DNA from: an uncultured Chthonomonas sp.
Lineage (GTDB): Bacteria; Armatimonadota; Chthonomonadetes; Chthonomonadales; CAJBBX01
DNA: 58,497 bases
Assembly: GCA_903885605.1 (NCBI GenBank)
Contig: CAISJD010000026.1
Location: forward strand, 1 to 58,497
Direction: 5' to 3'
The stretch's first letter is position 1. Each line of letters begins with the position of its first letter. A model generated the notes under the pieces. The model ran no database searches and was not told where the DNA came from. It saw nothing but the letters and a program-made list of their open reading frames with translations. The position numbers were made by a program, and so were the translations under genes. Positions 1 through 58,497 of this stretch are shown piece by piece.

Positions 1-1227
1 ACGGCCCCGTCGCGCACGGCCTGGCTCGACTTCGTCACCTGGTACCGCGCATCCATGACCGACTACTCCGAGTTCTGGATGGCGGAATGCCGGCGCATCT
101 TCCCCGACCTTCCCTGCTACCTCTGCACCGGCGGCTCGGAGGAGCCCCACCACGGGTCCAGCTTCGCCTCGCAGGCGCGCATCGCGGCCAAGCATGGCGG
201 CGGCATCCGCCTGACCAACGAGGGCAACCGCTTCTACGGCAACTTCTGCATCACCGCCTACACATGGTCGGCCTGCCGCTACTACGGCACGTACCTGGGG
301 CTCGAGCCCGTGGGCCCCATGACCGAGAAGGGCGTGCGGACGCGCGTCTTCGGCTCCATGGCCTACGGTAACCGGCAGATCTTCCACTACTACAGCAACG
401 TCTTCGGCGCCGAGGCCCGGCCGCTGCCCGCCGCCGGGGCCCTGGCCGCCTACCCCGCGCTGGGCGGCGACCGCGACGTTGAGGACGGCATCGGCTTCTT
501 CTGGCCCTGCGACCGGGCGGTGCTGGAGGGAGGCACGCCCGCCGACGTCGACAGCGCGCTCGCCTTCGTGCGATCCCTGGCGCCCGTGAGCCCCATCAGC
601 GAGGAGATGATCCTCGACGGCGCGCTGGAGCGCTTCCGCTGCCTCGTGATGATCGGCGCCGAGACGTCGCGACGCTCCGCGCTGGAGGCCGTCGCCCGCT
701 GGGTATCCGAGAGCGGAGGTCTGCTGCTGAGCGTGGGCAGGACACGCGACGAGGAGCTGCGCCCGGTGGCCGAGCTGGACGCCTGCTTCGGCATCCTGCC
801 CGGTTCGGAGGAGGCGTGCGGCATCGCCGAGCACCATCCGAGGCCCACGGCGGGCTTCGAGGCCGTGGCGAGCCTGGCGCCCTTCCACGCCCACTCGGGC
901 TGGATGGACCTGGACCCCGAGGCGGAGATGCTGCTGGCCACGCAGCCCTCGGGCAGCTACTCCGGCACCGCCACGCGCGAGGTGGCCTGCCTCTTCCGGC
1001 GGCGCCTGCCGTCCGGCGGCCAGGGCATCCTTTACGGCGGCCCGGTGAACTTCAGCCCGGACCCGGAGGACCTCTTCACCGACCCCGGCGTCATCCGCGC
1101 GCTCCTGGCCGACATCTGCGCGCTCAGCGGCGCCGAGCCCTACCGCCTGGCCGAGGGCGAGATCGCCAAAGCCCGCGTGGACGGCCGCACGGTCGCCCTG
1201 CGCGAGGAGAGCTTGGAGATTGCCTGA
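1..1227 (+). CDS. GH42-like glycoside hydrolase, 5' end cut by window edge
   Basis: The frame is open from base 1 through the ATG at 55, so the gene starts outside the window and at least 408 codons are present. The visible part resembles the middle and C-terminus of a secreted beta-galactosidase-like (GH42/GH14-related) protein. It shares the pattern LTNEG..., YGNF, GLEPVGPM and a glycine-rich HYYSN stretch with the full-length protein at 47298-49712 (LTNEG, AGNF, GLEPAG, LHYYEG), so the two are paralogues. After the barrel (about residues 1-145 here) comes a Rossmann-like segment resembling the GH42 trimerisation domain (LVMIGAETSRRSAL...GGLLLSVG). The stop overlaps the next gene by 8 nt, implying one transcript. 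The function assignment is by fold and paralogy; the substrate is unknown. Confidence 0.75.
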   Translation, partial: TAPSRTAWLDFVTWYRASMTDYSEFWMAECRRIFPDLPCYLCTGGSEEPHHGSSFASQARIAAKHGGGIRLTNEGNRFYGNFCITAYTWSACRYYGTYLGLEPVGPMTEKGVRTRVFGSMAYGNRQIFHYYSNVFGAEARPLPAAGALAAYPALGGDRDVEDGIGFFWPCDRAVLEGGTPADVDSALAFVRSLAPVSPISEEMILDGALERFRCLVMIGAETSRRSALEAVARWVSESGGLLLSVGRTRDEELRPVAELDACFGILPGSEEACGIAEHHPRPTAGFEAVASLAPFHAHSGWMDLDPEAEMLLATQPSGSYSGTATREVACLFRRRLPSGGQGILYGGPVNFSPDPEDLFTDPGVIRALLADICALSGAEPYRLAEGEIAKARVDGRTVALREESLEIA

Positions 1228-4200
1228 CACCCAGCTCACACGCCGCGAGGCGCTCCTCGCCGCATCGTCCGTCGCGACGCTTGCCGCCGGTTCGGCCCGC
1301 TCCGCCGCAGCCGAACCGGTTGCCGGCTACCCGGACGACGCCTTCTCGCGGCCGGCGGCCTTCCGCCTGCCCTGCTTCGAGACCATGGCGGGTTGCCAGA
1401 TATCCGGCGACGTCAAAGACCGGGCCACCACCTACCGGACCACGAGCCAGACCCACGACACCGCATCGGAGCCCTACCGCACGCTCTGGCGCTTCAACCT
1501 CCGCGCCGAAGGTCAGTCCGTGCTGGTGCTATCCGAGCGGGTGCGCCACGCGCCGACGGCCGTCACGTTCCGGGCGGCCAACCTCTCGCCGCGCCCCATC
1601 ACCTTCTCCATGCAGATGCACGAGACGCCCTGGCAACCGGGGAAGGAGGGCGACGCCGTGGCCTGGGGTGTTGGCGGCCCGAGGCTGGAGCCCGGCCAGG
1701 AGGCGCTCCTCCGGTTCGATTTCGGCGCCGCCAAGCCCTCGAAGCCTGTGGAGCGCGGACCTGCCTGCCCGCTGGGCCCGCTGGTCATCGCCGCGCAGGG
1801 ACTGGAGCCCGGCGTCGACTACACGCTGCGGCTGGGCGAGTTCACCCTTCACACACCGCCCGCTCCGTCGGCGGCGAGCCGCTTCGAGTGCCCCGCCGAG
1901 GCGCAGGCCGGGGCGGAGGTGGCCGCCACGATGCAGGTCGCGCCGGGCGGATCGGGCGGCCTCTCGCTGGAGCTGCGCCGCGACCCGTGGACGCTCTGGC
2001 GCGTCCATCTGGCCGACGACGAGGCCCGGCAGGCGCGTTCGCCCTCGGGACTGCAGCTGCGCCGCACGCTCCCGTGGTACGTGCCCGCCGGCCGCTACCG
2101 CCTGGGCCTGGCCGAGGCGGGCCTTCGCGTGGCAGGCGCCGAAGCAGACCTGACCGTGCGCAACAGCCGCCGGCCGCCCCTGCCGAAGGCCGAAAGCCGA
2201 GCCCAAAACGGCCGCCGCAGCCTCTTCGTGGACGGCAAGCCGGTGGCGTGGCGCGGCTACGCCTCGTACGACTATCAGCCCGGCAACGTGGCCGAGTTCG
2301 GCGCGCACGGCGCCAACGTCTTCTGCGTGCCCACCTGCGCGGGCCTACACGTCTACCAGATCACCCGGCCCACCTGGGTCGCGGCCGGCCGCTACGACTT
2401 CGGCGAGCTCGACGAGGCGGTCGCCTTCTCGCTGCAGGCCAACCCAGAGGCGCTCCTCTTCCTGCGGGTCTCCATGGCCCTGCCCCACTTCTGGGCGCAG
2501 CGACACCCCGACGAGATTGCGCTGGCCGACATGGAGCCGGGACGCGTGCCGTGGCTGGAGTACGGCTCCACGCCGGGCGCCTCCATGGGCTCCGAGCCTT
2601 GGCGGCGCACCCAGGCGCAGGCGTTGCGAGCGCTGATCCGCTACTGCAAGGCGCAGCCCTGGGCGTCGCGGCTGGTGGGCTTCTGGGTCTGCGGCGGCAC
2701 CACCGAGGAGTGGTTTGCCTGGGGCTCCAACGACGGCCGTTACACCGACTACAGCGAACCCGCCCAGCGCGCCTTCGAGCGGTGGCTGGCCGAAGCGCCC
2801 TCCGCGCCCGGCGCGACGCCGCTGGGCCTCCCGCCGGGCGACACCGCTCCGCCCACGCCGGCGCAGCGCCGCGCTCCCGGCCGCGACCTCTACGCAGGGA
2901 CGCCGCACGGAGCCAAGGCGGCCGCGTACCACCAGCACCTCTCCGACCTGGTGGTCGACACCATCGCCTACCTTGGCCGTGTGGTCAAGGAGGAGACCGC
3001 CGGGCGCTCGCTGGTCTGCACCTTTCACGGCTACGTACTGCAGCTCGCAGGCGAGCCCCGCCAGGCCCTCAGCGGCCACTTCGCCCTGCGGCGCCTGCTG
3101 ACCTGCCCCGATGTGGACGTGCTGGGCGGCATCCCTCTCTTCGAGGGGCGCGACCTGACCAACGGCTACGCCTCCTACGTCACCGCCTACGAGAGCCTCC
3201 ACGCAGCCGGCAAGCTCTACTGCAACGAGAACGACCTCTTCTCTTGGCTCCACCACAGCCTCTGGCACACGCTCTACGAGCCGGCCGACCCGCGCGGCGC
3301 GGTCACGAGCCTCCACCGGCGGGCCTGCGCCGAGGACGCGGTCTGCGGCGGCATGGCCCAGAAGTTCTCCCTGCTCGCGTCGTGGCACCATGACGCCGAG
3401 CTGCAGCGCGACTTCGCCAGGCAGGCGGCGGTCTACGCCTCCACGCAGGCGGTGGACCGGGTCCCGGCGGAAGAGGTCGCCTTCGTGGTGGACGACGCCA
3501 CCTTCGCCTGGACGCCGCCCAGGTCGACCTACCTATCGTTCGCCCACAAGCATCTTCTTCTCAGGCTGGCGCGCACCGGGGCGCCCGTGGGCGTCTGGCT
3601 CCTCTCCGACCTCCACCGGCTACCGGACCGCATCCGCTGCGTAGTGATCGCCTCCGGCGCGGCCGCGCGAGCCGAGGAGCTGGAGGGCCTGCGCGAGATG
3701 CTGCGCCACGGCGGGCGCACCGTGATCGCCGTGGGTCCGCTGGGCCTGGTCGATGTGGCCGCCGGCCGGTGGCGCCCCGAGGCCGTCGGCAGGATGCTGG
3801 AGCTGCCGCTGGCAGTTGAGGACCGCCGCCTGCCCGGCGCCATGCAGACGACCCAGGGCGACCGCGCCGTGGCCGCGCCGGAGCGCCTGCGCCCCCGCGC
3901 CCACTCCAGGGTCGAGGGTCCGCTGCGCTACGCCGACGGGCCATCTGCCTCGGCCGTGCGCGGCCTGCCCCGGGGCGGGCGGCTCATCTGGTGCGGCGCG
4001 CCGCCCTGCGACACGGCGCTGCTGCGAGGCTGGCTGCAGGAGGCGGGCGTCCACCTCTACGCGCCGGAGAACTTCTCGGTCCACGCCGCACGGGGCCTCG
4101 TGAGCCTCACGGCGGCGACGGCCGGGAGCTTCGAGCTGGCATGGCCGCGTGCCGTGAGCGTGACGGACCTCTTCGACGGCTGGACCGGCCGGGGCAGCCG

Positions 4201-4261
4201 GTTCGACTGCCCCTTCGCCGCAGGCCAGACGCGCCTATTCCGGGTGGTCGCCGCAGCCTGA
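1220..4261 (+). CDS. Secreted beta-galactosidase-like glycoside hydrolase (1013 aa)
   Basis: The start is a TTG at 1220, with GGAG at 1214-1217 just upstream and inside the end of the preceding gene (8-nt overlap). The N-terminus LTRREALLAASSVATLAAG is a Tat-like leader, so the protein is probably exported. Residues ~40-310 look like beta-sandwich modules. From ~330 (SLFVDGKPVAWRGY) a TIM-barrel of GH42/GH-A type follows, with WVCGGTTEEWF near residue 493 as the probable acid-bearing segment and YCNENDLFSW near 670 as the second catalytic candidate. The C-terminal third has a GH42-like Rossmann domain (VVIASGAAARAEELEGLREML). Family placement is inferred from pattern only; the true substrate could be another beta-linked sugar. 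Confidence 0.7.
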   Translation: MPDTQLTRREALLAASSVATLAAGSARSAAAEPVAGYPDDAFSRPAAFRLPCFETMAGCQISGDVKDRATTYRTTSQTHDTASEPYRTLWRFNLRAEGQSVLVLSERVRHAPTAVTFRAANLSPRPITFSMQMHETPWQPGKEGDAVAWGVGGPRLEPGQEALLRFDFGAAKPSKPVERGPACPLGPLVIAAQGLEPGVDYTLRLGEFTLHTPPAPSAASRFECPAEAQAGAEVAATMQVAPGGSGGLSLELRRDPWTLWRVHLADDEARQARSPSGLQLRRTLPWYVPAGRYRLGLAEAGLRVAGAEADLTVRNSRRPPLPKAESRAQNGRRSLFVDGKPVAWRGYASYDYQPGNVAEFGAHGANVFCVPTCAGLHVYQITRPTWVAAGRYDFGELDEAVAFSLQANPEALLFLRVSMALPHFWAQRHPDEIALADMEPGRVPWLEYGSTPGASMGSEPWRRTQAQALRALIRYCKAQPWASRLVGFWVCGGTTEEWFAWGSNDGRYTDYSEPAQRAFERWLAEAPSAPGATPLGLPPGDTAPPTPAQRRAPGRDLYAGTPHGAKAAAYHQHLSDLVVDTIAYLGRVVKEETAGRSLVCTFHGYVLQLAGEPRQALSGHFALRRLLTCPDVDVLGGIPLFEGRDLTNGYASYVTAYESLHAAGKLYCNENDLFSWLHHSLWHTLYEPADPRGAVTSLHRRACAEDAVCGGMAQKFSLLASWHHDAELQRDFARQAAVYASTQAVDRVPAEEVAFVVDDATFAWTPPRSTYLSFAHKHLLLRLARTGAPVGVWLLSDLHRLPDRIRCVVIASGAAARAEELEGLREMLRHGGRTVIAVGPLGLVDVAAGRWRPEAVGRMLELPLAVEDRRLPGAMQTTQGDRAVAAPERLRPRAHSRVEGPLRYADGPSASAVRGLPRGGRLIWCGAPPCDTALLRGWLQEAGVHLYAPENFSVHAARGLVSLTAATAGSFELAWPRAVSVTDLFDGWTGRGSRFDCPFAAGQTRLFRVVAAA

Positions 4262-4297
4262 TTCGGCGACCCGCTGTGAGCCGTTGCCGGCCAAACG

Positions 4298-6568
4298 CTA
4301 CCTCGCCACCTCGTAGCCGAAGGCGGGCAGGACGCCCAGGGGTAGGCGGCGCACTGTGGCTGCGCGCGGTCTGGTCCCTACAGGCACCGTTTCGCGGAAG
4401 GCCTCAAGGACCAGGTTGCCCCTGTCGCCGGGCTTGGCCTTGCCGGCGACCGCACGGATCTCGACCAGAAGCGCGCCGCCGGTGACCTCGGCGCCTACCA
4501 ACTCGATGCCGGCCGGCGGGTCGTTCAGACCGAGCTTAAGCGTGTCGTTCAGCAGCCACGGTGGGGCCGTCACCTTCACCTTGGCCGATCCGCCCACGCG
4601 CAGCTCCAGCGGGCCGACCTCGGCAAGCCGGATGGCCGGGATTGTGGCCGGCGCGGCGCCGGTGGCCACCAGCCACTCCTGCGCGGGCGTCAGGTGGCGG
4701 TAGGCGAAGGCTTGCATCCGGTCCTCGGCGGGCACTGCGGTCCGACGCACCTGCAGACCGCCGATGGTGGCGATACCCTCCAGCGTCAGCGTCTCGGGCA
4801 GGCCGGGGCGACCCGGAGGAGCTCCCAGCGTGAGCTGCACCTTCTCCTGGCCCGCCGGGATGCGGGCGCCGGAGAGCGTGTAGCGCCGTAGCGAGCCGGT
4901 GAGCCGCAGCGTGATGTCGCCGTCGAAGCCGTCCTTGCGCACCGCGAAGACGGTGAACGGGACGTTCATGCCCGCCCGGACGCCCAGGCCCGCCGGCGTC
5001 ACGCGAAGCCCGAAGTCGGGTTTCGGTCGGCTGATGCGCAGGCGGTACGCGTACTCCGCGCCGCCCTCGCCGCGGCTATCCCGCACGGCGATGAGGCAGA
5101 CGCCGCCTGCGGGCGCCTTCAGCTCGACGCGGGAGTCGGCGTGGTGCGTGGCCTCGCCGGCGGCCTTGTCGACCCAGTCATCATTGAAGGCCAGCACGGC
5201 GCTCGAGGCATCCGTGACCCGGAGCGAGGCGTCCAGCGGCGAGCCCAGCCGCCGCGCCATGACCTCGGCCACCAGCACGGCGCCCGCGGGAGCCCGCACC
5301 GCGTAGACGTCGATGTCGCCCGGCCGGTCCATGCGGCCCTCGATGACACACTCCAGCGACACGGGCTGCGGCTTGCGTGCGGTGTCGTTGGGCTCCCTCT
5401 CGCGGACCGTCGGCAGGCCCTCCACCGTGAAGGGGAGCTGGTTCAGCGCGGCGCCCTCGGCGGGCAGCCGGTAGATGCCCGGCTCCAGCCTGGCCGTCTC
5501 CACGCGGACCGGCTCGGAAGGCAGGTTCCAGCCGACCAGCCGCACCGGGACCGTCGCGCCCTGTCGGGCTCCCATGGGCTCCAGGCGCGTGACATACGGG
5601 AGTTGCCCGAGGCTGATGCGGTAGACGAAGTCCTCGCGGCCCCGGTAGATCGCGTCGCGGATCTCCAGCGTGTAGTCGCCGTCGCGCGGCAGTTCGCAGA
5701 GGATCACCGGGTCCAGGCCGCCTCGCGAGGTGTCGTCGTAGGCGATCTCGCGGCCGTCGGGGTCCAGGAGCCGCAGCGTGGCCTGGAACCAGCCCGGCAC
5801 GGCGTCGGCGAGGAAGGGCGTGATCGACCGCGTGGCGGCCGAGGCCACGAGGCGCATCCCCTTCGGCGCCGCGAAGCGGAAGCGGTCCACGTCGCCGGGC
5901 ATCACCTGGCCATTGATGACCGCAGGCAGGGCCTCGACGCAGGTGTCGGCCATGGCGTCGTTGGGCTCGACCTCGCGCCGCTCCGGCAGCGAGCCGACAA
6001 CGAAGCGGACCGGGGCGCTGAGGCCCGCGGGGCCTGCCAGGCGTATCTCGCGCACGCCCGGCGGCGCATCGGCGGCGATCTGCAGCGTGAGCTGCAGCGT
6101 CTCCTCGATCTGCGGGTTGTCCTGGCGCTTGGGGTCGGTGCGGCGGCGGCGGAACTCGTCCAGGTCGGCGATCTCCTCCGGCGTCAGGCCCGCCTCCCTG
6201 GCCAGGAGCGTGAAGGCGGCGGGTGCGAAGACGTACAGGCGGGGCGCCGTCAGGGGGTTCTTTTGCGTCAGCGCCTGCTGGGCCTCCTCCAGCCGCTCGC
6301 GGATGCGGTTCGCCTGGCCGGGGTTCATCGGGCGGTGGAACTTGCCCACGGTGGCCGTGACGCCGACGCCGGTGACGAGTGCGCGCTGCACGCCCGCCAG
6401 CGCATCGCCGCCCACCGTGACCTGCACCGTGGTGCCCCGCTCGCCGCCCGCGGGGTAGAGGTAGCCGGCCTTGGGTCCCAGAGGCCCCTGCTGCGCCACG
6501 GAGGAGGCCGCCGCCAGCAGGAGCAGGATGCCGGCCACGCACCAGCCGGGCACAGGTTTGGTTGCCAA
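4298..6568 (-). CDS. Secreted protein with bacterial pre-peptidase C-terminal (PPC) repeats
   Basis: I take the TTG at 6568-6566 as start. It is preceded by a near-perfect AAGGAGG at 6580-6574, and translation from it gives a clean signal peptide (PVPGWCVAGILLLLAAASS). A longer frame from GTG 6661 overlaps the upstream stop by 4 nt but gives an untypical 31-residue extension. The 756-aa product opens with an IPT/TIG-like segment (YPAGGERGTTVQVTVGG). It contains at least two PPC-like modules, each announced by EPND (EVEPNDAMADT and EREPNDTARKP) and followed by GDVDRFRF / GDIDVYAV. Such proteins are usually encoded beside DUF1501 and DUF1549/1553 genes, as here. The role in the complex is unknown, probably extracellular substrate binding. 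Confidence 0.8.
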   Translation of the reverse strand: MATKPVPGWCVAGILLLLAAASSVAQQGPLGPKAGYLYPAGGERGTTVQVTVGGDALAGVQRALVTGVGVTATVGKFHRPMNPGQANRIRERLEEAQQALTQKNPLTAPRLYVFAPAAFTLLAREAGLTPEEIADLDEFRRRRTDPKRQDNPQIEETLQLTLQIAADAPPGVREIRLAGPAGLSAPVRFVVGSLPERREVEPNDAMADTCVEALPAVINGQVMPGDVDRFRFAAPKGMRLVASAATRSITPFLADAVPGWFQATLRLLDPDGREIAYDDTSRGGLDPVILCELPRDGDYTLEIRDAIYRGREDFVYRISLGQLPYVTRLEPMGARQGATVPVRLVGWNLPSEPVRVETARLEPGIYRLPAEGAALNQLPFTVEGLPTVREREPNDTARKPQPVSLECVIEGRMDRPGDIDVYAVRAPAGAVLVAEVMARRLGSPLDASLRVTDASSAVLAFNDDWVDKAAGEATHHADSRVELKAPAGGVCLIAVRDSRGEGGAEYAYRLRISRPKPDFGLRVTPAGLGVRAGMNVPFTVFAVRKDGFDGDITLRLTGSLRRYTLSGARIPAGQEKVQLTLGAPPGRPGLPETLTLEGIATIGGLQVRRTAVPAEDRMQAFAYRHLTPAQEWLVATGAAPATIPAIRLAEVGPLELRVGGSAKVKVTAPPWLLNDTLKLGLNDPPAGIELVGAEVTGGALLVEIRAVAGKAKPGDRGNLVLEAFRETVPVGTRPRAATVRRLPLGVLPAFGYEVAR

Positions 6569-6657
6569 CTGACCCTCCTTGCGTCCGGCTTGCGCTTTGT
6601 GAAGGAGTTTTGGCGTTATTGACAAGGTGACATTACTGCCAACAAGGGCCGGGGTGT

Positions 6658-7974
6658 TCACATGATCTCCTGCAGGACGCCCACCGGCCCGCCGGCCTCG
6701 AGGGTCGCGGGCGCCACGCGGACGTCCAGGCCCTGCGGGTGCGGGAGCTTGGCGTTGGGGTCGATGCCCAGCTGCGTGTAGATGCTCCGAAGCACCACGG
6801 CGGGATGCACGGGTCGCTCCTTAACCTCTTCTCCGCGGGCGTCGGATGCGCCGACGACCCGCCCGCCCTTGAAGCCGCCGCCTGCCAGCACCGCGCCGAA
6901 GACCTGGCCGTAGTGGCTGCGCCCTCCGTCCCATGGCGCCTCCCACTGCACGGCCGGCGTCCGTCCGAACTCGCCGCCCCACCAGACGATGGTGCTATCC
7001 AGCAGGCCGCGCTGCGAGAGGTCGCTGATCAGGGCGGCCATGCCCCGGTCCATCTCGGGCAGCTTGCGGCGCATGGCCGGGAAGTGCTGCTTGTGCGTGT
7101 CCCAGCCGGGGTAGTTGATGGTGATGTAGGGCACGCCCTTCTCCACCAGCCGCCGGGCCATGAGGCACGACTGGCCGAAGGTGCTGCGCCCGTACGCCTG
7201 CCGCACGTCATCCTTTTCCTGCGAGAGGTCGAAGACCTTGCCCGCGTCGCCCAGGATCATATCGTAAGCCTGCTCCTCGGACCGGCGAAGCTCGGCCACG
7301 CGGGCATCGCCGCCCATGGCCGCGCCGAAGGTGTCGAGCCGGTGCAGCAGGTCGCGCCGGGCGCGCTGGCGCTGCTCGCTGATGCCCTGGGCCACCACGC
7401 CCTCCACCATGAAGCGCGCCTGTGCCGGATCGCCGCCGGTGGCGAAGGGCTTTGCCTTGTAGCCGAGGAAGCCGGCCTCAGAGAAGCGCCCCTGCAGCTC
7501 CGTGAGCACGATGTAGGGCGGGATCAGGCCCTTGTAGCCCGCGTCGGCGCCCTTGAAGAGGGAGACCACGGCCCCGGCGCCTGGGTAGACCGGTCCCGGC
7601 CCCGGCGTGCGGCCTGTCTGGGTGATGTAGGAAGCCGTCTCGTGGCCGTTGTTGCCGTGCGTCAGGCTCCGGATGATGGCGTACTTGTCGGCGATCTTTG
7701 CCAGCTCTGGCAGGTTTTCGTTGATGCGGATCCCGGCCACGTTGGTGGCGATGGGGGCGTTGAACGGCCCGCAGTAGTTCTGTCCGGCTTCGGGCTTGGG
7801 ATCGAAGGTATCCAGATGCGACGGCCCGCCCCAGACCCAGATCTGGATGACGCTCTTGGCGCGGCCGGGCTTCGGTGCGGCAGGCGCCTGCGCGCCGGCG
7901 ATCCCGGCAGCGGCCAGCGTAGCCGCGCCGCCCAGGAGCGCCTCGCGGCGGGTCAGTCCTCGTAGGTCATCCAT
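6658..7974 (-). CDS. DUF1501 domain-containing exported protein
   Basis: This 438-aa protein has the Tat-like leader LTRREALLGGAATLAAAG and the diagnostic DUF1501 segments VWGGPSHLDTFDPKP, near residue 48, and WWGGEFGRTP, near residue 323. DUF1501 is a member of the alkaline-phosphatase/sulfatase-like superfamily by fold, with no proven reaction. It is the middle gene of a minus-strand set (DUF1549/1553, DUF1501, PPC protein) that recurs in planctomycete-like bacteria. Its 5' leader contains the two heptanucleotide arrays at 7995-8106. No strong Shine-Dalgarno is visible; the best candidate is GGGA about 12 nt before the ATG. Confidence 0.9.
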   Translation of the reverse strand: MDDLRGLTRREALLGGAATLAAAGIAGAQAPAAPKPGRAKSVIQIWVWGGPSHLDTFDPKPEAGQNYCGPFNAPIATNVAGIRINENLPELAKIADKYAIIRSLTHGNNGHETASYITQTGRTPGPGPVYPGAGAVVSLFKGADAGYKGLIPPYIVLTELQGRFSEAGFLGYKAKPFATGGDPAQARFMVEGVVAQGISEQRQRARRDLLHRLDTFGAAMGGDARVAELRRSEEQAYDMILGDAGKVFDLSQEKDDVRQAYGRSTFGQSCLMARRLVEKGVPYITINYPGWDTHKQHFPAMRRKLPEMDRGMAALISDLSQRGLLDSTIVWWGGEFGRTPAVQWEAPWDGGRSHYGQVFGAVLAGGGFKGGRVVGASDARGEEVKERPVHPAVVLRSIYTQLGIDPNAKLPHPQGLDVRVAPATLEAGGPVGVLQEIM

Positions 7975-7994
7975 GGTGGTGTTCCCGTCCCAAA

Positions 7995-8029
7995 GTCTTG
8001 AGTCTAAAGTCTAAAGTCTAAAGTTGAAA
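7995..8029. repeat. Heptanucleotide tandem repeat, GTCTAAA type, 5 units
   Basis: There are three exact GTCTAAA units at 8002-8022, flanked by the variants GTCTTGA (7995-8001) and GTTGAAA (8023-8029), all in 7-nt register. The array lies 21 nt upstream of the DUF1501 start codon in that gene's leader. Tandem heptamers of this sort are known as short tandemly repeated repetitive sequences in several phyla. Confidence 0.9.
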
Positions 8030-8050
8030 GGCTGGACGGCTGGTGGGTCG

Positions 8051-8106
8051 CCATTCGCCATTCGCCATTCGCCATTTGCCATTCGCCATTCGCCATTCAC
8101 CATTCG
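8051..8106. repeat. Heptanucleotide tandem repeat, CCATTCG type, 8 units
   Basis: Eight consecutive 7-nt units run from 8051 to 8106. Six are exact CCATTCG; unit 4 is CCATTTG and unit 7 is CCATTCA. The array ends 3 nt before the stop codon of the DUF1549/1553 gene (8110) and sits 21 nt from the GTCTAAA array. Together the two arrays fill most of the 135-nt gap, which has no other recognisable content. Confidence 0.92.
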
Positions 8107-8109
8107 CCC

Positions 8110-9672
8110 CTAATGCTTGCAGAGGAACTCGGGGCCGTTCATCAGGGCCCAGGCCAGGTCTACGATCTCGGCCTGCGTCAGGGCCGGACCCGCGTAGGAG
8201 TGGGCGGCGGCCTTCTCTGCTTCGGTCGGGAAGCGGGAGAGGATGGCCAGGTAGAGCCGCTCGACGCCGTCGGCCGTGTTGCGGGCGCTGGTGAAGAAGT
8301 CCAGCATGGCGGGGCCGCGCTGCAGCTTCTGCAGGATGTGGCTGGAGTTGAGCAGGTGCAGCGACTGGCCCGCCGTGGGCTTGCCGCTCCGCTCCAGGGC
8401 CATGCCGGTATCGCGCGACGGGCGGCCGAAGAGCTCCAGGAAGGCGCTGGTGGTGCTGCCGTCGGCCAGCGCGATGGAGCGCTTGTTCTCCGGGATGAAG
8501 GTGAACGGCTCCGGGATGGGGCTGGAGTAGGTCTCGGTGGTGCCGGTGATCTGGTTGATGGCATCGACCAGGACCTCGGCCTCTAACCGCCGCACCGGGT
8601 AGGCCGCGAAGAGCGCCTCGGCGGCCGGGCCGGTGGAGCGCGGGATGGACGAGAGCTGGTAGGCGGACGAGTTCATGATGGTCCGTACGAGCGACCGAAG
8701 GCTGAACCTCCCAGCCACGAGTTCGCGCTGGAGCTCCGCCAGCAGGGCAGGGCAGGAGGGCGGGTTGTCGGGCCGCAGGTCGTCGGGCTCGTGGACAATG
8801 CCCCGGCCCATGAGCCAGAACCAGACCCGATTGGCCGCGGCCGCCGCGAACCAGGGATTGCCGGGCCTGGTGAGCCAGTCCGCGAAGGCGAAGCGGGGGT
8901 CGCGGTCGGCGGTCAGGGCCGAGCGGGAGCCGTCAGGCAGCATGGCGGAGCGGGGCGCCTTCGGAGCCGACGCCCTGGCCTGGTCCCAGACGATCACCTC
9001 CTCCTTCCACTCCAGCGTGTGCTTGTAGGCAATCTGGGAGAAGAAGAGGGCCATGCCGTCGAGCCGCGCCCGGGGCCATCGGTCGGTCCGGCATCCCATA
9101 AAGGTGAGGGCCACGGCGCGGGCGACGCTGGCCGGGTCCTTGCTCTGCACCGCGCGGAAGAAGTTAACAGGCCCGTTGCGGAAGTTGCTCCCCGATGCGG
9201 TGAGGAGCGCCCTGGCCATGCGGTCGTAGGGCATATCGACGCGGACTGCCTCGCGGACCCAGCGGTGGTAGGCCTGCACGGCGTTGGGCCAGAGGTTGAT
9301 GGGAAACTCGGCCTTAACCCGGAGCGTGTCGCACCAGCGAAGCGTCCAGAAGTCCACGAACTCGTCGCGGGCGAGCAGCGCGTCGATGAGGCGCGCGCGC
9401 TTGTCGGGCCGCTTGTCCGCCAGGAAGCTCCGCGCCTCGTCGGCGGTTGGCAGCGTGCCGGCGGCGTCGAGGGAGGCCCGGCGGAGGAAGACGGCATCGG
9501 AGCAGGGGCGGGCGGGCCGGATGCCCTTGCGCTTCAGCTCGGCGAAGAGAATCTCGTCCAGGCGGCAGCGGGCTTCGGGCTCTCGCGCCAGCTCAAAGGG
9601 CGCTGCGGCCTCGGGGGAGGCCTTGGGCCTGGGGTCTTGCGCGGTCATACCGGCTTGCGCCACTGTCGCCAC
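8110..9672 (-). CDS. DUF1549/DUF1553 domain-containing protein without cytochrome module
   Basis: The N-terminal half (ARCRLDEILFAELKRKGIRP, FLRRASLDAAGTLPT, DFWTLRWCDTLR) is DUF1549. The C-terminal half (FAFADWLTRPGNPWFAAAAANR, SSAYQLSS, LLNSSHIL) is DUF1553. Family members usually carry an N-terminal haem-binding PSCyt1 domain and a signal peptide; this 520-aa protein has neither a CxxCH motif nor an obvious leader. The start is uncertain: GTG at 9672, GTG at 9663 (better spaced behind GAGAGG) or ATG at 9648. It is the first gene of the operon with DUF1501 and the PPC protein. Its biochemical role is not established. Confidence 0.85.
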   Translation of the reverse strand: MATVAQAGMTAQDPRPKASPEAAAPFELAREPEARCRLDEILFAELKRKGIRPARPCSDAVFLRRASLDAAGTLPTADEARSFLADKRPDKRARLIDALLARDEFVDFWTLRWCDTLRVKAEFPINLWPNAVQAYHRWVREAVRVDMPYDRMARALLTASGSNFRNGPVNFFRAVQSKDPASVARAVALTFMGCRTDRWPRARLDGMALFFSQIAYKHTLEWKEEVIVWDQARASAPKAPRSAMLPDGSRSALTADRDPRFAFADWLTRPGNPWFAAAAANRVWFWLMGRGIVHEPDDLRPDNPPSCPALLAELQRELVAGRFSLRSLVRTIMNSSAYQLSSIPRSTGPAAEALFAAYPVRRLEAEVLVDAINQITGTTETYSSPIPEPFTFIPENKRSIALADGSTTSAFLELFGRPSRDTGMALERSGKPTAGQSLHLLNSSHILQKLQRGPAMLDFFTSARNTADGVERLYLAILSRFPTEAEKAAAHSYAGPALTQAEIVDLAWALMNGPEFLCKH

Positions 9673-9740
9673 CTCTCGCGCCGGGATCGCACCGCACGGC
9701 GCACAGTCCTAAAGACGCCGCCGGGGGCCGTTTGTTCGCC

Positions 9741-10148
9741 TCAGACGGGCTGATGGGCGTCGTTGACGTAGAGGCTGATGGCCCCGGCGCGCTCGCCGTC
9801 GATGGCCACCTCGAACTCGTAGCTGCCGAAGGCCGGGAAGGCGATGTTGCCCATCTCCAGGACGAACGTATGCTCCGGATCGGGCCTGGGGTCGGCTTCC
9901 GGGAAGAGGATCGGCATCTCCGGCGGCGCGTCCAGCAGCTTGCCGTCGGCGTCGCGCAGGCGGATGCCCAGGCTGTGCGGCTCGCCCTTCTCCCCCACCT
10001 CGGCGCGGATGCGAACCACCACGAACATGCGCAGGTGGTGGCAGGGCACGACCGTGGCGTGGATCATGTCGAACACGCCGAGCAGGTTGAGCTTGCCGTC
10101 CCCCGTCGTGTTCACGGCATCGGCCAGCAGCGCCAGGCTCACGTACAT
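9741..10148 (-). CDS. DUF6941-like small protein (135 aa)
   Basis: The sequence MYVSLALLADAVNTTGDGKLNLLGVFD matches my recollection of DUF6941-family proteins, which share a SLALLAD...GKLN..G.FD start and a beta-rich body. Residues after 60 alternate hydrophobic strands (LGIRLRDADGKLL, YEFEVAIDGERAG), consistent with a small beta-sandwich. There is no signal peptide, so it is probably cytoplasmic. GGGG lies about 8 nt before the ATG. It is divergent from the glutaminase-like gene, with a 117-nt shared upstream region. No function is known. Confidence 0.75.
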   Translation of the reverse strand: MYVSLALLADAVNTTGDGKLNLLGVFDMIHATVVPCHHLRMFVVVRIRAEVGEKGEPHSLGIRLRDADGKLLDAPPEMPILFPEADPRPDPEHTFVLEMGNIAFPAFGSYEFEVAIDGERAGAISLYVNDAHQPV

Positions 10149-10265
10149 GCAGGTTCCCCCGAGGGCAAGGTTCGCCCCAACCGCCGCCGACTCCTGCCCG
10201 GCGGCCCATTCTGGTACAGTGAGCGATCCGAGGCCGCCGAAGACGCCCGGGGAAGGGTCACCGCC

Positions 10266-12803
10266 ATGAACCTAAGCACCCAGACCGCCGCCACAGCCCT
10301 CCTGCTGGCATCGACGCACCACGCCTGCGCCGCGCCGGATCGCCTCCGCCCGCCGGCAGTGCCGCTGGTGGTGCATGACCCCTACTTCAGCCTCTGGTCG
10401 CCCTCGGAACGGCTGGCCGAGGCCGACACGATGCACTGGACGGGCAAGCCGCAGCCCCTCCGCGTGACGGTGCGGACCGAGCGCGGCCAGGCCTACAGGC
10501 TGCTGGGCGCTGCCCGGCCCGGCGCGGCATCCGAGGCCGCCGAGCAGACCGACCTGGAGGTCCTGCCCACGCGGACCATCGCGCGCTACAGGCTGCCCGG
10601 CCTTGAGATGACGCTGACGTTCCTCACGCCCGCCCTGCCCGACGACCTGGAGGCGCTGGCCAGGCCGCTGACCTACGTCGCCTGGTCCGCCCGCTCAACC
10701 GACGGCAAGGCGCACGGGCTGAGCGTGACGCTGGAGGGCTCGGCCACGGTTTCGGTGAACGACGGCAAGCAGCCCGCGGTGGCCATGCGGGCAGCGCAAG
10801 GCGGACTGGCCACCTGCAGCGCCGCCTCGGTGGAGCAGCCCGTGCTGGCCAAGCGCGGCGATGACCTGCGCATCGACTGGGGCCGCTTCTGCATGGCAGC
10901 TCCGGCCCCGGCGCAGGCCGGTTGGTCGCTCCGAGGCGCCGCGGGCACGGCCGGCAAGTCGCCCGAAGCCCCCGCCGCCGACCTGGCGCTGCGGCTGACG
11001 GCTTCCGCCCGAATGGCTGCGAACGGCGCCGGCGTGTCGGGCTGGTTCATGCTGGCCTACGACGATGAGTGGTCGATTCGGTACTTCCGCACGCGCCTGA
11101 GGCCCTACTGGCGGAGGACCGGTGACGACCTGCCCGCCCTGCTCCGCAAGGCCGCTGCCGCCTACCCGTCCCTGGTGAAGCGCTGCGAGGCGTTCGACGG
11201 CAGGCTCATGGCCGACCTGCGGCGCGTGGGCGGCGAGAAGTACGCCCGGCTCTGCGCGCTGGCCTACCGCCAGACGCTGGGCGGCAACAAGATCGCCGCC
11301 GACGACGCCGGCCTGCCGCTCATGTTCCCCAAGGAGTGCTTCTCCAACGGCTGCATCGCCACCGTGGACGTGCTCTTCCCGCAGGCGCCCTTCTTCCTGG
11401 CGCTGAGCCCGGCTCTCACCAAGGCCATGCTGCAGCCCGTGCTCGCCTACTCCGCCTCGCCGCGCTGGCCCTACGACTATGCGCCGCACGACCTGGGCAC
11501 GTACCCCTGGGCCACGGGCCAGGTCTACGGCATGGGCGGCTCCGACGCCGACCGGATGCCCGTGGAGGAGTGCGGGAACATGCTCATCATGCTGGCCTCG
11601 CTGGCCGGCATCGAGGGGAACGCCGACTTCTCGCGGCCCTATATGCCCATGCTCGCCAAATGGGCCGACTTCCTCGTGCGCGAGGGGCTCGACCCCGTCA
11701 ACCAGCTCTGCTCCGCCGATATGTTCGGCCATATGCCGCGCAACGCCAACCTGGCGCTGAAGGCCGTCATCGGCATCGGCGCCTACGGCCGGCTCTGCGC
11801 GGCCACGGGGCATGACGCCGACGCGGCCCGCTACCAGTCCATCGCCCGCGACTACGCCGCGAAGTGGCAGGTCCTCGCGGCCGACGAGGGCCACACGCGG
11901 CTGGCCCACGACAGGCCCGGCACCTGGAGCATGAAGCACAACCTGATCTGGGACCGTGTGGTCGGCCTGGACCTCTTCCCGGAGGCGCTGGGCGACGCCG
12001 AGGCGGCCTGGTACGCCACGGTACAGGGCAAGTACGGACTGCCGGTGGACAGCCGCACCGAGACGAGCCTGATCGACTGGGCGCTCTGGAGCATCGCGCT
12101 GGCCCGCAAGCCCGCCGACTTCGAGGCGCTGCTCGGTCCGATCTACCGCTACGCGCATGAGACGCCCACCCGCGTGCCGCTCTCCGACTGGTTCGTCACC
12201 ACGACCGGCAAGCAGCAGGGCTTCCAGGCGCGGCCCGTGGTGGGCGGTATCTTCATCCGCCTCCTGGCCGAGCCCGCCGCCCGGGCGCGCTGGTCGAAGG
12301 CGGCCACCTGCGTGGAGGGACCATGGGCGCCCCTTCCCGCAGGCGGCGCCGTACGCATCGTTGCGACCACGGCGCAGGCCGAGCGCGTGGTCTGGCGCTA
12401 CACGCTGACGGAGCCCGCGGCGGGCTGGACCGAGCCGGGCTTCGACGACAGCGGCTGGCAGACCGGCCCGGGCGGCTTCGGCACGGCGGGCACGCCCGGC
12501 GCGGTCATCGGCACCGAGTGGAACACCAAGGCGATCTGGCTGCGCCGCGAGTTCACGCTGCCCGACCGGCCGCTGAACGACCCGCGCCTGCTCTGGATCT
12601 ACGACGAAGACCCGGAGGTCTGGCTGAACGGCGTGGCGGCCGCCTCGGCCAAGGGCTGGGCCACCAGCTACGACGAGGCGGAGGTCAGCCCCGCCGCGCG
12701 CAAGGCCCTGCGCCCCGGCCGCAACGTCATGGCCGTGAAGGCGAACCAGACCTACGGTGGCCAGTGCATCGACGTGGGCCTCGTCGAGGATGCGCCGAAG
12801 TGA
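10266..12803 (+). CDS. Glutaminase A-like exported protein (DUF5127/DUF4965/DUF1793) with C-terminal sugar-binding-like domain
   Basis: The ATG at 10266 follows GGGGAAGGG and gives an 845-aa product with a short leader (TAATALLLASTHHACA). PLVVHDPYFSLWSPSERLAE is the typical opening of DUF5127 (GtaA N-terminal) proteins. The centre has DUF4965/DUF1793 features of an alpha/alpha-barrel (LAYRQTLGGNK, FPKECFSNGCIATVDV, YDYAPHDLGTYPWATGQ). Residues ~720-845 (WRYTLTEPAAGW...FDDSGWQTGPGGFG...WLNG) look like a GH2-type jelly-roll. Despite the family name, many bacterial members probably act on glycans. The last base pairs overlap the next gene by 4 nt. Confidence 0.85.
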   Translation: MNLSTQTAATALLLASTHHACAAPDRLRPPAVPLVVHDPYFSLWSPSERLAEADTMHWTGKPQPLRVTVRTERGQAYRLLGAARPGAASEAAEQTDLEVLPTRTIARYRLPGLEMTLTFLTPALPDDLEALARPLTYVAWSARSTDGKAHGLSVTLEGSATVSVNDGKQPAVAMRAAQGGLATCSAASVEQPVLAKRGDDLRIDWGRFCMAAPAPAQAGWSLRGAAGTAGKSPEAPAADLALRLTASARMAANGAGVSGWFMLAYDDEWSIRYFRTRLRPYWRRTGDDLPALLRKAAAAYPSLVKRCEAFDGRLMADLRRVGGEKYARLCALAYRQTLGGNKIAADDAGLPLMFPKECFSNGCIATVDVLFPQAPFFLALSPALTKAMLQPVLAYSASPRWPYDYAPHDLGTYPWATGQVYGMGGSDADRMPVEECGNMLIMLASLAGIEGNADFSRPYMPMLAKWADFLVREGLDPVNQLCSADMFGHMPRNANLALKAVIGIGAYGRLCAATGHDADAARYQSIARDYAAKWQVLAADEGHTRLAHDRPGTWSMKHNLIWDRVVGLDLFPEALGDAEAAWYATVQGKYGLPVDSRTETSLIDWALWSIALARKPADFEALLGPIYRYAHETPTRVPLSDWFVTTTGKQQGFQARPVVGGIFIRLLAEPAARARWSKAATCVEGPWAPLPAGGAVRIVATTAQAERVVWRYTLTEPAAGWTEPGFDDSGWQTGPGGFGTAGTPGAVIGTEWNTKAIWLRREFTLPDRPLNDPRLLWIYDEDPEVWLNGVAAASAKGWATSYDEAEVSPAARKALRPGRNVMAVKANQTYGGQCIDVGLVEDAPK

Positions 12804-13768
12804 GAGCGGCTGGCCGCCTGCTGGTCACCGGCGCCTCGGGCTTCGTCGGCGGCAACGTCGTCGCCCGGGCCGGAGTGGAGTGGGATGTCCACGCCGTGAG
12901 CCGCCGCGCCGTTGCGGGAGCGCCGCCCGGCGTGACATGGCACGTGGCCGACATCGGCGACCCGGCGGCGTTGCGCGCGCTGTTCGAGCAGGTGCGGCCC
13001 ACGGCGGTGATCCATGGCGCGGCGGCGGCGGACATCGACTGGTGCGGCCGCAACCGGGCCGAAGCGTGGCGGGTTAATGTGGGCATCACGGAGGGCCTGG
13101 CCGAGCTGTGCGCGGCCGCCCGCGCTCGGCTGGTCTTCATGTCGACCGACAACGTCTTCGACGGGACCGGAAGCATGGCGACCGAGGCCGACGAGCCCAA
13201 CCCGGTGAACTTCTACGGCGAGACCAAGCTGGCCGCCGAGCGTTCGGTGGCTTCCATCGCTCCGAGTTACGTCATCGCCCGGCTGGCGCTCGTCATGGGC
13301 CTGCCGGCGTTCGGCGAGGGCAACTCCTTCCTGGGCCGCATGTGGACCACGTGGAATGAGGGCGGGACCGTCGGCCTCCCGGACACAGAGGTCCGAACGC
13401 CGATCGACGTGATCTCGCTCTCCCAGGCGCTCCTGCACCTGGCTAACGGACCCTTCACCGGAGTGATCCACCTGCCGGGCGCCGACCGGGTGGACAGGGT
13501 CACCATGGCCCGCCGCATCGCGCTCCGCCTCGGCTTCCGCGCCGATCAGGTGGAGGCGCGCACGCCCGACCCGTCACCCGACCGCTCCGCGCGGCCATTG
13601 GACGTGTCCATGAGCGGCACGCTGGCCACCGTCATGCTGCGAACGCGCCTGCTCGGACTGGAGGCCGGCCTCGACCGAGTGCTCGACGAAGGGCGAGGTG
13701 GCACGGACGACCACGGACCGACACGGACAGCCACGGACCCACACGGACCGCCCCTGCCGTCATCCTGA
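12800..13768 (+). CDS. NAD(P)-dependent RmlD-like short-chain dehydrogenase/epimerase
   Basis: The GTG start at 12800 overlaps the previous stop (GTGA), with GAGGA about 10 nt upstream, so translation is coupled. Residues 10-17 TGASGFVG are the Rossmann motif; S115/T116 and Y139-x3-K143 (FYGETK) form the catalytic set. The family (extended SDR, dTDP-4-dehydrorhamnose reductase-like) reduces or epimerises nucleotide sugars. The C-terminal tail (about 22 residues, GTDDHGPTRTATDPHG) is translated from the decamer repeat at 13701-13750. The stop TGA lies inside a second dispersed repeat, so the original stop was probably a little upstream or was lost. Confidence 0.88.
   Translation: MRAAGRLLVTGASGFVGGNVVARAGVEWDVHAVSRRAVAGAPPGVTWHVADIGDPAALRALFEQVRPTAVIHGAAAADIDWCGRNRAEAWRVNVGITEGLAELCAAARARLVFMSTDNVFDGTGSMATEADEPNPVNFYGETKLAAERSVASIAPSYVIARLALVMGLPAFGEGNSFLGRMWTTWNEGGTVGLPDTEVRTPIDVISLSQALLHLANGPFTGVIHLPGADRVDRVTMARRIALRLGFRADQVEARTPDPSPDRSARPLDVSMSGTLATVMLRTRLLGLEAGLDRVLDEGRGGTDDHGPTRTATDPHGPPLPSS
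13701..13750. repeat. Five 10-nt CACGGAC repeat units
   Basis: Five consecutive decamers of form N-CACGGAC-NN are exactly in 10-nt register, all within the 3' end of the SDR coding region. The same unit in the same period recurs, in both orientations, at 37616-37706. Confidence 0.9.
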
Positions 13769-13800
13769 AGCCCCTTCAGGGGCTGAAGGACCCCCCCGGA
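13759..13800. repeat. Dispersed repeat GTCATCCTGA...AAGGACCCCC with hairpin
   Basis: The outer boxes GTCATCCTGA (13759-13768) and AAGGACCCCCCCGGA (13786-13800) recur at 40478-40511 around a different centre. Here the centre contains the hairpin AGCCCC-TTCA-GGGGCT (13769-13784), which could act as a terminator for the SDR transcript although it lacks a T-run. The box supplies the SDR stop codon. Similar GTCATCCTGA/GAAGGACC elements are widespread extragenic repeats in several phyla. Confidence 0.75.
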
Positions 13801-13830
13801 GGATGGGTGACCGCCTCACTCCCCGTTCAT

Positions 13831-13877
13831 CTCGCCGACTTGCCACTCTGCCACAGGAGAACCGGCAAGTTGGCGAG
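13831..13877. repeat. Hairpin repeat with CTCTGCCACAGGA loop
   Basis: The 14-nt arms CTCGCCGACTTGCC (13831-13844) and GGCAAGTTGGCGAG (13864-13877) pair at 13 of 14 positions around a 19-nt loop. The loop's core CTCTGCCACAGGA is identical to the loop of the hairpin at 41177-41223 on the other strand, whose arms are different. It lies 87 nt upstream of the sulfatase start and could also serve as a leader structure. The 13769-13964 gap holds no gene. Confidence 0.8.
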
Positions 13878-13964
13878 GTGGCAGGCGCTGCTTCGGTGCG
13901 GGCGCAAGCAGGAGGCGCGGCCCTCCGCGTCGAACGGTAGGCTAACCACCGGAGGAGCTTTGCC

Positions 13965-15368
13965 ATGGATCGGCGCACGTTCGTTTGCGGAATGGGGGCG
14001 GCGGCCCTGGGAGCCGCGGCTGAGTCTGAGCCCGCGCCGCCCGGGCGGCCCAACATCCTCTTCTTCTTCACCGACCAGCAGCGCTGGGACACCGTGGACT
14101 GCTACGGGCGGCCGCTCTTCCCGGGCCTCACGCCGAACCTGGACGCCATGGCCCGCGAAGGGGTCCGCTTCGACCAGGCCTTCACCTGCCAGCCCGTCTG
14201 CGGACCCGCGCGGTCGTGCTTGATGACCGGCCGGTGGGCGACCCAGACCGGTTGCTGGCGCAATGATATCGCCCTGCCCGCCGGTGAGCCGACGCTGGCC
14301 ACCATGCTGGGCCAGGCCGGCTACCGCACCGGCTACGTGGGCAAGTGGCACCTGGCCTCCAGCGGCGAGAAGCAGAACGTCCAGGCCCGCGCGGTGCCGC
14401 ACGAGTTGCGTGGAGGCTTCAAGGACGCCTGGATGGCCGCCGACGTTCTGGAGTTCACCTCGCACGGCTACGGCGGGCATGTCTTCGACGCCGAGGGGCG
14501 GCAGGTCGACTTCCCCGACGGCCGATACCGCCCCGACGCGCTGACCGACTACGCCCTCCGCTTCCTCGAGGAGCAGGACGGCGAGCGGCCCTGGTTCCTC
14601 TTCCTCTCCTACCTGGAGCCGCACCACCAGAACGACCGCAACCATTTCGAGGGCCCCGAGGGCTCCAAGCAGGCCTACGCGGGCTTCCGGACGCCGGGCG
14701 ACCTGGCGCCGCTCAAGGGGAACTGGGCCGAGGAGATGCCCGACTACCTGGGCGCCTGCGCGGCGCTGGACCGCAACCTGGGCCGCCTCCGCGACGCCCT
14801 GCGCAAGCGGAAGATGCTGGACAACACGCTGGTCGTCTTCACGTCCGACCACGGATGCCACTTCCGCACGCGCAATAACGAGTACAAGCGCTCCTGCCAC
14901 GACGGCTCCATCCGCATCCCCATGGTGCTGCGCGGGCCGGGGTTCCGGCGCGGCCGCGTGGTGCGCGACCCGGTGAGCCTCATCGACCTGCCTCCCACGC
15001 TGCTGGCAGCGGCCGGGGTGGCGCCGGTGACGCCCATGGGCGGCGCGGCGCTCCAGCCCGTGGCCGCGGGCTCCGAGCGCAGGTCCGACGTCTTCCTGCA
15101 GATCAGCGAGAGCCAGGTGGGCCGCGCGGTCCGCACCCGCCGATGGAAGTACGCCGTGCAGGCGCCGGGCAAGCGCGGCTGGGTGGACAGCGCCGCCGAC
15201 AGCTACCGCGAGACGCACCTGTACGACCTGAAGGCCGATCCCGACGAGCTGCACAACCTCGTGGCGGACCCGGCACACGCCCGGACGCGCGCCGAGATGG
15301 CCGCGCTGCTCATCCGTCGAATGCGGGAGGCCGGCGAGGCCGCACCCGCCATCCTGCCTGCCCGGTAA
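13965..15368 (+). CDS. Exported Cys-type sulfatase
   Basis: The ATG at 13965 follows GGAGGAG at 13951. The leader MDRRTFVCGMGAAALG is Tat-like. The 467-aa protein has the sulfatase signature C79-G-P-A-R83, whose Cys would be oxidised to formylglycine, followed by SCLMTGR. Metal-binding candidates are D37/Q38 (FFFTDQQRWD) and the later TSDHGCH segment near residue 290. Length is normal for family S1 sulfatases. Catalysis would be sulfate-ester hydrolysis on a glycan; the substrate cannot be read from sequence. It needs a formylglycine-generating enzyme, none of which is intact in the window. The next gene follows after 15 nt. Confidence 0.93.
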   Translation: MDRRTFVCGMGAAALGAAAESEPAPPGRPNILFFFTDQQRWDTVDCYGRPLFPGLTPNLDAMAREGVRFDQAFTCQPVCGPARSCLMTGRWATQTGCWRNDIALPAGEPTLATMLGQAGYRTGYVGKWHLASSGEKQNVQARAVPHELRGGFKDAWMAADVLEFTSHGYGGHVFDAEGRQVDFPDGRYRPDALTDYALRFLEEQDGERPWFLFLSYLEPHHQNDRNHFEGPEGSKQAYAGFRTPGDLAPLKGNWAEEMPDYLGACAALDRNLGRLRDALRKRKMLDNTLVVFTSDHGCHFRTRNNEYKRSCHDGSIRIPMVLRGPGFRRGRVVRDPVSLIDLPPTLLAAAGVAPVTPMGGAALQPVAAGSERRSDVFLQISESQVGRAVRTRRWKYAVQAPGKRGWVDSAADSYRETHLYDLKADPDELHNLVADPAHARTRAEMAALLIRRMREAGEAAPAILPAR

Positions 15369-15383
15369 CCCATGGAGAAGCCA

Positions 15384-18300
15384 ATGCCGACCCGCGACAA
15401 GCGCCAAGACGCCACCCCGACCCTCCTGCTGCCCACCCGCCGCGAGGCCCTGCTCAGCATCGGCATCGCCGCCTCGGCCGCCGCCGCCGAGGGAGCGATC
15501 GCAGGCCCGTTCGAGCCTGACGAGGCCGGCATCAGCACCGCTCCGGCCGACAAGAAGCTGGCGCCCGCCTGGGTGAAGTCGCTCACGGCCAAAGGCGCTC
15601 CCACCGTCTACCGGGGCGCCGCGCTGCGCTACATAGGTATGCCCGTGGGCGGCATCGGCGCCGGGCAGGTCTACCTGGGCGGCGACGGGCGGCTCTGGCG
15701 CTGGGACATCTTCAACCAGCACATGCCCACCGGCGACGGCGGCTACGCGCGCCCGCCGCAGCCTGACTACCCCTTCGAGCAGGGCTTCGCCCTCCGCGTG
15801 AAGGCGGGAGGCAAGGAGCAGACGCTGCGCCTGGACCGGCAGGGCTTCCCCGACATCGCCTTCCGCGGCGAGTACCCCATCGGCATCGTCGACTACGCCG
15901 GTCCGGGCCTGCCCGTCAGCGTGCGGCTGGAGGCCTTCTCGCCCTTCATCCCGCTGAACGCCGACGACTCCGCGCTGCCCGCCACCGTCATGCAGTACAC
16001 CGTGCGGAACATCACCTCGGCGGCCATCGAGTGCGAGGTCGGCGGCTGGCTGGAGAATGCCGTCTGCCCCGGTAGCGGCGTGCCCGGCCGCACCACCCAG
16101 GCGGCCCGCGAGGCGGGGCTCACGCTGCTGGAGCACTCGATCCAGGTTCACGCCGTGGAGCAGCCCAGGGAGCCGCGGCCGGAGATCCTCTTCGACGACT
16201 TTGAGAAGGAGACCTACGACGGCTGGACCGCCACCGGCACGGCCTTCGGCTCCGGCCCCGTGGAGATCAGCAAGATCCCCGAGTACCAGGGCGATGTGGC
16301 CGGCCGAGGCAAGCGCGTGGTGAACTCCCATGCCGCCGCGCCGGGCTCTGACGTAGGCGGCAAGGACGGCGCCGTGGGCACGCTCACCAGCCGCGCCTTC
16401 ACCGTTGAGCGCGACTACATCCACATGCTCATCGGCGGCGGCAACCACAAGGACCGGACCTGCGTGCAGGTGCTGGTCGACGGCAAGCCCGTGGCCTCGC
16501 TCACCGGCGACGCCAACAACCGCATGGTCCCGAAGAGCTTCGACGTGCGCGCCTACGCGGGCAAGCAGGCCCAAATCCGCTTCGTGGACGACGAGCGCGC
16601 CGGCTGGGGCAACATCGGCGGCGACCACATCGTCTTCAGCGACGTGCCCGCCCGCCCCGAGGCGTCGCTGCCCGAGCGGCCCGACTTCGGCACGATGGCC
16701 GTGGCGCTGGTTGCGGGCGGCGGCGTGGCTACGGAGCATCTGCCCGACGGCGAGCCCGCGCAGGCCCTCTTCGCGACAACCGACACGGGCGGGGACGCCA
16801 AGGCCGGCCGCCCCGTCGGCGGAGTGCGCAAGACGCTGCGCCTGGCTGCGGGCAAGTCGGCCACCGTCAGCTTCGTGCTGGGGTGGCACTTCCCCAACCT
16901 GGACCTCTCGCCGCTGCCCCGCGGCCGCCACTATGCCGCCAAGTTCGCCTCGGCCGGCGCGGTGGCGCGCTACGTGGCAGCCAACCTGCCGCGCCTGGCC
17001 CGCGAGACGAAGCTCTGGCGCGATACGTGGTACCGCTCCTCGCTGCCGGTCTGGTTCCTGGACCGCACCTTCGCCAACGCCTCCACCATGGCCACCTCCA
17101 CGAGCTACTGGCTGCGCAACGGGCGGTTCTACGGCTGGGAGGGCGTCGGTTGCTGCGCCGGGACCTGCGCCCACGTCTGGCACTACGCCCAGTCCGTGGC
17201 GCGCCTCTTCCCGGAGCTGGAGCGGGCCGCGCGCGACATGGGCGACTACGGCGCCGGGTTCGAGCCGGCGACCGGATGGATCAACTTCCGCGGCGAGTGC
17301 ATGCGCTACTGGGCCGCCGACGCCCAGGCTGGATGCATCCTACGCGCCTACCGCGAGCACCAGATGAGCGCCGACGACCTCTGGCTGCGGCGGCTCTGGC
17401 CCCGCGTCCGGAAGTCGCTGGAGTTCCTCATCAGCCGCGACGCCGACGGCGACGGCATCCTCGACGGACCGCAGCACAACACGCTGGACGCCGACTGGCA
17501 CGGCCAGGTGGCCTGGCTCAGCGGCCTCTACATGGCCGCGCTGCGGGCAGGCCAGGAGATGGCACGGGAGATGGGCGACCCTGACTTCGCGGCGCGGTGC
17601 GGCGGGCTCTACGAGGCCGGGCGCAAGACCATCGACGCCAAGCTCTTCAACGGCGAGTACTACGTGCAGGTCGGCGACCCGGCCCACGCCGACGCCATCG
17701 GCTCCTACGACGGATGCGAAATCGACCAGGTCATGGGCGACAGCTGGTCGCAGCAGCTGGCGCTGGGGCCCATCCTGGAGCCGACCAAGGTCCGTTCGGC
17801 CCTTAAGGCGCTCTGGCGCTACAACTTCGCGCCCGATGTGGGCCCCTACCGCAAGGCCCACGCGCCGGGCCGCTGGTACGCCATGCCGGGCGAGGGTGGC
17901 CTCCTCATGTGCTCGTGGCCCAAGGGCGAGTCCCGGAGGCAGAGCAAGGGCTTCGACTTCTACTTCAACGAGTGCATGAACGGCTTCGAGTACCAGGCCG
18001 CCGGCCACATGCTGGCCGAGGGCATGGTCACCGAGGGGCTGGCCGTGGCGCGGATGATCCACGACCGCTACCACGCCTCGCGGCGCAACCCGTATAACGA
18101 GGTGGAGTGCGGCGACCACTACGCCCGGAGCATGGCCAGCCACGGCGTCTACCTGACGGCGTGCGGGTTCGAGTTCCACGGCCCCAAGGGCCACATGGGC
18201 TTCGCGCCGCGCCTGTCGCCCGAGCGGTTTGAGTGCGCCTGGACGGGCGCCGAGGGCTGGGGTTCCTACAGCCAGAAGGCGGGCGCCGGCGCGCTGAAGG

Positions 18301-18509
18301 CTTCGTTGGCCGTGCGCTGGGGCTCATTGCGCCTGAGGACGTTCGCCCTGGGTTCGCTCTGCGGCGCAAGCGGCAAGCGCGTCACGGCCACGGTGGCCGG
18401 AGCCCCGGCAACCTGCCGCGTTACCGCCAAGCAGGGCCGCGCCGTCATCACCTTCACACGCGATGTGGTGCTGAAGCCGGGCCAGACGCTGGAGATCGCG
18501 CTGGCGTAG
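15384..18509 (+). CDS. GH116 (GBA2-type, DUF608) glycoside hydrolase with inserted beta-sandwich
   Basis: Two ATGs are possible. I prefer 15384 because GGAGAAG (15375-15381) sits just before it and overlaps the first ATG (15372). A Tat-like leader (TRREALLSIGIAASAAAA) implies export. The N-terminal domain opens with RYIGMPVGGIGAGQVYLGGD, diagnostic of GH116. The alpha/alpha-barrel carries GCCAGTCAHVWHYAQ (~582), HNTLDADW (~698) and CEIDQVMGDSW (~778); the Asp in the last is the likely acid/base. An extra module at ~266-427 (ILFDDFEKETYDGW ... IGGGNHKDRTCVQVLVDG) resembles the lectin-like module attached to GH32 enzymes. Likely substrate: beta-glucosides or glucosylceramide-like glycans. Confidence 0.88.
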   Translation: MPTRDKRQDATPTLLLPTRREALLSIGIAASAAAAEGAIAGPFEPDEAGISTAPADKKLAPAWVKSLTAKGAPTVYRGAALRYIGMPVGGIGAGQVYLGGDGRLWRWDIFNQHMPTGDGGYARPPQPDYPFEQGFALRVKAGGKEQTLRLDRQGFPDIAFRGEYPIGIVDYAGPGLPVSVRLEAFSPFIPLNADDSALPATVMQYTVRNITSAAIECEVGGWLENAVCPGSGVPGRTTQAAREAGLTLLEHSIQVHAVEQPREPRPEILFDDFEKETYDGWTATGTAFGSGPVEISKIPEYQGDVAGRGKRVVNSHAAAPGSDVGGKDGAVGTLTSRAFTVERDYIHMLIGGGNHKDRTCVQVLVDGKPVASLTGDANNRMVPKSFDVRAYAGKQAQIRFVDDERAGWGNIGGDHIVFSDVPARPEASLPERPDFGTMAVALVAGGGVATEHLPDGEPAQALFATTDTGGDAKAGRPVGGVRKTLRLAAGKSATVSFVLGWHFPNLDLSPLPRGRHYAAKFASAGAVARYVAANLPRLARETKLWRDTWYRSSLPVWFLDRTFANASTMATSTSYWLRNGRFYGWEGVGCCAGTCAHVWHYAQSVARLFPELERAARDMGDYGAGFEPATGWINFRGECMRYWAADAQAGCILRAYREHQMSADDLWLRRLWPRVRKSLEFLISRDADGDGILDGPQHNTLDADWHGQVAWLSGLYMAALRAGQEMAREMGDPDFAARCGGLYEAGRKTIDAKLFNGEYYVQVGDPAHADAIGSYDGCEIDQVMGDSWSQQLALGPILEPTKVRSALKALWRYNFAPDVGPYRKAHAPGRWYAMPGEGGLLMCSWPKGESRRQSKGFDFYFNECMNGFEYQAAGHMLAEGMVTEGLAVARMIHDRYHASRRNPYNEVECGDHYARSMASHGVYLTACGFEFHGPKGHMGFAPRLSPERFECAWTGAEGWGSYSQKAGAGALKASLAVRWGSLRLRTFALGSLCGASGKRVTATVAGAPATCRVTAKQGRAVITFTRDVVLKPGQTLEIALA

Positions 18510-18526
18510 GGGGCGAAGGAGACCGA

Positions 18527-19777
18527 ATGCCGATCTTCCGGTATGAAGCCGAGGACCCGCAGGGCAAGGTGATGTCCGGCGCCATGGACGCGCCGGACGC
18601 CCTGGCTGTGGAGGCGCGGCTACAGGGGCGCGGGTACCGGCATATCGCCATCCTGCCGCCGGGCGCGCAGGCTCGTCCGGTCGTCCCCGTGGCGGCGCAG
18701 TCCGGGCCCGCGGCGTCGGCTCCTAGCCGGCCGCAGCCCATGGCCGCGCCGCCTTCGGCAGGCGGGCTGCCCTCGCCCAGCCATGCCGACACGGCGCTCT
18801 TCTTCCGCCAGTTCGCGCAACTCCTCAAGTCCGGCATCTCGCCCTACCAGTCGCTGGAGAACCTGGCGCCCCGCACGCGCCAGAAGGGCCTCTCCGTGGC
18901 GGCGATGGAGATGCTGGAGGTCGTGCGCGGAGGCGGCCGCATGTCCGAAGCCATGGCGAGGCGGCCCGAGGTCTTCGCGCCGCACGCCGTGGGCGCCGTG
19001 GCCGCAGGGGAACTGGGCGGCTTCGTTGAGATCGCGATGGACGAACTGGCGACCGAAGCCGAGCACGCCGTGGCCATGCGCAAGGGGCTCTGGCTGCCCA
19101 TCGCGTTCGTAAAGCAGGCCATCGTGGGCATCTTCATCGCCCAGCCGGTCTTCCCGCACATCTTCCCGAGGAACGACCTGCGCGCCTACTTCCTGCTGCT
19201 CTGCCTGCGCAACCTGCCCATCCTGGCGGCGCTCTGGCTCGGGTGGGCCTTCGCCCAGAAGCGCATGATGCGGTGGGACCAGCGGGCATGGCGCGACAAG
19301 ATGGTGCTGAAGCTCGGGCCTGCGGGCGAACTGGAGCGGCAGCGCTCGCTCCTGGCCTTCCTGCGGATGCTGCGCCGCCTGTCCGCCGCCGGCATGATGC
19401 CCGACACTGCCTGGGAAGGCGCCATGAACGTGGCTCCCAACGCCGAGGTACGGCAGCGGCTGAACGAGGCCTACCTGCTGATCCGCGGAGGGATGCCCCT
19501 GCACGAGGCCTTCGCGCAGACGGGGCTGTTTGCCGACCAGACCGAGCAGATGCTCGCCACGGGCGTCGTCTCCGGCCAGGTGGTCGACGCGCTGGACAGC
19601 ATCTGCGCCTACTACCAGCAGCGGGTGGAGCAGTCCGTGGGCGCCACCCGTTACCTCATGTTCCGCATCGGCTCGGTGCTGACCATCGTCCTCACCGGCG
19701 TCCTGCTCATCGTGATGATGAAGCTCTACTTCACCTCGGTCTTCGAGTTCGCGGATACGTTCTCAGCGGGCAACTAA
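18527..19777 (+). CDS. Type II secretion / type IV pilus inner-membrane platform protein (GspF/PilC)
   Basis: The ATG at 18527 follows GAAGGAG and lies 17 nt after the GH116 gene. MPIFRYEAEDPQGKVMSG is the standard GspF/PilC N-terminus. Two T2SSF domains follow: ~residues 85-210 (FFRQFAQLLKSGISPYQSLE, GELGGF) and ~280-405 (LLAFLRMLRRLSAAGMMPD, ATGVVSGQ). Membrane segments lie near 195-245 and at the C-terminus (VLTIVLTGVLLIVMMKLYF). The linker at ~45-80 is Pro/Ala-rich. No GspE, GspG or other secretion genes are adjacent. The 416-aa length is normal. It may serve the export of the surrounding hydrolases, but that is inference from position. Confidence 0.88.
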   Translation: MPIFRYEAEDPQGKVMSGAMDAPDALAVEARLQGRGYRHIAILPPGAQARPVVPVAAQSGPAASAPSRPQPMAAPPSAGGLPSPSHADTALFFRQFAQLLKSGISPYQSLENLAPRTRQKGLSVAAMEMLEVVRGGGRMSEAMARRPEVFAPHAVGAVAAGELGGFVEIAMDELATEAEHAVAMRKGLWLPIAFVKQAIVGIFIAQPVFPHIFPRNDLRAYFLLLCLRNLPILAALWLGWAFAQKRMMRWDQRAWRDKMVLKLGPAGELERQRSLLAFLRMLRRLSAAGMMPDTAWEGAMNVAPNAEVRQRLNEAYLLIRGGMPLHEAFAQTGLFADQTEQMLATGVVSGQVVDALDSICAYYQQRVEQSVGATRYLMFRIGSVLTIVLTGVLLIVMMKLYFTSVFEFADTFSAGN

Positions 19778-21003
19778 GCCGGCTCCGGTGCGGCACGACC
19801 CAAGGTCAGCGCCGCGATGACCGCCAGGCCCATCAGGCCCGCCGCGAGGTAGTAGGGCGTGGCCGGGCTGAAGCGCTGGAGCAGGTAGGTGCCCGCGGGA
19901 GGCGCCACCATCCGCGCCAGGCTGCCCAGGCCCTGTTGCACGCCCAGCACGCCGCCCCGCTCGCCTTCCGGCGCCCGCTTGCTCACCAGGCTCAGCAGCA
20001 CCGGCTGCACCATGGCGCTCCCGACGGAGAGGGCGGCGGCCAGGATCGTCAGCCTCGCCATAGTGGCCGCTCCGGCGATGCCCAGGAGCGCGGCGGTCAG
20101 GATCAGCGTGCCCAGAGCCACCACGCGCGCCTCGCCCGCGCGCTGGGCCAGGCCGCTCATCACGGCGCCCTGGGCCACGATCGCTGTAAGTCCCACCACC
20201 ATGAAGACATGCCCCGCCGCCCGGGCGGCCTCCTGCTCCAGCACGGCGTGCGCTACGCCCGCCCCCAGCGACGGCTCCACGAAGCGGAACAGGATGAGCC
20301 ACGTGAAGGTGGCCTCCATCATGGCAAAGGAGAAGGTTGAGAGGCTGAAGACCGTCATCAGGCGGCCGATGGCCGGGTTGGCGAAGGCGGCCATCAGACG
20401 CGCCGGGCGCAGGGCCTGCACGGAGCGGGTCTCGGTGGCGCCCTGGGCATGCTCACGCGGCTCGGGCAGGGCGAAGAACGACCAGACGAAGTTCGCCGCC
20501 GCCAGCCCCGCCACGGCAAACGCCGGGGCCGAGAGGCCGTAGCGGTGGCCGAGCCAGCCGCCGATCATCGGTCCGCCGGCAAAGCCGATACCGAAGGCCA
20601 TGCCGATGAGGGCCATGCCGCGAGAGCGCTTCTCCGGCGGCGTCACATCGGCGATGTAGGCCTGGGCAGCGGGCAGACTGGCCGCCGTCAGCGCTCCGGC
20701 GGCTGTACGGGCCAGGAAGAGCATCCAGAGCGAGTGGGCCAGGCCGAAGATCAGGAACGAGAGCGCCGACCCGGCCAGGCTCAGCAAGATGAGCGGACGC
20801 CTGCCCCAGATGTCCGAGGCGCGGCCCCAGATGGGCGCGAAGATGAACTGCATCACCGAGAAGACGGTGGAGAGCCATCCGGCCACCACCGGGGTCCCGC
20901 CGAACTTGTCGATATAGAGCGGCAGCAGCGGGAGGATGATCCCGAAGCCCAGCAGGTCGATGACCACTGTAATGAACAGGATCAGGAGCGGCGATCTCTT
21001 CAT
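19774..21003 (-). CDS. MFS transporter, TetA/MFS_1 type
   Basis: The start is the ATG at 21003 (MKRSPLLILFITVVIDLLGFG). Upstream codons of the longer frame are not membrane-like. The 409-aa protein shows about 12 hydrophobic segments. It has motif A GRASDIWGRRP between TM2 and TM3 and the TetA-like GIILPLLP in TM1. The second half repeats the pattern. The family exports drugs or other small molecules by proton antiport; the substrate is unknown. The stop overlaps the convergent GspF stop by a few bases (CTAA at 19774-19777), so no separate terminator exists between them. Confidence 0.88.
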   Translation of the reverse strand: MKRSPLLILFITVVIDLLGFGIILPLLPLYIDKFGGTPVVAGWLSTVFSVMQFIFAPIWGRASDIWGRRPLILLSLAGSALSFLIFGLAHSLWMLFLARTAAGALTAASLPAAQAYIADVTPPEKRSRGMALIGMAFGIGFAGGPMIGGWLGHRYGLSAPAFAVAGLAAANFVWSFFALPEPREHAQGATETRSVQALRPARLMAAFANPAIGRLMTVFSLSTFSFAMMEATFTWLILFRFVEPSLGAGVAHAVLEQEAARAAGHVFMVVGLTAIVAQGAVMSGLAQRAGEARVVALGTLILTAALLGIAGAATMARLTILAAALSVGSAMVQPVLLSLVSKRAPEGERGGVLGVQQGLGSLARMVAPPAGTYLLQRFSPATPYYLAAGLMGLAVIAALTLGRAAPEPA

Positions 21004-21129
21004 GCAGTCGCTTTCCGCGCCGGCGGCCCATGCGGCTCGCGACGACGCAAACGTCGGCAATATCGAGCCATACGGGCTTCCCCTGCCATGCATGGCCGGA
21101 ACGGCAGTAGCCTGTGGGTAGACTTCGTT

Positions 21130-21711
21130 ATGCACCCTTCGCTGCGACCGCAACGGCTCATATCGGCCTATTGCCAGGCCGCATTCCCCATGGCAGAGCC
21201 GGAATCGGGCCTGATCTACTGGTTCCGTCCCGACCCCAGAGCCATTATGCCCCTCGATGGCTTCCACATCTCCCGTTCGCTGGCGAAGACGCTCCGACGA
21301 GGCGCGTTCGAGACCACCGTGAACGCTGCATTCGAGCGCGTCATGCGGGCCTGCGCCGACCGAGACGAGACCTGGATCAGCGAGGAGTTCATCGAGGCCT
21401 ACTGCGAACTGCACCGGATCGGTACTGCTCACTCGGTGGAGGTCTGGGCAGACGGCGAACTGGCAGGCGGCACCTACGGCGTGGCGCTGGGCGGGGCCTT
21501 CATGGCGGAGAGCATGTTCCATATCCGCACGGACGCCTCCAAGGTCGCCCTCGCCGCCCTCGTCAAGCGGCTGAACGAACGCGGGTTCAGCCTGATGGAC
21601 GTGCAGTACATGACCGACCACCTGGCCAAGCTGGGCGCCGTGGAGATACCCGGCCGCAGGTACGAGCATCGCCTGGCCGCGGCCCTGGCCGCCGACTGCG
21701 CCTTCGACTAG
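21130..21711 (+). CDS. aat: Leucyl/phenylalanyl-tRNA--protein transferase
   Basis: This 193-aa protein matches the Aat family throughout: LISAYCQAAFPMAEP and YWFRPDPRAIMPL at the N-terminus, TWISEEFIEAYCELHRIGTA and HSVEVWADGELAGGTYGVALG in the centre, and ESMFH, which is part of the active site. Aat transfers Leu/Phe from aminoacyl-tRNA to N-terminal Arg/Lys of proteins, marking them for ClpS/ClpAP. The start at 21130 is the first Met in frame that fits the family; the Shine-Dalgarno is weak. The stop overlaps the convergent aldehyde dehydrogenase stop by 4 nt. It is shorter than the ~230 aa of E. coli, as in many non-proteobacterial members. Confidence 0.94.
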   Translation: MHPSLRPQRLISAYCQAAFPMAEPESGLIYWFRPDPRAIMPLDGFHISRSLAKTLRRGAFETTVNAAFERVMRACADRDETWISEEFIEAYCELHRIGTAHSVEVWADGELAGGTYGVALGGAFMAESMFHIRTDASKVALAALVKRLNERGFSLMDVQYMTDHLAKLGAVEIPGRRYEHRLAAALAADCAFD

Positions 21712-23321
21712 GCGGGGTTTCGGGGCAACGCCCGTCGGGTGGCCTCGCCGTCGACGATGCGCTCCAGGCCCAGCGGGTTGGCGTCTTGCAGCGCCGGCGG
21801 CAGGAGGGCGTCGGGCAGGCTCTGATAGCTCACGGGCCTCACGAACCGCCGGATGGCCAGCGTCCCCACGGAGGTGGAGTTCGCCGCGGTGGTGGCCGGG
21901 TACGGGCCTCCGTGGACGATGGCGCCGCAGACTTCGACGCCCGTCGGGTACCCGTTGAGGACCAGCCGGCCCACGCGACGCTCCAGGATCGCGGCCACGC
22001 GGCGGACGTCGGCGTCCAGGTCGGCGGCGCCGGTGAAGAGGGAGCCCGTCAGCTGCCCGTGAAGGCAGGCGACCGTGGCGGCCAGGTCCTCAAGGTCGCC
22101 GCAGCGCACCAGCAGCGTGCAGGGACCGAACGCCTCCTCGTGCAGGCCGGGGTTTGCGCGCCACACGTCGCCGGCCACCGCATAGAGGCGAGGTCCGTGG
22201 CCGCACTCGCCGCGTCGGCACCCCGCCTCCAGGACCTCCACGCCCGACGCCTCGGAGATGCTGTCCGCCCGGCGCACGAAGCTCTCCGATATGGAGCGGC
22301 TGAGCAGCGTGATCGGCGCGACCCGGCGCATCTCGCGCCCCAGGGCCTCTTCGAACAGGTCGCTCTCCGCACCCGCCGGCAGGAAGACCAGCCCTGGCTT
22401 GGTGCAGAACTGGCCGCCGCCGTTGGTCACCGAGAGGCAGAGGCCGGCCGCGATGGCCTCCGGCCGCTCTCGGACCGCGCCGGGCAGCAGGACGATGGGG
22501 TTGACGCTGCCCATCTCGGCGAAGACCGGTATGGGCCGGGGACGGGCCGCGGCCTTGTCGAACAGCGCCCGGCCGCCCCGCAGCGAGCCCGTAAAGCCCA
22601 CGGCCTCGCAGTCGGGATGCTCCACCACCGCCGCGCCGACCGCCGTGCCTGCGCCCTGCACGAGCCCGAACATGCCGGCAGGCAGGCCTACGTCGCCCAG
22701 CGCCGCAAGCACCGCCGCGGCGCAGTACTCATCGACGCCGGCATGGCCCGGATGGCCCTTTGCCACCACGGGGTTGCCGCAGGCCAGGGCTGACGCCGTA
22801 TCGCCGCCGCAGACGCCGTAGGCGAAGGGGAAGTTGCCGGCGCCGAAGACCCCCACGGGCCCTATGGGCCGGAAGATGCGCCTCAGATCCGGCCGGGGCG
22901 TGGGCTTCCGGCCGGGGTCTGCCGTGTCGATGACCGGCTCCAGCCAGGCGCCCGCGCGCGCCATGGAGGCGTAGAGGCGAAGCTGGGTGACCGTGCGCGC
23001 CCGCTCGCCGACCAGTCTGGCCTCGGTGAGCGCCGTCTCGGCCATGGCCCGGTCGATCAGGGCCTCGCCCAGGCCGACGAGCCGCTCCGCGACGGCCTCC
23101 AGCAGGTCGGCCCATCGATGGTGCGGGAGGCTCCGGACCTGCTCGAAGGCGGCCGAGGCGGCGGCATAGGCGGCATCGACCTCGGCGGCGCCCGCCTCAC
23201 GAAAGGCCGGCGGCAGCGCATCGCCGGTCTCGGGTGAGCATGGTTGCGCGGAGCCGACGCCCGTAGCCGCCCACTCTCCGTCGATCAGGTGCGCGCCGGT
23301 CAGCGCGTGCGTCCAGGTCAT
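21708..23321 (-). CDS. NAD(P)+-dependent aldehyde dehydrogenase, alpha-ketoglutarate semialdehyde dehydrogenase-like
   Basis: The start is the ATG at 23321, 8 nt after AGGAG; an in-frame GTG lies 9 nt upstream. The 537-aa protein has the aldehyde dehydrogenase catalytic residues E269 (VFAEMGSVNP) and C306 (TNGGGQFCTKPG) and the nucleotide-binding run GVFGAGNFPFAYG. The GGGQFCTKPG form and the short A...GD.ASALA context resemble ketoglutarate-semialdehyde dehydrogenases of pentose, hexarate and hydroxyproline oxidation. That would place it at the end of a sugar-acid pathway. It is divergent from the glycyl radical enzyme, with a 133-nt gap between start codons. Confidence 0.85.
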   Translation of the reverse strand: MTWTHALTGAHLIDGEWAATGVGSAQPCSPETGDALPPAFREAGAAEVDAAYAAASAAFEQVRSLPHHRWADLLEAVAERLVGLGEALIDRAMAETALTEARLVGERARTVTQLRLYASMARAGAWLEPVIDTADPGRKPTPRPDLRRIFRPIGPVGVFGAGNFPFAYGVCGGDTASALACGNPVVAKGHPGHAGVDEYCAAAVLAALGDVGLPAGMFGLVQGAGTAVGAAVVEHPDCEAVGFTGSLRGGRALFDKAAARPRPIPVFAEMGSVNPIVLLPGAVRERPEAIAAGLCLSVTNGGGQFCTKPGLVFLPAGAESDLFEEALGREMRRVAPITLLSRSISESFVRRADSISEASGVEVLEAGCRRGECGHGPRLYAVAGDVWRANPGLHEEAFGPCTLLVRCGDLEDLAATVACLHGQLTGSLFTGAADLDADVRRVAAILERRVGRLVLNGYPTGVEVCGAIVHGGPYPATTAANSTSVGTLAIRRFVRPVSYQSLPDALLPPALQDANPLGLERIVDGEATRRALPRNPA

Positions 23322-23454
23322 CGCAACCACTCCTCGCGCATCTTCGATGGTGCTTGCGCCGATTCTACCAGACCGTTCCGGCGGCAGTCAGGGCTCGGAC
23401 GGCGCGTGCGGGGTACTCTCGAAACAGGCCCAACATGGGCGAGGAGGCCGAGCC
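23322..23454. promoter_or_regulatory. Divergent intergenic region, aldehyde dehydrogenase / glycyl radical enzyme
   Basis: This 133-nt gap must hold both outward promoters. I see GAGGAGG at 23441-23447 as the ribosome-binding site for the GTG at 23455, and AGGAG for the minus-strand gene. A weak TACTCT near 23413 could be a -10 for the plus strand, but no convincing -35 accompanies it. Promoter placement is a guess. Confidence 0.4.
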
Positions 23455-25677
23455 GTGCAACGTGACGCCGACACCCCGACGCGACATGCCATCCAGGAGC
23501 GCGCTCTGGCGCCCAAGCCCGCCTCGATGAAGGAGCAGCGGCTGTCGGAGGCCTTCTTCGACCTCTATGCCGGCCTGCCCCACCGCGAGCGCCACGCCCG
23601 GTCGCTGGCCTACGCGCTGACGCACGAGCCGGTGCGCCTCTACCCCGGCGAGGGCCTCGTGGGGACGATCCACCAGGCCTGCCCCGGCGGCGGGTGTCCG
23701 CAGTGGGGCGGCGGCGGCGACCCGCGCTGGGACGGCCTCTCCGTGGTCGCCGAGGGCTTCCGCCGCGTGGCCGAGGAGCTCCCCGAGGACGCGGAGCTGA
23801 CGGGCGACGCCGGCGGCGCGTTCCTGATCTCCGGCGGCGCCTTCCCGGGTCACATCGGCTGGGACTGGCGGCTGATCGTGGAGCAGGGCGTGCTCATTCT
23901 CATCGACCGCTGCCGCGCCCGCGCCGCCGAGGACCCGGCCCACGCGCCCTTCTACGAGGGAGCCGTCATCGCATGGGAGGCCGTGCTGGCGTGGAACGAC
24001 GCACACGTGGCCGCCATGGAAGCCTGCCTGACGGACGCCGAGCCCGATGAGCGCGGCCGCTTGGAGCGCCTCATCGCCCTCTGCCGGCGCGTCCCGGCGC
24101 ACCCGGCGCGCAGCTTCCACGAGGCAGTGCAGGCGTTCCACTTCCAGCATCTCACCGTCATGCTCGAGAACCCCTTCGGAGGCAATGGCCCGGGGCGTGT
24201 GGACACGGTGCTGGGGCCCTACCTCGACCGCGACCTGGCTTCGGGAGCCGTCACGCCGGCGGAGGCGCGCGGACTGGTCACCGAGATGCTGCTGAAGTTC
24301 CACGAGCGCCTGGCGCCGGCGGACGGCTGGGTCGAGACCATCATGGTCGGCGGCGCGGACGCGCAGGGGCGCTGGACCGGCAACACGCTCTCCAGCCTCA
24401 TCGTCGAATGCTACATGGAGCTGAGCCAGACGCACCCGGCCGTCTACATGCGACTGGCGAAGAGCGCCCCCGACGACTTCGTGCGGCTGGCGGCGAGGTA
24501 CATGGTGGCCGGGGACAATCGCGCACAGATCCTGAACGACGACGCGATCGTCCCGGCGATGGTCGCTGCGGGCGTGGACGCCGACGATGCCGCGGACTAC
24601 ATGTGCGGCGGCTGCATGGAGATCAGCGCGCAGGCGAAGGCCGGCGACCTGCGCTTCACAATGATCCACAGCATCCCCAAGGTCGTCGAACTGCTGCTCA
24701 CCGGCGGCGAGTGCCTCATCACCGGCCGACGCCGCTCCGGGTTCGGGCCCGGGCTGGCGGGTTATGCCTCGTTCGAGGCGCTCTACGCGGCCTTCGAGGC
24801 CGAGTTGGCTCGCGAGGCCGGCGTGGCGGTGCGGAGGCTCGACATCTGGGGCGAGTGCGTCGCCGAGCGGCGTCCCACCTTCCTGATCTCCAGCCTGGTG
24901 CATGACTGCCTGGAGACGGGCCTCGACCTGCACGAAGGCGGCGCCCGGTACAACGACTACGGCACGGCCCCGGTGGGCATCCCCAACGCCGCCGACGCGC
25001 TCTACGCCGTGCAGCGCGCCCTCTTCACCGACGGCCTCTGCACCGCCGAGGAGATGCTTGCCGCCCTGCGAGCGGACTTCAGCGGTCACGAGCTGCTGCA
25101 CCGCGCCCTCTGCCGCCTGCCCCGGTTCGGCCAGGAGCACGCCGGGGCCGATGCCATGGCCGGGCGCGTGCTGCAGAGCGTCGCCGACGCCTACGCGGCC
25201 ACGCGGGGCCGGTTGGGCGGACGGCTCCTGCCCATGGTCTTCAACTTCGTCTGGACGCCCATGGTAGGCGGCGCGCTGGGCGCCTCGCCGGACGGGCGGC
25301 GCGCGGGCGCAACGGTGGCGCACGGGCTCACGCCGCAGGCATCGGGCATGACCGGCGGGCTCACGGCGGCGGTCAACTCCTGCACCTCGCTGCCGCAGTG
25401 CGCCATCGCCGGGGGCGCCACGACCATGTGGGACATGGACCCGGCATGGGCCGACGAGGCGACCCTGGAGGCCGTGATCCGGGCCTTCGTCAGCCGCGGC
25501 GGGCAGATCATGCAGGGGAACACCACCTCGGTGGCCGACCTGGAGGCGGCGCTGGAGCGCCCGGCGGACTACCCGAACCTGACGGTCCGCGTGGGCGGCT
25601 TCTCCGCGCGTTTCGTGGGCCTCGACCCCGCCGTGCAGCGGGAGATCGTGACTAGGTACCGACACCGTGGCGGGTAG
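23455..25677 (+). CDS. Glycyl radical enzyme (PFL/glycerol-dehydratase-like superfamily)
   Basis: The GTG at 23455 is chosen because GAGGAGG lies 7 nt upstream, giving 740 aa. The thiyl-radical Cys is C387 in MCGGCMEIS, followed by the general base E389 (C-x-E as in dehydratase and lyase members, unlike the CC of PFL). The C-terminal radical site is R712-V-G-G715-F, 25 residues from the end; G715 is the radical glycine. These enzymes are oxygen-sensitive C-C, C-O or C-N lyases or dehydratases activated by a radical-SAM protein, which is not in the window. The closest functional subclass is unclear. The next gene overlaps by 11 nt, and an oxidative aldehyde dehydrogenase is divergent. Confidence 0.9.
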   Translation: MQRDADTPTRHAIQERALAPKPASMKEQRLSEAFFDLYAGLPHRERHARSLAYALTHEPVRLYPGEGLVGTIHQACPGGGCPQWGGGGDPRWDGLSVVAEGFRRVAEELPEDAELTGDAGGAFLISGGAFPGHIGWDWRLIVEQGVLILIDRCRARAAEDPAHAPFYEGAVIAWEAVLAWNDAHVAAMEACLTDAEPDERGRLERLIALCRRVPAHPARSFHEAVQAFHFQHLTVMLENPFGGNGPGRVDTVLGPYLDRDLASGAVTPAEARGLVTEMLLKFHERLAPADGWVETIMVGGADAQGRWTGNTLSSLIVECYMELSQTHPAVYMRLAKSAPDDFVRLAARYMVAGDNRAQILNDDAIVPAMVAAGVDADDAADYMCGGCMEISAQAKAGDLRFTMIHSIPKVVELLLTGGECLITGRRRSGFGPGLAGYASFEALYAAFEAELAREAGVAVRRLDIWGECVAERRPTFLISSLVHDCLETGLDLHEGGARYNDYGTAPVGIPNAADALYAVQRALFTDGLCTAEEMLAALRADFSGHELLHRALCRLPRFGQEHAGADAMAGRVLQSVADAYAATRGRLGGRLLPMVFNFVWTPMVGGALGASPDGRRAGATVAHGLTPQASGMTGGLTAAVNSCTSLPQCAIAGGATTMWDMDPAWADEATLEAVIRAFVSRGGQIMQGNTTSVADLEAALERPADYPNLTVRVGGFSARFVGLDPAVQREIVTRYRHRGG

Positions 25678-27901
25678 GGCACAGGGGCTCGCATCGCTCA
25701 TCGCGTTGGCTTGCATCGTCGGCCTGATCCCTGCCGCCCGCGGCCATGACGCCGATGACGGCGCACCCACCGCCGCGGAGATCGCCCGCACGCAGCCGCC
25801 CATCCCCGGCGCAGAGGAGTTCGCACGCGCCCTGCTCCCCGCCATGCGCGGAGGTCTGTCCGAGGCCGAGGGCGCTCGCGCGGCGGCGGTGGGCGCGGCG
25901 CTTGCAGCCCGCGACGCGGCCCGCGACGGCCGCGGGTACGGAGGGCAGCCGGCAGGTGAGTACCACCGCTGGCGGGCCGAGCAGGCGCTTCTCGCCTTCG
26001 TCGACGGCCGCGCCGACCGGATCGACCTGGACTTCCGTGCGGGCGTCGCGCCGATCGCGGCGGCGCCGGTCGCCATCGACGGGCAGACGGGTCTGGCCAT
26101 CCTCGCGGTGCGCATGCCCGGCCCCGGCGAGCGGTTCGTCGTCCACGACATGGACCTGGCCTCGGAGCGGGACGCCGCGCCGCTCACGATCCCGGTTGCT
26201 CCGACCGGCCGCACGGTGGTCCTGCTGCGCATCGAGCAGCTACCTGCAGGCAGCAGCGTCGTGGTGGTGCGCCTCCAGCCGCCGACGGGCCCGATGCTCC
26301 TAGCATCGCTCACCTTCGTGGCCCGGCCCATGGGTCAGCTTGCGGTCTCGGTGCGCGACGAACGCGGCCGACCTGCGCCCGTGCTCATGCGCCTCACGTC
26401 CGCCGTCGGAGGGAGGCTCTGGGGGCCGGCCGGCGCCGTCGACTACCGGGAGATGATGAACGCGATCACCAGCCTGCCGATCTACGGTCCCGGCAGGGGC
26501 TACCCGGTCTGGATCCCCCTGCGCTACCAGGGCAGCTACTGGGTGGTCCCAGGCCCCTTCGACATGGCGATCCCGGCGGGCGACTGGGAGATAGAGATCG
26601 TGCGGGGACCGGAGTACGCGCCGATCCGCCGGACCGTGCGCGTGCCCGAAGCCGGCCGCGCATCCGCCGATATCCGCCTGCGCCGATGGGTGCGTATGGC
26701 CGATCGCGGCTGGTTTTCCGGCGACGACCACGTGCACTCGCGCCTGATGCACAGCGAGGACGCCGACAAGCTCCTCGCGTTCTGTCGGGCGGTGGACCTG
26801 AACGTCTGCAACGTGCTGGAAATGGGCGACCCCGCCCGGACCTGGTACCCCCAGCGTGGCTTCGGGCCGGCATTCCGCGCCCACCTGGGCGACCACTGGC
26901 TCGTTCCGGGACAAGAGGACCCGCGATCGGCGCTGGGCCACGCCATCGGGCTGAACCTGACGGCGCGAGTGCGGGACACCTCGCGGTACCTGCTGAACGA
27001 TTGGGTCGCCGGAGAGATCCACCGCCAGGGCGGCCTCTACGGCCACACACACGTGGGCAGCGGCGTCAAGGAGCTGATGACCGAGCGGGAGATGGCGCTC
27101 TACGCACCCTTCGGCATCGTCGACTTCGCCAGCGTTATGCAGGCCGGCCTGGGCACGCAGCTCTACTACGACTTCCTCAACCTCGGCTACCGCATCACCG
27201 CCACGGCCGGAAGCGATACGCCCTATGGCGGCACCATCGGCGCCGTCCGCACCTACGCCCAGTGCGGAAAGGGACCCTTCGACCCCGACCGCTGGTTTGA
27301 CGCAGTCCGTGCCGGCCGCACGTTCGTCTCCAACGGCGTCATGGTGGAGTTGACCGTGGCCGGCAAGCTGCCGGGCGATGCGCTCAAGGTCAAGCCGGGG
27401 CAGGCCGTGCGAGTGCGGGCCCGGGCCTTCGGCCTTCCGGGCGAGTGGGCGCCGCGGCGTCTGGAGGTGATCATGCTCGGCAAGACGATCAGGGCAGTGG
27501 AGGCCAAAGGTCCGGCCGGCACGGACCTGGCCGTCGACGTCCCGCTACCGGTAGGCCAGGGCGGCTGGGTCGTCGCCCGCGCATGGGGCGAGGACGGCTC
27601 CGAGGCGCTCACCAGTCCCGTCTGGCTGGAGCGAGAGGGCTTCCGCTCCTGGAGCGCGGCCGATGCCCCGGGGATCATTGCCCGCCAGATGACCACGCTG
27701 GACGAGATCGACGCGGCGCTCGCCACGGCCGTCAAAGAGGCAGCACAGCCCTGGCGGAAGCTGGATACCTACACGCACTCCATCGCCGACCGGGCGCCGG
27801 AGGTACGCGAACGGATCACCCGCGCCCGCGCCGAGTACCGAAGGCTTCTCGAACTCGCGGCCGCCGAGCGCAGGAAGATGGGGGCTCCCAGGTCGAACTA
27901 A
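25667..27901 (+). CDS. CehA/McbA-type exported metallohydrolase (PHP domain)
   Basis: The GTG at 25667 overlaps the glycyl radical enzyme end by 11 nt, indicating translational coupling. A signal peptide (LASLIALACIVGLIPAARG) starts the 744-aa protein. A long N-terminal region of beta-structure precedes the PHP-type metal site: DDHVHSRLMHSED (~353), GLYGHTHVGSG (~457) and AGSDTPYGG (~516). This D-x-H-x-H arrangement is seen in CehA/McbA proteins, first described as carbaryl hydrolases, though most members act on unknown substrates. The C-terminal half holds an Ig-like segment and a helical tail. The link with a glycyl radical enzyme is unusual. Confidence 0.85.
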   Translation: MAGRAQGLASLIALACIVGLIPAARGHDADDGAPTAAEIARTQPPIPGAEEFARALLPAMRGGLSEAEGARAAAVGAALAARDAARDGRGYGGQPAGEYHRWRAEQALLAFVDGRADRIDLDFRAGVAPIAAAPVAIDGQTGLAILAVRMPGPGERFVVHDMDLASERDAAPLTIPVAPTGRTVVLLRIEQLPAGSSVVVVRLQPPTGPMLLASLTFVARPMGQLAVSVRDERGRPAPVLMRLTSAVGGRLWGPAGAVDYREMMNAITSLPIYGPGRGYPVWIPLRYQGSYWVVPGPFDMAIPAGDWEIEIVRGPEYAPIRRTVRVPEAGRASADIRLRRWVRMADRGWFSGDDHVHSRLMHSEDADKLLAFCRAVDLNVCNVLEMGDPARTWYPQRGFGPAFRAHLGDHWLVPGQEDPRSALGHAIGLNLTARVRDTSRYLLNDWVAGEIHRQGGLYGHTHVGSGVKELMTEREMALYAPFGIVDFASVMQAGLGTQLYYDFLNLGYRITATAGSDTPYGGTIGAVRTYAQCGKGPFDPDRWFDAVRAGRTFVSNGVMVELTVAGKLPGDALKVKPGQAVRVRARAFGLPGEWAPRRLEVIMLGKTIRAVEAKGPAGTDLAVDVPLPVGQGGWVVARAWGEDGSEALTSPVWLEREGFRSWSAADAPGIIARQMTTLDEIDAALATAVKEAAQPWRKLDTYTHSIADRAPEVRERITRARAEYRRLLELAAAERRKMGAPRSN

Positions 27902-27962
27902 GCATCCGGCGCTACCATGCGCCGCCGCAACCGCCGCAACTCACCCGAACAAGGAACGCACA

Positions 27963-29954
27963 ATGAGACACTGGCTCGTGGCCGCGCTTGCGGCAGGCCT
28001 ATGCATGGCCCGGACGGCGTCGGCCCAGGAGCCGAGCACGAGGGACCTCTACTCCGACACCTGGGTGGCATCGGACGCCCTGGGCCGCACCATGCCCGAC
28101 CTGAAGGCCGTGGGCCCCGTGAAGAACGACCAGCGCCGCGTGGTGGGCATCTTCTACATCGCGTGGCACAGCGACAGCGGCAACAAGAACTTCAAGAGCC
28201 CCTACGGCGCGGACGTGGCGCGCATCCTGGCCAAGGACCCCAAGGCTCGTCTCGACGCCAACCACCCGCTCTGGACCGAGGGCTCCTACCACTGGGGCGA
28301 GCCGGAGATGGGCTACTTCCTGAGCAAGGACGAGTGGGTCATCCGCAAGGACATGTCCATGCTGGCCGACGCGGGCGTGGATGTGCTGGTGATGGATGTC
28401 ACCAACGCCGTGCGCTACTGGGACGAGTGGGACGTGATCTTCCCGGTGATGCAGAAGATGAAGGCCGAGGGCAACAAGGTGCCCAAGTTCTGCTTCTGGG
28501 CCTTCAACGGGCCGGTCATCACCGTGGTGCAGGACCTCTACGAGAAGATCTACAAGGCCGGGAAGTACAAGGACCTCTGGTACTACTGGGACGGCAAGCC
28601 GCTGATGCTCCACAACGGCATGCCCTCCACGGATGCCAACGGCGGCGGCTTCACCAACCCCAACCCAAACTACGTCGCGGCGGCCAAGACCGACCCCACG
28701 CACCCCCGCTACGGCGACCCCGACTACTGCGAGCCGCTCTACAAGGACTACACCAAGGAGGTGAAGGAGTACTTCACGCTCCGCACCATGTGGTGGGGCT
28801 ATCACCAGTGGGCCGGCAAGCGGTTCGTCGGCACTGAGGACAACTGGAGCTTCGGCTACGACCTGGCCCACGAGCCCGTGAAGAAGATGAACCCCATGGA
28901 CCTGGTCTCCACGCACCAGGGCAAGCGCGAGGAGGCAGCGGTGACCCCGGCGCAGCATCCCTCCAGCCATGTGGGCAAGTCATGGACCCGCGAGAAGGGC
29001 GAACCCAAGCTCAACGACCAGGATCTGCCCGAGCCCACCTTCGTCCCATGGCTCGGCAAGACGGTTGCGAACCCCGAGGGCTACGGCATCTACTTCCAGC
29101 AGCGCTGGGACGAGGCGCTTGCCGCCAACCCGCAGTTCCTCTACATTAATGACTGGAACGAGTGGACCGCCGGCAAGTACCCGCCCGCCGCGGGCACCAA
29201 GTTCCCCTTCCTGGGCCGGCAGAGCGACTACTTCTTCGTCGATCAGTACAACCCGGAGTTCAACCGCTGCGTCCAGCCCATGAAGGGCGGCTACACTGAC
29301 AACTATTATATGCAGATGGCGCAGAACATCCGGCGCTACAAGGGCGTCCGGCCCATCCCTGAGAACCGCGGCCTGTCGCAGGTGAAGATCGACGGAGCCT
29401 TCGGCGACTGGTCCGGCGTCAGCGTCGAGTACCGCGACACGGTCCGCGATAATGCCCACCGCGACTACATCGGCTACGGCGGCCTGAAGTACACCAACAC
29501 GTCGGGCCGCAACGACATCGTCACCGCCAAGGTGGCCATGCGCCGCGACGCGGTGGCGTTCACCGCCGAGTCCGCCGCGCCGCTCACCCCATACACCGGC
29601 CGCAACTGGATGCTCCTGCTGATCGACGCCGACAAGGACCCGAAGACCGGCTGGCAGGGGTACGACTTCGTCGTCAACCGAAGCGTCCTCAGCTCAACGA
29701 CCACCACCCTGATGCGCTGGACCAAGGCCGGCGTGTGGGAGACCGTGGCCAAGCTGCCCTACCGCGCCTCCGGCAAGGCGCTGGAGCTGAGTATCCCCCG
29801 CAAGTTGCTGGGCATCGGCGGCGGCGCGGCAGCCTCCTTCGACTTCAAGTGGGCCGACAATCCGCAAGACCTGAAGGACGCCATCAGCCTCTGCACCGAC
29901 GGCGACACAGCCCCGAACCGCCGATTCAACTACCGGTTCCTCTGGAAGCGGTGA
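27963..29954 (+). CDS. GH71/GH99-like TIM-barrel protein with C-terminal CBM9-like domain
   Basis: The ATG at 27963 follows GGAACG. The signal peptide (WLVAALAAGLCMARTASA) indicates secretion. The core (~residues 55-450) has FYIAWHSDSG, WGEPEMGYF, MLADAGVDVLVMDVTN and WWGYHQWAGK, a pattern of GH71/GH99-like barrels that open alpha-mannans or alpha-glucans; exact family membership is not certain. Residues ~465-663 (VKIDGAFGDWSGVSVEYRD ... LLIDADKDPKTGWQGYDF) form a CBM9-like sugar-binding or DOMON-like beta-sandwich. A 61-nt gap separates it from the upstream PHP gene, so it may share that transcript. Confidence 0.65.
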   Translation: MRHWLVAALAAGLCMARTASAQEPSTRDLYSDTWVASDALGRTMPDLKAVGPVKNDQRRVVGIFYIAWHSDSGNKNFKSPYGADVARILAKDPKARLDANHPLWTEGSYHWGEPEMGYFLSKDEWVIRKDMSMLADAGVDVLVMDVTNAVRYWDEWDVIFPVMQKMKAEGNKVPKFCFWAFNGPVITVVQDLYEKIYKAGKYKDLWYYWDGKPLMLHNGMPSTDANGGGFTNPNPNYVAAAKTDPTHPRYGDPDYCEPLYKDYTKEVKEYFTLRTMWWGYHQWAGKRFVGTEDNWSFGYDLAHEPVKKMNPMDLVSTHQGKREEAAVTPAQHPSSHVGKSWTREKGEPKLNDQDLPEPTFVPWLGKTVANPEGYGIYFQQRWDEALAANPQFLYINDWNEWTAGKYPPAAGTKFPFLGRQSDYFFVDQYNPEFNRCVQPMKGGYTDNYYMQMAQNIRRYKGVRPIPENRGLSQVKIDGAFGDWSGVSVEYRDTVRDNAHRDYIGYGGLKYTNTSGRNDIVTAKVAMRRDAVAFTAESAAPLTPYTGRNWMLLLIDADKDPKTGWQGYDFVVNRSVLSSTTTTLMRWTKAGVWETVAKLPYRASGKALELSIPRKLLGIGGGAAASFDFKWADNPQDLKDAISLCTDGDTAPNRRFNYRFLWKR

Positions 29955-29969
29955 TCCTGTAGCCTCGGT

Positions 29970-30008
29970 CATGGCCGCCGCCGGCTGGATCGATCGGCGG
30001 CGGCCATG
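29970..30008. terminator. Bidirectional hairpin between convergent genes
   Basis: A perfect 14-bp inverted repeat (CATGGCCGCCGCCG at 29970-29983, its complement at 29995-30008) has an 11-nt loop. It lies in the 66-nt gap between two convergent stops (29954 and 30021). It has no T-run, so it is a Rho-assisted or simple stem terminator candidate. Confidence 0.7.
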
Positions 30009-30020
30009 GCCTTGCCGGGC

Positions 30021-31040
30021 TCAGTAGACGATGAGCCCCCGGTTCCTTCGGCGGCTCGCCGGCGACGCGAGGGTGGTCGACACCGGGCCGGCCTCCTTGC
30101 CGTTCGGCGAGACGCGGAAAGCCGCCAGGTGTACGATGCGGCCCCACGCGGCAAGCGCGCCTCCGGCCAGCCGGGGTCCCTCAAACCGAAGGTCCTCGCC
30201 CTCGCCGATCGCCGGGTGAACGCTCACGGTGGCTTCGCAGACCGCCTGCAGCAGCCGTGCCGCGCCGGTAGCCGAGGGCGCCTCGGATGCGGGATCCGCG
30301 ACGAGCGCATCCAGCGCGTAGCTGCGAACCAGCTTGGGCAGCATCTTCGCCAGCGTCGCCGGGCAGTCGAACAGGTCCATGCCGCTGGTGCGGCCGCCGA
30401 CGGCGAATGCCGCGCCCACCTGGCCCTCCACGGGCGCGAAGGCCCGCACGAAGTCCTCGATAGCCGGAGCGTGCTGCTCGAAGGCGTCCGCCATGGCGTG
30501 CGTCGGCGCATCCACGCTCAGCCGGTCGGCCATCATCGCGATGTCGGACCAGACCTCGCCCTGATCGGACTGCGATGAGCCGCGGTCCCGGCGCGCCTCG
30601 GTGACGCCGGCGTTCCGCTTGGCCCGACCGGTGGCGAAGTGGGCTCGCGGCGATGACTGGAAGGCGACGCTGGTCTGATGCCAGCGCCCCGCCTCCACGC
30701 ACGAGACCGGGATCATGATGGTCTTGCCGGCCGGCGCGAGGATCGAGAGGTTGAGCACGCGGTTCTGCTTGGCGCCCACCAGCTCCTCCCCGTCCATGAG
30801 GAAGACCGGCTTCTCCGCATTGTTGGTGAACTTCAGTTCAGGCACGCTGCCCGATGCCGAGACCTCCGTCACCCGTGCGACGCCGCGCTGCAGAGCCTCA
30901 TCCAGGGTCAGATAGCCCGGTTCCACCGTTGAGTCGCCCAGTAGTGGCCACACCGTGAGGTTGCGGAAAGCCACGGGCTCGCCGACCTTCAGTCCGTGCG
31001 CGAGGTCCTTGATCAGTACAGCGCTCTCTAGAGGCTGCAT
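30021..31040 (-). CDS. ARPP-1/DUF6569-like protein
   Basis: Starting at the ATG at 31040, the product is 339 aa with no signal peptide. The segments LKVGEPVAFRNLTVWPLLG, LTLDEALQRGVARVTEVSASGSVPEL, MDGEELVGAKQNRVLN and IPVSCVEAGRWH match my memory of the ARPP-1 domain (DUF6569; ARG- and rhodanese-phosphatase-associated). The domain has no demonstrated reaction. The central part is rich in R/D/Q (~residues 140-165), a likely linker. The gene is co-directional with the beta-propeller gene 118 nt upstream, but no shared function is evident. Confidence 0.75.
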   Translation of the reverse strand: MQPLESAVLIKDLAHGLKVGEPVAFRNLTVWPLLGDSTVEPGYLTLDEALQRGVARVTEVSASGSVPELKFTNNAEKPVFLMDGEELVGAKQNRVLNLSILAPAGKTIMIPVSCVEAGRWHQTSVAFQSSPRAHFATGRAKRNAGVTEARRDRGSSQSDQGEVWSDIAMMADRLSVDAPTHAMADAFEQHAPAIEDFVRAFAPVEGQVGAAFAVGGRTSGMDLFDCPATLAKMLPKLVRSYALDALVADPASEAPSATGAARLLQAVCEATVSVHPAIGEGEDLRFEGPRLAGGALAAWGRIVHLAAFRVSPNGKEAGPVSTTLASPASRRRNRGLIVY

Positions 31041-31158
31041 CCTATCCCGCCTTCCTATGGCCGCCCGCCCGCTGGACACGCCTGTCTGCGGCGGCCTATG
31101 GACGGCTACTCGCGCAGCCTGGCTGAAAGCGGAAACGAACTTTGCGGAGATCCAGAGG

Positions 31159-32052
31159 CTAGTCCCAGGCCATCTCGGCAATGCTCAGGCCGCGCCGGGG
31201 CCACTCGACGCTGGAGAGGTACCAGCCGCCCTGCTCGCCACGGATCACCTCCGGCGCGTGGGCCTCCAGTTGTGCGATGGGACGGGCGGGATCGAAGCCG
31301 CGCGGGCCGTCCGAGCGGAAGACCCATGTCTTGTGCTGGTACGCCCCCGAGAGGTCGGCGCCGTCCCAGAGGCCGTCATAGCCGCAGACGAAGAGGAAGA
31401 AGGCGCCCTCGCGCTCGACCATGAAGGGCGACTCCGGCGCGATCCCATCGGGCATCTGGAGGAGTGTCTCCGCGGCGCTCCACGTTTGAAGGTCCGCCGA
31501 GGTCCGCATCATCACCCGGTCGAGGCTGCAGTAGATCAGGTGGTCGATGTCGCCCACGCGGAAGAGCATGGGATCGCGGGTAGTCGGCTCCTCCCAGAAG
31601 AGCGGCCCTCGAGGCGTCCAGTGGATCAGGTCGGGCGAAGTCGCTAACCGGAGCGGGTCGGGTCCGTAGACCATAAGGTAGGCGTCGCCCCGCCGGACCC
31701 CGTGCGGCGCGTAGATCTGGGGCGGCTCGCCGGGGCGGTCGGCCGGGCAGAGCGCCTTGGGCAGCTCCTCCCACAGGCCCTCTACCAGCGCCTCGGCAAG
31801 CTCGCCGGGCGGGGCAGCCGCGTGGAAGAGCTGGTACTCGCCGTCGTGGACGTTGGCCGAGCTCGTGATCGGGTGCGTGATGCCCAGGGCGTGCCAACGG
31901 CCGTCCGGGCCGCGCACCACGGTGTGGTCATTGGGCACCCATTCGGCGTAGATGCGCCCGGCAGCCAACTCAACCGTGTCCGGACCGTCGAAGCGATCGG
32001 GCTCAGGCCGGTAGACTGTCACCCATGGACCCACGATCCTCGGCGTCGCCAC
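31159..32052 (-). CDS. GH43/GH32-like five-bladed beta-propeller glycosidase
   Basis: The GTG at 32052 is preceded by AGGGGAGG at a good distance; the longer upstream frame is low-complexity. The 297-aa protein has no signal peptide. It shows the blade motifs of GH43/GH32/GH117-type propellers: RIYAEWVPNDHTVVRGPDG (first acidic residue), YAPHGVRRGDAYLMVYGPDP, LRLATSPDLIHWTPRGPLF, RDPMLFRVGDIDHLIYCS (transition-state Asp candidate) and APESPFMVEREGAFFLF with a Glu that could be the acid. Such enzymes cleave arabinosides, xylosides or fructosides. It is divergent from the GH101-like gene, separated by 125 nt. Confidence 0.75.
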   Translation of the reverse strand: MATPRIVGPWVTVYRPEPDRFDGPDTVELAAGRIYAEWVPNDHTVVRGPDGRWHALGITHPITSSANVHDGEYQLFHAAAPPGELAEALVEGLWEELPKALCPADRPGEPPQIYAPHGVRRGDAYLMVYGPDPLRLATSPDLIHWTPRGPLFWEEPTTRDPMLFRVGDIDHLIYCSLDRVMMRTSADLQTWSAAETLLQMPDGIAPESPFMVEREGAFFLFVCGYDGLWDGADLSGAYQHKTWVFRSDGPRGFDPARPIAQLEAHAPEVIRGEQGGWYLSSVEWPRRGLSIAEMAWD

Positions 32053-32177
32053 AAGCCACCTCCCCTGCGCACGGGGACCGGCGAGTGTACCGACCGGGCC
32101 GCGGCACCCCATGGTACCGCCTGGCCACAGCTCAGGCGATGCGCGCGGCGGCGGCCCTCCGCCGCAAGGGGGAACGG

Positions 32178-34757
32178 ATGACCATGGCAAAGGCGCTGCT
32201 GGGCGTGGTGGCGGTTGCGACGGCGGCGCCGACGTGGGCCGGGCCGGGCGGGTTTGCGCCGCGGGTGACCGCGCTCTCGCTCTCCAGCGACCGCGTGCGC
32301 CAGGGCGGCGCCGTGCGGTGCCTCTATGAGTTCGGGAATGTCGGCTCCGCGCCGTCGGGCTCGGAGCTGATGGTCTACGTCCACCTGACGCCCGCCGAGC
32401 CCATCGCCGGAGCGTGGCAGCACGGCGGCGACTTCAGCCCGGCGCTACCCACCTACGCCTGGCCCGGCGGCTCCCGCATCGCCGAGCCGCCCCACGACCT
32501 CACCATACCGCCGACGCTCCCGCCCGGCTCCTATGACCTCTTCGTGGGCCTCTACGACAAGGCCACCGGCTCGCGATGCCCGCTCTCTGAGACGCTCGAC
32601 GGCGAGGGGCGCGCGCGCCTGGGCCGCATCACGGTGCTTCCCGGCGCTTCGACCGAGGCCGACCACCCAGTGCGCTGGGAGATCGCCCGCCGCGCCGCCA
32701 CGCGCTCCGCGTGGGATCTCCTCTCGGCGCCCGAGGCCGGGCCGGCCCTGTCCATCGGCCGAGGCGGCATTGGGGCCATCGTGTCGGACAAGGGCCCGCG
32801 TATCGTCAGTTGCACGGCGGCTGGGTCCACGCTGAGGAACTCGGGACCGAGGCTCCCCGCTCGGGTTCGGGTTCGGCGGGCCACCGACGGCGCGGCGCTC
32901 TCCGTGGTCGTTCCCGACGGCGCCTGGAAGATACAGCGATCGGCCACGGCGGCGCGCTACACGGCTGAAGTCCGCTGCGGCGACGAGGCGGCGGCGCGCA
33001 TCGATGGGGTGATCCGCGTGACGGCCACCCAGATCACCCTCGGCATCGAGAACATCACCGAGATGCCGGGCTACGAGCTGCTCGACGTCGCGCTGCCGCC
33101 GGTGCTGGGAGTGGGCGGCGACGGCTGGCTGGCGATACCCACGCAGTCGGGCAGGCTCATTCGGTTGGCGGACGCCTCGCCCGGGCAGGCGCAGATCCGC
33201 ATGGACTGGTCGAGCATGGTCCTCTGCGCCGCCGTCGGCTCCGGCGCGGCCGCCGCCGTGGTGGAGACGCGATGCTGGGACAGCGAACTGAGGGCCGTGG
33301 TGGCCGGTGAGCCGGGCCGGCTGGTGGGCTACGTGGAGCCGCTTCTGGCCTATCGGGCGCAGGCCGGACCCCGCGCGGCTCGCGTGCGGCTTGAGGAGAA
33401 GCCATCGCTGGGCATCCGCCTCGTGGCCGACGGCGACGGAGACGGGCGCACCACGTGGGTCGATGCGGCCGTCGTCCTGCGCAAGGGCGTCACCGGACGG
33501 CCCAAGCCCATCTACCGCGACGCCATGCTCTACAAGATCTTCTGCGACGCGCCCGGCTCGACGAGCTACACCACCTTCGCGCAGGCGCTGGAACTGGTGC
33601 GCACGGTCCACCGGCTGGCGCCCTGGCAGAAGCAGGTGGCCTACCTGGTCGGCTGGCAGTATGAGGGGCACGACACCGGCTACCCCGCCACCGACAAGAT
33701 CAACGCGAGGCTGGGCGGCCTGGATGAGTTCCGGCGATGCGTGGCCGAGGCGGCGAAGCTCAACGCCACGCTCAGCGTGCATGACAACTTCGACGACGCG
33801 TACCTGACCAGCCCGGCGTACGACGAGGCCCTGGTGGCCCGTGACGAGCAAGGCGATGTGCAGAAGGGCGGCGTCTGGGCCGGCGGGCAGTCCTACGTCC
33901 TCGCCTGCGGCAAGTACGCCCGGAAGGCAGGCCTCCAGCGCGTGCGCGACACGGTGGCCCGGCTGGGCCTCCGCGAGAGCTACCACATCGACGTGCTCTC
34001 GGCGGTTCCGATCCGGCGCGACTACAACCGCGAGGCGCCCGAGAACTCCCACGACGCGCTGGCCGGCAAAGTGAGCGTCGTGCGCGAGTTCAACCGCCTC
34101 GGCCTCGACCTCACGTCCGAGGGCTTCACCGCTCCGTTCATAGGCGTCATCGGCCACTCGTGGCACCTCTGGCATCGCCGCGACACCATCATCGGCGGCG
34201 AGGAGTGCATCCCCTTCGTGCCGTTCATCTACCACGGCGGCCCTACCACCTACGGCAACGGCGCACAGACCGACCACTATCCGCAGGACTCGGCGCTCTG
34301 GGGCGCGGGGTTCTCTTGCGATTGGACCAAAGAGACCGACCCGCACGAAATCGCCCGGGCCATCTACCAGGTGAACCTGCCCTGGGCGCTGCTGCGCGAG
34401 CGGCGGATGCAGGGATGGTCGCGCAAGGGCGACCTCTGCCGCGTGACCTACGACGCCGCCGGCTACGTCGAGGCCGACGAGCGCACGGGGGCATGGCGCG
34501 TGGTCGTCGACGGCGTCACCGTGGTGGAGAACGACCTCGTGACGCTGCGACGCCCGCGGGTGCTGGTGGCCTTCTCACCCACGGCTCGGGACGCCGAAGT
34601 GGCGCTTCCGTTCGACCTCGCAGGCCGTCCGCTCCGGGCCACCAACCTGCTCACAGGGGCCGTGACGCCGCTGGGCGCCCATCCGAATGGAGGCACGCTC
34701 AGGCTGAAGCTGCCGGCGTCGGAGCCGGTTGCCGTGGAGGCCGACGGCGCTCCGTAA
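32178..34757 (+). CDS. GH101-like endo-alpha-N-acetylgalactosaminidase
   Basis: The ATG at 32178 follows AAGGGGG; a second ATG is two codons later. The signal peptide (KALLGVVAVATAAPTWA) predicts secretion. After a beta-sandwich region the catalytic barrel reads IYRDAMLYKIFCDAP, AYLVGWQYEGHDTGYPATDK, HDNFDDAYLTSP, VWAGGQSYVLACGKYARK and YHIDVLSAVP, strongly resembling GH101. D605 is the likely nucleophile and E648 (LTSEGF) the candidate acid/base. GH101 releases Gal-beta-1,3-GalNAc from Ser/Thr of mucin-type glycoproteins. At 859 aa it is shorter than the streptococcal enzymes, which carry extra domains. Confidence 0.85.
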   Translation: MTMAKALLGVVAVATAAPTWAGPGGFAPRVTALSLSSDRVRQGGAVRCLYEFGNVGSAPSGSELMVYVHLTPAEPIAGAWQHGGDFSPALPTYAWPGGSRIAEPPHDLTIPPTLPPGSYDLFVGLYDKATGSRCPLSETLDGEGRARLGRITVLPGASTEADHPVRWEIARRAATRSAWDLLSAPEAGPALSIGRGGIGAIVSDKGPRIVSCTAAGSTLRNSGPRLPARVRVRRATDGAALSVVVPDGAWKIQRSATAARYTAEVRCGDEAAARIDGVIRVTATQITLGIENITEMPGYELLDVALPPVLGVGGDGWLAIPTQSGRLIRLADASPGQAQIRMDWSSMVLCAAVGSGAAAAVVETRCWDSELRAVVAGEPGRLVGYVEPLLAYRAQAGPRAARVRLEEKPSLGIRLVADGDGDGRTTWVDAAVVLRKGVTGRPKPIYRDAMLYKIFCDAPGSTSYTTFAQALELVRTVHRLAPWQKQVAYLVGWQYEGHDTGYPATDKINARLGGLDEFRRCVAEAAKLNATLSVHDNFDDAYLTSPAYDEALVARDEQGDVQKGGVWAGGQSYVLACGKYARKAGLQRVRDTVARLGLRESYHIDVLSAVPIRRDYNREAPENSHDALAGKVSVVREFNRLGLDLTSEGFTAPFIGVIGHSWHLWHRRDTIIGGEECIPFVPFIYHGGPTTYGNGAQTDHYPQDSALWGAGFSCDWTKETDPHEIARAIYQVNLPWALLRERRMQGWSRKGDLCRVTYDAAGYVEADERTGAWRVVVDGVTVVENDLVTLRRPRVLVAFSPTARDAEVALPFDLAGRPLRATNLLTGAVTPLGAHPNGGTLRLKLPASEPVAVEADGAP

Positions 34758-34867
34758 GGCGTCGGTCGGCCCTCCTACGTTTCGCCGCCCCTTGCAGGGA
34801 ACTCCCGTGAGCCCGGCGAACCTCACCATGGCCGGGCCGATCGGGCCGGGCCGGCGCGGAGGGCTCG

Positions 34868-37552
34868 ATGCCTTTCACCATCACTCGACGCGGCCTGCTG
34901 TCGCTGACGGCGGGAGCCGCTCTGCCGGGACCAGGGGGTGCTGCCGTGGTAACCGCCGCTTCGCCGACCAGGGTCGGCCCGACCGACGGGCCCGCCTCGC
35001 CGCTCTTCTCTCCCATCGCCCTGCCGGGGTCGCTCGCGGTGCCGGATCTGGCCTCGCAGCCTCTCTCGCAGACCGCCCGCGACGCCGCGTTCCACGCACC
35101 CGACGGCGCCTGCGTCTGCTGGGGCATCCCCTTCGCCGTGGAGCGCATCGTTCTGCTGCAGGCGGGCTCGCAGACGCTGAAGTGGTCGCCCGTGGCGGCG
35201 CCGTGGCTCGTCTTCATGCACACCTGCGACGTCGCCTTCCAGCAGCCCGACGCCCACGGCATCGTCCACGGCTTCCGCGGCTCGGGGCTGCTCAACGAGC
35301 ATGTGGCCGACTACGTGATGCTCTACGCCGACGGCACGGAGGAGCGCGCGGCCATCCGCCGGCGACACCAGGTGGGCATGATGAGCCGTCAGTGGGGCGA
35401 GTGCTGCTTCCAGGCGGTGGCGCACCAGAGGCCCTTCCCCTTCCGCACCCTCACGGAGCAGCCCCGGCAGGGCCTCTCCTGGGGCCCCGGAGAGACGCGA
35501 GCCGCGCAGCCCGACCTGGCGCGCTGGACCAACTGGCTCTGGGCCTGGCAGAACCCGCACCCGGAGAAGCCGCTGGCCGGAGTGCGGCTGGAGCACAAGT
35601 CAGGCGCGCTCATCTGCTGTGCCGTCACCGCCGGCCGCGTCGCCACGTACCCGTTGCGGTGGGAGACGCGCCGCAAGGCGATCCTGCGCCTGCCGGACGG
35701 ACAGGCGTACCAGCCGGACCTGGACGGCGTGGGCCAGTCGCAGCACTTGAGGATGGACCTGGGCCAGGTCATCTCGCTGGAGCGGCGCCGCCTCTACCCC
35801 GACTCGGCATGGCCGGATACCTACAACAATCGCCTGCCCGCGCTGAGCGGCAACGAGCTGCTGGTGGAGTACACCGCGCACCCCGAGGCGCGCTTCGTGC
35901 TGCCCGGTGGGCGATCCGTACCCGCAGCCGAGGTGACGCCCGATGCCGACGGCCCCCTCGCCGCCGTGGCTCCGGCCACCCAGCGCGTGGCGATCCGCGT
36001 GGTGGAGAAGGGCAGCCGCAAGCCCGTGCCGGTGAAGCTCCACCTCCACGGCGCCGCCGGGGAGCAGCTGCAGCCGCTGGACCGGGCTCGCATCCCCAAC
36101 GACCACTGGTATGAGGACTGGTCCGTCGACTTCGTCCACGCGGGACTGCACCGATGCACCTACATCACCGGCGAGACCGTGGCCGACCTGCCGCTGGGCC
36201 CGGTCTACCTTGAGGTGAGCAAGGGCTTCGAGATAGCGCCCGTGCGCAAGGTGATCCGCGTCACCCGGGCCACCAGGAGCCTCGAGGTCGAGGTCGAGCG
36301 GGCGCTGGATTGGCGCGCCCGGGGCTGGGTGACGGCCGACACCCACGTCCACTTCCTCTCGCCGACCAGCGCGCACCTGGAGGGCTCGGCCGAGGGCGTG
36401 AACGTGGTGAACCTGCTGGCCAGCCAGTGGGGCGAGCTGATGACCAACGCGGGCGACTTCGACGGCCGCACCACCTACGGGTCCCGCGAGACCGGCCACG
36501 ACGGCGAGTGGCTCGTGCGGGTGGGCACCGAGAACCGCCAGCACGTCATGGGCCACATCTCGCTGCTGGGCTACAACGGCCGGGTCATCGCGCCCATGAC
36601 GGTGGGTGGCCCTGACGAGTCGGCCCTGGGCGACCCGGTCGACATTCTCCTCACCGAGTGGGCGCGCCAGTGCCGGTCGCAGGGCGGGCTGGTCGTCGTG
36701 CCGCACTTCCCCAACCCCCGCGCCGAGAACGCCGCGGCAATCGTGCAGGGGCAGGTCGACGGGCTGGAGATGACCTCCTGGGGCAACCTGACCTCGGGCA
36801 TCGATCCCTACTCGCTCTCGGACTGGTACCGGTACCTGAACTGCGGCATCTTCGTGGCCTGCGTGGCCGGGACCGACAAGATGAGCGCCAACACGCCGGT
36901 CGGGGCCATCCGCACCTACGCGAAGGTCGCCGACGGCCGTCCGTTCGACTACGAGGCCTGGAAAGACGCCGTGCGCTCGGGGAACACCTTCGCCACCTAC
37001 GGCCCGCTCGTGGAGTTCAGCGTGGAGGGCAAGCCGGCCGGCTCTCGGCTCAAGCTCGGCCGGGGCGGCGGCACGCTGCAGGTCGAGTGGCAGGCGGCCA
37101 GCGTCACCACGCCCATGACCCGCGTGGAGCTGGTCGTGAACGGCGAGGTGCGCGAGAGCAGCGCCGTGGGCGCCAAAGAGGGCCGGGGAAGCTGGAGCGT
37201 GAAGGTCGGCGGCAGCAGCTGGCTGGCCCTGCTCGTGCGCGGCCGCTACGCCGACAGGCCGGAGATGATCGCCGCCCACACGTCGCCCGTCATGGCCGAG
37301 GTAGCCGGCAAGCCCGCCTTCTCCGCACCGGACGCGCTGACCATCGTGGAGCAGATCGAAGGCGCCATGGCCTACCTCGACACCGTGGGCGCCCGAGCCG
37401 AGGCGGGCGCCTACCGCCGCATGCGCCTCCTCCTCACCCAGGCCCACCGCGAGATGCACAATAAGCTCCACCGCGCGGGCATCTACCATGACCACACATC
37501 AGGCGCCGACCACCCGGAGCATCATCAGCCACAGCCGACGGCCTGCACCTAG
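34868..37552 (+). CDS. CehA/McbA-type exported metallohydrolase with long N-terminal region
   Basis: The ATG at 34868 follows AGGG. The Tat-like leader is TRRGLLSLTAGAALPG. The PHP-type metal site is in the second half: ADTHVHFLSPTSAH (~490), VVVPHFPNPRAEN (~609) and CVAGTDKMSANTPVG (~667), with GAIRTYAKV after it as in the paralogue at 25667. Residues ~40-480 are beta-rich and may bind glycan. The 894-aa protein ends in a His-rich tail. It lies 110 nt downstream of the GH101-like gene, so the two are likely co-transcribed. The substrate is unknown. Confidence 0.82.
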   Translation: MPFTITRRGLLSLTAGAALPGPGGAAVVTAASPTRVGPTDGPASPLFSPIALPGSLAVPDLASQPLSQTARDAAFHAPDGACVCWGIPFAVERIVLLQAGSQTLKWSPVAAPWLVFMHTCDVAFQQPDAHGIVHGFRGSGLLNEHVADYVMLYADGTEERAAIRRRHQVGMMSRQWGECCFQAVAHQRPFPFRTLTEQPRQGLSWGPGETRAAQPDLARWTNWLWAWQNPHPEKPLAGVRLEHKSGALICCAVTAGRVATYPLRWETRRKAILRLPDGQAYQPDLDGVGQSQHLRMDLGQVISLERRRLYPDSAWPDTYNNRLPALSGNELLVEYTAHPEARFVLPGGRSVPAAEVTPDADGPLAAVAPATQRVAIRVVEKGSRKPVPVKLHLHGAAGEQLQPLDRARIPNDHWYEDWSVDFVHAGLHRCTYITGETVADLPLGPVYLEVSKGFEIAPVRKVIRVTRATRSLEVEVERALDWRARGWVTADTHVHFLSPTSAHLEGSAEGVNVVNLLASQWGELMTNAGDFDGRTTYGSRETGHDGEWLVRVGTENRQHVMGHISLLGYNGRVIAPMTVGGPDESALGDPVDILLTEWARQCRSQGGLVVVPHFPNPRAENAAAIVQGQVDGLEMTSWGNLTSGIDPYSLSDWYRYLNCGIFVACVAGTDKMSANTPVGAIRTYAKVADGRPFDYEAWKDAVRSGNTFATYGPLVEFSVEGKPAGSRLKLGRGGGTLQVEWQAASVTTPMTRVELVVNGEVRESSAVGAKEGRGSWSVKVGGSSWLALLVRGRYADRPEMIAAHTSPVMAEVAGKPAFSAPDALTIVEQIEGAMAYLDTVGARAEAGAYRRMRLLLTQAHREMHNKLHRAGIYHDHTSGADHPEHHQPQPTACT

Positions 37553-37615
37553 CGTCGTTGCCTGAGCCTCAGCATCGCACAGCCCCAGCCACCAAGGGCC
37601 GGTCGGTCCGTGTCC

Positions 37616-37706
37616 GTCCGTGTCCGTCCGTGGCGGTCCGTGTGGGTCCGTGTACGGGTCCTACGGCAACACGGACGAACACGGACCGCCACGGACTTGC
37701 ACGGAC
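37616..37706. repeat. 38-bp imperfect inverted repeat built from CACGGAC decamers
   Basis: The left arm 37616-37653 and right arm 37669-37706 pair at 33 of 38 positions around a 15-nt loop (37654-37668). Each arm is itself four GTCCGTG (or CACGGAC) units in 10-nt register. It lies in the 190-nt gap between two convergent stops (37552 and 37743) and could stop transcription from both sides. Its units are the same as at 13701-13750. The rest of the gap holds nothing recognisable. Confidence 0.88.
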
Positions 37707-37742
37707 AGGCCCGCCGTCCACCGCCACGCATCTCCGCCGCGG

Positions 37743-40337
37743 CTACTTCGCGAAGGCCATCACCTCCACCAGGTGGCGGCCGCTGTTCGCCGAGCAGCTT
37801 GTGACGTTGACGCGCAGGTAGCGTGCGCGAACGGGGGCGAAGGTGCAGGTGACGCCCTGCCTCGTCGATGGCAGCGTGTTGTCGCGCCGGTCCGCCAGCA
37901 TGCGCCAGGTGCGGCCGTCCAGCGACCCCTCCACGGTGAAGCCGTAGGTGCGCGCATCGCCGTAGTAGTTCACGACCACCACCCGCCCCACGCTGGACGG
38001 CCTGAGCAGGTCCACCTGCCACCAGGCCTCGGGGCTGACGTTGATGTCGGTGGCCCAGTAGCTGTCGGCGTTGGCGGTGATGCCGTCGTTGGCGGCGGAG
38101 GCGGGGAACGGCGCCAGGGAGTGCGAGCAGGTGGCGGGCTTGCCCGTCGTGAGGCTCACGGCGTCGGGGGCGGGACGGCGCCACGGGTAGGCCGCCAGAA
38201 GCCGCGTTGCCACGGCCACCGGATCGCCGGCGGGCTCGGCGGGGTAGGCCTCGGCGCCGTGCGTCCAGCGATCCTCCCAGCGGCGGATGCCGTCCTCGAA
38301 GGCTCCGGCGTCGAAGGGCTTCCCCGCCGCCGGCGCCGCGTCGAGCGCCTCGGCGAACCGCCGCCACCGGGCCGCGTAGAAGCCCTCCATCATGCCCGCC
38401 CACTGCTTCTGTGCGTAGCCGTGGAGCATGCTGTCACGCGCTCCCCATAGCGTGATCTGCGTGCGCGCGTTCCACTCGAGGAGGCGCCGGTCGGCGTCGG
38501 AGGCGCCCCATCGGCGGGCGTCGGCCAGCCACCGGCCCAGCAGCAGCTCGCGGCGCGTGCCGAGAAGCTCGTCGAGGTCGAGGGCGATCCTATCGAGGCG
38601 CTCGGCGGCCCGGGCCAACGCAGGGCGGTCGCCCGCGCCGTAGGCGGCCACCATCTCGGAGTAGGGCTCCGCCGCCGAGGCCGCCACGATCTGCCGCGTG
38701 ACGTTCACCAGGTCGAACCGGTAGGTGTCTACTGCGCCCAGCCGGGGCGAAGCCTGCAGGAGGCTGCGGCCGGCCTCGTAGAGGTCGCGGCTGAGGGAGG
38801 CCTGGCTTCGGCCCAGCCCCGGGCGCTCGGCGAGCAGCGTGCCCGCGGGGCCGGAGGCGGCGTAGGCCGTCCGTAGCAGGCCCTGCCACGCCCTCTGCGC
38901 GGCGGGGTCGTCGCGGCCGTAGCGGCGGACGACGTACTCGTGCAGCCAGGCGTCGACCTCGGGCACGTCGTCGCGCCAGATCATGTCCGTCACGAAGCTG
39001 TGGACCACGGGGTTGCAGCCCAGCCCCTCCATGATGTGCCCGATGCCCTGCAGGTCGCCCGCCGCGCCTCCGGCCAGCGCCTCGCGCAGGTTGGCCGCGA
39101 TCTGCCGTAGGCCGCCGTGGAGGCTCACCGTGTCGCCGAAGGTCTGGATCGTGCAGAAGGCCCAGGGCTTGCCGTAGAAGGCCTGCGTCTTCTTCCATGC
39201 GGGTTCGGTCTCGCAGAAGAGGTCCAGCACAAGCATCCGGTCATTGGGCACGGAGGTTAGGAGCGCGCGGGCCTGGGCGGGCTGCCAGAAGCCGGGGTTG
39301 TTGACGAAGAGCCACCCCTGCATCACCCAGACGGCGGCGGGGTCGGCGTCGGCCATGGCGCCGTGGACCGCCCTGCCCATCTCGGCGAGGAAGGCGGGGT
39401 CGCTGCTGGGCGGCGACATCTCGATGAACGTGTCGGCCGCGTAGAGGTGGTCGGTGCCGAAGAGGCGCGTCTGCTCCTCCACGAAGGCCTTGCCCACGCG
39501 GCGGAAGGCCGGGTCGGTGGGATCAATGAACGTGGTGCCCGGGAAGCCGGCCCAGCTCGGCAGCCGCTGCAGCTTGGCGCCCGGCATCACGCGGGCCAGC
39601 GCGTCTGGCACGTGACCCGTGAAGCCCTGCAGCACCGGCGTCATGCCGAACGAGCGCTCCCGATCCAGGATGCGCCGCTGCAGCTCGGCGTGCGTACCCA
39701 CCCATCCGGCGGGGAGCGGGCCGCCCCAGCCGTCGATGCAGCCCATCCAGCCGAAGGGCAGGTAGGCGGGGCCCACGAGGAAGCGGTCCATCTCGGCCCG
39801 CGTGAGCCCGAGGCGGCTTCCCAGCGCCTCCCAGACGGCCTCCTGACCTGTGACGGCCAGCGGAATGTTGATGCCGTGCAGCGCCATCCAGTCGATGAGC
39901 CGCTCCCACTGGGCGAAGTCCCACCAGGCCAGCGAGTAGCTGAACGCGCAGTAGTTGAGCATATAGCGCGCCCGGTAGCGGGTCGAGCGGCGCACGGCCG
40001 GGCGCACATCGGGGAGCCGCTTCGGCAGGCGCAGGTTCACGCCGCACCAGGAGACGTCGCACCGGCACCGGTTCTCCAGGTACCAGTTCAGCGCCGAAGC
40101 CATGGCCACGCCCGTGGAGCCGCGCAGCGTCACCCGCCCGCCGGAGGCCTGCACCTCCCACACATCGCGCCCCCGCTCCGCCGGGATGGCCTCCAGCGTG
40201 AACCGGTCCGCATGGGCCGGCAGAAGCCGCTGCAGCAGGCCGCGCACGGCGACCTCCGCCGAGCGAGCCTCAGCGCCAAGGGCGGGCGAAGCGCCGACCC
40301 AGGCGGCGCAGAGGAGAAGGGCAGCGAAACGAGCCAT
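37743..40337 (-). CDS. GH89 alpha-N-acetylglucosaminidase with C-terminal CBM32/F5-8C domain
   Basis: The ATG at 40337 is 8 nt after GGAGG; the ATG at 40352 overlaps that site and is rejected. A signal peptide (ARFAALLLCAAWVGASPALG) precedes an 864-aa product. NAGLU/GH89 landmarks are NYCAFSYSLAWWDFAQWERL, WMALHGINIPLAVTGQEAVW, LQGFTGHVP and TFIEMSPP with acid/base candidate E306, and GIGHIMEGLGCNPVVHSF with nucleophile candidate E437. The spacing of the two is about the same as in human NAGLU. Residues ~725-864 (CSHSLAPFPASAANDG, WWQVDLLRPSSVGRV, YLRVNVTSCS) form an F5/8 type C sugar-binding domain. The enzyme cleaves terminal alpha-GlcNAc, as in mucins or heparan. Confidence 0.92.
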   Translation of the reverse strand: MARFAALLLCAAWVGASPALGAEARSAEVAVRGLLQRLLPAHADRFTLEAIPAERGRDVWEVQASGGRVTLRGSTGVAMASALNWYLENRCRCDVSWCGVNLRLPKRLPDVRPAVRRSTRYRARYMLNYCAFSYSLAWWDFAQWERLIDWMALHGINIPLAVTGQEAVWEALGSRLGLTRAEMDRFLVGPAYLPFGWMGCIDGWGGPLPAGWVGTHAELQRRILDRERSFGMTPVLQGFTGHVPDALARVMPGAKLQRLPSWAGFPGTTFIDPTDPAFRRVGKAFVEEQTRLFGTDHLYAADTFIEMSPPSSDPAFLAEMGRAVHGAMADADPAAVWVMQGWLFVNNPGFWQPAQARALLTSVPNDRMLVLDLFCETEPAWKKTQAFYGKPWAFCTIQTFGDTVSLHGGLRQIAANLREALAGGAAGDLQGIGHIMEGLGCNPVVHSFVTDMIWRDDVPEVDAWLHEYVVRRYGRDDPAAQRAWQGLLRTAYAASGPAGTLLAERPGLGRSQASLSRDLYEAGRSLLQASPRLGAVDTYRFDLVNVTRQIVAASAAEPYSEMVAAYGAGDRPALARAAERLDRIALDLDELLGTRRELLLGRWLADARRWGASDADRRLLEWNARTQITLWGARDSMLHGYAQKQWAGMMEGFYAARWRRFAEALDAAPAAGKPFDAGAFEDGIRRWEDRWTHGAEAYPAEPAGDPVAVATRLLAAYPWRRPAPDAVSLTTGKPATCSHSLAPFPASAANDGITANADSYWATDINVSPEAWWQVDLLRPSSVGRVVVVNYYGDARTYGFTVEGSLDGRTWRMLADRRDNTLPSTRQGVTCTFAPVRARYLRVNVTSCSANSGRHLVEVMAFAK

Positions 40338-40477
40338 GGCGGGCGCCTCCATGTCCGGTCAGGACGCCCTATTGTACGCGACGAGGCGCGGGGCGCGAGC
40401 CGGCAATGGCAGGGCGGGGGCTTGGTACGGCGTTCCGGCGCTCGACCTGCGGCCCGGGGGTGGGAGCCGCCCTTGAC

Positions 40478-40511
40478 GTCATCCTGACACGAAGTGGAAG
40501 GACCCCCCGGA
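40478..40511. repeat. Second copy of the GTCATCCTGA...AAGGACCCCC repeat
   Basis: GTCATCCTGA is followed by a 10-nt spacer and AAGGACCCCCCGGA. It shares both boxes with 13759-13800 but has a different, non-palindromic centre. It lies in the otherwise empty 253-nt stretch (40338-40590) between the GH89 start and the transposase remnant. Confidence 0.8.
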
Positions 40512-40590
40512 GTTCGCCGCCGCGCCGACGCCCCGGGCCACCCGCCGTATGCCCGGGGGAAACCGTGCAGTTCGGTAGCCTCAACCCCTC

Positions 40591-40833
40591 CTAAGAAACC
40601 ACCTCGCCGGTGCCGAGTGCTACGTGGCCGTACCCGTTCTGGCGGGCCTGCCGTTTGAACCACCGAAGGCGGCGCTCGGCGAGTTGCCGCTCGTACGCCT
40701 CCTCGCCCTTGTCGATGTAGGTCTCGCCGAAGCGGACCATCCGATAGATGAGCACCGCCAGCTTCCTCGCCGTGGCCGTGATCGCCTTTGCCGGCCCGAT
40801 CCGGCCGCGCATGCGACGAAGGAAGGCCGCCAG
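40591..40833 (-). pseudogene. IS110-family transposase C-terminal fragment
   Basis: The last ~80 residues of a longer open frame read RMRGRIGPAKAITATARKLA, MVRFGETYIDKGEEAYERQL and RRLRWFKRQARQNG. This is the C-terminus of the IS110/IS116/IS902 transposase group, from the end of the Transposase_20 domain onward. The DEDD N-terminal catalytic domain is missing; sequence upstream of residue ~220 of the frame has no such similarity. It is a decayed insertion sequence. The open frame to 41481 is accidental read-through into neighbouring repeats. Confidence 0.7.
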
Positions 40834-40923
40834 GCGCTGTGCCCGCGCCAGAGCGAGTTGGCGGCAAGCCGAAGCGCGTCTGCGAGCTTGTTCCGAGCCC
40901 TGCGCGTGCGCGTGCTCTGGACA

Positions 40924-41110
40924 TGACCGGCGAGGACGACATGGCCGACACCGAGATGCCCCGCCTGGAGATCCCGCACGACCGCCCGAAGGACCAGGCG
41001 GAGAAGGAGGGGCTGAGTGTGAAGACGCTGAGGAGGGCCAAAGAGCAGATTGGGGTCCTGAGCCAGCGATCCGGCGCCGGCTGGGAGTGGAACCTGGACA
41101 CCCGGTCGGA
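40924..41110 (+). pseudogene. C-terminal fragment of a RepA-like AAA/primase-helicase
   Basis: The translated run AEKEGLSVKTLRRAKEQIGV followed by LSQRSGAGWEWNLD matches the winged-helix tail found at the end of plasmid or phage RepA/AAA helicase-primases (pattern A...GIS..TLRRAK..LGV.....G..W.W). The rest of the gene is absent: upstream codons overlap the IS110 fragment on the other strand and downstream codons run into the hairpin repeats. It indicates a past plasmid or phage insertion here. Identification is from pattern memory. Confidence 0.5.
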
Positions 41111-41121
41111 CGCGCAGCAGG

Positions 41122-41168
41122 GGGCTCAAGGTGGCCACTTTCCCATGGCAGAGAAGTGGCCATCTTGA
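41122..41168. repeat. Palindromic hairpin repeat, copy 1
   Basis: The 47-nt unit begins GGCTCAAGGTGGCCACTTTC and ends AGAAGTGGCCATCTTGAC. Its arms pair almost completely and the complementary-strand loop is CTCTGCCATGGGA. The unit is repeated immediately at 41177-41223. The GTGGCCACTTT core is also reminiscent of the terminal-site repeats of IS21-family elements, an alternative reading. Confidence 0.8.
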
Positions 41169-41176
41169 CGGAGTAG

Positions 41177-41223
41177 GGCTCAAGGTGGCCACTTTCCTGT
41201 GGCAGAGAAGTGGCCATCTTGAC
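41177..41223. repeat. Palindromic hairpin repeat, copy 2
   Basis: This is a direct repeat of 41122-41168 at 55-nt spacing, differing only at two adjacent loop bases. Its complementary-strand loop CTCTGCCACAGGA is identical over 13 nt to the loop of the hairpin at 13831-13877, whose stem is different. Confidence 0.82.
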
Positions 41224-41361
41224 CCCTCGGTTGCCCTTGCCCCTTGATGTCGCCGGCGGGTCCGTGTGGGCCTTTCGGCAGGCACGGCTTGACCCCATTG
41301 GCCCCGTTGACGGTGTTGACGACGGCATGACGGCGGGGACGCCTGCCCGCCCGCACTTCGG

Positions 41362-41387
41362 TGGCTCGGGCCTCCGTGCCCGAGTCT
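41362..41387. repeat. 26-bp inverted repeat, left copy
   Basis: GGCTCGGGCCTCCGTGCCCG and the next six bases are perfectly complementary to 41825-41850. The element also folds on itself (CTCGGGC...GCCCGAG, 7 bp). It lies exactly where similarity of the following frame to formylglycine-generating enzymes begins. Confidence 0.9.
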
Positions 41388-41693
41388 GCTGGGTGGTGGG
41401 ACCCGCGCCGCTGCGTCTGCTGCGTGAGCCCTGCCAATGCCGAGTCCACCGCGGGGGTGGGGAGCCTCCCTGCGGGCGCAAGCCCCTACGGCTGCCTGGA
41501 TATGGCCGGCAACGTCTGGGAGTGGTGCGCGGATTGGTACGATGGTGAGCGCACGAGCCGTGTCCTGCGGGGCGGCGCGTGGAACTTCAGGGATACTGGC
41601 AACTTCCGCGCGTGCGTTCGCGACGGGAGCCGCCCTGAGAGTAGGTACGACAGTCTAGGGTTTCGGTGTGTCTCTCCCGAGGGCTCCTCGTAG
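41388..41693 (+). pseudogene. Truncated FGE-sulfatase/C-type-lectin-fold domain with DGR-like variable end
   Basis: The frame carries the C-terminal signature of formylglycine-generating-enzyme (SUMF1, PF03781) proteins: PANAESTAGVGSLPAGASPY, then GCLDMAGNVWEWCADWYD, RVLRGGAWN and GFRCV, ending at TAG 41691-41693. The N-terminal ~two thirds are missing. Between W (41580) and GFR (41658) nearly all codons at the positions that vary in diversity-generating-retroelement targets end in C or T (TTC, GAT, ACT, GGC, GTT, GAC, AGC, AGT, TAC, AGT), as if derived from AAC/AAT. This is unlike the G/C-ending codon use of neighbours. It is either a decayed FGE or a mobile DGR target end. Confidence 0.65.
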
Positions 41694-41697
41694 CCCT
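41680..41697. other. Small hairpin at the end of the FGE-like frame
   Basis: AGGGCT-CCTCGT-AGCCCT forms a 6-bp stem overlapping the stop codon. DGR variable regions are often followed by a short hairpin, so it is listed, but a 6-bp stem can occur by chance. Confidence 0.5.
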
Positions 41698-41824
41698 TTG
41701 GTCTCTGGCCCCTTTGCCCTTTGCCGCTGCCGTTGCCCTGCACTCCGCCGGCCGTCGGTTGAGCAGGTCCGGGCAGCCGTTGCGCGGGCCGTACCGAAAC
41801 CACGGCGCGCTCACGGATCACTCC

Positions 41825-41850
41825 CAGACTCGGGCACGGAGGCCCGAGCC
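41825..41850. repeat. 26-bp inverted repeat, right copy
   Basis: CAGACTCGGGCACGGAGGCC and the next six bases are the perfect complement of 41362-41387. The two copies bracket 437 bp containing the FGE-like fragment. The bases just outside the copies do not match. Confidence 0.9.
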
Positions 41851-41896
41851 GGCAAGGGCGGCAGCGGCGGGGCGTGCAGCCGTGGGTCTCGATACG

Positions 41897-41920
41897 CCTG
41901 TCCGCCGGGCGGCGGACAGG
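41897..41920. other. 10-bp perfect hairpin with tetraloop
   Basis: CCTGTCCGCC (41897-41906), GGGC loop, GGCGGACAGG (41911-41920). It is followed directly by the 27-nt repeats. It could be a terminator or part of a repeat element; there is no T-run. Confidence 0.75.
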
Positions 41921-41999
41921 CACTCGACCGACGGCTTGGCCAACCGGCGCTCGACCGACGGCCTCTTGAGCCGGCACTCGACCGGCGGCATCCGCGCCA
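41919..41999. repeat. Three 27-nt tandem repeats (CTCGACCGACGGC core)
   Basis: Units start at 41919, 41946 and 41973, each opening GGC(A/G)CTCGACCG(A/G)CGGC. In one frame they encode a 9-residue repeat (RHSTDGLAN, RRSTDGLLS, RHSTGGIRA), but that frame has no start or family similarity. The 348-nt stretch 41694-42041 contains this array, the hairpin and the right inverted repeat, and no gene I can support. Confidence 0.85.
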
Positions 42000-42041
42000 C
42001 CGTTGCAGGTGCCTCCGCCCGCCGGGGCGAACTTACGGGGT

Positions 42042-44597
42042 ATGAGCGCAACCTTTGCCTTGATCATGCTGCTGGCCGCCGGCTTGGCCGCGGCCGCCTT
42101 GCCCACCGTCAGCTACACGGCCCTCTCCGACGCCGCCCGGGCGTCGGGCCAGCTTGCACGGTACGACGGGACGCCGCGTCGAACAGCCACGCTGGAGCTG
42201 GACGGCCACAAGCTGACCGTGGCCGTGCCGCGGACCATCCGGGCCTACGACGTGGCGCCGCTGGAGTACACGCTGGAGCGGCCCGGCGGCGCGGGCAGGG
42301 CCTGCGTGGAGGCCGTGGCGTTCGAGGATGCACGCAAGGCGCGCGGGAAACCGCTCTATGACCTGGCGATCCCCGGCAACCTGGGCGTGCGGATCGACTA
42401 CCTGGGGAGCATCTCCGCCGACAACGTGCCGGGCAAGTACGTGCCGCTGACGCCCGACCCCAAGACGCCCGTGAGCCCCTACCCGCACTTCAAGCGGGAC
42501 GCCATGGTCCGCTCGGGCACCGTGCGGCAGGCGGCGCTGGTCTGGTTCAAGTTCCGCGTCACCAACACCGGCGACACGATCCTCGACCCCGAGGGCTTCG
42601 GGGCGTCGTTCGCGTCGCCGATCCTCCGCAAGCTGAAGTCCGACGGCGCCGAGGAGTGGTTCGCGCAGCCGATCAACCTCTTCGAGCGGCATCTCACCAC
42701 CCTCTATCCCGGCCAGAGCTGGGATGTCTGGGTCCACTTCTGGTGTCCGGTGCTGGGCGGACCCTACAACCACGGGCTGGTGGCCGGCGACTACAAGATC
42801 GAGTTCCAGATGCTCTACCGCTACCACCGCGACTACCAGTGGGGCGTCAACATCTGGGCCGGCGCGCCCTGGTGCCGCCTGGACGTGCCCATTCGGGTGA
42901 CGAAGGAGGGCGGCCAGAGCCCCGTGGCGCCGCGCTTCGTGGCCATGGACGACGCCGACAAGACGCCCGGCTACATCGACACGTTTGAGGAGTTCATGAC
43001 GGCGTTTCGCATCCACCCGCCTGCGGCGGAGGCGGAGCGGCAGAGCGGCACGCTCTACCTGCAGCCGGCGCCGTGGACGAAGCACGTCACGCTCAAGCTG
43101 ATCCTGCCGGGTTCGCGCCGCATTGCCGTGGCGCGCGTGCCGGTGCGGGTGACCGACGAGACGATGGCCGTGCGGCACAACCCGTCCAACGTCATGCTCG
43201 TGGAGCGCGACGGCAAGCGGACGCCCGCCTTCGTGGCGCAGGCCATGCCCGGCATGCGCACGGGCGTGCAGCTCGGGCCCTTCCCGGAGAAGCACCTGCG
43301 CGCCGAGATCATGGAGATGAAGCGGCTGGGCGTGAACCTCATCGCCAACACCGCCGGCGGCTGGTGGATCGACGAGCTGGGCGGCCGCAAGGAGCCCGAG
43401 CCGCTGAGCGCGCAGTACAAGTACTGGTACGACGTGTTGGTGCGCGAAGCCGGCCTCAAGCTGCTGGGATGGAGTGTCTACCCGCCGGGCTCCATCCGCT
43501 GGCTCGAAGCCGGCAAGCCGCTGCTGGGAGGCGAGGGCGACGAGGTCGCGAAGGCTCCGGTGGGCTATGGCGACTGGGCCGGGCTGGACCTGGCAGACCC
43601 CGTGGCCGCGGAGGTGGTGGCCGCCTGGACGAAGTACCAGTATCAGCGGTGGGGCGACCTCTGGTTCCGCACCGCCGACGGCCGCGTGCCGGTGGATATG
43701 GAGGACAGCTGGGGCTGGATGCGCGACGACATCAACGTCCGTTACCGCGTCGGTCCCCTCACGCTGGCCCGGTTCCGGCAGTGGCTGCAGGCGAAGTACG
43801 CCACGCCGGGCGCCATGGACGCGGCCTGGGGCTCCGCCTACGCCTCGTTCGACGCCGTGGACCCGCAGGCCGACCAGGGCGTCGAGGGCGACGGGATGGC
43901 TCACGGCCCGGTCTACAACAAGCCCGAGCACCCCTTCCACGACTGGTCGCCGGCGGTGGCCGATTGGGACCTCTTCCGCACCGAGCTGCGCATGGAGTTC
44001 CTGCGGAGGTGCAACGGGCTGATCCGCCGGTTCCTCCCCGGCGCCGAGATCGCCGTGCGGACCGAGGGCGCCAACCTGGTCATCGCCGGAGACGCCGCGT
44101 CGCCGAGCATGCACTGGCGACACGCGTTCTATTCGCAGCGGCGCAACGCCATGGTCTTCGACGTGGTGAAGCGGGCCGACACGCTCCACTTCTACAGCGA
44201 CTACACCACGCTCCCCTACACCGAGGCCGAGTGGCGGCAGGGGATGCGCGAGATGACGGCGGCGGGCGTGGTCCCCATGTTCCTGCCGCAGTTCGACCAT
44301 ATGCGTGATATCCTGCTGAATGACCACTACGGCCGCGAGTACAAGACCCACTACGGCCTCGACGCACCGCGCAAGGGGATGATGATCCACTGCCTGACGG
44401 CCGCCTACCCCTGGTGGAAGGCGACCTACGAGGAGGGCGGCGCTCCGGGCATCCTATGGAGCGACTACCTCTGCGACGGCTTCGCCACCGAAACGCAGAA
44501 GCGCGAACTGCGCCTGCTCCGGACCCGCCTGGACGCCCTGCCCGAGATGCGGCTTCGTGGCCGGGCCGAGGCCCGGTCCGGGCGCCCTGCGCAGTGA
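42042..44597 (+). CDS. GH42-like exported glycoside hydrolase with replaced C-terminus
   Basis: The ATG at 42042 follows GGGG and gives a signal peptide (LIMLLAAGLAAAALP) and 851 aa. Residues ~30-400 are beta-rich. From ~410 (HLRAEIMEMKRLGVNLIANT) a GH42/GH-A barrel runs, with MDAAWGSAYASFDAVDPQ and VPVDMEDSWGWMRDD as landmarks. The last 15 or so residues (MRLRGRAEARSGRPAQ) follow a 75-bp duplicated segment and replace the ending PETPAKKEP seen in the duplicate at 47198-47294, so the 3' end was altered by a rearrangement. The family is assigned by pattern; substrate unknown. Confidence 0.72.
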   Translation: MSATFALIMLLAAGLAAAALPTVSYTALSDAARASGQLARYDGTPRRTATLELDGHKLTVAVPRTIRAYDVAPLEYTLERPGGAGRACVEAVAFEDARKARGKPLYDLAIPGNLGVRIDYLGSISADNVPGKYVPLTPDPKTPVSPYPHFKRDAMVRSGTVRQAALVWFKFRVTNTGDTILDPEGFGASFASPILRKLKSDGAEEWFAQPINLFERHLTTLYPGQSWDVWVHFWCPVLGGPYNHGLVAGDYKIEFQMLYRYHRDYQWGVNIWAGAPWCRLDVPIRVTKEGGQSPVAPRFVAMDDADKTPGYIDTFEEFMTAFRIHPPAAEAERQSGTLYLQPAPWTKHVTLKLILPGSRRIAVARVPVRVTDETMAVRHNPSNVMLVERDGKRTPAFVAQAMPGMRTGVQLGPFPEKHLRAEIMEMKRLGVNLIANTAGGWWIDELGGRKEPEPLSAQYKYWYDVLVREAGLKLLGWSVYPPGSIRWLEAGKPLLGGEGDEVAKAPVGYGDWAGLDLADPVAAEVVAAWTKYQYQRWGDLWFRTADGRVPVDMEDSWGWMRDDINVRYRVGPLTLARFRQWLQAKYATPGAMDAAWGSAYASFDAVDPQADQGVEGDGMAHGPVYNKPEHPFHDWSPAVADWDLFRTELRMEFLRRCNGLIRRFLPGAEIAVRTEGANLVIAGDAASPSMHWRHAFYSQRRNAMVFDVVKRADTLHFYSDYTTLPYTEAEWRQGMREMTAAGVVPMFLPQFDHMRDILLNDHYGREYKTHYGLDAPRKGMMIHCLTAAYPWWKATYEEGGAPGILWSDYLCDGFATETQKRELRLLRTRLDALPEMRLRGRAEARSGRPAQ
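44473..44547. repeat. 75-bp direct duplication, copy 1 (inside the GH42-like gene end)
   Basis: It matches 47198-47272 at 72 of 75 positions, offset 2725 bp. All three differences are synonymous in the reading frame shared by both copies (GAA/GAG, CTG/TTG, CGG/CGA). It sits in the last ~40 codons of the gene at 42042. Confidence 0.92.
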
Positions 44598-44752
44598 TGA
44601 GGGGACTGCCGGCTGCTGCAACCTGCGAAGCCTGGGTGAGGCGGCACGCTGGAGCCCAGGGCGAGGACGACGGCCGTGCGGCCAAGGCCCGCACCAAGCA
44701 CCGTCCCGGGCGGGCCGGCGGCATGGTCTGGCCCGAACGCAGGAGCAGAACA

Positions 44753-47143
44753 ATGCAGCCGCTTTCCATCGGTCTCCCGTCAGCGCCGCTACTCGCCCTG
44801 GGCCTGCTCCTGTGCCACTGCGGATCCCTCGGGAATACAACCCAACTTGCCGGCTGGGACTTCACCCGCGGGGCCAAGGGGTGGACGAAGAGCCCTGCGG
44901 TCGCACGATGCCGCCGGACATCCGAGGGTCTCGTCCTGGTTGGCGTCAGCGAGGACCCCTCCATCACGAGTCCGGAGTTCCGGTTCCGGAGCCGGCGTTT
45001 CGTGCTGGTGAGCCTCCGCATGCGCTCCACTGGTGATAGGACCGGGCAGATCTTCTACGGCTCCGCATTCACCCCGGAGAAGAGCCGCACATTCCAGGTC
45101 ATCAATGACGGCAAGTGGCACGAGTACCGGGTCTGGCTGCCGGCTTCGGCCGGCCTGGGCCGCCTACGCCTGGATCCCTCCGGCGGGCCCTGCATCTGCA
45201 CCATCGCCTCGCTGCGCGTGGACGCCACAACCGAGGCGCCCACCGAAGCATGGGCCCGGCCGCTGGAGCTTCGCGGCAAGAAGATCATCGGCGGCGGCCA
45301 GTACGCCACAAGCGGCGAGGAGGCGGTAACCTCGCGATTCCTGGCGCTCCATCGAGAGGTTATCGGGAACTTCCCATTTGACGGTTACGTGGTGCCCGTG
45401 GTGGTCGGGCAGGAGTGGGCAGAGGGCGCTGGGTTGCCACGCCGCGACTACCTGCTGCATGAGCTACTGTGGAGCCGCATCCGGCTACCCTATGCGGCGG
45501 TCAGAGAGGCCATCGCCGACCTGAACTCCGTGCGGTGGGCGCATGTCACCGATAACTTCCTCAATCTCACACTGATTGACGGCGCAGATGGGTGCGCCAC
45601 ACCGGACCTGGCCGACGACCGTGATTGGGCCGTCATCGAGAGCAACGCCGGCCTGGCCGCGCGCCTCTGCCGGGAGGCGAAGCTCCAGGGGTTCTGGCTC
45701 GATACGGAGCAGTACGGGAACTACCAGTGGCGGACCGAGGCGGGGCTGCCGGAGCCGGGCCATGGCCGTCCCGCCGACCTGAAGTTCCCGCTAGGGAAGG
45801 ACACCCCCCAGCTCCTTCGCCGCCGCGGCGCCCAGTGGATCAAGGCGGTCCAGGCGCAGATGCCGGCGGTGAAGATCATCACCACGTTCGCCTGGTCGCC
45901 GGATGCGAACGGGTACGCTCCGCTGAAGGGTGTGACCGCCTTCCTGAATGGTGTCCTGGACGGCATCCGTGCGCCGGGACGGCTGATCCACGGCCACGAG
46001 AACACGTTCTACTTCGGACAGGGCCCGGGCACGGCCAACGTAGCCAACGATGGACGGCAAGAGGGCTATCCGGGCGGTCGTGCCAGGTACGCGGAAGCAC
46101 GCGCCGACATCCGTGGCTGGCGAAAGTACAGCACAAACCCCGGCAAGTACGACCGATTCGTGAGTGTCGGGATGGCGGCCTGGGTGGAGGACGATCCCTG
46201 GAACACCTGGTCCGGCTGGCCGAGCGGGTCGCGGTGGTCCTTCTGGTCGAACCTTGCACTGGCGCTGGCCTACAGCGACGAGTATGTCTGGGTCTGGTCG
46301 GAACATACCCACTATGGTCACGGGCTCGAGGCAAAGGCCGGGATGAACCCCTTCCTCGCGTCGTTGAGCAACCAGACCTTCAACACCGGACGTGAGGCGG
46401 CCGGCGAGTTCACCGAGGAGTTTGCGACTGATCCGCTGCGCAGGGGCTGGTACTTTGACTTCGATATGCTCGACATCGGTCGCAAGCTGAGCCCGAGCCA
46501 CGACGTCGCCCTGATGGGCGCCACGTCTGTCCCCTATGCCTGGTCCGCCGCAGCCAGGGCGGTGCGGGTGGATGGCGCGTGGCCGGCGGGACCACGCGGC
46601 GACGCCATACCTCCGCCGGATCAGCGCCGCCGTTACGTCCGCCCGATCCGTCCGGTGGACCGCAGGACCGGTTTTGCGGTCTCGATGGACTTCCGCGTGA
46701 CCTCGTTCGGTCGGCGCAGCGGCGACAGGATGGTGATCGGTCTCTTTCGAAGTGGGCAGGCCCGGTCCCATACGGGCCTGGCCCTGGAGGTCGAAGCGGC
46801 GGATCGCGCGCACATCGTCCTGTCCGGCCCCAGGGGTTCCCTGCGTCTCCCGCTCCAGGTTCAAGGCGGGATCAGGCCGGGGAAGAGCTATCGGATCGCG
46901 TTCGAGTATGATGCTGCGAGGTCGCGCCTTCAGATGTCTCTGTGCGATCGGTCCGCTGTTCGGCGACTCGTGTCACATGCGTGCGCGGCGGCGCCGGCCG
47001 GGATGGGCGCATTTGGCTGGGATGAGATCGGGATTGCGCACGAAGGAGGTTCGGCGACCGGCCCTCCGCGGCCGGCCTATCGGTACCTGTTGGAGCGGGC
47101 ATCCCTGCGCCGACCCGTACCTGCGACGCACGGCAGGCGCTGA
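44753..47143 (+). CDS. Secreted or lipid-anchored protein of unknown function with TIM-barrel-like core
   Basis: The ATG at 44753 follows AGGAG (44741-44745). The N-terminus (LLALGLLLCHCGS) has a lipobox-like LLLC, so it may be a lipoprotein. A jelly-roll-like domain comes first (GWDFTRGAKGWTKSP to ~residue 170). A central region (IIGGGQYATSGEEA; GFWLDTEQYGNYQW; ITTFAWSPDANGY; HGHENTFYFGQGPG) has the look of a glycosidase barrel with acidic residues in DTEQY and GHENT. A C-terminal lectin-like beta-sandwich follows (MDFRVTSFGRRSGDRM). I do not recognise the family. It lies inside a bracket of duplicated sequence (44473-47272), as if inserted. 155 nt upstream hold nothing else. Confidence 0.65.
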   Translation: MQPLSIGLPSAPLLALGLLLCHCGSLGNTTQLAGWDFTRGAKGWTKSPAVARCRRTSEGLVLVGVSEDPSITSPEFRFRSRRFVLVSLRMRSTGDRTGQIFYGSAFTPEKSRTFQVINDGKWHEYRVWLPASAGLGRLRLDPSGGPCICTIASLRVDATTEAPTEAWARPLELRGKKIIGGGQYATSGEEAVTSRFLALHREVIGNFPFDGYVVPVVVGQEWAEGAGLPRRDYLLHELLWSRIRLPYAAVREAIADLNSVRWAHVTDNFLNLTLIDGADGCATPDLADDRDWAVIESNAGLAARLCREAKLQGFWLDTEQYGNYQWRTEAGLPEPGHGRPADLKFPLGKDTPQLLRRRGAQWIKAVQAQMPAVKIITTFAWSPDANGYAPLKGVTAFLNGVLDGIRAPGRLIHGHENTFYFGQGPGTANVANDGRQEGYPGGRARYAEARADIRGWRKYSTNPGKYDRFVSVGMAAWVEDDPWNTWSGWPSGSRWSFWSNLALALAYSDEYVWVWSEHTHYGHGLEAKAGMNPFLASLSNQTFNTGREAAGEFTEEFATDPLRRGWYFDFDMLDIGRKLSPSHDVALMGATSVPYAWSAAARAVRVDGAWPAGPRGDAIPPPDQRRRYVRPIRPVDRRTGFAVSMDFRVTSFGRRSGDRMVIGLFRSGQARSHTGLALEVEAADRAHIVLSGPRGSLRLPLQVQGGIRPGKSYRIAFEYDAARSRLQMSLCDRSAVRRLVSHACAAAPAGMGAFGWDEIGIAHEGGSATGPPRPAYRYLLERASLRRPVPATHGRR

Positions 47144-47193
47144 ACGCCTGCATGGGAGTTGCCTCAGAATTGGTCCTAACTCACGATCGCGGC

Positions 47194-47294
47194 TACGGCG
47201 ACGGCTTCGCCACCGAAACGCAGAAGCGCGAGTTGCGCCTGCTCCGAACCCGCCTGGACGCCCTGCCCGAGACGCCCGCCAAGAAGGAGCCCTG
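47194..47294 (+). pseudogene. 3' remnant of a paralogue of the 42042 gene
   Basis: In frame it reads DGFATETQKRELRLLRTRLD, then ALPETPAKKEP and stop TGA at 47292-47294. That is the natural C-terminus of the GH42-like protein at 42042, without any upstream part. The stop is followed 3 nt later by the next start, and AAGGAG inside the remnant serves as that gene's ribosome-binding site. The segment 47144-47193 has no feature. Confidence 0.8.
47198..47272. repeat. 75-bp direct duplication, copy 2
   Basis: Partner of 44473-44547 (72/75 identical, three synonymous differences). After it the two copies diverge (ATGCGG versus ACGCCC). Confidence 0.92.
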
Positions 47295-47297
47295 ACC

Positions 47298-49712
47298 ATG
47301 CGCAACCTTGCCCTCTCCCTGCTGCTCGCCCTTGTCGCGGCCCCGGCCGCCCACGCCGCCGAGGGCAAGCCCTTGGCCGTTGAGCACGAGCCCATGGTCG
47401 TCCTCATGGGTAGCGTCACCAACGCCATGTGGCCCATCAAGGATGTGGCCGCCATGGAGCGCTCGGCCTCCTTCGCCCGCTCGCTGGGCGTCGACGCCTA
47501 CGAGACCTATGTACCCTGGAACGTGCTGGAGCCCGGCGGTCCCGGCGCGTTCGACTGGACCGAGACCGACAAGCTCGACGCCGCCTGCCGCAAGGCGGGG
47601 CTCAAGTGGCAGGCCTTCGTCATGTTGAACCCCAGCTACGCCACACCGAAGTGGTTCCGCGACAGCGGGAAGGACGTCGCCCACCGATGCCTGGAGCATG
47701 GCAAAGACAGCGACGCGCGCTCCATCTTCTGCCCGGGCCTCGAGGAGCACGTCGACCGCGTGCTGGGCGGGCTCTTCAAGCGCTACAACGCTTCGCCTGC
47801 GCTGGAGTCAGTCATGTTCGGCGTCAGCGGCGACTTCGGCGAGAGCATCTACCCGGCCGGCGCCGTGGGATGGAACGGGCAGTACCACAACCACGCGGGC
47901 TTCTGGTGCGCCGAGGAGCCTGCCCGGTCCCACTTCCGGGCCTGGGCCAAGCGCCACTACGGGAGTATCGCCAGGCTTAACGCGGCCTGGGCCACGAAGT
48001 TTGGCGGCTTCGAGCAGGTCACGTTCCAGCTCCCCTCCCTGCCCATGCCCGACGCGCGCTGGCTCGACCAGGCCGAGTGGTACCGGGGCGCCATGACGGA
48101 GTGGTGCGGCGCATGGATGCGTGCGGCCCGCAAGCACGCCGACCCGCGGGTGCCGCTCTACCTCTGCGTCGGCGGCGGCGATCACGTGATGCTCGGCTTC
48201 GACATCACCGGCCAGGCGCGCCTCTGCGCCAAGAACAACGTCTGGCTGCGGCTCACCAATGAGGGCAGCAACTACGCCGGCAACTTCATGGGTACGCGGC
48301 AGGTGACCACCGCGGCCAAGCTCTACGGCGTGCCGTCGGGCCTCGAGCCGGCGGGGGAAGTGAACGCCCGAGGCGTCACGGCGCGCATCTTCGGCGCGGC
48401 GGCGGCGGGCTGCAACCATCTCCACTACTACGAGGGGCAGGTGGCCAACTTCGGGGCCGCCACGCCCGCCGAGGGGCGCACCGACGTCTGGAACCGGTTC
48501 CGCAAGCACCTGGTTCAGAAGGCGCCCTATGTCAACGTGGCCGCCTACTACCCGCGTATCGACGCCATGTGCAAGCGGGAGATGAGCACCGAGAGCCTGA
48601 ACCGCTACGCCTCGCTGCGCGACGTGTTGGACTTCGACATGGTGGACGACAATCTGGCCGCCGACGGCAAGCTGGACCGGTACCGCGTGCTGCTGCTGGG
48701 CCCCGTCGCCACGCTGGATGCCCGGGCCTACGCCCAACTGACCCGCTGGATTCGCGCCGGCGGAACGCTGGTGGCGTCTGAGCAGAAGAGCCTGCGGGTC
48801 TGGAACGCCGCCACGTCGACCTTCCGCGCCGTGCCTCCGCTGGCCCCGAAGGCGGCCGCATGGGCAACCATCCCTGTGCTGGCGCCCGCCCGCTACGTGG
48901 TGCGGCCCGGCGCGCCGCCGCCCGGCGTCGAGCTCACGGGCACATGGAGCCACTCCGAGGGCGACTACCGCTGGGGCGGCAAGAACGCCGGCCTGAAGCT
49001 GCCCGTGGACCCCAAGCTCGACTACACGCTCACGTACGAGGGCGGAGTGCCGCTGGAGGGCGCCGTACTGGCCAACGGCGTGGAGATCGGCCGCATGTCC
49101 GGCGGCTCGGGCAACGAGCGCCAGTGGAGCTTCCCGGTGCCGTCGTCACTACTGAAGGGCTCCAACAGCCTGCGCCTGGAGTTCCGCATGAAGCCCATGG
49201 TTCTCGCCACGGACTCGCGCGAGCTGTGCATCTATCCCAGGGCCATCACGCTGGAGGCCGCGGGCGGTGACGCGGCGATCTCGGAGCCCCGGTTCGGCGC
49301 CGTGACGCTCGACAGAGCCAAGCTGGCCGCCTCCACGGTGAAGATAGGCAAGGGGCGCGTCGTCGCGTTACCCACCGCGGCCTACGGCCCCGCGGAGTAC
49401 GCCCGGGCGCTGGTGATGCTCCTTCGATCCGGCGGATCGGCGGGCATCCCGCCGAGCGCCGTGCCCGACGGCGCCGGCGACGGTCTCTTCGTGGCCCTTC
49501 GCGGTGACGAGGCCCTGGTGTACAACAGCACGGCCCTGCCCATCACCGCGACCCTGAGACTGCCCGCCGGAGCCGAACTGGACCGTTTCCACCGGTCGGC
49601 GGGCCAGACCATCGAGGTTCGAGACCTTGCGCCGGACGCCATCGTGGCCCACCCGCTGAAGGTGGTGGCCGACACGGGCGTGGCGCGAACCCGCAAAGGA
49701 GGTAAGCCATGA
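47298..49712 (+). CDS. GH42/GH14-like exported glycoside hydrolase
   Basis: The ATG at 47298 follows AAGGAG. A signal peptide (LALSLLLALVAAPAAHA) opens the 804-aa protein. The barrel starts VVLMGSVTNAMWPIKDVAAM and SLGVDAYETYVPWNVLEPGG. It continues SVMFGVSGDFGESIYPAG, with Glu in GDFGES as a plausible acid, and LTNEGSNYAGNF. The second half contains a GH42-like Rossmann domain (YRVLLLGPVATLDARAYAQL) and jelly-roll segments (LTGTWSHSEGDYRWGG). It is a paralogue of the truncated gene at the window start. The stop overlaps the next start (ATGA), so the pair is translationally coupled. Likely a beta-galactosidase-type exoenzyme. Confidence 0.75.
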   Translation: MRNLALSLLLALVAAPAAHAAEGKPLAVEHEPMVVLMGSVTNAMWPIKDVAAMERSASFARSLGVDAYETYVPWNVLEPGGPGAFDWTETDKLDAACRKAGLKWQAFVMLNPSYATPKWFRDSGKDVAHRCLEHGKDSDARSIFCPGLEEHVDRVLGGLFKRYNASPALESVMFGVSGDFGESIYPAGAVGWNGQYHNHAGFWCAEEPARSHFRAWAKRHYGSIARLNAAWATKFGGFEQVTFQLPSLPMPDARWLDQAEWYRGAMTEWCGAWMRAARKHADPRVPLYLCVGGGDHVMLGFDITGQARLCAKNNVWLRLTNEGSNYAGNFMGTRQVTTAAKLYGVPSGLEPAGEVNARGVTARIFGAAAAGCNHLHYYEGQVANFGAATPAEGRTDVWNRFRKHLVQKAPYVNVAAYYPRIDAMCKREMSTESLNRYASLRDVLDFDMVDDNLAADGKLDRYRVLLLGPVATLDARAYAQLTRWIRAGGTLVASEQKSLRVWNAATSTFRAVPPLAPKAAAWATIPVLAPARYVVRPGAPPPGVELTGTWSHSEGDYRWGGKNAGLKLPVDPKLDYTLTYEGGVPLEGAVLANGVEIGRMSGGSGNERQWSFPVPSSLLKGSNSLRLEFRMKPMVLATDSRELCIYPRAITLEAAGGDAAISEPRFGAVTLDRAKLAASTVKIGKGRVVALPTAAYGPAEYARALVMLLRSGGSAGIPPSAVPDGAGDGLFVALRGDEALVYNSTALPITATLRLPAGAELDRFHRSAGQTIEVRDLAPDAIVAHPLKVVADTGVARTRKGGKP

Positions 49713-52408
49713 CCGCCGCACTCATCGCACTCGCCGCCGCATCCGCCGGGGCGCCCTCCGCGCCGCCCTCCGCGCAACTCGACGCCTACGATGTGGTCTG
49801 GCGCAGCCCGTCGCGCAACGCCACCGGCTCCATGCCCATCGGCAACGGCGAGGTCGTGCTGAACGCCTGGGTGGAAGAGGCCACGGGCGACCTGGTCTTC
49901 TACATCGCCCGCACCGACAGCCTCTCCGAGATCAGCCGCCTGCTGAAGTTGGGCGGCGTGCGCGTCCATATGGAGCCGAGCCCCTTCGCTGCCGCCAAAG
50001 ACTTCACGCAGCGGCTGCGCCTCGGCGTGGGCAGCATCGAGGTGACGGGCGGAGGCGGCCGATTGGGCCTCTTCGTGGACAGCGCCGCGCACGTGGTGCA
50101 CATCTCCGGCTCGTTCGCCCGGCCCACGCGCGTCACGGCGACGGCGGAGTGCTGGCGCAACGAGGCGCGGGAGCTGCCGAAAGGCGAGAACGGCAGCGCC
50201 TGGTCGGTCCATGACGCGCCCTTCGAGCGCATTGAAGCGGCCGACGTCTTCGAGACCGGCGCGCCGGACCGCGTGGTCTGGTACCACCGCAACGAGACCA
50301 GCATCGTGCCGAAGCTCTGGGAGAACCAGTCGCTCACCGGCCTGCCGGGGACCTTCGACCCGCTGCTCCACCGAACCTTTGGAGCCGCCATGCAGGGCCG
50401 GGGACTGGTGCGCCGGGGCGAGCGCGACCTCGTGACGCCGCAGCCGGTGCGCCGCTTCGGGCTGCAGGTCGCCACGCATACGGCCCAGACCGCCACCGTG
50501 GCCGCATGGCGCTCGGGCCTCGCAGGGCAGGCCGCGAAGTCGGAGCCCGTCGCCGCCGCCCGCCGGACTCAGGCCTGGTGGCGCGCCTACTGGCAGCGGT
50601 CGTGGGTCTTCATCACCGGCGATACCTCCGGCCCGGCGATCCCCTCCAACGCCTTCCCGTTGCGGCTGGGCTTCGACTCCAACGGCCAGAACCGCTTCCC
50701 GGGCCAGATCCAGCGCCCGCTCTGCGTCGCGAGGGTCCTCACCGAGGCCGAGATCGCCGCCCACTTCAGCGGGCCGCTCGACACCGCGGCGCCCGGGCCC
50801 CTGCTTCCCGCCGACGCGCCCGGCCTCACGCTGGCCGCCACCATCACGCCCACCCTCGCGACGCCCGGCCGCATCCTCGACAAGGTCACGGCGGCGGGCT
50901 CCGACGGCTTCCTCTTCGACACGCACCCCGGAGACGGCCTCCGCCTCATCGTCGGGAGCCTGACGCTCACGGCCCCGAAGTGCCTGGCCGTCGGCGACCG
51001 CCACGACGCCGCAGCTACCTACGACGGCCGCACCGGCGAGGCGGCGATCTACCTCGACGGCAAGCGCATCGCCCACCGCGAGCCGGAGAAGGGCTCGTCC
51101 ATCACCCGAGGCTACATCCTGCAACGCTATGTGCAGGCCTGCCAGAACCGCGGCGCCCTGCCCGCGAAGTTCAACGGCGGCACCTACACGGTTGAGCCCG
51201 CCGCCATGGGCATGCCCTACAACGCCGACTTCCGCAACTGGGGCGACTGCTACTGGTTCCAGAACGTGCGGCACATCGTCCATCCCATGCCCGCCTCCGG
51301 CGACGCCGACATGATGGATGCCTTCTTCCGCCTCTACGAGGCCGCCCGCCCTGTTGCCGAGACCCGCACACGGCTCTACCACAAGGCCGCGGGCGCTTAC
51401 TTCCCCGAGACGATGACCATCTTCGGCACCTACTCAGGCGGCGACTACGGCTGGGACCGCACCGGCCGCGAGCCCTCCTACGTCCAGTGCCGCTACTGGG
51501 CCAACGCCTGGAACCAGGGCCCGGAGCTGCTGGCCCTGCTCCTCGATCACTGGGATACGACCCGGAACGCGACCTTCCTTCGATCGCGCGTGCTGCCCAT
51601 GGCCGAGTCGGTCCTGCGCTACTTCGACACGCGGTTCAGCAAGGATGCGCAGGGCAAGGTGGTCATCGACCCCACGCAGGTGGTGGAGACCTATTGGGAC
51701 GGCGTGGTGAACGACCTGCCCACCGTGGCGGGCCTTCGCGCCGTCACACAGCGGCTCTGCGCCCTGCCGGCGCCCGTGGTGACCCAGAAGCAGCGCGCCT
51801 TCTTCACGCACATGCGCGGCGCTTGCCCGGACCTGCCGATGGAGACCGTGGAGGGCGAGCGACGGCTGGCCCCGGCCCAGAAGTACGACCCGAAGACCTA
51901 CAACTGCGAGAACGGCGAGCTCTACGCCGTCTGGCCCTTCCGGCTCGTGAGCATGAACCGGCCCGAGCTGCTGCCCGAAGGCCGCGCCGCCTACGCCGCC
52001 CGCAAGAACCACCTGCCCGTGGGCTGGGGCTACGACGGCAACGTGGCCGCCCTGCTGGGCCTCACGGACGAGGCCGCGCGCATCCTCCGCGTGAAGGCCG
52101 CCAACTCGAACGCGGCCTACCGCTGGCCGGCCACCTGGGGCCCGAACTTCGACTGGCTGCCTGACCAGAACCACGGCGGCAACCTGCTCAACACCACGCA
52201 CCTGATGCTCCTGCAGGCCGAGCCCATCGAAGCGGGCGGCGCCATCCGCCTGCTGCCGGCCTGGCCGCAGGGCTGGGATGTCTCGTTCAAGCTCCACGCG
52301 CCCGGCAAGACGGTGGTGGAGTGCGTCTACCGCAACGGCCGCGTCGAGTCGCTGAAGGTCACGCCGCCGGAGCGCGCCAAGGACATCGTGACGGAGGCGG
52401 GCCGCTGA
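49709..52408 (+). CDS. DUF5703/GH95-like alpha-L-fucosidase-type protein with LamG-like insert
   Basis: The ATG at 49709 overlaps the previous stop, with AAAGGAGG at 49697. The N-terminal YDVVWRSPSRNATGSMPIGNG and VLNAWVEEATGDLVFYIARTD are the DUF5703/GH95 opening. An insert at ~300-460 (LPLRLGFDSNGQNRF; ILDKVTAAGSDGFLFDTHPG; AAIYLDGKRIA) looks like a LamG/concanavalin-fold module. The C-terminal alpha/alpha-barrel has FNGGTYTVEPAAMGMPYNAD, YFPETMTIFGTYSGGDYGWD and NNRR-less NHGGNLLNTTHLMLLQ. Relatives include alpha-L-fucosidases and L-galactosidases (GH95). The 899-aa product has a weak leader (TAALIALAAASAGAPS). Catalysis is inferred from fold. Confidence 0.78.
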   Translation: MTAALIALAAASAGAPSAPPSAQLDAYDVVWRSPSRNATGSMPIGNGEVVLNAWVEEATGDLVFYIARTDSLSEISRLLKLGGVRVHMEPSPFAAAKDFTQRLRLGVGSIEVTGGGGRLGLFVDSAAHVVHISGSFARPTRVTATAECWRNEARELPKGENGSAWSVHDAPFERIEAADVFETGAPDRVVWYHRNETSIVPKLWENQSLTGLPGTFDPLLHRTFGAAMQGRGLVRRGERDLVTPQPVRRFGLQVATHTAQTATVAAWRSGLAGQAAKSEPVAAARRTQAWWRAYWQRSWVFITGDTSGPAIPSNAFPLRLGFDSNGQNRFPGQIQRPLCVARVLTEAEIAAHFSGPLDTAAPGPLLPADAPGLTLAATITPTLATPGRILDKVTAAGSDGFLFDTHPGDGLRLIVGSLTLTAPKCLAVGDRHDAAATYDGRTGEAAIYLDGKRIAHREPEKGSSITRGYILQRYVQACQNRGALPAKFNGGTYTVEPAAMGMPYNADFRNWGDCYWFQNVRHIVHPMPASGDADMMDAFFRLYEAARPVAETRTRLYHKAAGAYFPETMTIFGTYSGGDYGWDRTGREPSYVQCRYWANAWNQGPELLALLLDHWDTTRNATFLRSRVLPMAESVLRYFDTRFSKDAQGKVVIDPTQVVETYWDGVVNDLPTVAGLRAVTQRLCALPAPVVTQKQRAFFTHMRGACPDLPMETVEGERRLAPAQKYDPKTYNCENGELYAVWPFRLVSMNRPELLPEGRAAYAARKNHLPVGWGYDGNVAALLGLTDEAARILRVKAANSNAAYRWPATWGPNFDWLPDQNHGGNLLNTTHLMLLQAEPIEAGGAIRLLPAWPQGWDVSFKLHAPGKTVVECVYRNGRVESLKVTPPERAKDIVTEAGR

Positions 52409-52421
52409 GCGCCCTGACCCC

Positions 52422-53597
52422 ATGCGTGTAGCCCGGCTTTCCCTGCGCGACTTCCGCAACTACCAGACCCAGGAGATGCGGCCGGGGCCGGGGCTGAACG
52501 TCCTGGTGGGCCTTAACGCGCAGGGCAAGAGCAACCTGCTGGAGGCCATCTACCTGCTGGCTACCACCAAGAGCCTGCGCGCCGGGCGCGACACGGAGAT
52601 GATCCGGTCGGGCGCCGGCCAGGCCCTGGTGGAGGCCGAGATCGAGACCGAGCGCGAGGGCGAGGTGGCCCTGGACGTCACCCTCACGCCCGGCGACCGG
52701 AAGGCGCTGCGCATCAACGGCTCCCGCCGGCAGCGGGTCATCGAGCTGCTCGGAGTGTTGAATGCGGTCTTCTTCGGCGCCATCGACCTCGGCGTCGTCT
52801 GCGGCGAGCCCACGCTCCGTCGGCGCTTCATGAACCTCGTCATCTCGCAGATGAGCCCCAAGTACTGCTTCGACCTGGGCGCCTATAAGCGGGTGCTGGA
52901 GCAGCGGCGCGGGCTGCTGAAGGAGCTTCGCGACCGGCCCGTGGCCGATAGCGGGCTGGAGGTCTGGAACGACCAGCTTGCCCACTACGGAGCCCCCGTG
53001 GTGGCCAAGCGTCGCGAGTTCGCCCAGGAGCTGGCTCCGCTGGCATCGGCGATCCATGGCCGCATCTCCGGCGGGCGCGAGGCGCTGGATGTGCGCTACA
53101 TGCCCAACATCCGGGTGGCTGACGACGCTGGGCCTGACGGCATCGCACAGGCGTTCCATGCCCAGATCGAGCGCGTGCAGCACGAGGAGATCCGCCGGGG
53201 CGCCACGCTGGTGGGGCCGCAGCGCGATGACTTGCGGTTCGCGGTGAGCGGCTCCGACGCGCGCACCTACGGTAGCCAGGGCCAGCAGCGGACCGTGGTG
53301 CTGAGCCTGAAGCTGGCCGAGTTCGAGCTGCTCTGCAGCCATGTGGGTGAGGCGCCGGTCATGCTGCTGGACGATGTGATGTCGGACCTCGACGAGACCC
53401 GCCGCCGCCACCTGCTGGAGGCGCTGCACCAGCGCTGCCAAACCTTCCTCACCTGCACGGGCGTGCGGCGGCTGCCGCCCGCCCTGCTGCGCGAGGCCCA
53501 CATCTGGCGCGTGACGGCGGGCTCTATCGAGCCGCAGACACTGGAAGAGGCCCTGCGCCACGAGGACGACGACGCCGAGGAGGCCACTGCTCCATGA
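52422..53597 (+). CDS. recF: DNA replication/repair protein RecF
   Basis: This 391-aa RecF has Walker A GLNAQGKSN (residues 30-38), the SMC-type signature GSQGQQRTVVLSL, Walker B VMLLDDVMSDLD and the opening LSLRDFRNYQ. RecF binds gapped DNA with ATP and helps load RecA. The start at 52422 fits the family. It follows the GH95-like gene by 13 nt and overlaps the next gene by 4 nt (ATGA), so it is fused into a sugar-degradation transcript rather than sitting beside dnaA-dnaN. The C-terminus has an acidic tail (HEDDDAEE). No frameshift or missing motif. Confidence 0.95.
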   Translation: MRVARLSLRDFRNYQTQEMRPGPGLNVLVGLNAQGKSNLLEAIYLLATTKSLRAGRDTEMIRSGAGQALVEAEIETEREGEVALDVTLTPGDRKALRINGSRRQRVIELLGVLNAVFFGAIDLGVVCGEPTLRRRFMNLVISQMSPKYCFDLGAYKRVLEQRRGLLKELRDRPVADSGLEVWNDQLAHYGAPVVAKRREFAQELAPLASAIHGRISGGREALDVRYMPNIRVADDAGPDGIAQAFHAQIERVQHEEIRRGATLVGPQRDDLRFAVSGSDARTYGSQGQQRTVVLSLKLAEFELLCSHVGEAPVMLLDDVMSDLDETRRRHLLEALHQRCQTFLTCTGVRRLPPALLREAHIWRVTAGSIEPQTLEEALRHEDDDAEEATAP

Positions 53598-55852
53598 TCA
53601 GCCGCACGCTCTTGGCCGCCGTATGCCTTGCCGTCTGCGCCCTCGGCGCCGGGGCCGATGATCTGGGACCGCCCTACGGCAACCTGCCCCTGGTGGATCA
53701 GGTGGACTGCGCCACGTCGCCCGCCGGCCGCTACGCCGAGGCTCCCGCCGGATCGGTGCGGGTGGAGCGGCTCCTGGGCGCCGACTGCCGCGTGGTCGGT
53801 CCCACCGACGCCGCGCCGGGGCCCGGCTACTTCGCCTACAAGCTGGGCGTGGGCAAGGGGCTCAAGGCCGGCTCCGTGTACGTGCTGGCCGCCGACTTCC
53901 CCGAGGACAAGCCCCGCTCCGTGCACATCGTCAACAGGGGTTGCGAGGCGTTCCAGGGCTTCCACACCGGTCCCACGTTCGGCGACTGCCTGCTCGGCTA
54001 CACCGCCAACAACATCGAGAGCCTCGACGCCCCGCTCAGCGGCAAGATGCGCACGTGGACGCAGGCGTTCCGGCTCTACGACCGCTTCTACGGCATCCGG
54101 CGCGAGCGCGGGCAGGCCGAGCGTCCCGACGGTCCCGCCGACGGCTTCTGGGTCATCGTCTTCCACCCCGGCCGGGCCGATGACCCGGTCTCGGCGGGGG
54201 CGGCCGTCTCGCGCCTGCGGCTCTATGCGGCGCCGGATGTCGCCAGGCTCTACGCGCCGTTGCCCAAGCTGCCCGATGGCCTGCCCATGCGCAGCCTCTT
54301 CACGCGCGAGGAGATGCCAGACGGCTATGCCGAGGGCGACCACGGACGCAACGCCGGCGTGGCAGACATGGCCACCTTCTTCCAGTGGAAGGCCCAGTCC
54401 ATGCGTCTGTTGGGTATGAACACCTTCTGCAAGGACCTCCTCGAGTTCGGCCACAACCAGGGCTGGGACGCGGGCGACGACAGCTGGTACACGCCGCACT
54501 GGGAGCCGCAGCGCTGGGAGCGAATGGTGGCCGACGCCGACGCGCTGGGGTTGAGCATCCTGCCCTACTACGAGTACACCGGCAGCATGGGCCTGAACAA
54601 GCTGGTGAAGTGCGCGCCCATGAAGGGCGAGGGGAAGCCCTACACGAGCATCTGGTGGACCGAGATCAACCACCTCGACGTGACCGACCCCCGCTCCGTG
54701 GACGACGCCAAGCGGCTGCTGGACCGGACCGTCGGCCGCTTCAAGGCGAAGGGCCGCTTCCTCGGCGCCTGGTTCCGTATGCGCGTGGGCGCCTGGCCGC
54801 TCAGCTTCTCCGAGGCCTGCCTCACCCGCTACCGTACAGACGCGGGCCTCTCCGCACCCGTCACGCGGGAGGCGCTGCAGGCCGATGCAGCACTGAAGGC
54901 GCGCTACACCGACTGGTGGCTGGGGAAGCGCCGCGCCTTCATGCTCATGCTCCGCGACCACCTCCGCTCGCTGCTGGGTCCCAGTGCCCTGCTGCTCTGG
55001 ACCAACTGGAACAACGAGGCCGGTCCCACACTCACCGGCGGGAAGATCGTGGTGGCCGACGACCCGAACCGCTTCCGCACGACGCCCAACAAGACGCCCC
55101 GCGACCAGGATCCGCGTCCTGAGCTGCCCGAGTGGTGGCAGTGCCTCTCGCTGTCCGAGGTGACCGCGAACGGGCGCTACCGGGCATCCATCACCAGTCC
55201 GCCGGAGCCCTGGTCCGACAGCGAGTTCGACCACGCCGAGCCCCGCGCCGACCCCGAGCGCTATCGCGACACGCCGGGAGTGCTCTTCACCTATCCCATC
55301 AGCCGAGCCTTCACCACGGCGCGCGCGGCCGACATGGAGGCCTTCCGAGGCCCGTCCGGGCTGGCGGCGGTGCGTTTCCAGCCGCTCAACGAGCACCGCG
55401 ATGAGAAGCTGCTGGGCGACTTCCTCAGCGATGTGGAGTACGCCGGTCCGCTCTGCATGCTGCCCGAGGTGCGCGCCGTGGCCTACGGCGACCCGTGGAT
55501 GCTGGGCCGCCTCGTGGGCTCCACACCCATGCGCGGCTTCCCGCAGTACGCCCGGCGGTTCCACGCGGCCTACCTGGCGCTGCCCGCGCTACCGAGCAAG
55601 GTGCGGCCTGATGCCTGCGGCACGCCTGAGGTGGTCGTGCGGGCCATCGCCACGCCAAGGAGCGGCACCTACTACTCGGTGGCGCACGTGGGACTTCGGC
55701 CGAAGGCAGGGGTCACCGTGCGAATACCGGGCATGGGCGCCGTTCGCGATGCCGTGACCGGCAAGCCGTTGGGTACCGCCGGTGCGGGGGGCAACCGGAC
55801 GGTGCGGCTGGATCTGGATGCCTGCGAGTTGCGGGCGCTGGTGGTGAAGTAG
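53594..55852 (+). CDS. Secreted protein of unknown function, probable glycoside hydrolase barrel
   Basis: It starts at the ATG at 53594 inside the recF stop. A signal peptide (RTLLAAVCLAVCALGAGA) begins the 752-aa protein. Residues ~30-230 are beta-rich (VYVLAADFPEDKPRSVHIVN). Then a TIM-barrel-like region runs: FFQWKAQSMRLLGMNTFCKD, LGLSILPYYEYTGSMG, EINHLDVTDPRSVDDAKRLL and WTNWNNEAGPTLTGGK, with Glu in YYEYTG and NNEAG as acid candidates. I do not recognise a named family. It ends with a short beta-sandwich. It closes the plus-strand run 47298-55852. Confidence 0.65.
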   Translation: MISRTLLAAVCLAVCALGAGADDLGPPYGNLPLVDQVDCATSPAGRYAEAPAGSVRVERLLGADCRVVGPTDAAPGPGYFAYKLGVGKGLKAGSVYVLAADFPEDKPRSVHIVNRGCEAFQGFHTGPTFGDCLLGYTANNIESLDAPLSGKMRTWTQAFRLYDRFYGIRRERGQAERPDGPADGFWVIVFHPGRADDPVSAGAAVSRLRLYAAPDVARLYAPLPKLPDGLPMRSLFTREEMPDGYAEGDHGRNAGVADMATFFQWKAQSMRLLGMNTFCKDLLEFGHNQGWDAGDDSWYTPHWEPQRWERMVADADALGLSILPYYEYTGSMGLNKLVKCAPMKGEGKPYTSIWWTEINHLDVTDPRSVDDAKRLLDRTVGRFKAKGRFLGAWFRMRVGAWPLSFSEACLTRYRTDAGLSAPVTREALQADAALKARYTDWWLGKRRAFMLMLRDHLRSLLGPSALLLWTNWNNEAGPTLTGGKIVVADDPNRFRTTPNKTPRDQDPRPELPEWWQCLSLSEVTANGRYRASITSPPEPWSDSEFDHAEPRADPERYRDTPGVLFTYPISRAFTTARAADMEAFRGPSGLAAVRFQPLNEHRDEKLLGDFLSDVEYAGPLCMLPEVRAVAYGDPWMLGRLVGSTPMRGFPQYARRFHAAYLALPALPSKVRPDACGTPEVVVRAIATPRSGTYYSVAHVGLRPKAGVTVRIPGMGAVRDAVTGKPLGTAGAGGNRTVRLDLDACELRALVVK

Positions 55853-55862
55853 GGCGGTTCTG

Positions 55863-55908
55863 ACGCCGTTGACGTGGCTGACAACAAGGCCGACCCCGTC
55901 AACGGCGT
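55863..55908. terminator. Hairpin between convergent genes
   Basis: The arms ACGCCGTTGAC (55863-55873) and GTCAACGGCGT (55898-55908) are perfectly complementary over 11 bp, with a 24-nt loop. It lies in the 74-nt gap between two converging stops, a likely bidirectional terminator without a T-run. Confidence 0.68.
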
Positions 55909-55926
55909 TCCTTGCGGGCCTGCCGG

Positions 55927-57234
55927 CTATGCCCTGGGCAGCTTCCAGGGGCCGCGGCGCTCGCGATCGAGCCACCGGTTGGCCTCTTTGTCACCCACGA
56001 AGTGCCAGCCCTTGGGGTCCCACTTCAGCTCGCGGCCGTTCCAGTAGGCGTGGTTGCCGATGTGGCAGACCGTTACCGACCGGGCGCCGATCTCCACATC
56101 ACAGATGCAGCGCTGGCGCGACCGGATGCAGTCGAACCAGTCCTGGTGGTGCCCCGGCGACTTGCGGAGGGGCTTCTCCGTGGCGCCCAGCGGCTCCTTG
56201 ACGATGTTGTCCGGCCAGCTCTGAATCTGCCCGCGATCCACGTGGACGGCGCCGTTCTCACCCACGAAGTTCACGCCGCCGTAGGACTTGCCGTCCGGCG
56301 CGGTCCATGAGCCGTGGATCACCACCACGCCGTTCGCATAGGTGTAGCGGTTGCCCTGGCCGCTCTTGGGGTCAGCCGGCGGGGTGACCATGATGGGTCC
56401 GCTCTCGTCCATCCCCAGGCCCCACTGCGCGATGTCGAAGTGGTGCGCGCCCCAGTCCGTCATGCCGCCGCCGGAGTACTCCTTGAACGAGCGCCAGTCC
56501 GGGAAGTGGCTGTGGACGCCGCGCGGGCTCAGGATGGCGTTGTAGGGCCGCATGGGCGCCTGGCCCAGCCACCGGTCCCACTGCAGGCCCGGCTCCATGG
56601 TCTCCTCGGCCAGGTCGCAGGGGCGGCTGGGGCCGCCGACGGCCACGTAGACTTCCTTCACCTTGCCGATGCGGCCGTTGCGGACGGCCTCGCAGGCGGT
56701 CCGGAACTCGCCGCCGCTGCGCTGCTGGCTGCCGGTCTGGAAGACGCGCTTGGTCTTGCGAGCCACATCGATCATCAGCTTGGCTTCGGCGATGGTCAGC
56801 GTCAGCGGCTTCTCGCAGTAGACGTCCTTGCCCGACTTCATGGCCTCGACGGCCGGGATGCAGTGCCAGTGGTCCGGCGTGCCGATCAGGACGGCGTCGA
56901 TGTCCTTCCGGGCGATCACCTCCTGGTAGTCCCAGGTGGCGAGTACGCCCTTGTAGGTCTTGTCGTTGCTGTAGCCCTGGGTCACCGTGTCCTTGGCATC
57001 GTCCAGCCTCGACCGATCGACGTCGCAGACGGCCAGCACCTGCGTATCCGGGTGGTTCATCAGCAGGTTCAGGTGGCCGCGGGCCTGGTAACCCACACCG
57101 ATGACGCCGACGGTGATGCGCTCGCTGGGCGGCTTGCGGCCACCGAGGCCCAACGCCGATGCCGGCACCACCATGGGTGCGGTCACCGCGGCCGCCGTCC
57201 GCACGAAGTCGCGGCGAGTAAGCTTGTCGTTCAT
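55927..57234 (-). CDS. Tat-exported Gfo/Idh/MocA-family oxidoreductase
   Basis: The ATG at 57234 follows GGGAGGG; the frame to 57267 is an extension without a leader. Residues 5-25 (LTRRDFVRTAAAV) are a Tat leader. The Rossmann motif is GVIGVGYQARGHL (~44-56). The family signature CEKPLTL is present, as is the substrate-side DWGAHHFDIAQWGLG with conserved His residues. Exported members in planctomycete-like bacteria keep NAD(P) tightly bound and oxidise or rearrange sugars during breakdown. The 435-aa length is normal. Confidence 0.92.
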   Translation of the reverse strand: MNDKLTRRDFVRTAAAVTAPMVVPASALGLGGRKPPSERITVGVIGVGYQARGHLNLLMNHPDTQVLAVCDVDRSRLDDAKDTVTQGYSNDKTYKGVLATWDYQEVIARKDIDAVLIGTPDHWHCIPAVEAMKSGKDVYCEKPLTLTIAEAKLMIDVARKTKRVFQTGSQQRSGGEFRTACEAVRNGRIGKVKEVYVAVGGPSRPCDLAEETMEPGLQWDRWLGQAPMRPYNAILSPRGVHSHFPDWRSFKEYSGGGMTDWGAHHFDIAQWGLGMDESGPIMVTPPADPKSGQGNRYTYANGVVVIHGSWTAPDGKSYGGVNFVGENGAVHVDRGQIQSWPDNIVKEPLGATEKPLRKSPGHHQDWFDCIRSRQRCICDVEIGARSVTVCHIGNHAYWNGRELKWDPKGWHFVGDKEANRWLDRERRGPWKLPRA

Positions 57235-57267
57235 GGTCCCTCCCGGGGCGTTCGTTGCGGCGAACAC

Positions 57268-57449
57268 ATCCCCCTGAGCCTTGGCTCTCTGCCGGGTAGG
57301 TTCACCGCGGCCGCAGGCTCCTCCTCCCTGACCACCTGAAGGGGTGGTGAGCTGAACGTCCGTGGCGGTCGGTGTCAGCCTGCGTGCATCCGTGAGCGGG
57401 TACCCTCATGAACGGAGGTGCGGGCTATGCGGTCAGCAGGACAGCTACA
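57268..57449. other. Intergenic region upstream of the oxidoreductase
   Basis: This gap has no gene. It contains a short hairpin (ACCACC-TGAAGG-GGTGGT, 57331-57348), one GTCCGTGG word resembling the decamer repeats (57359-57366) and the left 35-bp direct repeat (57398-57432). Confidence 0.7.
57398..57432. repeat. 35-bp direct repeat, left copy
   Basis: It begins GGGTACCCTCATGAACGG and matches 58399-58433 at 34 of 35 positions, 1001 bp apart. GGGTACCC is palindromic. It flanks the AT-richer islet. Confidence 0.92.
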
Positions 57450-58208
57450 CTAAGGCCCGTTCCATTGATCACTAATCAAATCTACAACATTGCCAGATAA
57501 TGCAGGGCGACTTCTAGTGTAGCCAGGCAGTCTTGCTATTAAATCTGATCTATCAAAGAGTCGAATGAGGCTTGGGCGATTAGCCGGCATAGAGTCTAAA
57601 TACACCAAATCTACTCTTTTACCATTTGATATGATAGCCGGAAACGATCCGTCAGCCCATCCGCCAGTAAAATGCCTGACGAACTTGATTCTTCTCCTAG
57701 CCTGCTTTAGCGACATCCTTGAGACCGTAGAAAGCGTTGCGGTCTTCAACCGTGTCGCACTTGGGTAGCTCTTGTCAAAACCACTGGCGGAGGTGTCCGT
57801 TCCGGCTCCTTGAGTGCCCGGCTCTGGGGAAGCGCTCTGCTTCTCATAGGTCGCGCGGCTCGATTTCGCCTCCCGCAACTTCTCGCGCAACAGGGCTTGG
57901 GGGGAGCCGTCGGTCTTCAGGTGGCTCACCGCGTTCTCCCAGAAGCTTGCTCTTGCGTTTGCGCGCCCCGTGCTGTTGTACTCATCGTCCATGTGGGCCA
58001 TGATGGTCGCGGCGTCGTCAGCGCCACAGAACCGCACGGCGATGGCATTGAACGTCGCCCTGTGCGTGTTCTGGGCGGTTAGCCTGGCTCCGAAGAGCGC
58101 ACAGGCCGTGAGCACCACAGCGCCGCCGACCAGCCAACCCACCGTTGTCCTGCTGGGCCCAGAGCTATGCGTTAGCCGGTGTCGCGTATTCTGCATGATA
58201 ATCGGCAT
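57450..58208 (-). CDS. Hypothetical single-pass membrane protein in a low-GC islet
   Basis: The 252-aa frame starts at the ATG at 58208 after AGGAT; a second ATG is four codons later. One membrane segment (TVGWLVGGAVVLTACALFGA, ~residues 22-42) is followed by a hydrophilic domain with a Lys/Arg-rich helical stretch (LLREKLREAKSSRATYEKQ) and a Ser/Gly/Thr linker near 125-145. No family is recognised. Codon use is clearly less GC-biased than all neighbours, suggesting recent acquisition. The frame could be fortuitous, but its length in low-GC DNA and the membrane segment argue it is real. Confidence 0.6.
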   Translation of the reverse strand: MPIIMQNTRHRLTHSSGPSRTTVGWLVGGAVVLTACALFGARLTAQNTHRATFNAIAVRFCGADDAATIMAHMDDEYNSTGRANARASFWENAVSHLKTDGSPQALLREKLREAKSSRATYEKQSASPEPGTQGAGTDTSASGFDKSYPSATRLKTATLSTVSRMSLKQARRRIKFVRHFTGGWADGSFPAIISNGKRVDLVYLDSMPANRPSLIRLFDRSDLIARLPGYTRSRPALSGNVVDLISDQWNGP

Positions 58209-58497
58209 TGTGTATATCCTATAACACTACAATATCATATATACAATATCGTGCCGACACAGTTACCGATCGTCACACACGATGGGCCCTGGCGGCATGC
58301 TACTTACAGCAGCTAGTATAGCATAGCTCACCAGCAAGCGTTCCTCGGCCCGAGTGCCCGGCAAGCGGTCGTATGCCGTAGGAATGCAGCCGTAGCGAGG
58401 GTACCCTCATGAACGGTGGTGCGGGCTATGCGGGCTGTGACGCGGTGTGGTGAGCATGTGGGCGAGTGGCGGCTACGTGTCTACGCCGATACCGCCG
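58209..58497. other. AT-rich upstream region and right edge of window
   Basis: 58209-58255 is very AT-rich (runs of TATATA, CAATATC) and is the likely promoter of the minus-strand hypothetical gene; several overlapping TATA-like -10 words prevent a firm choice. 58340-58497 returns to high GC and carries the right 35-bp repeat (58399-58433). No gene is supported here. Confidence 0.55.
58399..58433. repeat. 35-bp direct repeat, right copy
   Basis: Partner of 57398-57432 (one mismatch, A/T at position 19). Here the palindrome extends to GAGGGTACCCTC (12 bp). Confidence 0.92.

Follow-up and report, generated by a model that had tools for sequence, protein, structure and literature searches.

The window analysed here, a stretch of 58,497 nucleotides from an uncultured Chthonomonas sp. 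(contig CAISJD010000026.1), contains a glycyl radical enzyme (GRE) gene that overlaps the gene of a CehA/McbA-family metallohydrolase. The features discussed below, including the activase found on another contig of the same genome (C2), are the following:

21708..23330, minus strand: divergent gene of the aldehyde dehydrogenase superfamily (ALDH; PF00171, 136.6 bits)
23455..25677, plus strand: GRE gene, GTG start, 740 aa
24613..24621, plus strand: GRE Cys loop C387-M388-E389, its Cys and Glu aligned with those of HypD (6vxc)
25597..25599, plus strand: GRE radical glycine G715 within RVGGFSARF, placed by sequence position and clade alignment
25667..25677, plus strand: GRE/CehA gene overlap, 11 nt, of the same length at L061 and L062 (both same-genus genomes)
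25667..27901, plus strand: CehA/McbA-family (PHP-like) metallohydrolase, GTG start, 744 aa (NF038032, 176.2 bits, cut-off 80)
27963..29954, plus strand: downstream gene, weakly GH99-like (PF16317, 23.3 bits, cut-off 33)
C2, 29871-30704: lone PFL-type radical-SAM activase (TIGR02494, 332.8 bits, cut-off 174.35)

The GRE gene is complete, and an in-frame ATG at 23347 provides an alternative start that would give a product of 776 aa. The product has the hallmarks of the PFL-like GREs: both domains pass their Pfam cut-offs (PFL-like PF02901, 337.5 bits; Gly_radical PF01228, 56.7 bits), the predicted model has the barrel fold, and the catalytic C387 with E389 and the G715 of the RVxG[FY] motif are found exactly where the sequence-only reading had put them. 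The top structural match of the AlphaFold2 model (mean pLDDT 91, pTM 0.92) is glycerol dehydratase 1r8w (Z 44.5, 724 aligned positions, rmsd 2.4, 24% identity), followed by propane-1,2-diol dehydratases and the A. fulgidus PFL2, and Foldseek ranks the same group first. Compared with a genome of the same genus (G001), the GRE gene differs synonymously at 164 codons and nonsynonymously at 58, and the CehA gene at 179 and 87; as far as such crude counts go, both genes fit purifying selection.

In a tree of 50 GREs, from which four GREs shorter than 600 aa (L071, L073, L074 and L088) were left out, the window enzyme and 19 others are separated from the rest by a branch supported at 100/100, the stem measuring 1.53 changes per column. 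The rows of this clade come from five phyla, the Armatimonadota, Chloroflexota, Planctomycetota, Lentisphaerota and Latescibacterota. As the tree holds no PDB references, the separation of the clade from the known enzymes rests on profile scores: on the clade profile the members reach 872-1247 bits, several of the rows scored being part of the profile itself and the lowest score (872) belonging to a gene truncated by the end of its contig, versus 410 bits for the best solved structure (1r8w). A search with this profile, in which, as for the partner clade described below, the best three candidates per genome were scored and a split gene counts as two, detects the clade in at least 15 of the 291 genomes of the window's phylum. 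That the GRE is uncharacterised, as the substrate suggested in the sequence-only reading would be, is supported by the NCBIfam profile scan, where the window enzyme falls under every curated cut-off: it scores 238.2 bits against the HypD model NF043068 (cut-off 1100), 172.6 bits against the CutC model TIGR04394 (1050) and 59.7 bits against the pyruvate formate-lyase model TIGR01255 (994.2), and it has G386-C387-M388 instead of the Cys pair C418/C419 of the latter. The 15 clade members scanned match the same general GRE models, the comparison with cut-offs covering the window member. A tblastn search of plasmids with the clade GRE gave 136 records, all below 60% identity, the best rows listed being at 26-29%. 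In the literature searched, no paper was found that joins 'glycyl radical' to the name 'Armatimonadetes' (the name 'Armatimonadota' does occur with it), nor one on a 'glycyl radical enzyme' that mentions the 'same activating enzyme'. As judged from these comparisons of sequences, the window GRE is a member of a well-supported clade in which no characterised member was found.

The active site was mapped by comparing two alignments to the solved sequences, one obtained with phmmer and the other with the clade profile. The GGCME motif is present in all 16 clade rows. In both alignments, the catalytic Cys/Glu pair of HypD (375 bits on the clade profile, Z 42.0), numbered C434/E436, has its counterpart in C387 and E389, and E389 is the Glu two residues after the Cys, as in the GRE eliminases. 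The B12-independent glycerol dehydratase of Clostridium butyricum (1r8w/1r9d) shares the fold and the Cys/Glu pair, and H133 aligns with its H164 in both alignments and with H160 of HypD in the profile alignment. Unlike these residues, the H281, S282, D447 and Y339 of glycerol dehydratase, presumably substrate contacts, are replaced by G242, G243, F401 and V293 in both alignments; in the case of HypD, D278 of strand 2 and T645 are replaced by G242 and F598 (both alignments) and R156 by A129 (profile alignment). The counterpart of HypD F340 cannot be placed, since it lands in an insertion beside W292-E294. According to PMC8473560, which is also our source for the residue roles in HypD, CutC and IslA, F340 provides aromatic packing against the substrate, D278 is essential, and the E470Q variant of the IslA eliminase (CxE pair C468/E470) is without detectable activity; the same text describes the substrate and chemistry of a GRE as difficult to predict from sequence. 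As G242 has no side chain where HypD has D278, elimination would require another acid/base, for which H133, E294 and D398 are candidates. Furthermore, W136, W138, Q231, G242-G243, Y331, Y349, N355-R356, M388, D398 and F401 are invariant in 16/16 clade rows, whereas the other GREs of the same phylum, the set against which they were judged, rarely or never have them; W600 is invariant in 15/15 rows. The predicted pocket would depart from those of the known enzymes at the mapped positions, with the catalytic pair retained. As the enzyme retains the catalytic Cys, Glu and Gly along with one His, yet differs at most of the mapped contact positions of glycerol dehydratase and HypD, we read it as a putative eliminase and leave its substrate unassigned. 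Its occurrence in five phyla and its conserved, distinct pocket residues make the clade a target for new radical chemistry.

As a rule, the gene of a GRE has that of its activase as a neighbour. The sequence-only reading had noticed none near this GRE and, indeed, tblastn with the genome's own activase as query gives no match within the window at a threshold of E 1e-5. The search for an activase elsewhere, which that reading had proposed, covered the families TIGR02494 and TIGR02493 and reveals a single PFL-type activase, on contig C2: the second-best TIGR02494 match in the contigs reaches 43.8 bits, and TIGR02493 has no match above cut-off in the genome. The lone activase has the radical-SAM and 4Fe-4S domains and matches the PFLE/PFLC family (TIGR02494), but, unlike in that family, a GRE was found neither in its 19-kb stretch nor on contig C2. 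The window genome contains ten PFL-like matches, corresponding to about eight genes (those on C29 and C47 and on C35 and C73 look like contig-end halves), and nine Gly_radical matches, one more than the genes assigned. One of these other GREs (C73 and C35; L073 3-1487 and L074 9395-10186) has the Cys loop C-N-W, not C-x-E.

This gene content is not peculiar to the window genome, as both same-genus genomes have one activase each with no GRE beside it. In a set of 61 genomes, GREs and activases occur in exactly the same 24, and for 25 of the 95 GRE pieces an activase is encoded on the same contig at a distance of no more than 6 kb. Among the 291 genomes of the phylum, searched at E 1e-30 for the activase (90 of 91 above the family cut-off) and at E 1e-5 for Gly_radical, with up to 7 and up to 15 matches counted per genome, 91 have the former, 91 the latter and 88 both, with three each way, and at least 349 Gly_radical matches are counted versus at least 130 activase matches. 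Three genomes (G204, G205 and G272) have 4, 5 and 1 Gly_radical matches and no TIGR02494 match, which may reflect missing sequence or a different activase type. The multi-GRE genomes, 56 in number, have one activase in 29 cases and two or more in 27, so that sharing is not universal. At one of the 24 clade loci, L123 (G196:C142), the clade GRE is cut at the contig end and is followed, after a 74-nt gap, by a same-strand activase 65% identical to the lone one. This adjacency, the single case among these loci of a homologue of the lone activase, offers the best support for the view that activases of this type act on the enzymes of the clade. A small precedent for sharing is offered by E. coli PflA, described in PMC12338860 as acting on both PflB and GrcA. 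From the gene content, the window GRE probably shares one distant activase with about seven other GREs; a phylum in which a single activase is seen in 29 of the 56 multi-GRE genomes departs from the usual GRE-activase adjacency and lends itself to a direct test of activase promiscuity.

The reading we propose, to which we give a probability of about 0.55, starts from the predicted fold, the catalytic residues, the clade, the lone activase and the related activase beside a clade member. The window GRE would be an eliminase-type enzyme of an uncharacterised clade, activated in trans by the lone C2 activase and acting on a glycan-derived substrate. The activase would put the radical on G715, as well as on the genome's other PFL-type GREs, and the radical would pass from G715 to C387. 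The C387 thiyl would then abstract a hydrogen from the substrate, a small hydroxylated compound bound close to H133; with E389 serving as the base, a 1,2-elimination would follow, with water as the likeliest leaving group and an aldehyde or a ketone as the product. The substrate would probably be a cytosolic product of glycan breakdown, and it is conceivable that CehA and the GRE would take part in a joint pathway. A precedent for a sugar-type substrate comes from PflD and YbiW with anhydrohexitol phosphates (8id0 and 8id7, entries whose titles name carbohydrate-derived ligands), which share the fold (Z 43.0 and 40.4) but on the clade profile score 306.5 and 319.3 bits, far from the range of the members. 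The window contains a GH116-like gene and a GH101-like gene (32025-34757) and, below the Pfam cut-offs, a GH43-like gene (31159-32190) and the GH99-like gene. On the other hand, glycan genes seem plentiful in such genomes, which counts against a glycan-derived substrate.

The sequence-only reading had coupled the GRE to CehA functionally, the substrate being hydrolysed outside by CehA and its imported product cleaved inside by the GRE, a pathway that we consider unlikely. The CehA product has the motifs DHVH, HTH and GSD at 354, 460 and 515 and a hydrophobic N-terminus that is signal-peptide-like by eye, and no solved relative was found by sequence search at E 0.01. The 11-nt overlap reported by that reading is real, the CehA gene starting with the GTG at 25667 and the GRE gene ending at 25677; its conservation, with the adjacency, in all three same-genus genomes and the codon counts of both genes argue for a joint pathway. 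However, similar overlaps are common: according to our own gene finder, which was trained on the window genes and whose gene starts are unsure (the L122 and L123 genes being read from ORF lists), 22 of the 73 neighbouring co-directional pairs elsewhere in the genome overlap (9/73 by 8-60 nt), as do 5 of the 18 co-directional pairs within the window, two of them by at least 8 nt. The GRE/CehA overlap is thus not unusual in this genome and proves little. In G001 and G002 the surrounding gene order is collinear too; as the GRE/CehA order is kept along with this whole block, coupling is possible in the genus without having independent support. Furthermore, CehA adjoins the GRE at 3 of the 24 distinct clade loci and was not found at the other 21, where flank lengths are unequal and several contigs short. 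Its orthologue is present in 3 of the 61 genomes, all of one genus and split over two contigs in G002, the next-best matches showing 29-31% identity over about 360 residues. The window genome has 12 CehA/McbA-like matches, five of them above cut-off, and the window contig is the only one to hold both such a match and a GRE. Measured against the conditions that the sequence-only reading had set for its own refutation, the outcome is mixed: the activase is distant and the pair, conserved within the genus, was not found outside it, but the enzyme itself has not fallen into a known subclass. The outside-inside scheme is thus unsupported and CehA was rejected as a general partner of the clade, a role at the level of the genus being kept as a possibility: it is a separate predicted exported hydrolase, a local neighbour that may share the GRE transcript in this genus.

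Just as doubtful, in our estimation, is that the GRE would be a decarboxylase or another non-eliminase. The CxE motif occurs in the arylacetate decarboxylases too and does not separate the GRE classes, the bulky invariant W136, W138, F401, F598 and W600 would fit an aromatic or large substrate, and the arylacetate decarboxylase 7e7l comes close behind the best matches (329.3 bits on the clade profile, Z 39.6). These best matches are nevertheless the diol dehydratases, the A. fulgidus PFL2 and HypD (410 bits and Z 44.5 for 1r8w, 375 bits and Z 42.0 for 6vxc), and the 4-hydroxyphenylacetate decarboxylase 2y8n is lower (193.6 bits, Z 38.3), a shared fold not proving the chemistry. We give even less credit to the idea that the GRE has an activase of its own, missed through incomplete assembly or divergence: with an assembly in 211 contigs and several GREs cut at contig ends a second activase could be missing, but the genome is listed as 100% complete, the same-genus genomes each show one activase away from the GREs, and a single activase is also what 29 of the phylum's 56 multi-GRE genomes show.

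With the eliminase-type GRE activated in trans as the preferred reading, a better partner lead than CehA is a GRE of a second clade, which stands in same-strand tandem with the clade GRE at 3 of the 24 loci, in three families:

L122 (G196), 4045-8584, same strand: tandem GRE pair, partner first, 4-nt gap
L124 (G204), 8488-12957, same strand: tandem GRE pair, window-clade gene first
L130 (G288), 6125-9619, same strand: tandem GRE pair, window-clade gene first

In the window genome, the partner-clade copy is on C1, unlinked to the window GRE. The best solved relative of the partner clade is glycerol dehydratase (547.5 bits), and the two partner-clade proteins scanned reached no NCBIfam cut-off. 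The distance from the end of the partner match to a following activase match is 24 nt in G230 and 27 nt in G240, and in G241 a 702-bit match, outside the partner set, stops 17 nt before an activase match. This set, obtained with a cut at 865 bits and the addition of the split G288 gene, comprises at least 25 genomes, the G241 match and weaker ones being dropped. Among the matches listed, the partner clade is present in 12 of the 15 window-clade genomes (Fisher p 4.5e-6 over the 91 GRE genomes); p becomes 0.009 over the 46 genomes with at least three Gly_radical matches and 0.035 when G001, G002 and G275 are left out. A permutation stratified by GRE number gives p 0.12 (12 observed, mean 9.9), so that GRE-rich genomes explain much of the co-occurrence, which we rejected as evidence in itself; the tandem arrangement remains. 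Could these bacteria possess a GRE network, in which at least eight GREs from several clades, all uncharacterised, depend on one activase in trans and a two-clade module carries out one radical elimination after another, two in all, on a compound derived from glycans? We hold this to be a speculative and rather improbable extension. If so, losing or damaging one activase would disable all its radical pathways together.

The other neighbours of the GRE do not define a constant partner either, none having been found across the clade loci. The divergent gene upstream, described in the sequence-only reading as ketoglutarate-semialdehyde-dehydrogenase-like, is indeed a divergent ALDH, but the finer label is weak: no NCBIfam cut-off is reached among the best 25 matches listed, the best three scoring 94-99 bits versus cut-offs of 521-770. 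As a GRE partner the ALDH was rejected, with no blastp match among the genes called at 13 clade loci outside the genus. Downstream, the GH99-like gene is co-directional with the GRE and CehA genes and possibly cotranscribed with them, the gap before it being 103 nt if it starts at 28005. A second CehA/McbA-family gene (34868-37552, 133.3 bits) lies 7 kb downstream among glycosidase-like genes, and a below-cut-off CehA/McbA-like match (53.1 bits; L065 5950-7245, on C2) lies upstream of the lone activase, at a distance of about 3 kb; both same-genus genomes retain the block to which it belongs. Pfam searches on 10+10+6 selected neighbours at clade loci gave GFO/IDH dehydrogenases, URO-D, MTTB, TPP enzymes and sialidase-like and other glycan genes. 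A TPP-dependent E1 dehydrogenase-like gene (L080 6862-7968) overlaps the clade GRE by 4 nt, with gene starts of our own, and an acetolactate-synthase-like TPP gene (L129 10432-12066), with a close homologue at L128 2945-4573, is found downstream of another. An MTTB-like methyltransferase gene (L080 196-1680) and a URO-D-like gene (L079 4762-5937; close homologue at L087 5722-6906) also lie near clade GREs, a possible link to methyl transfer.
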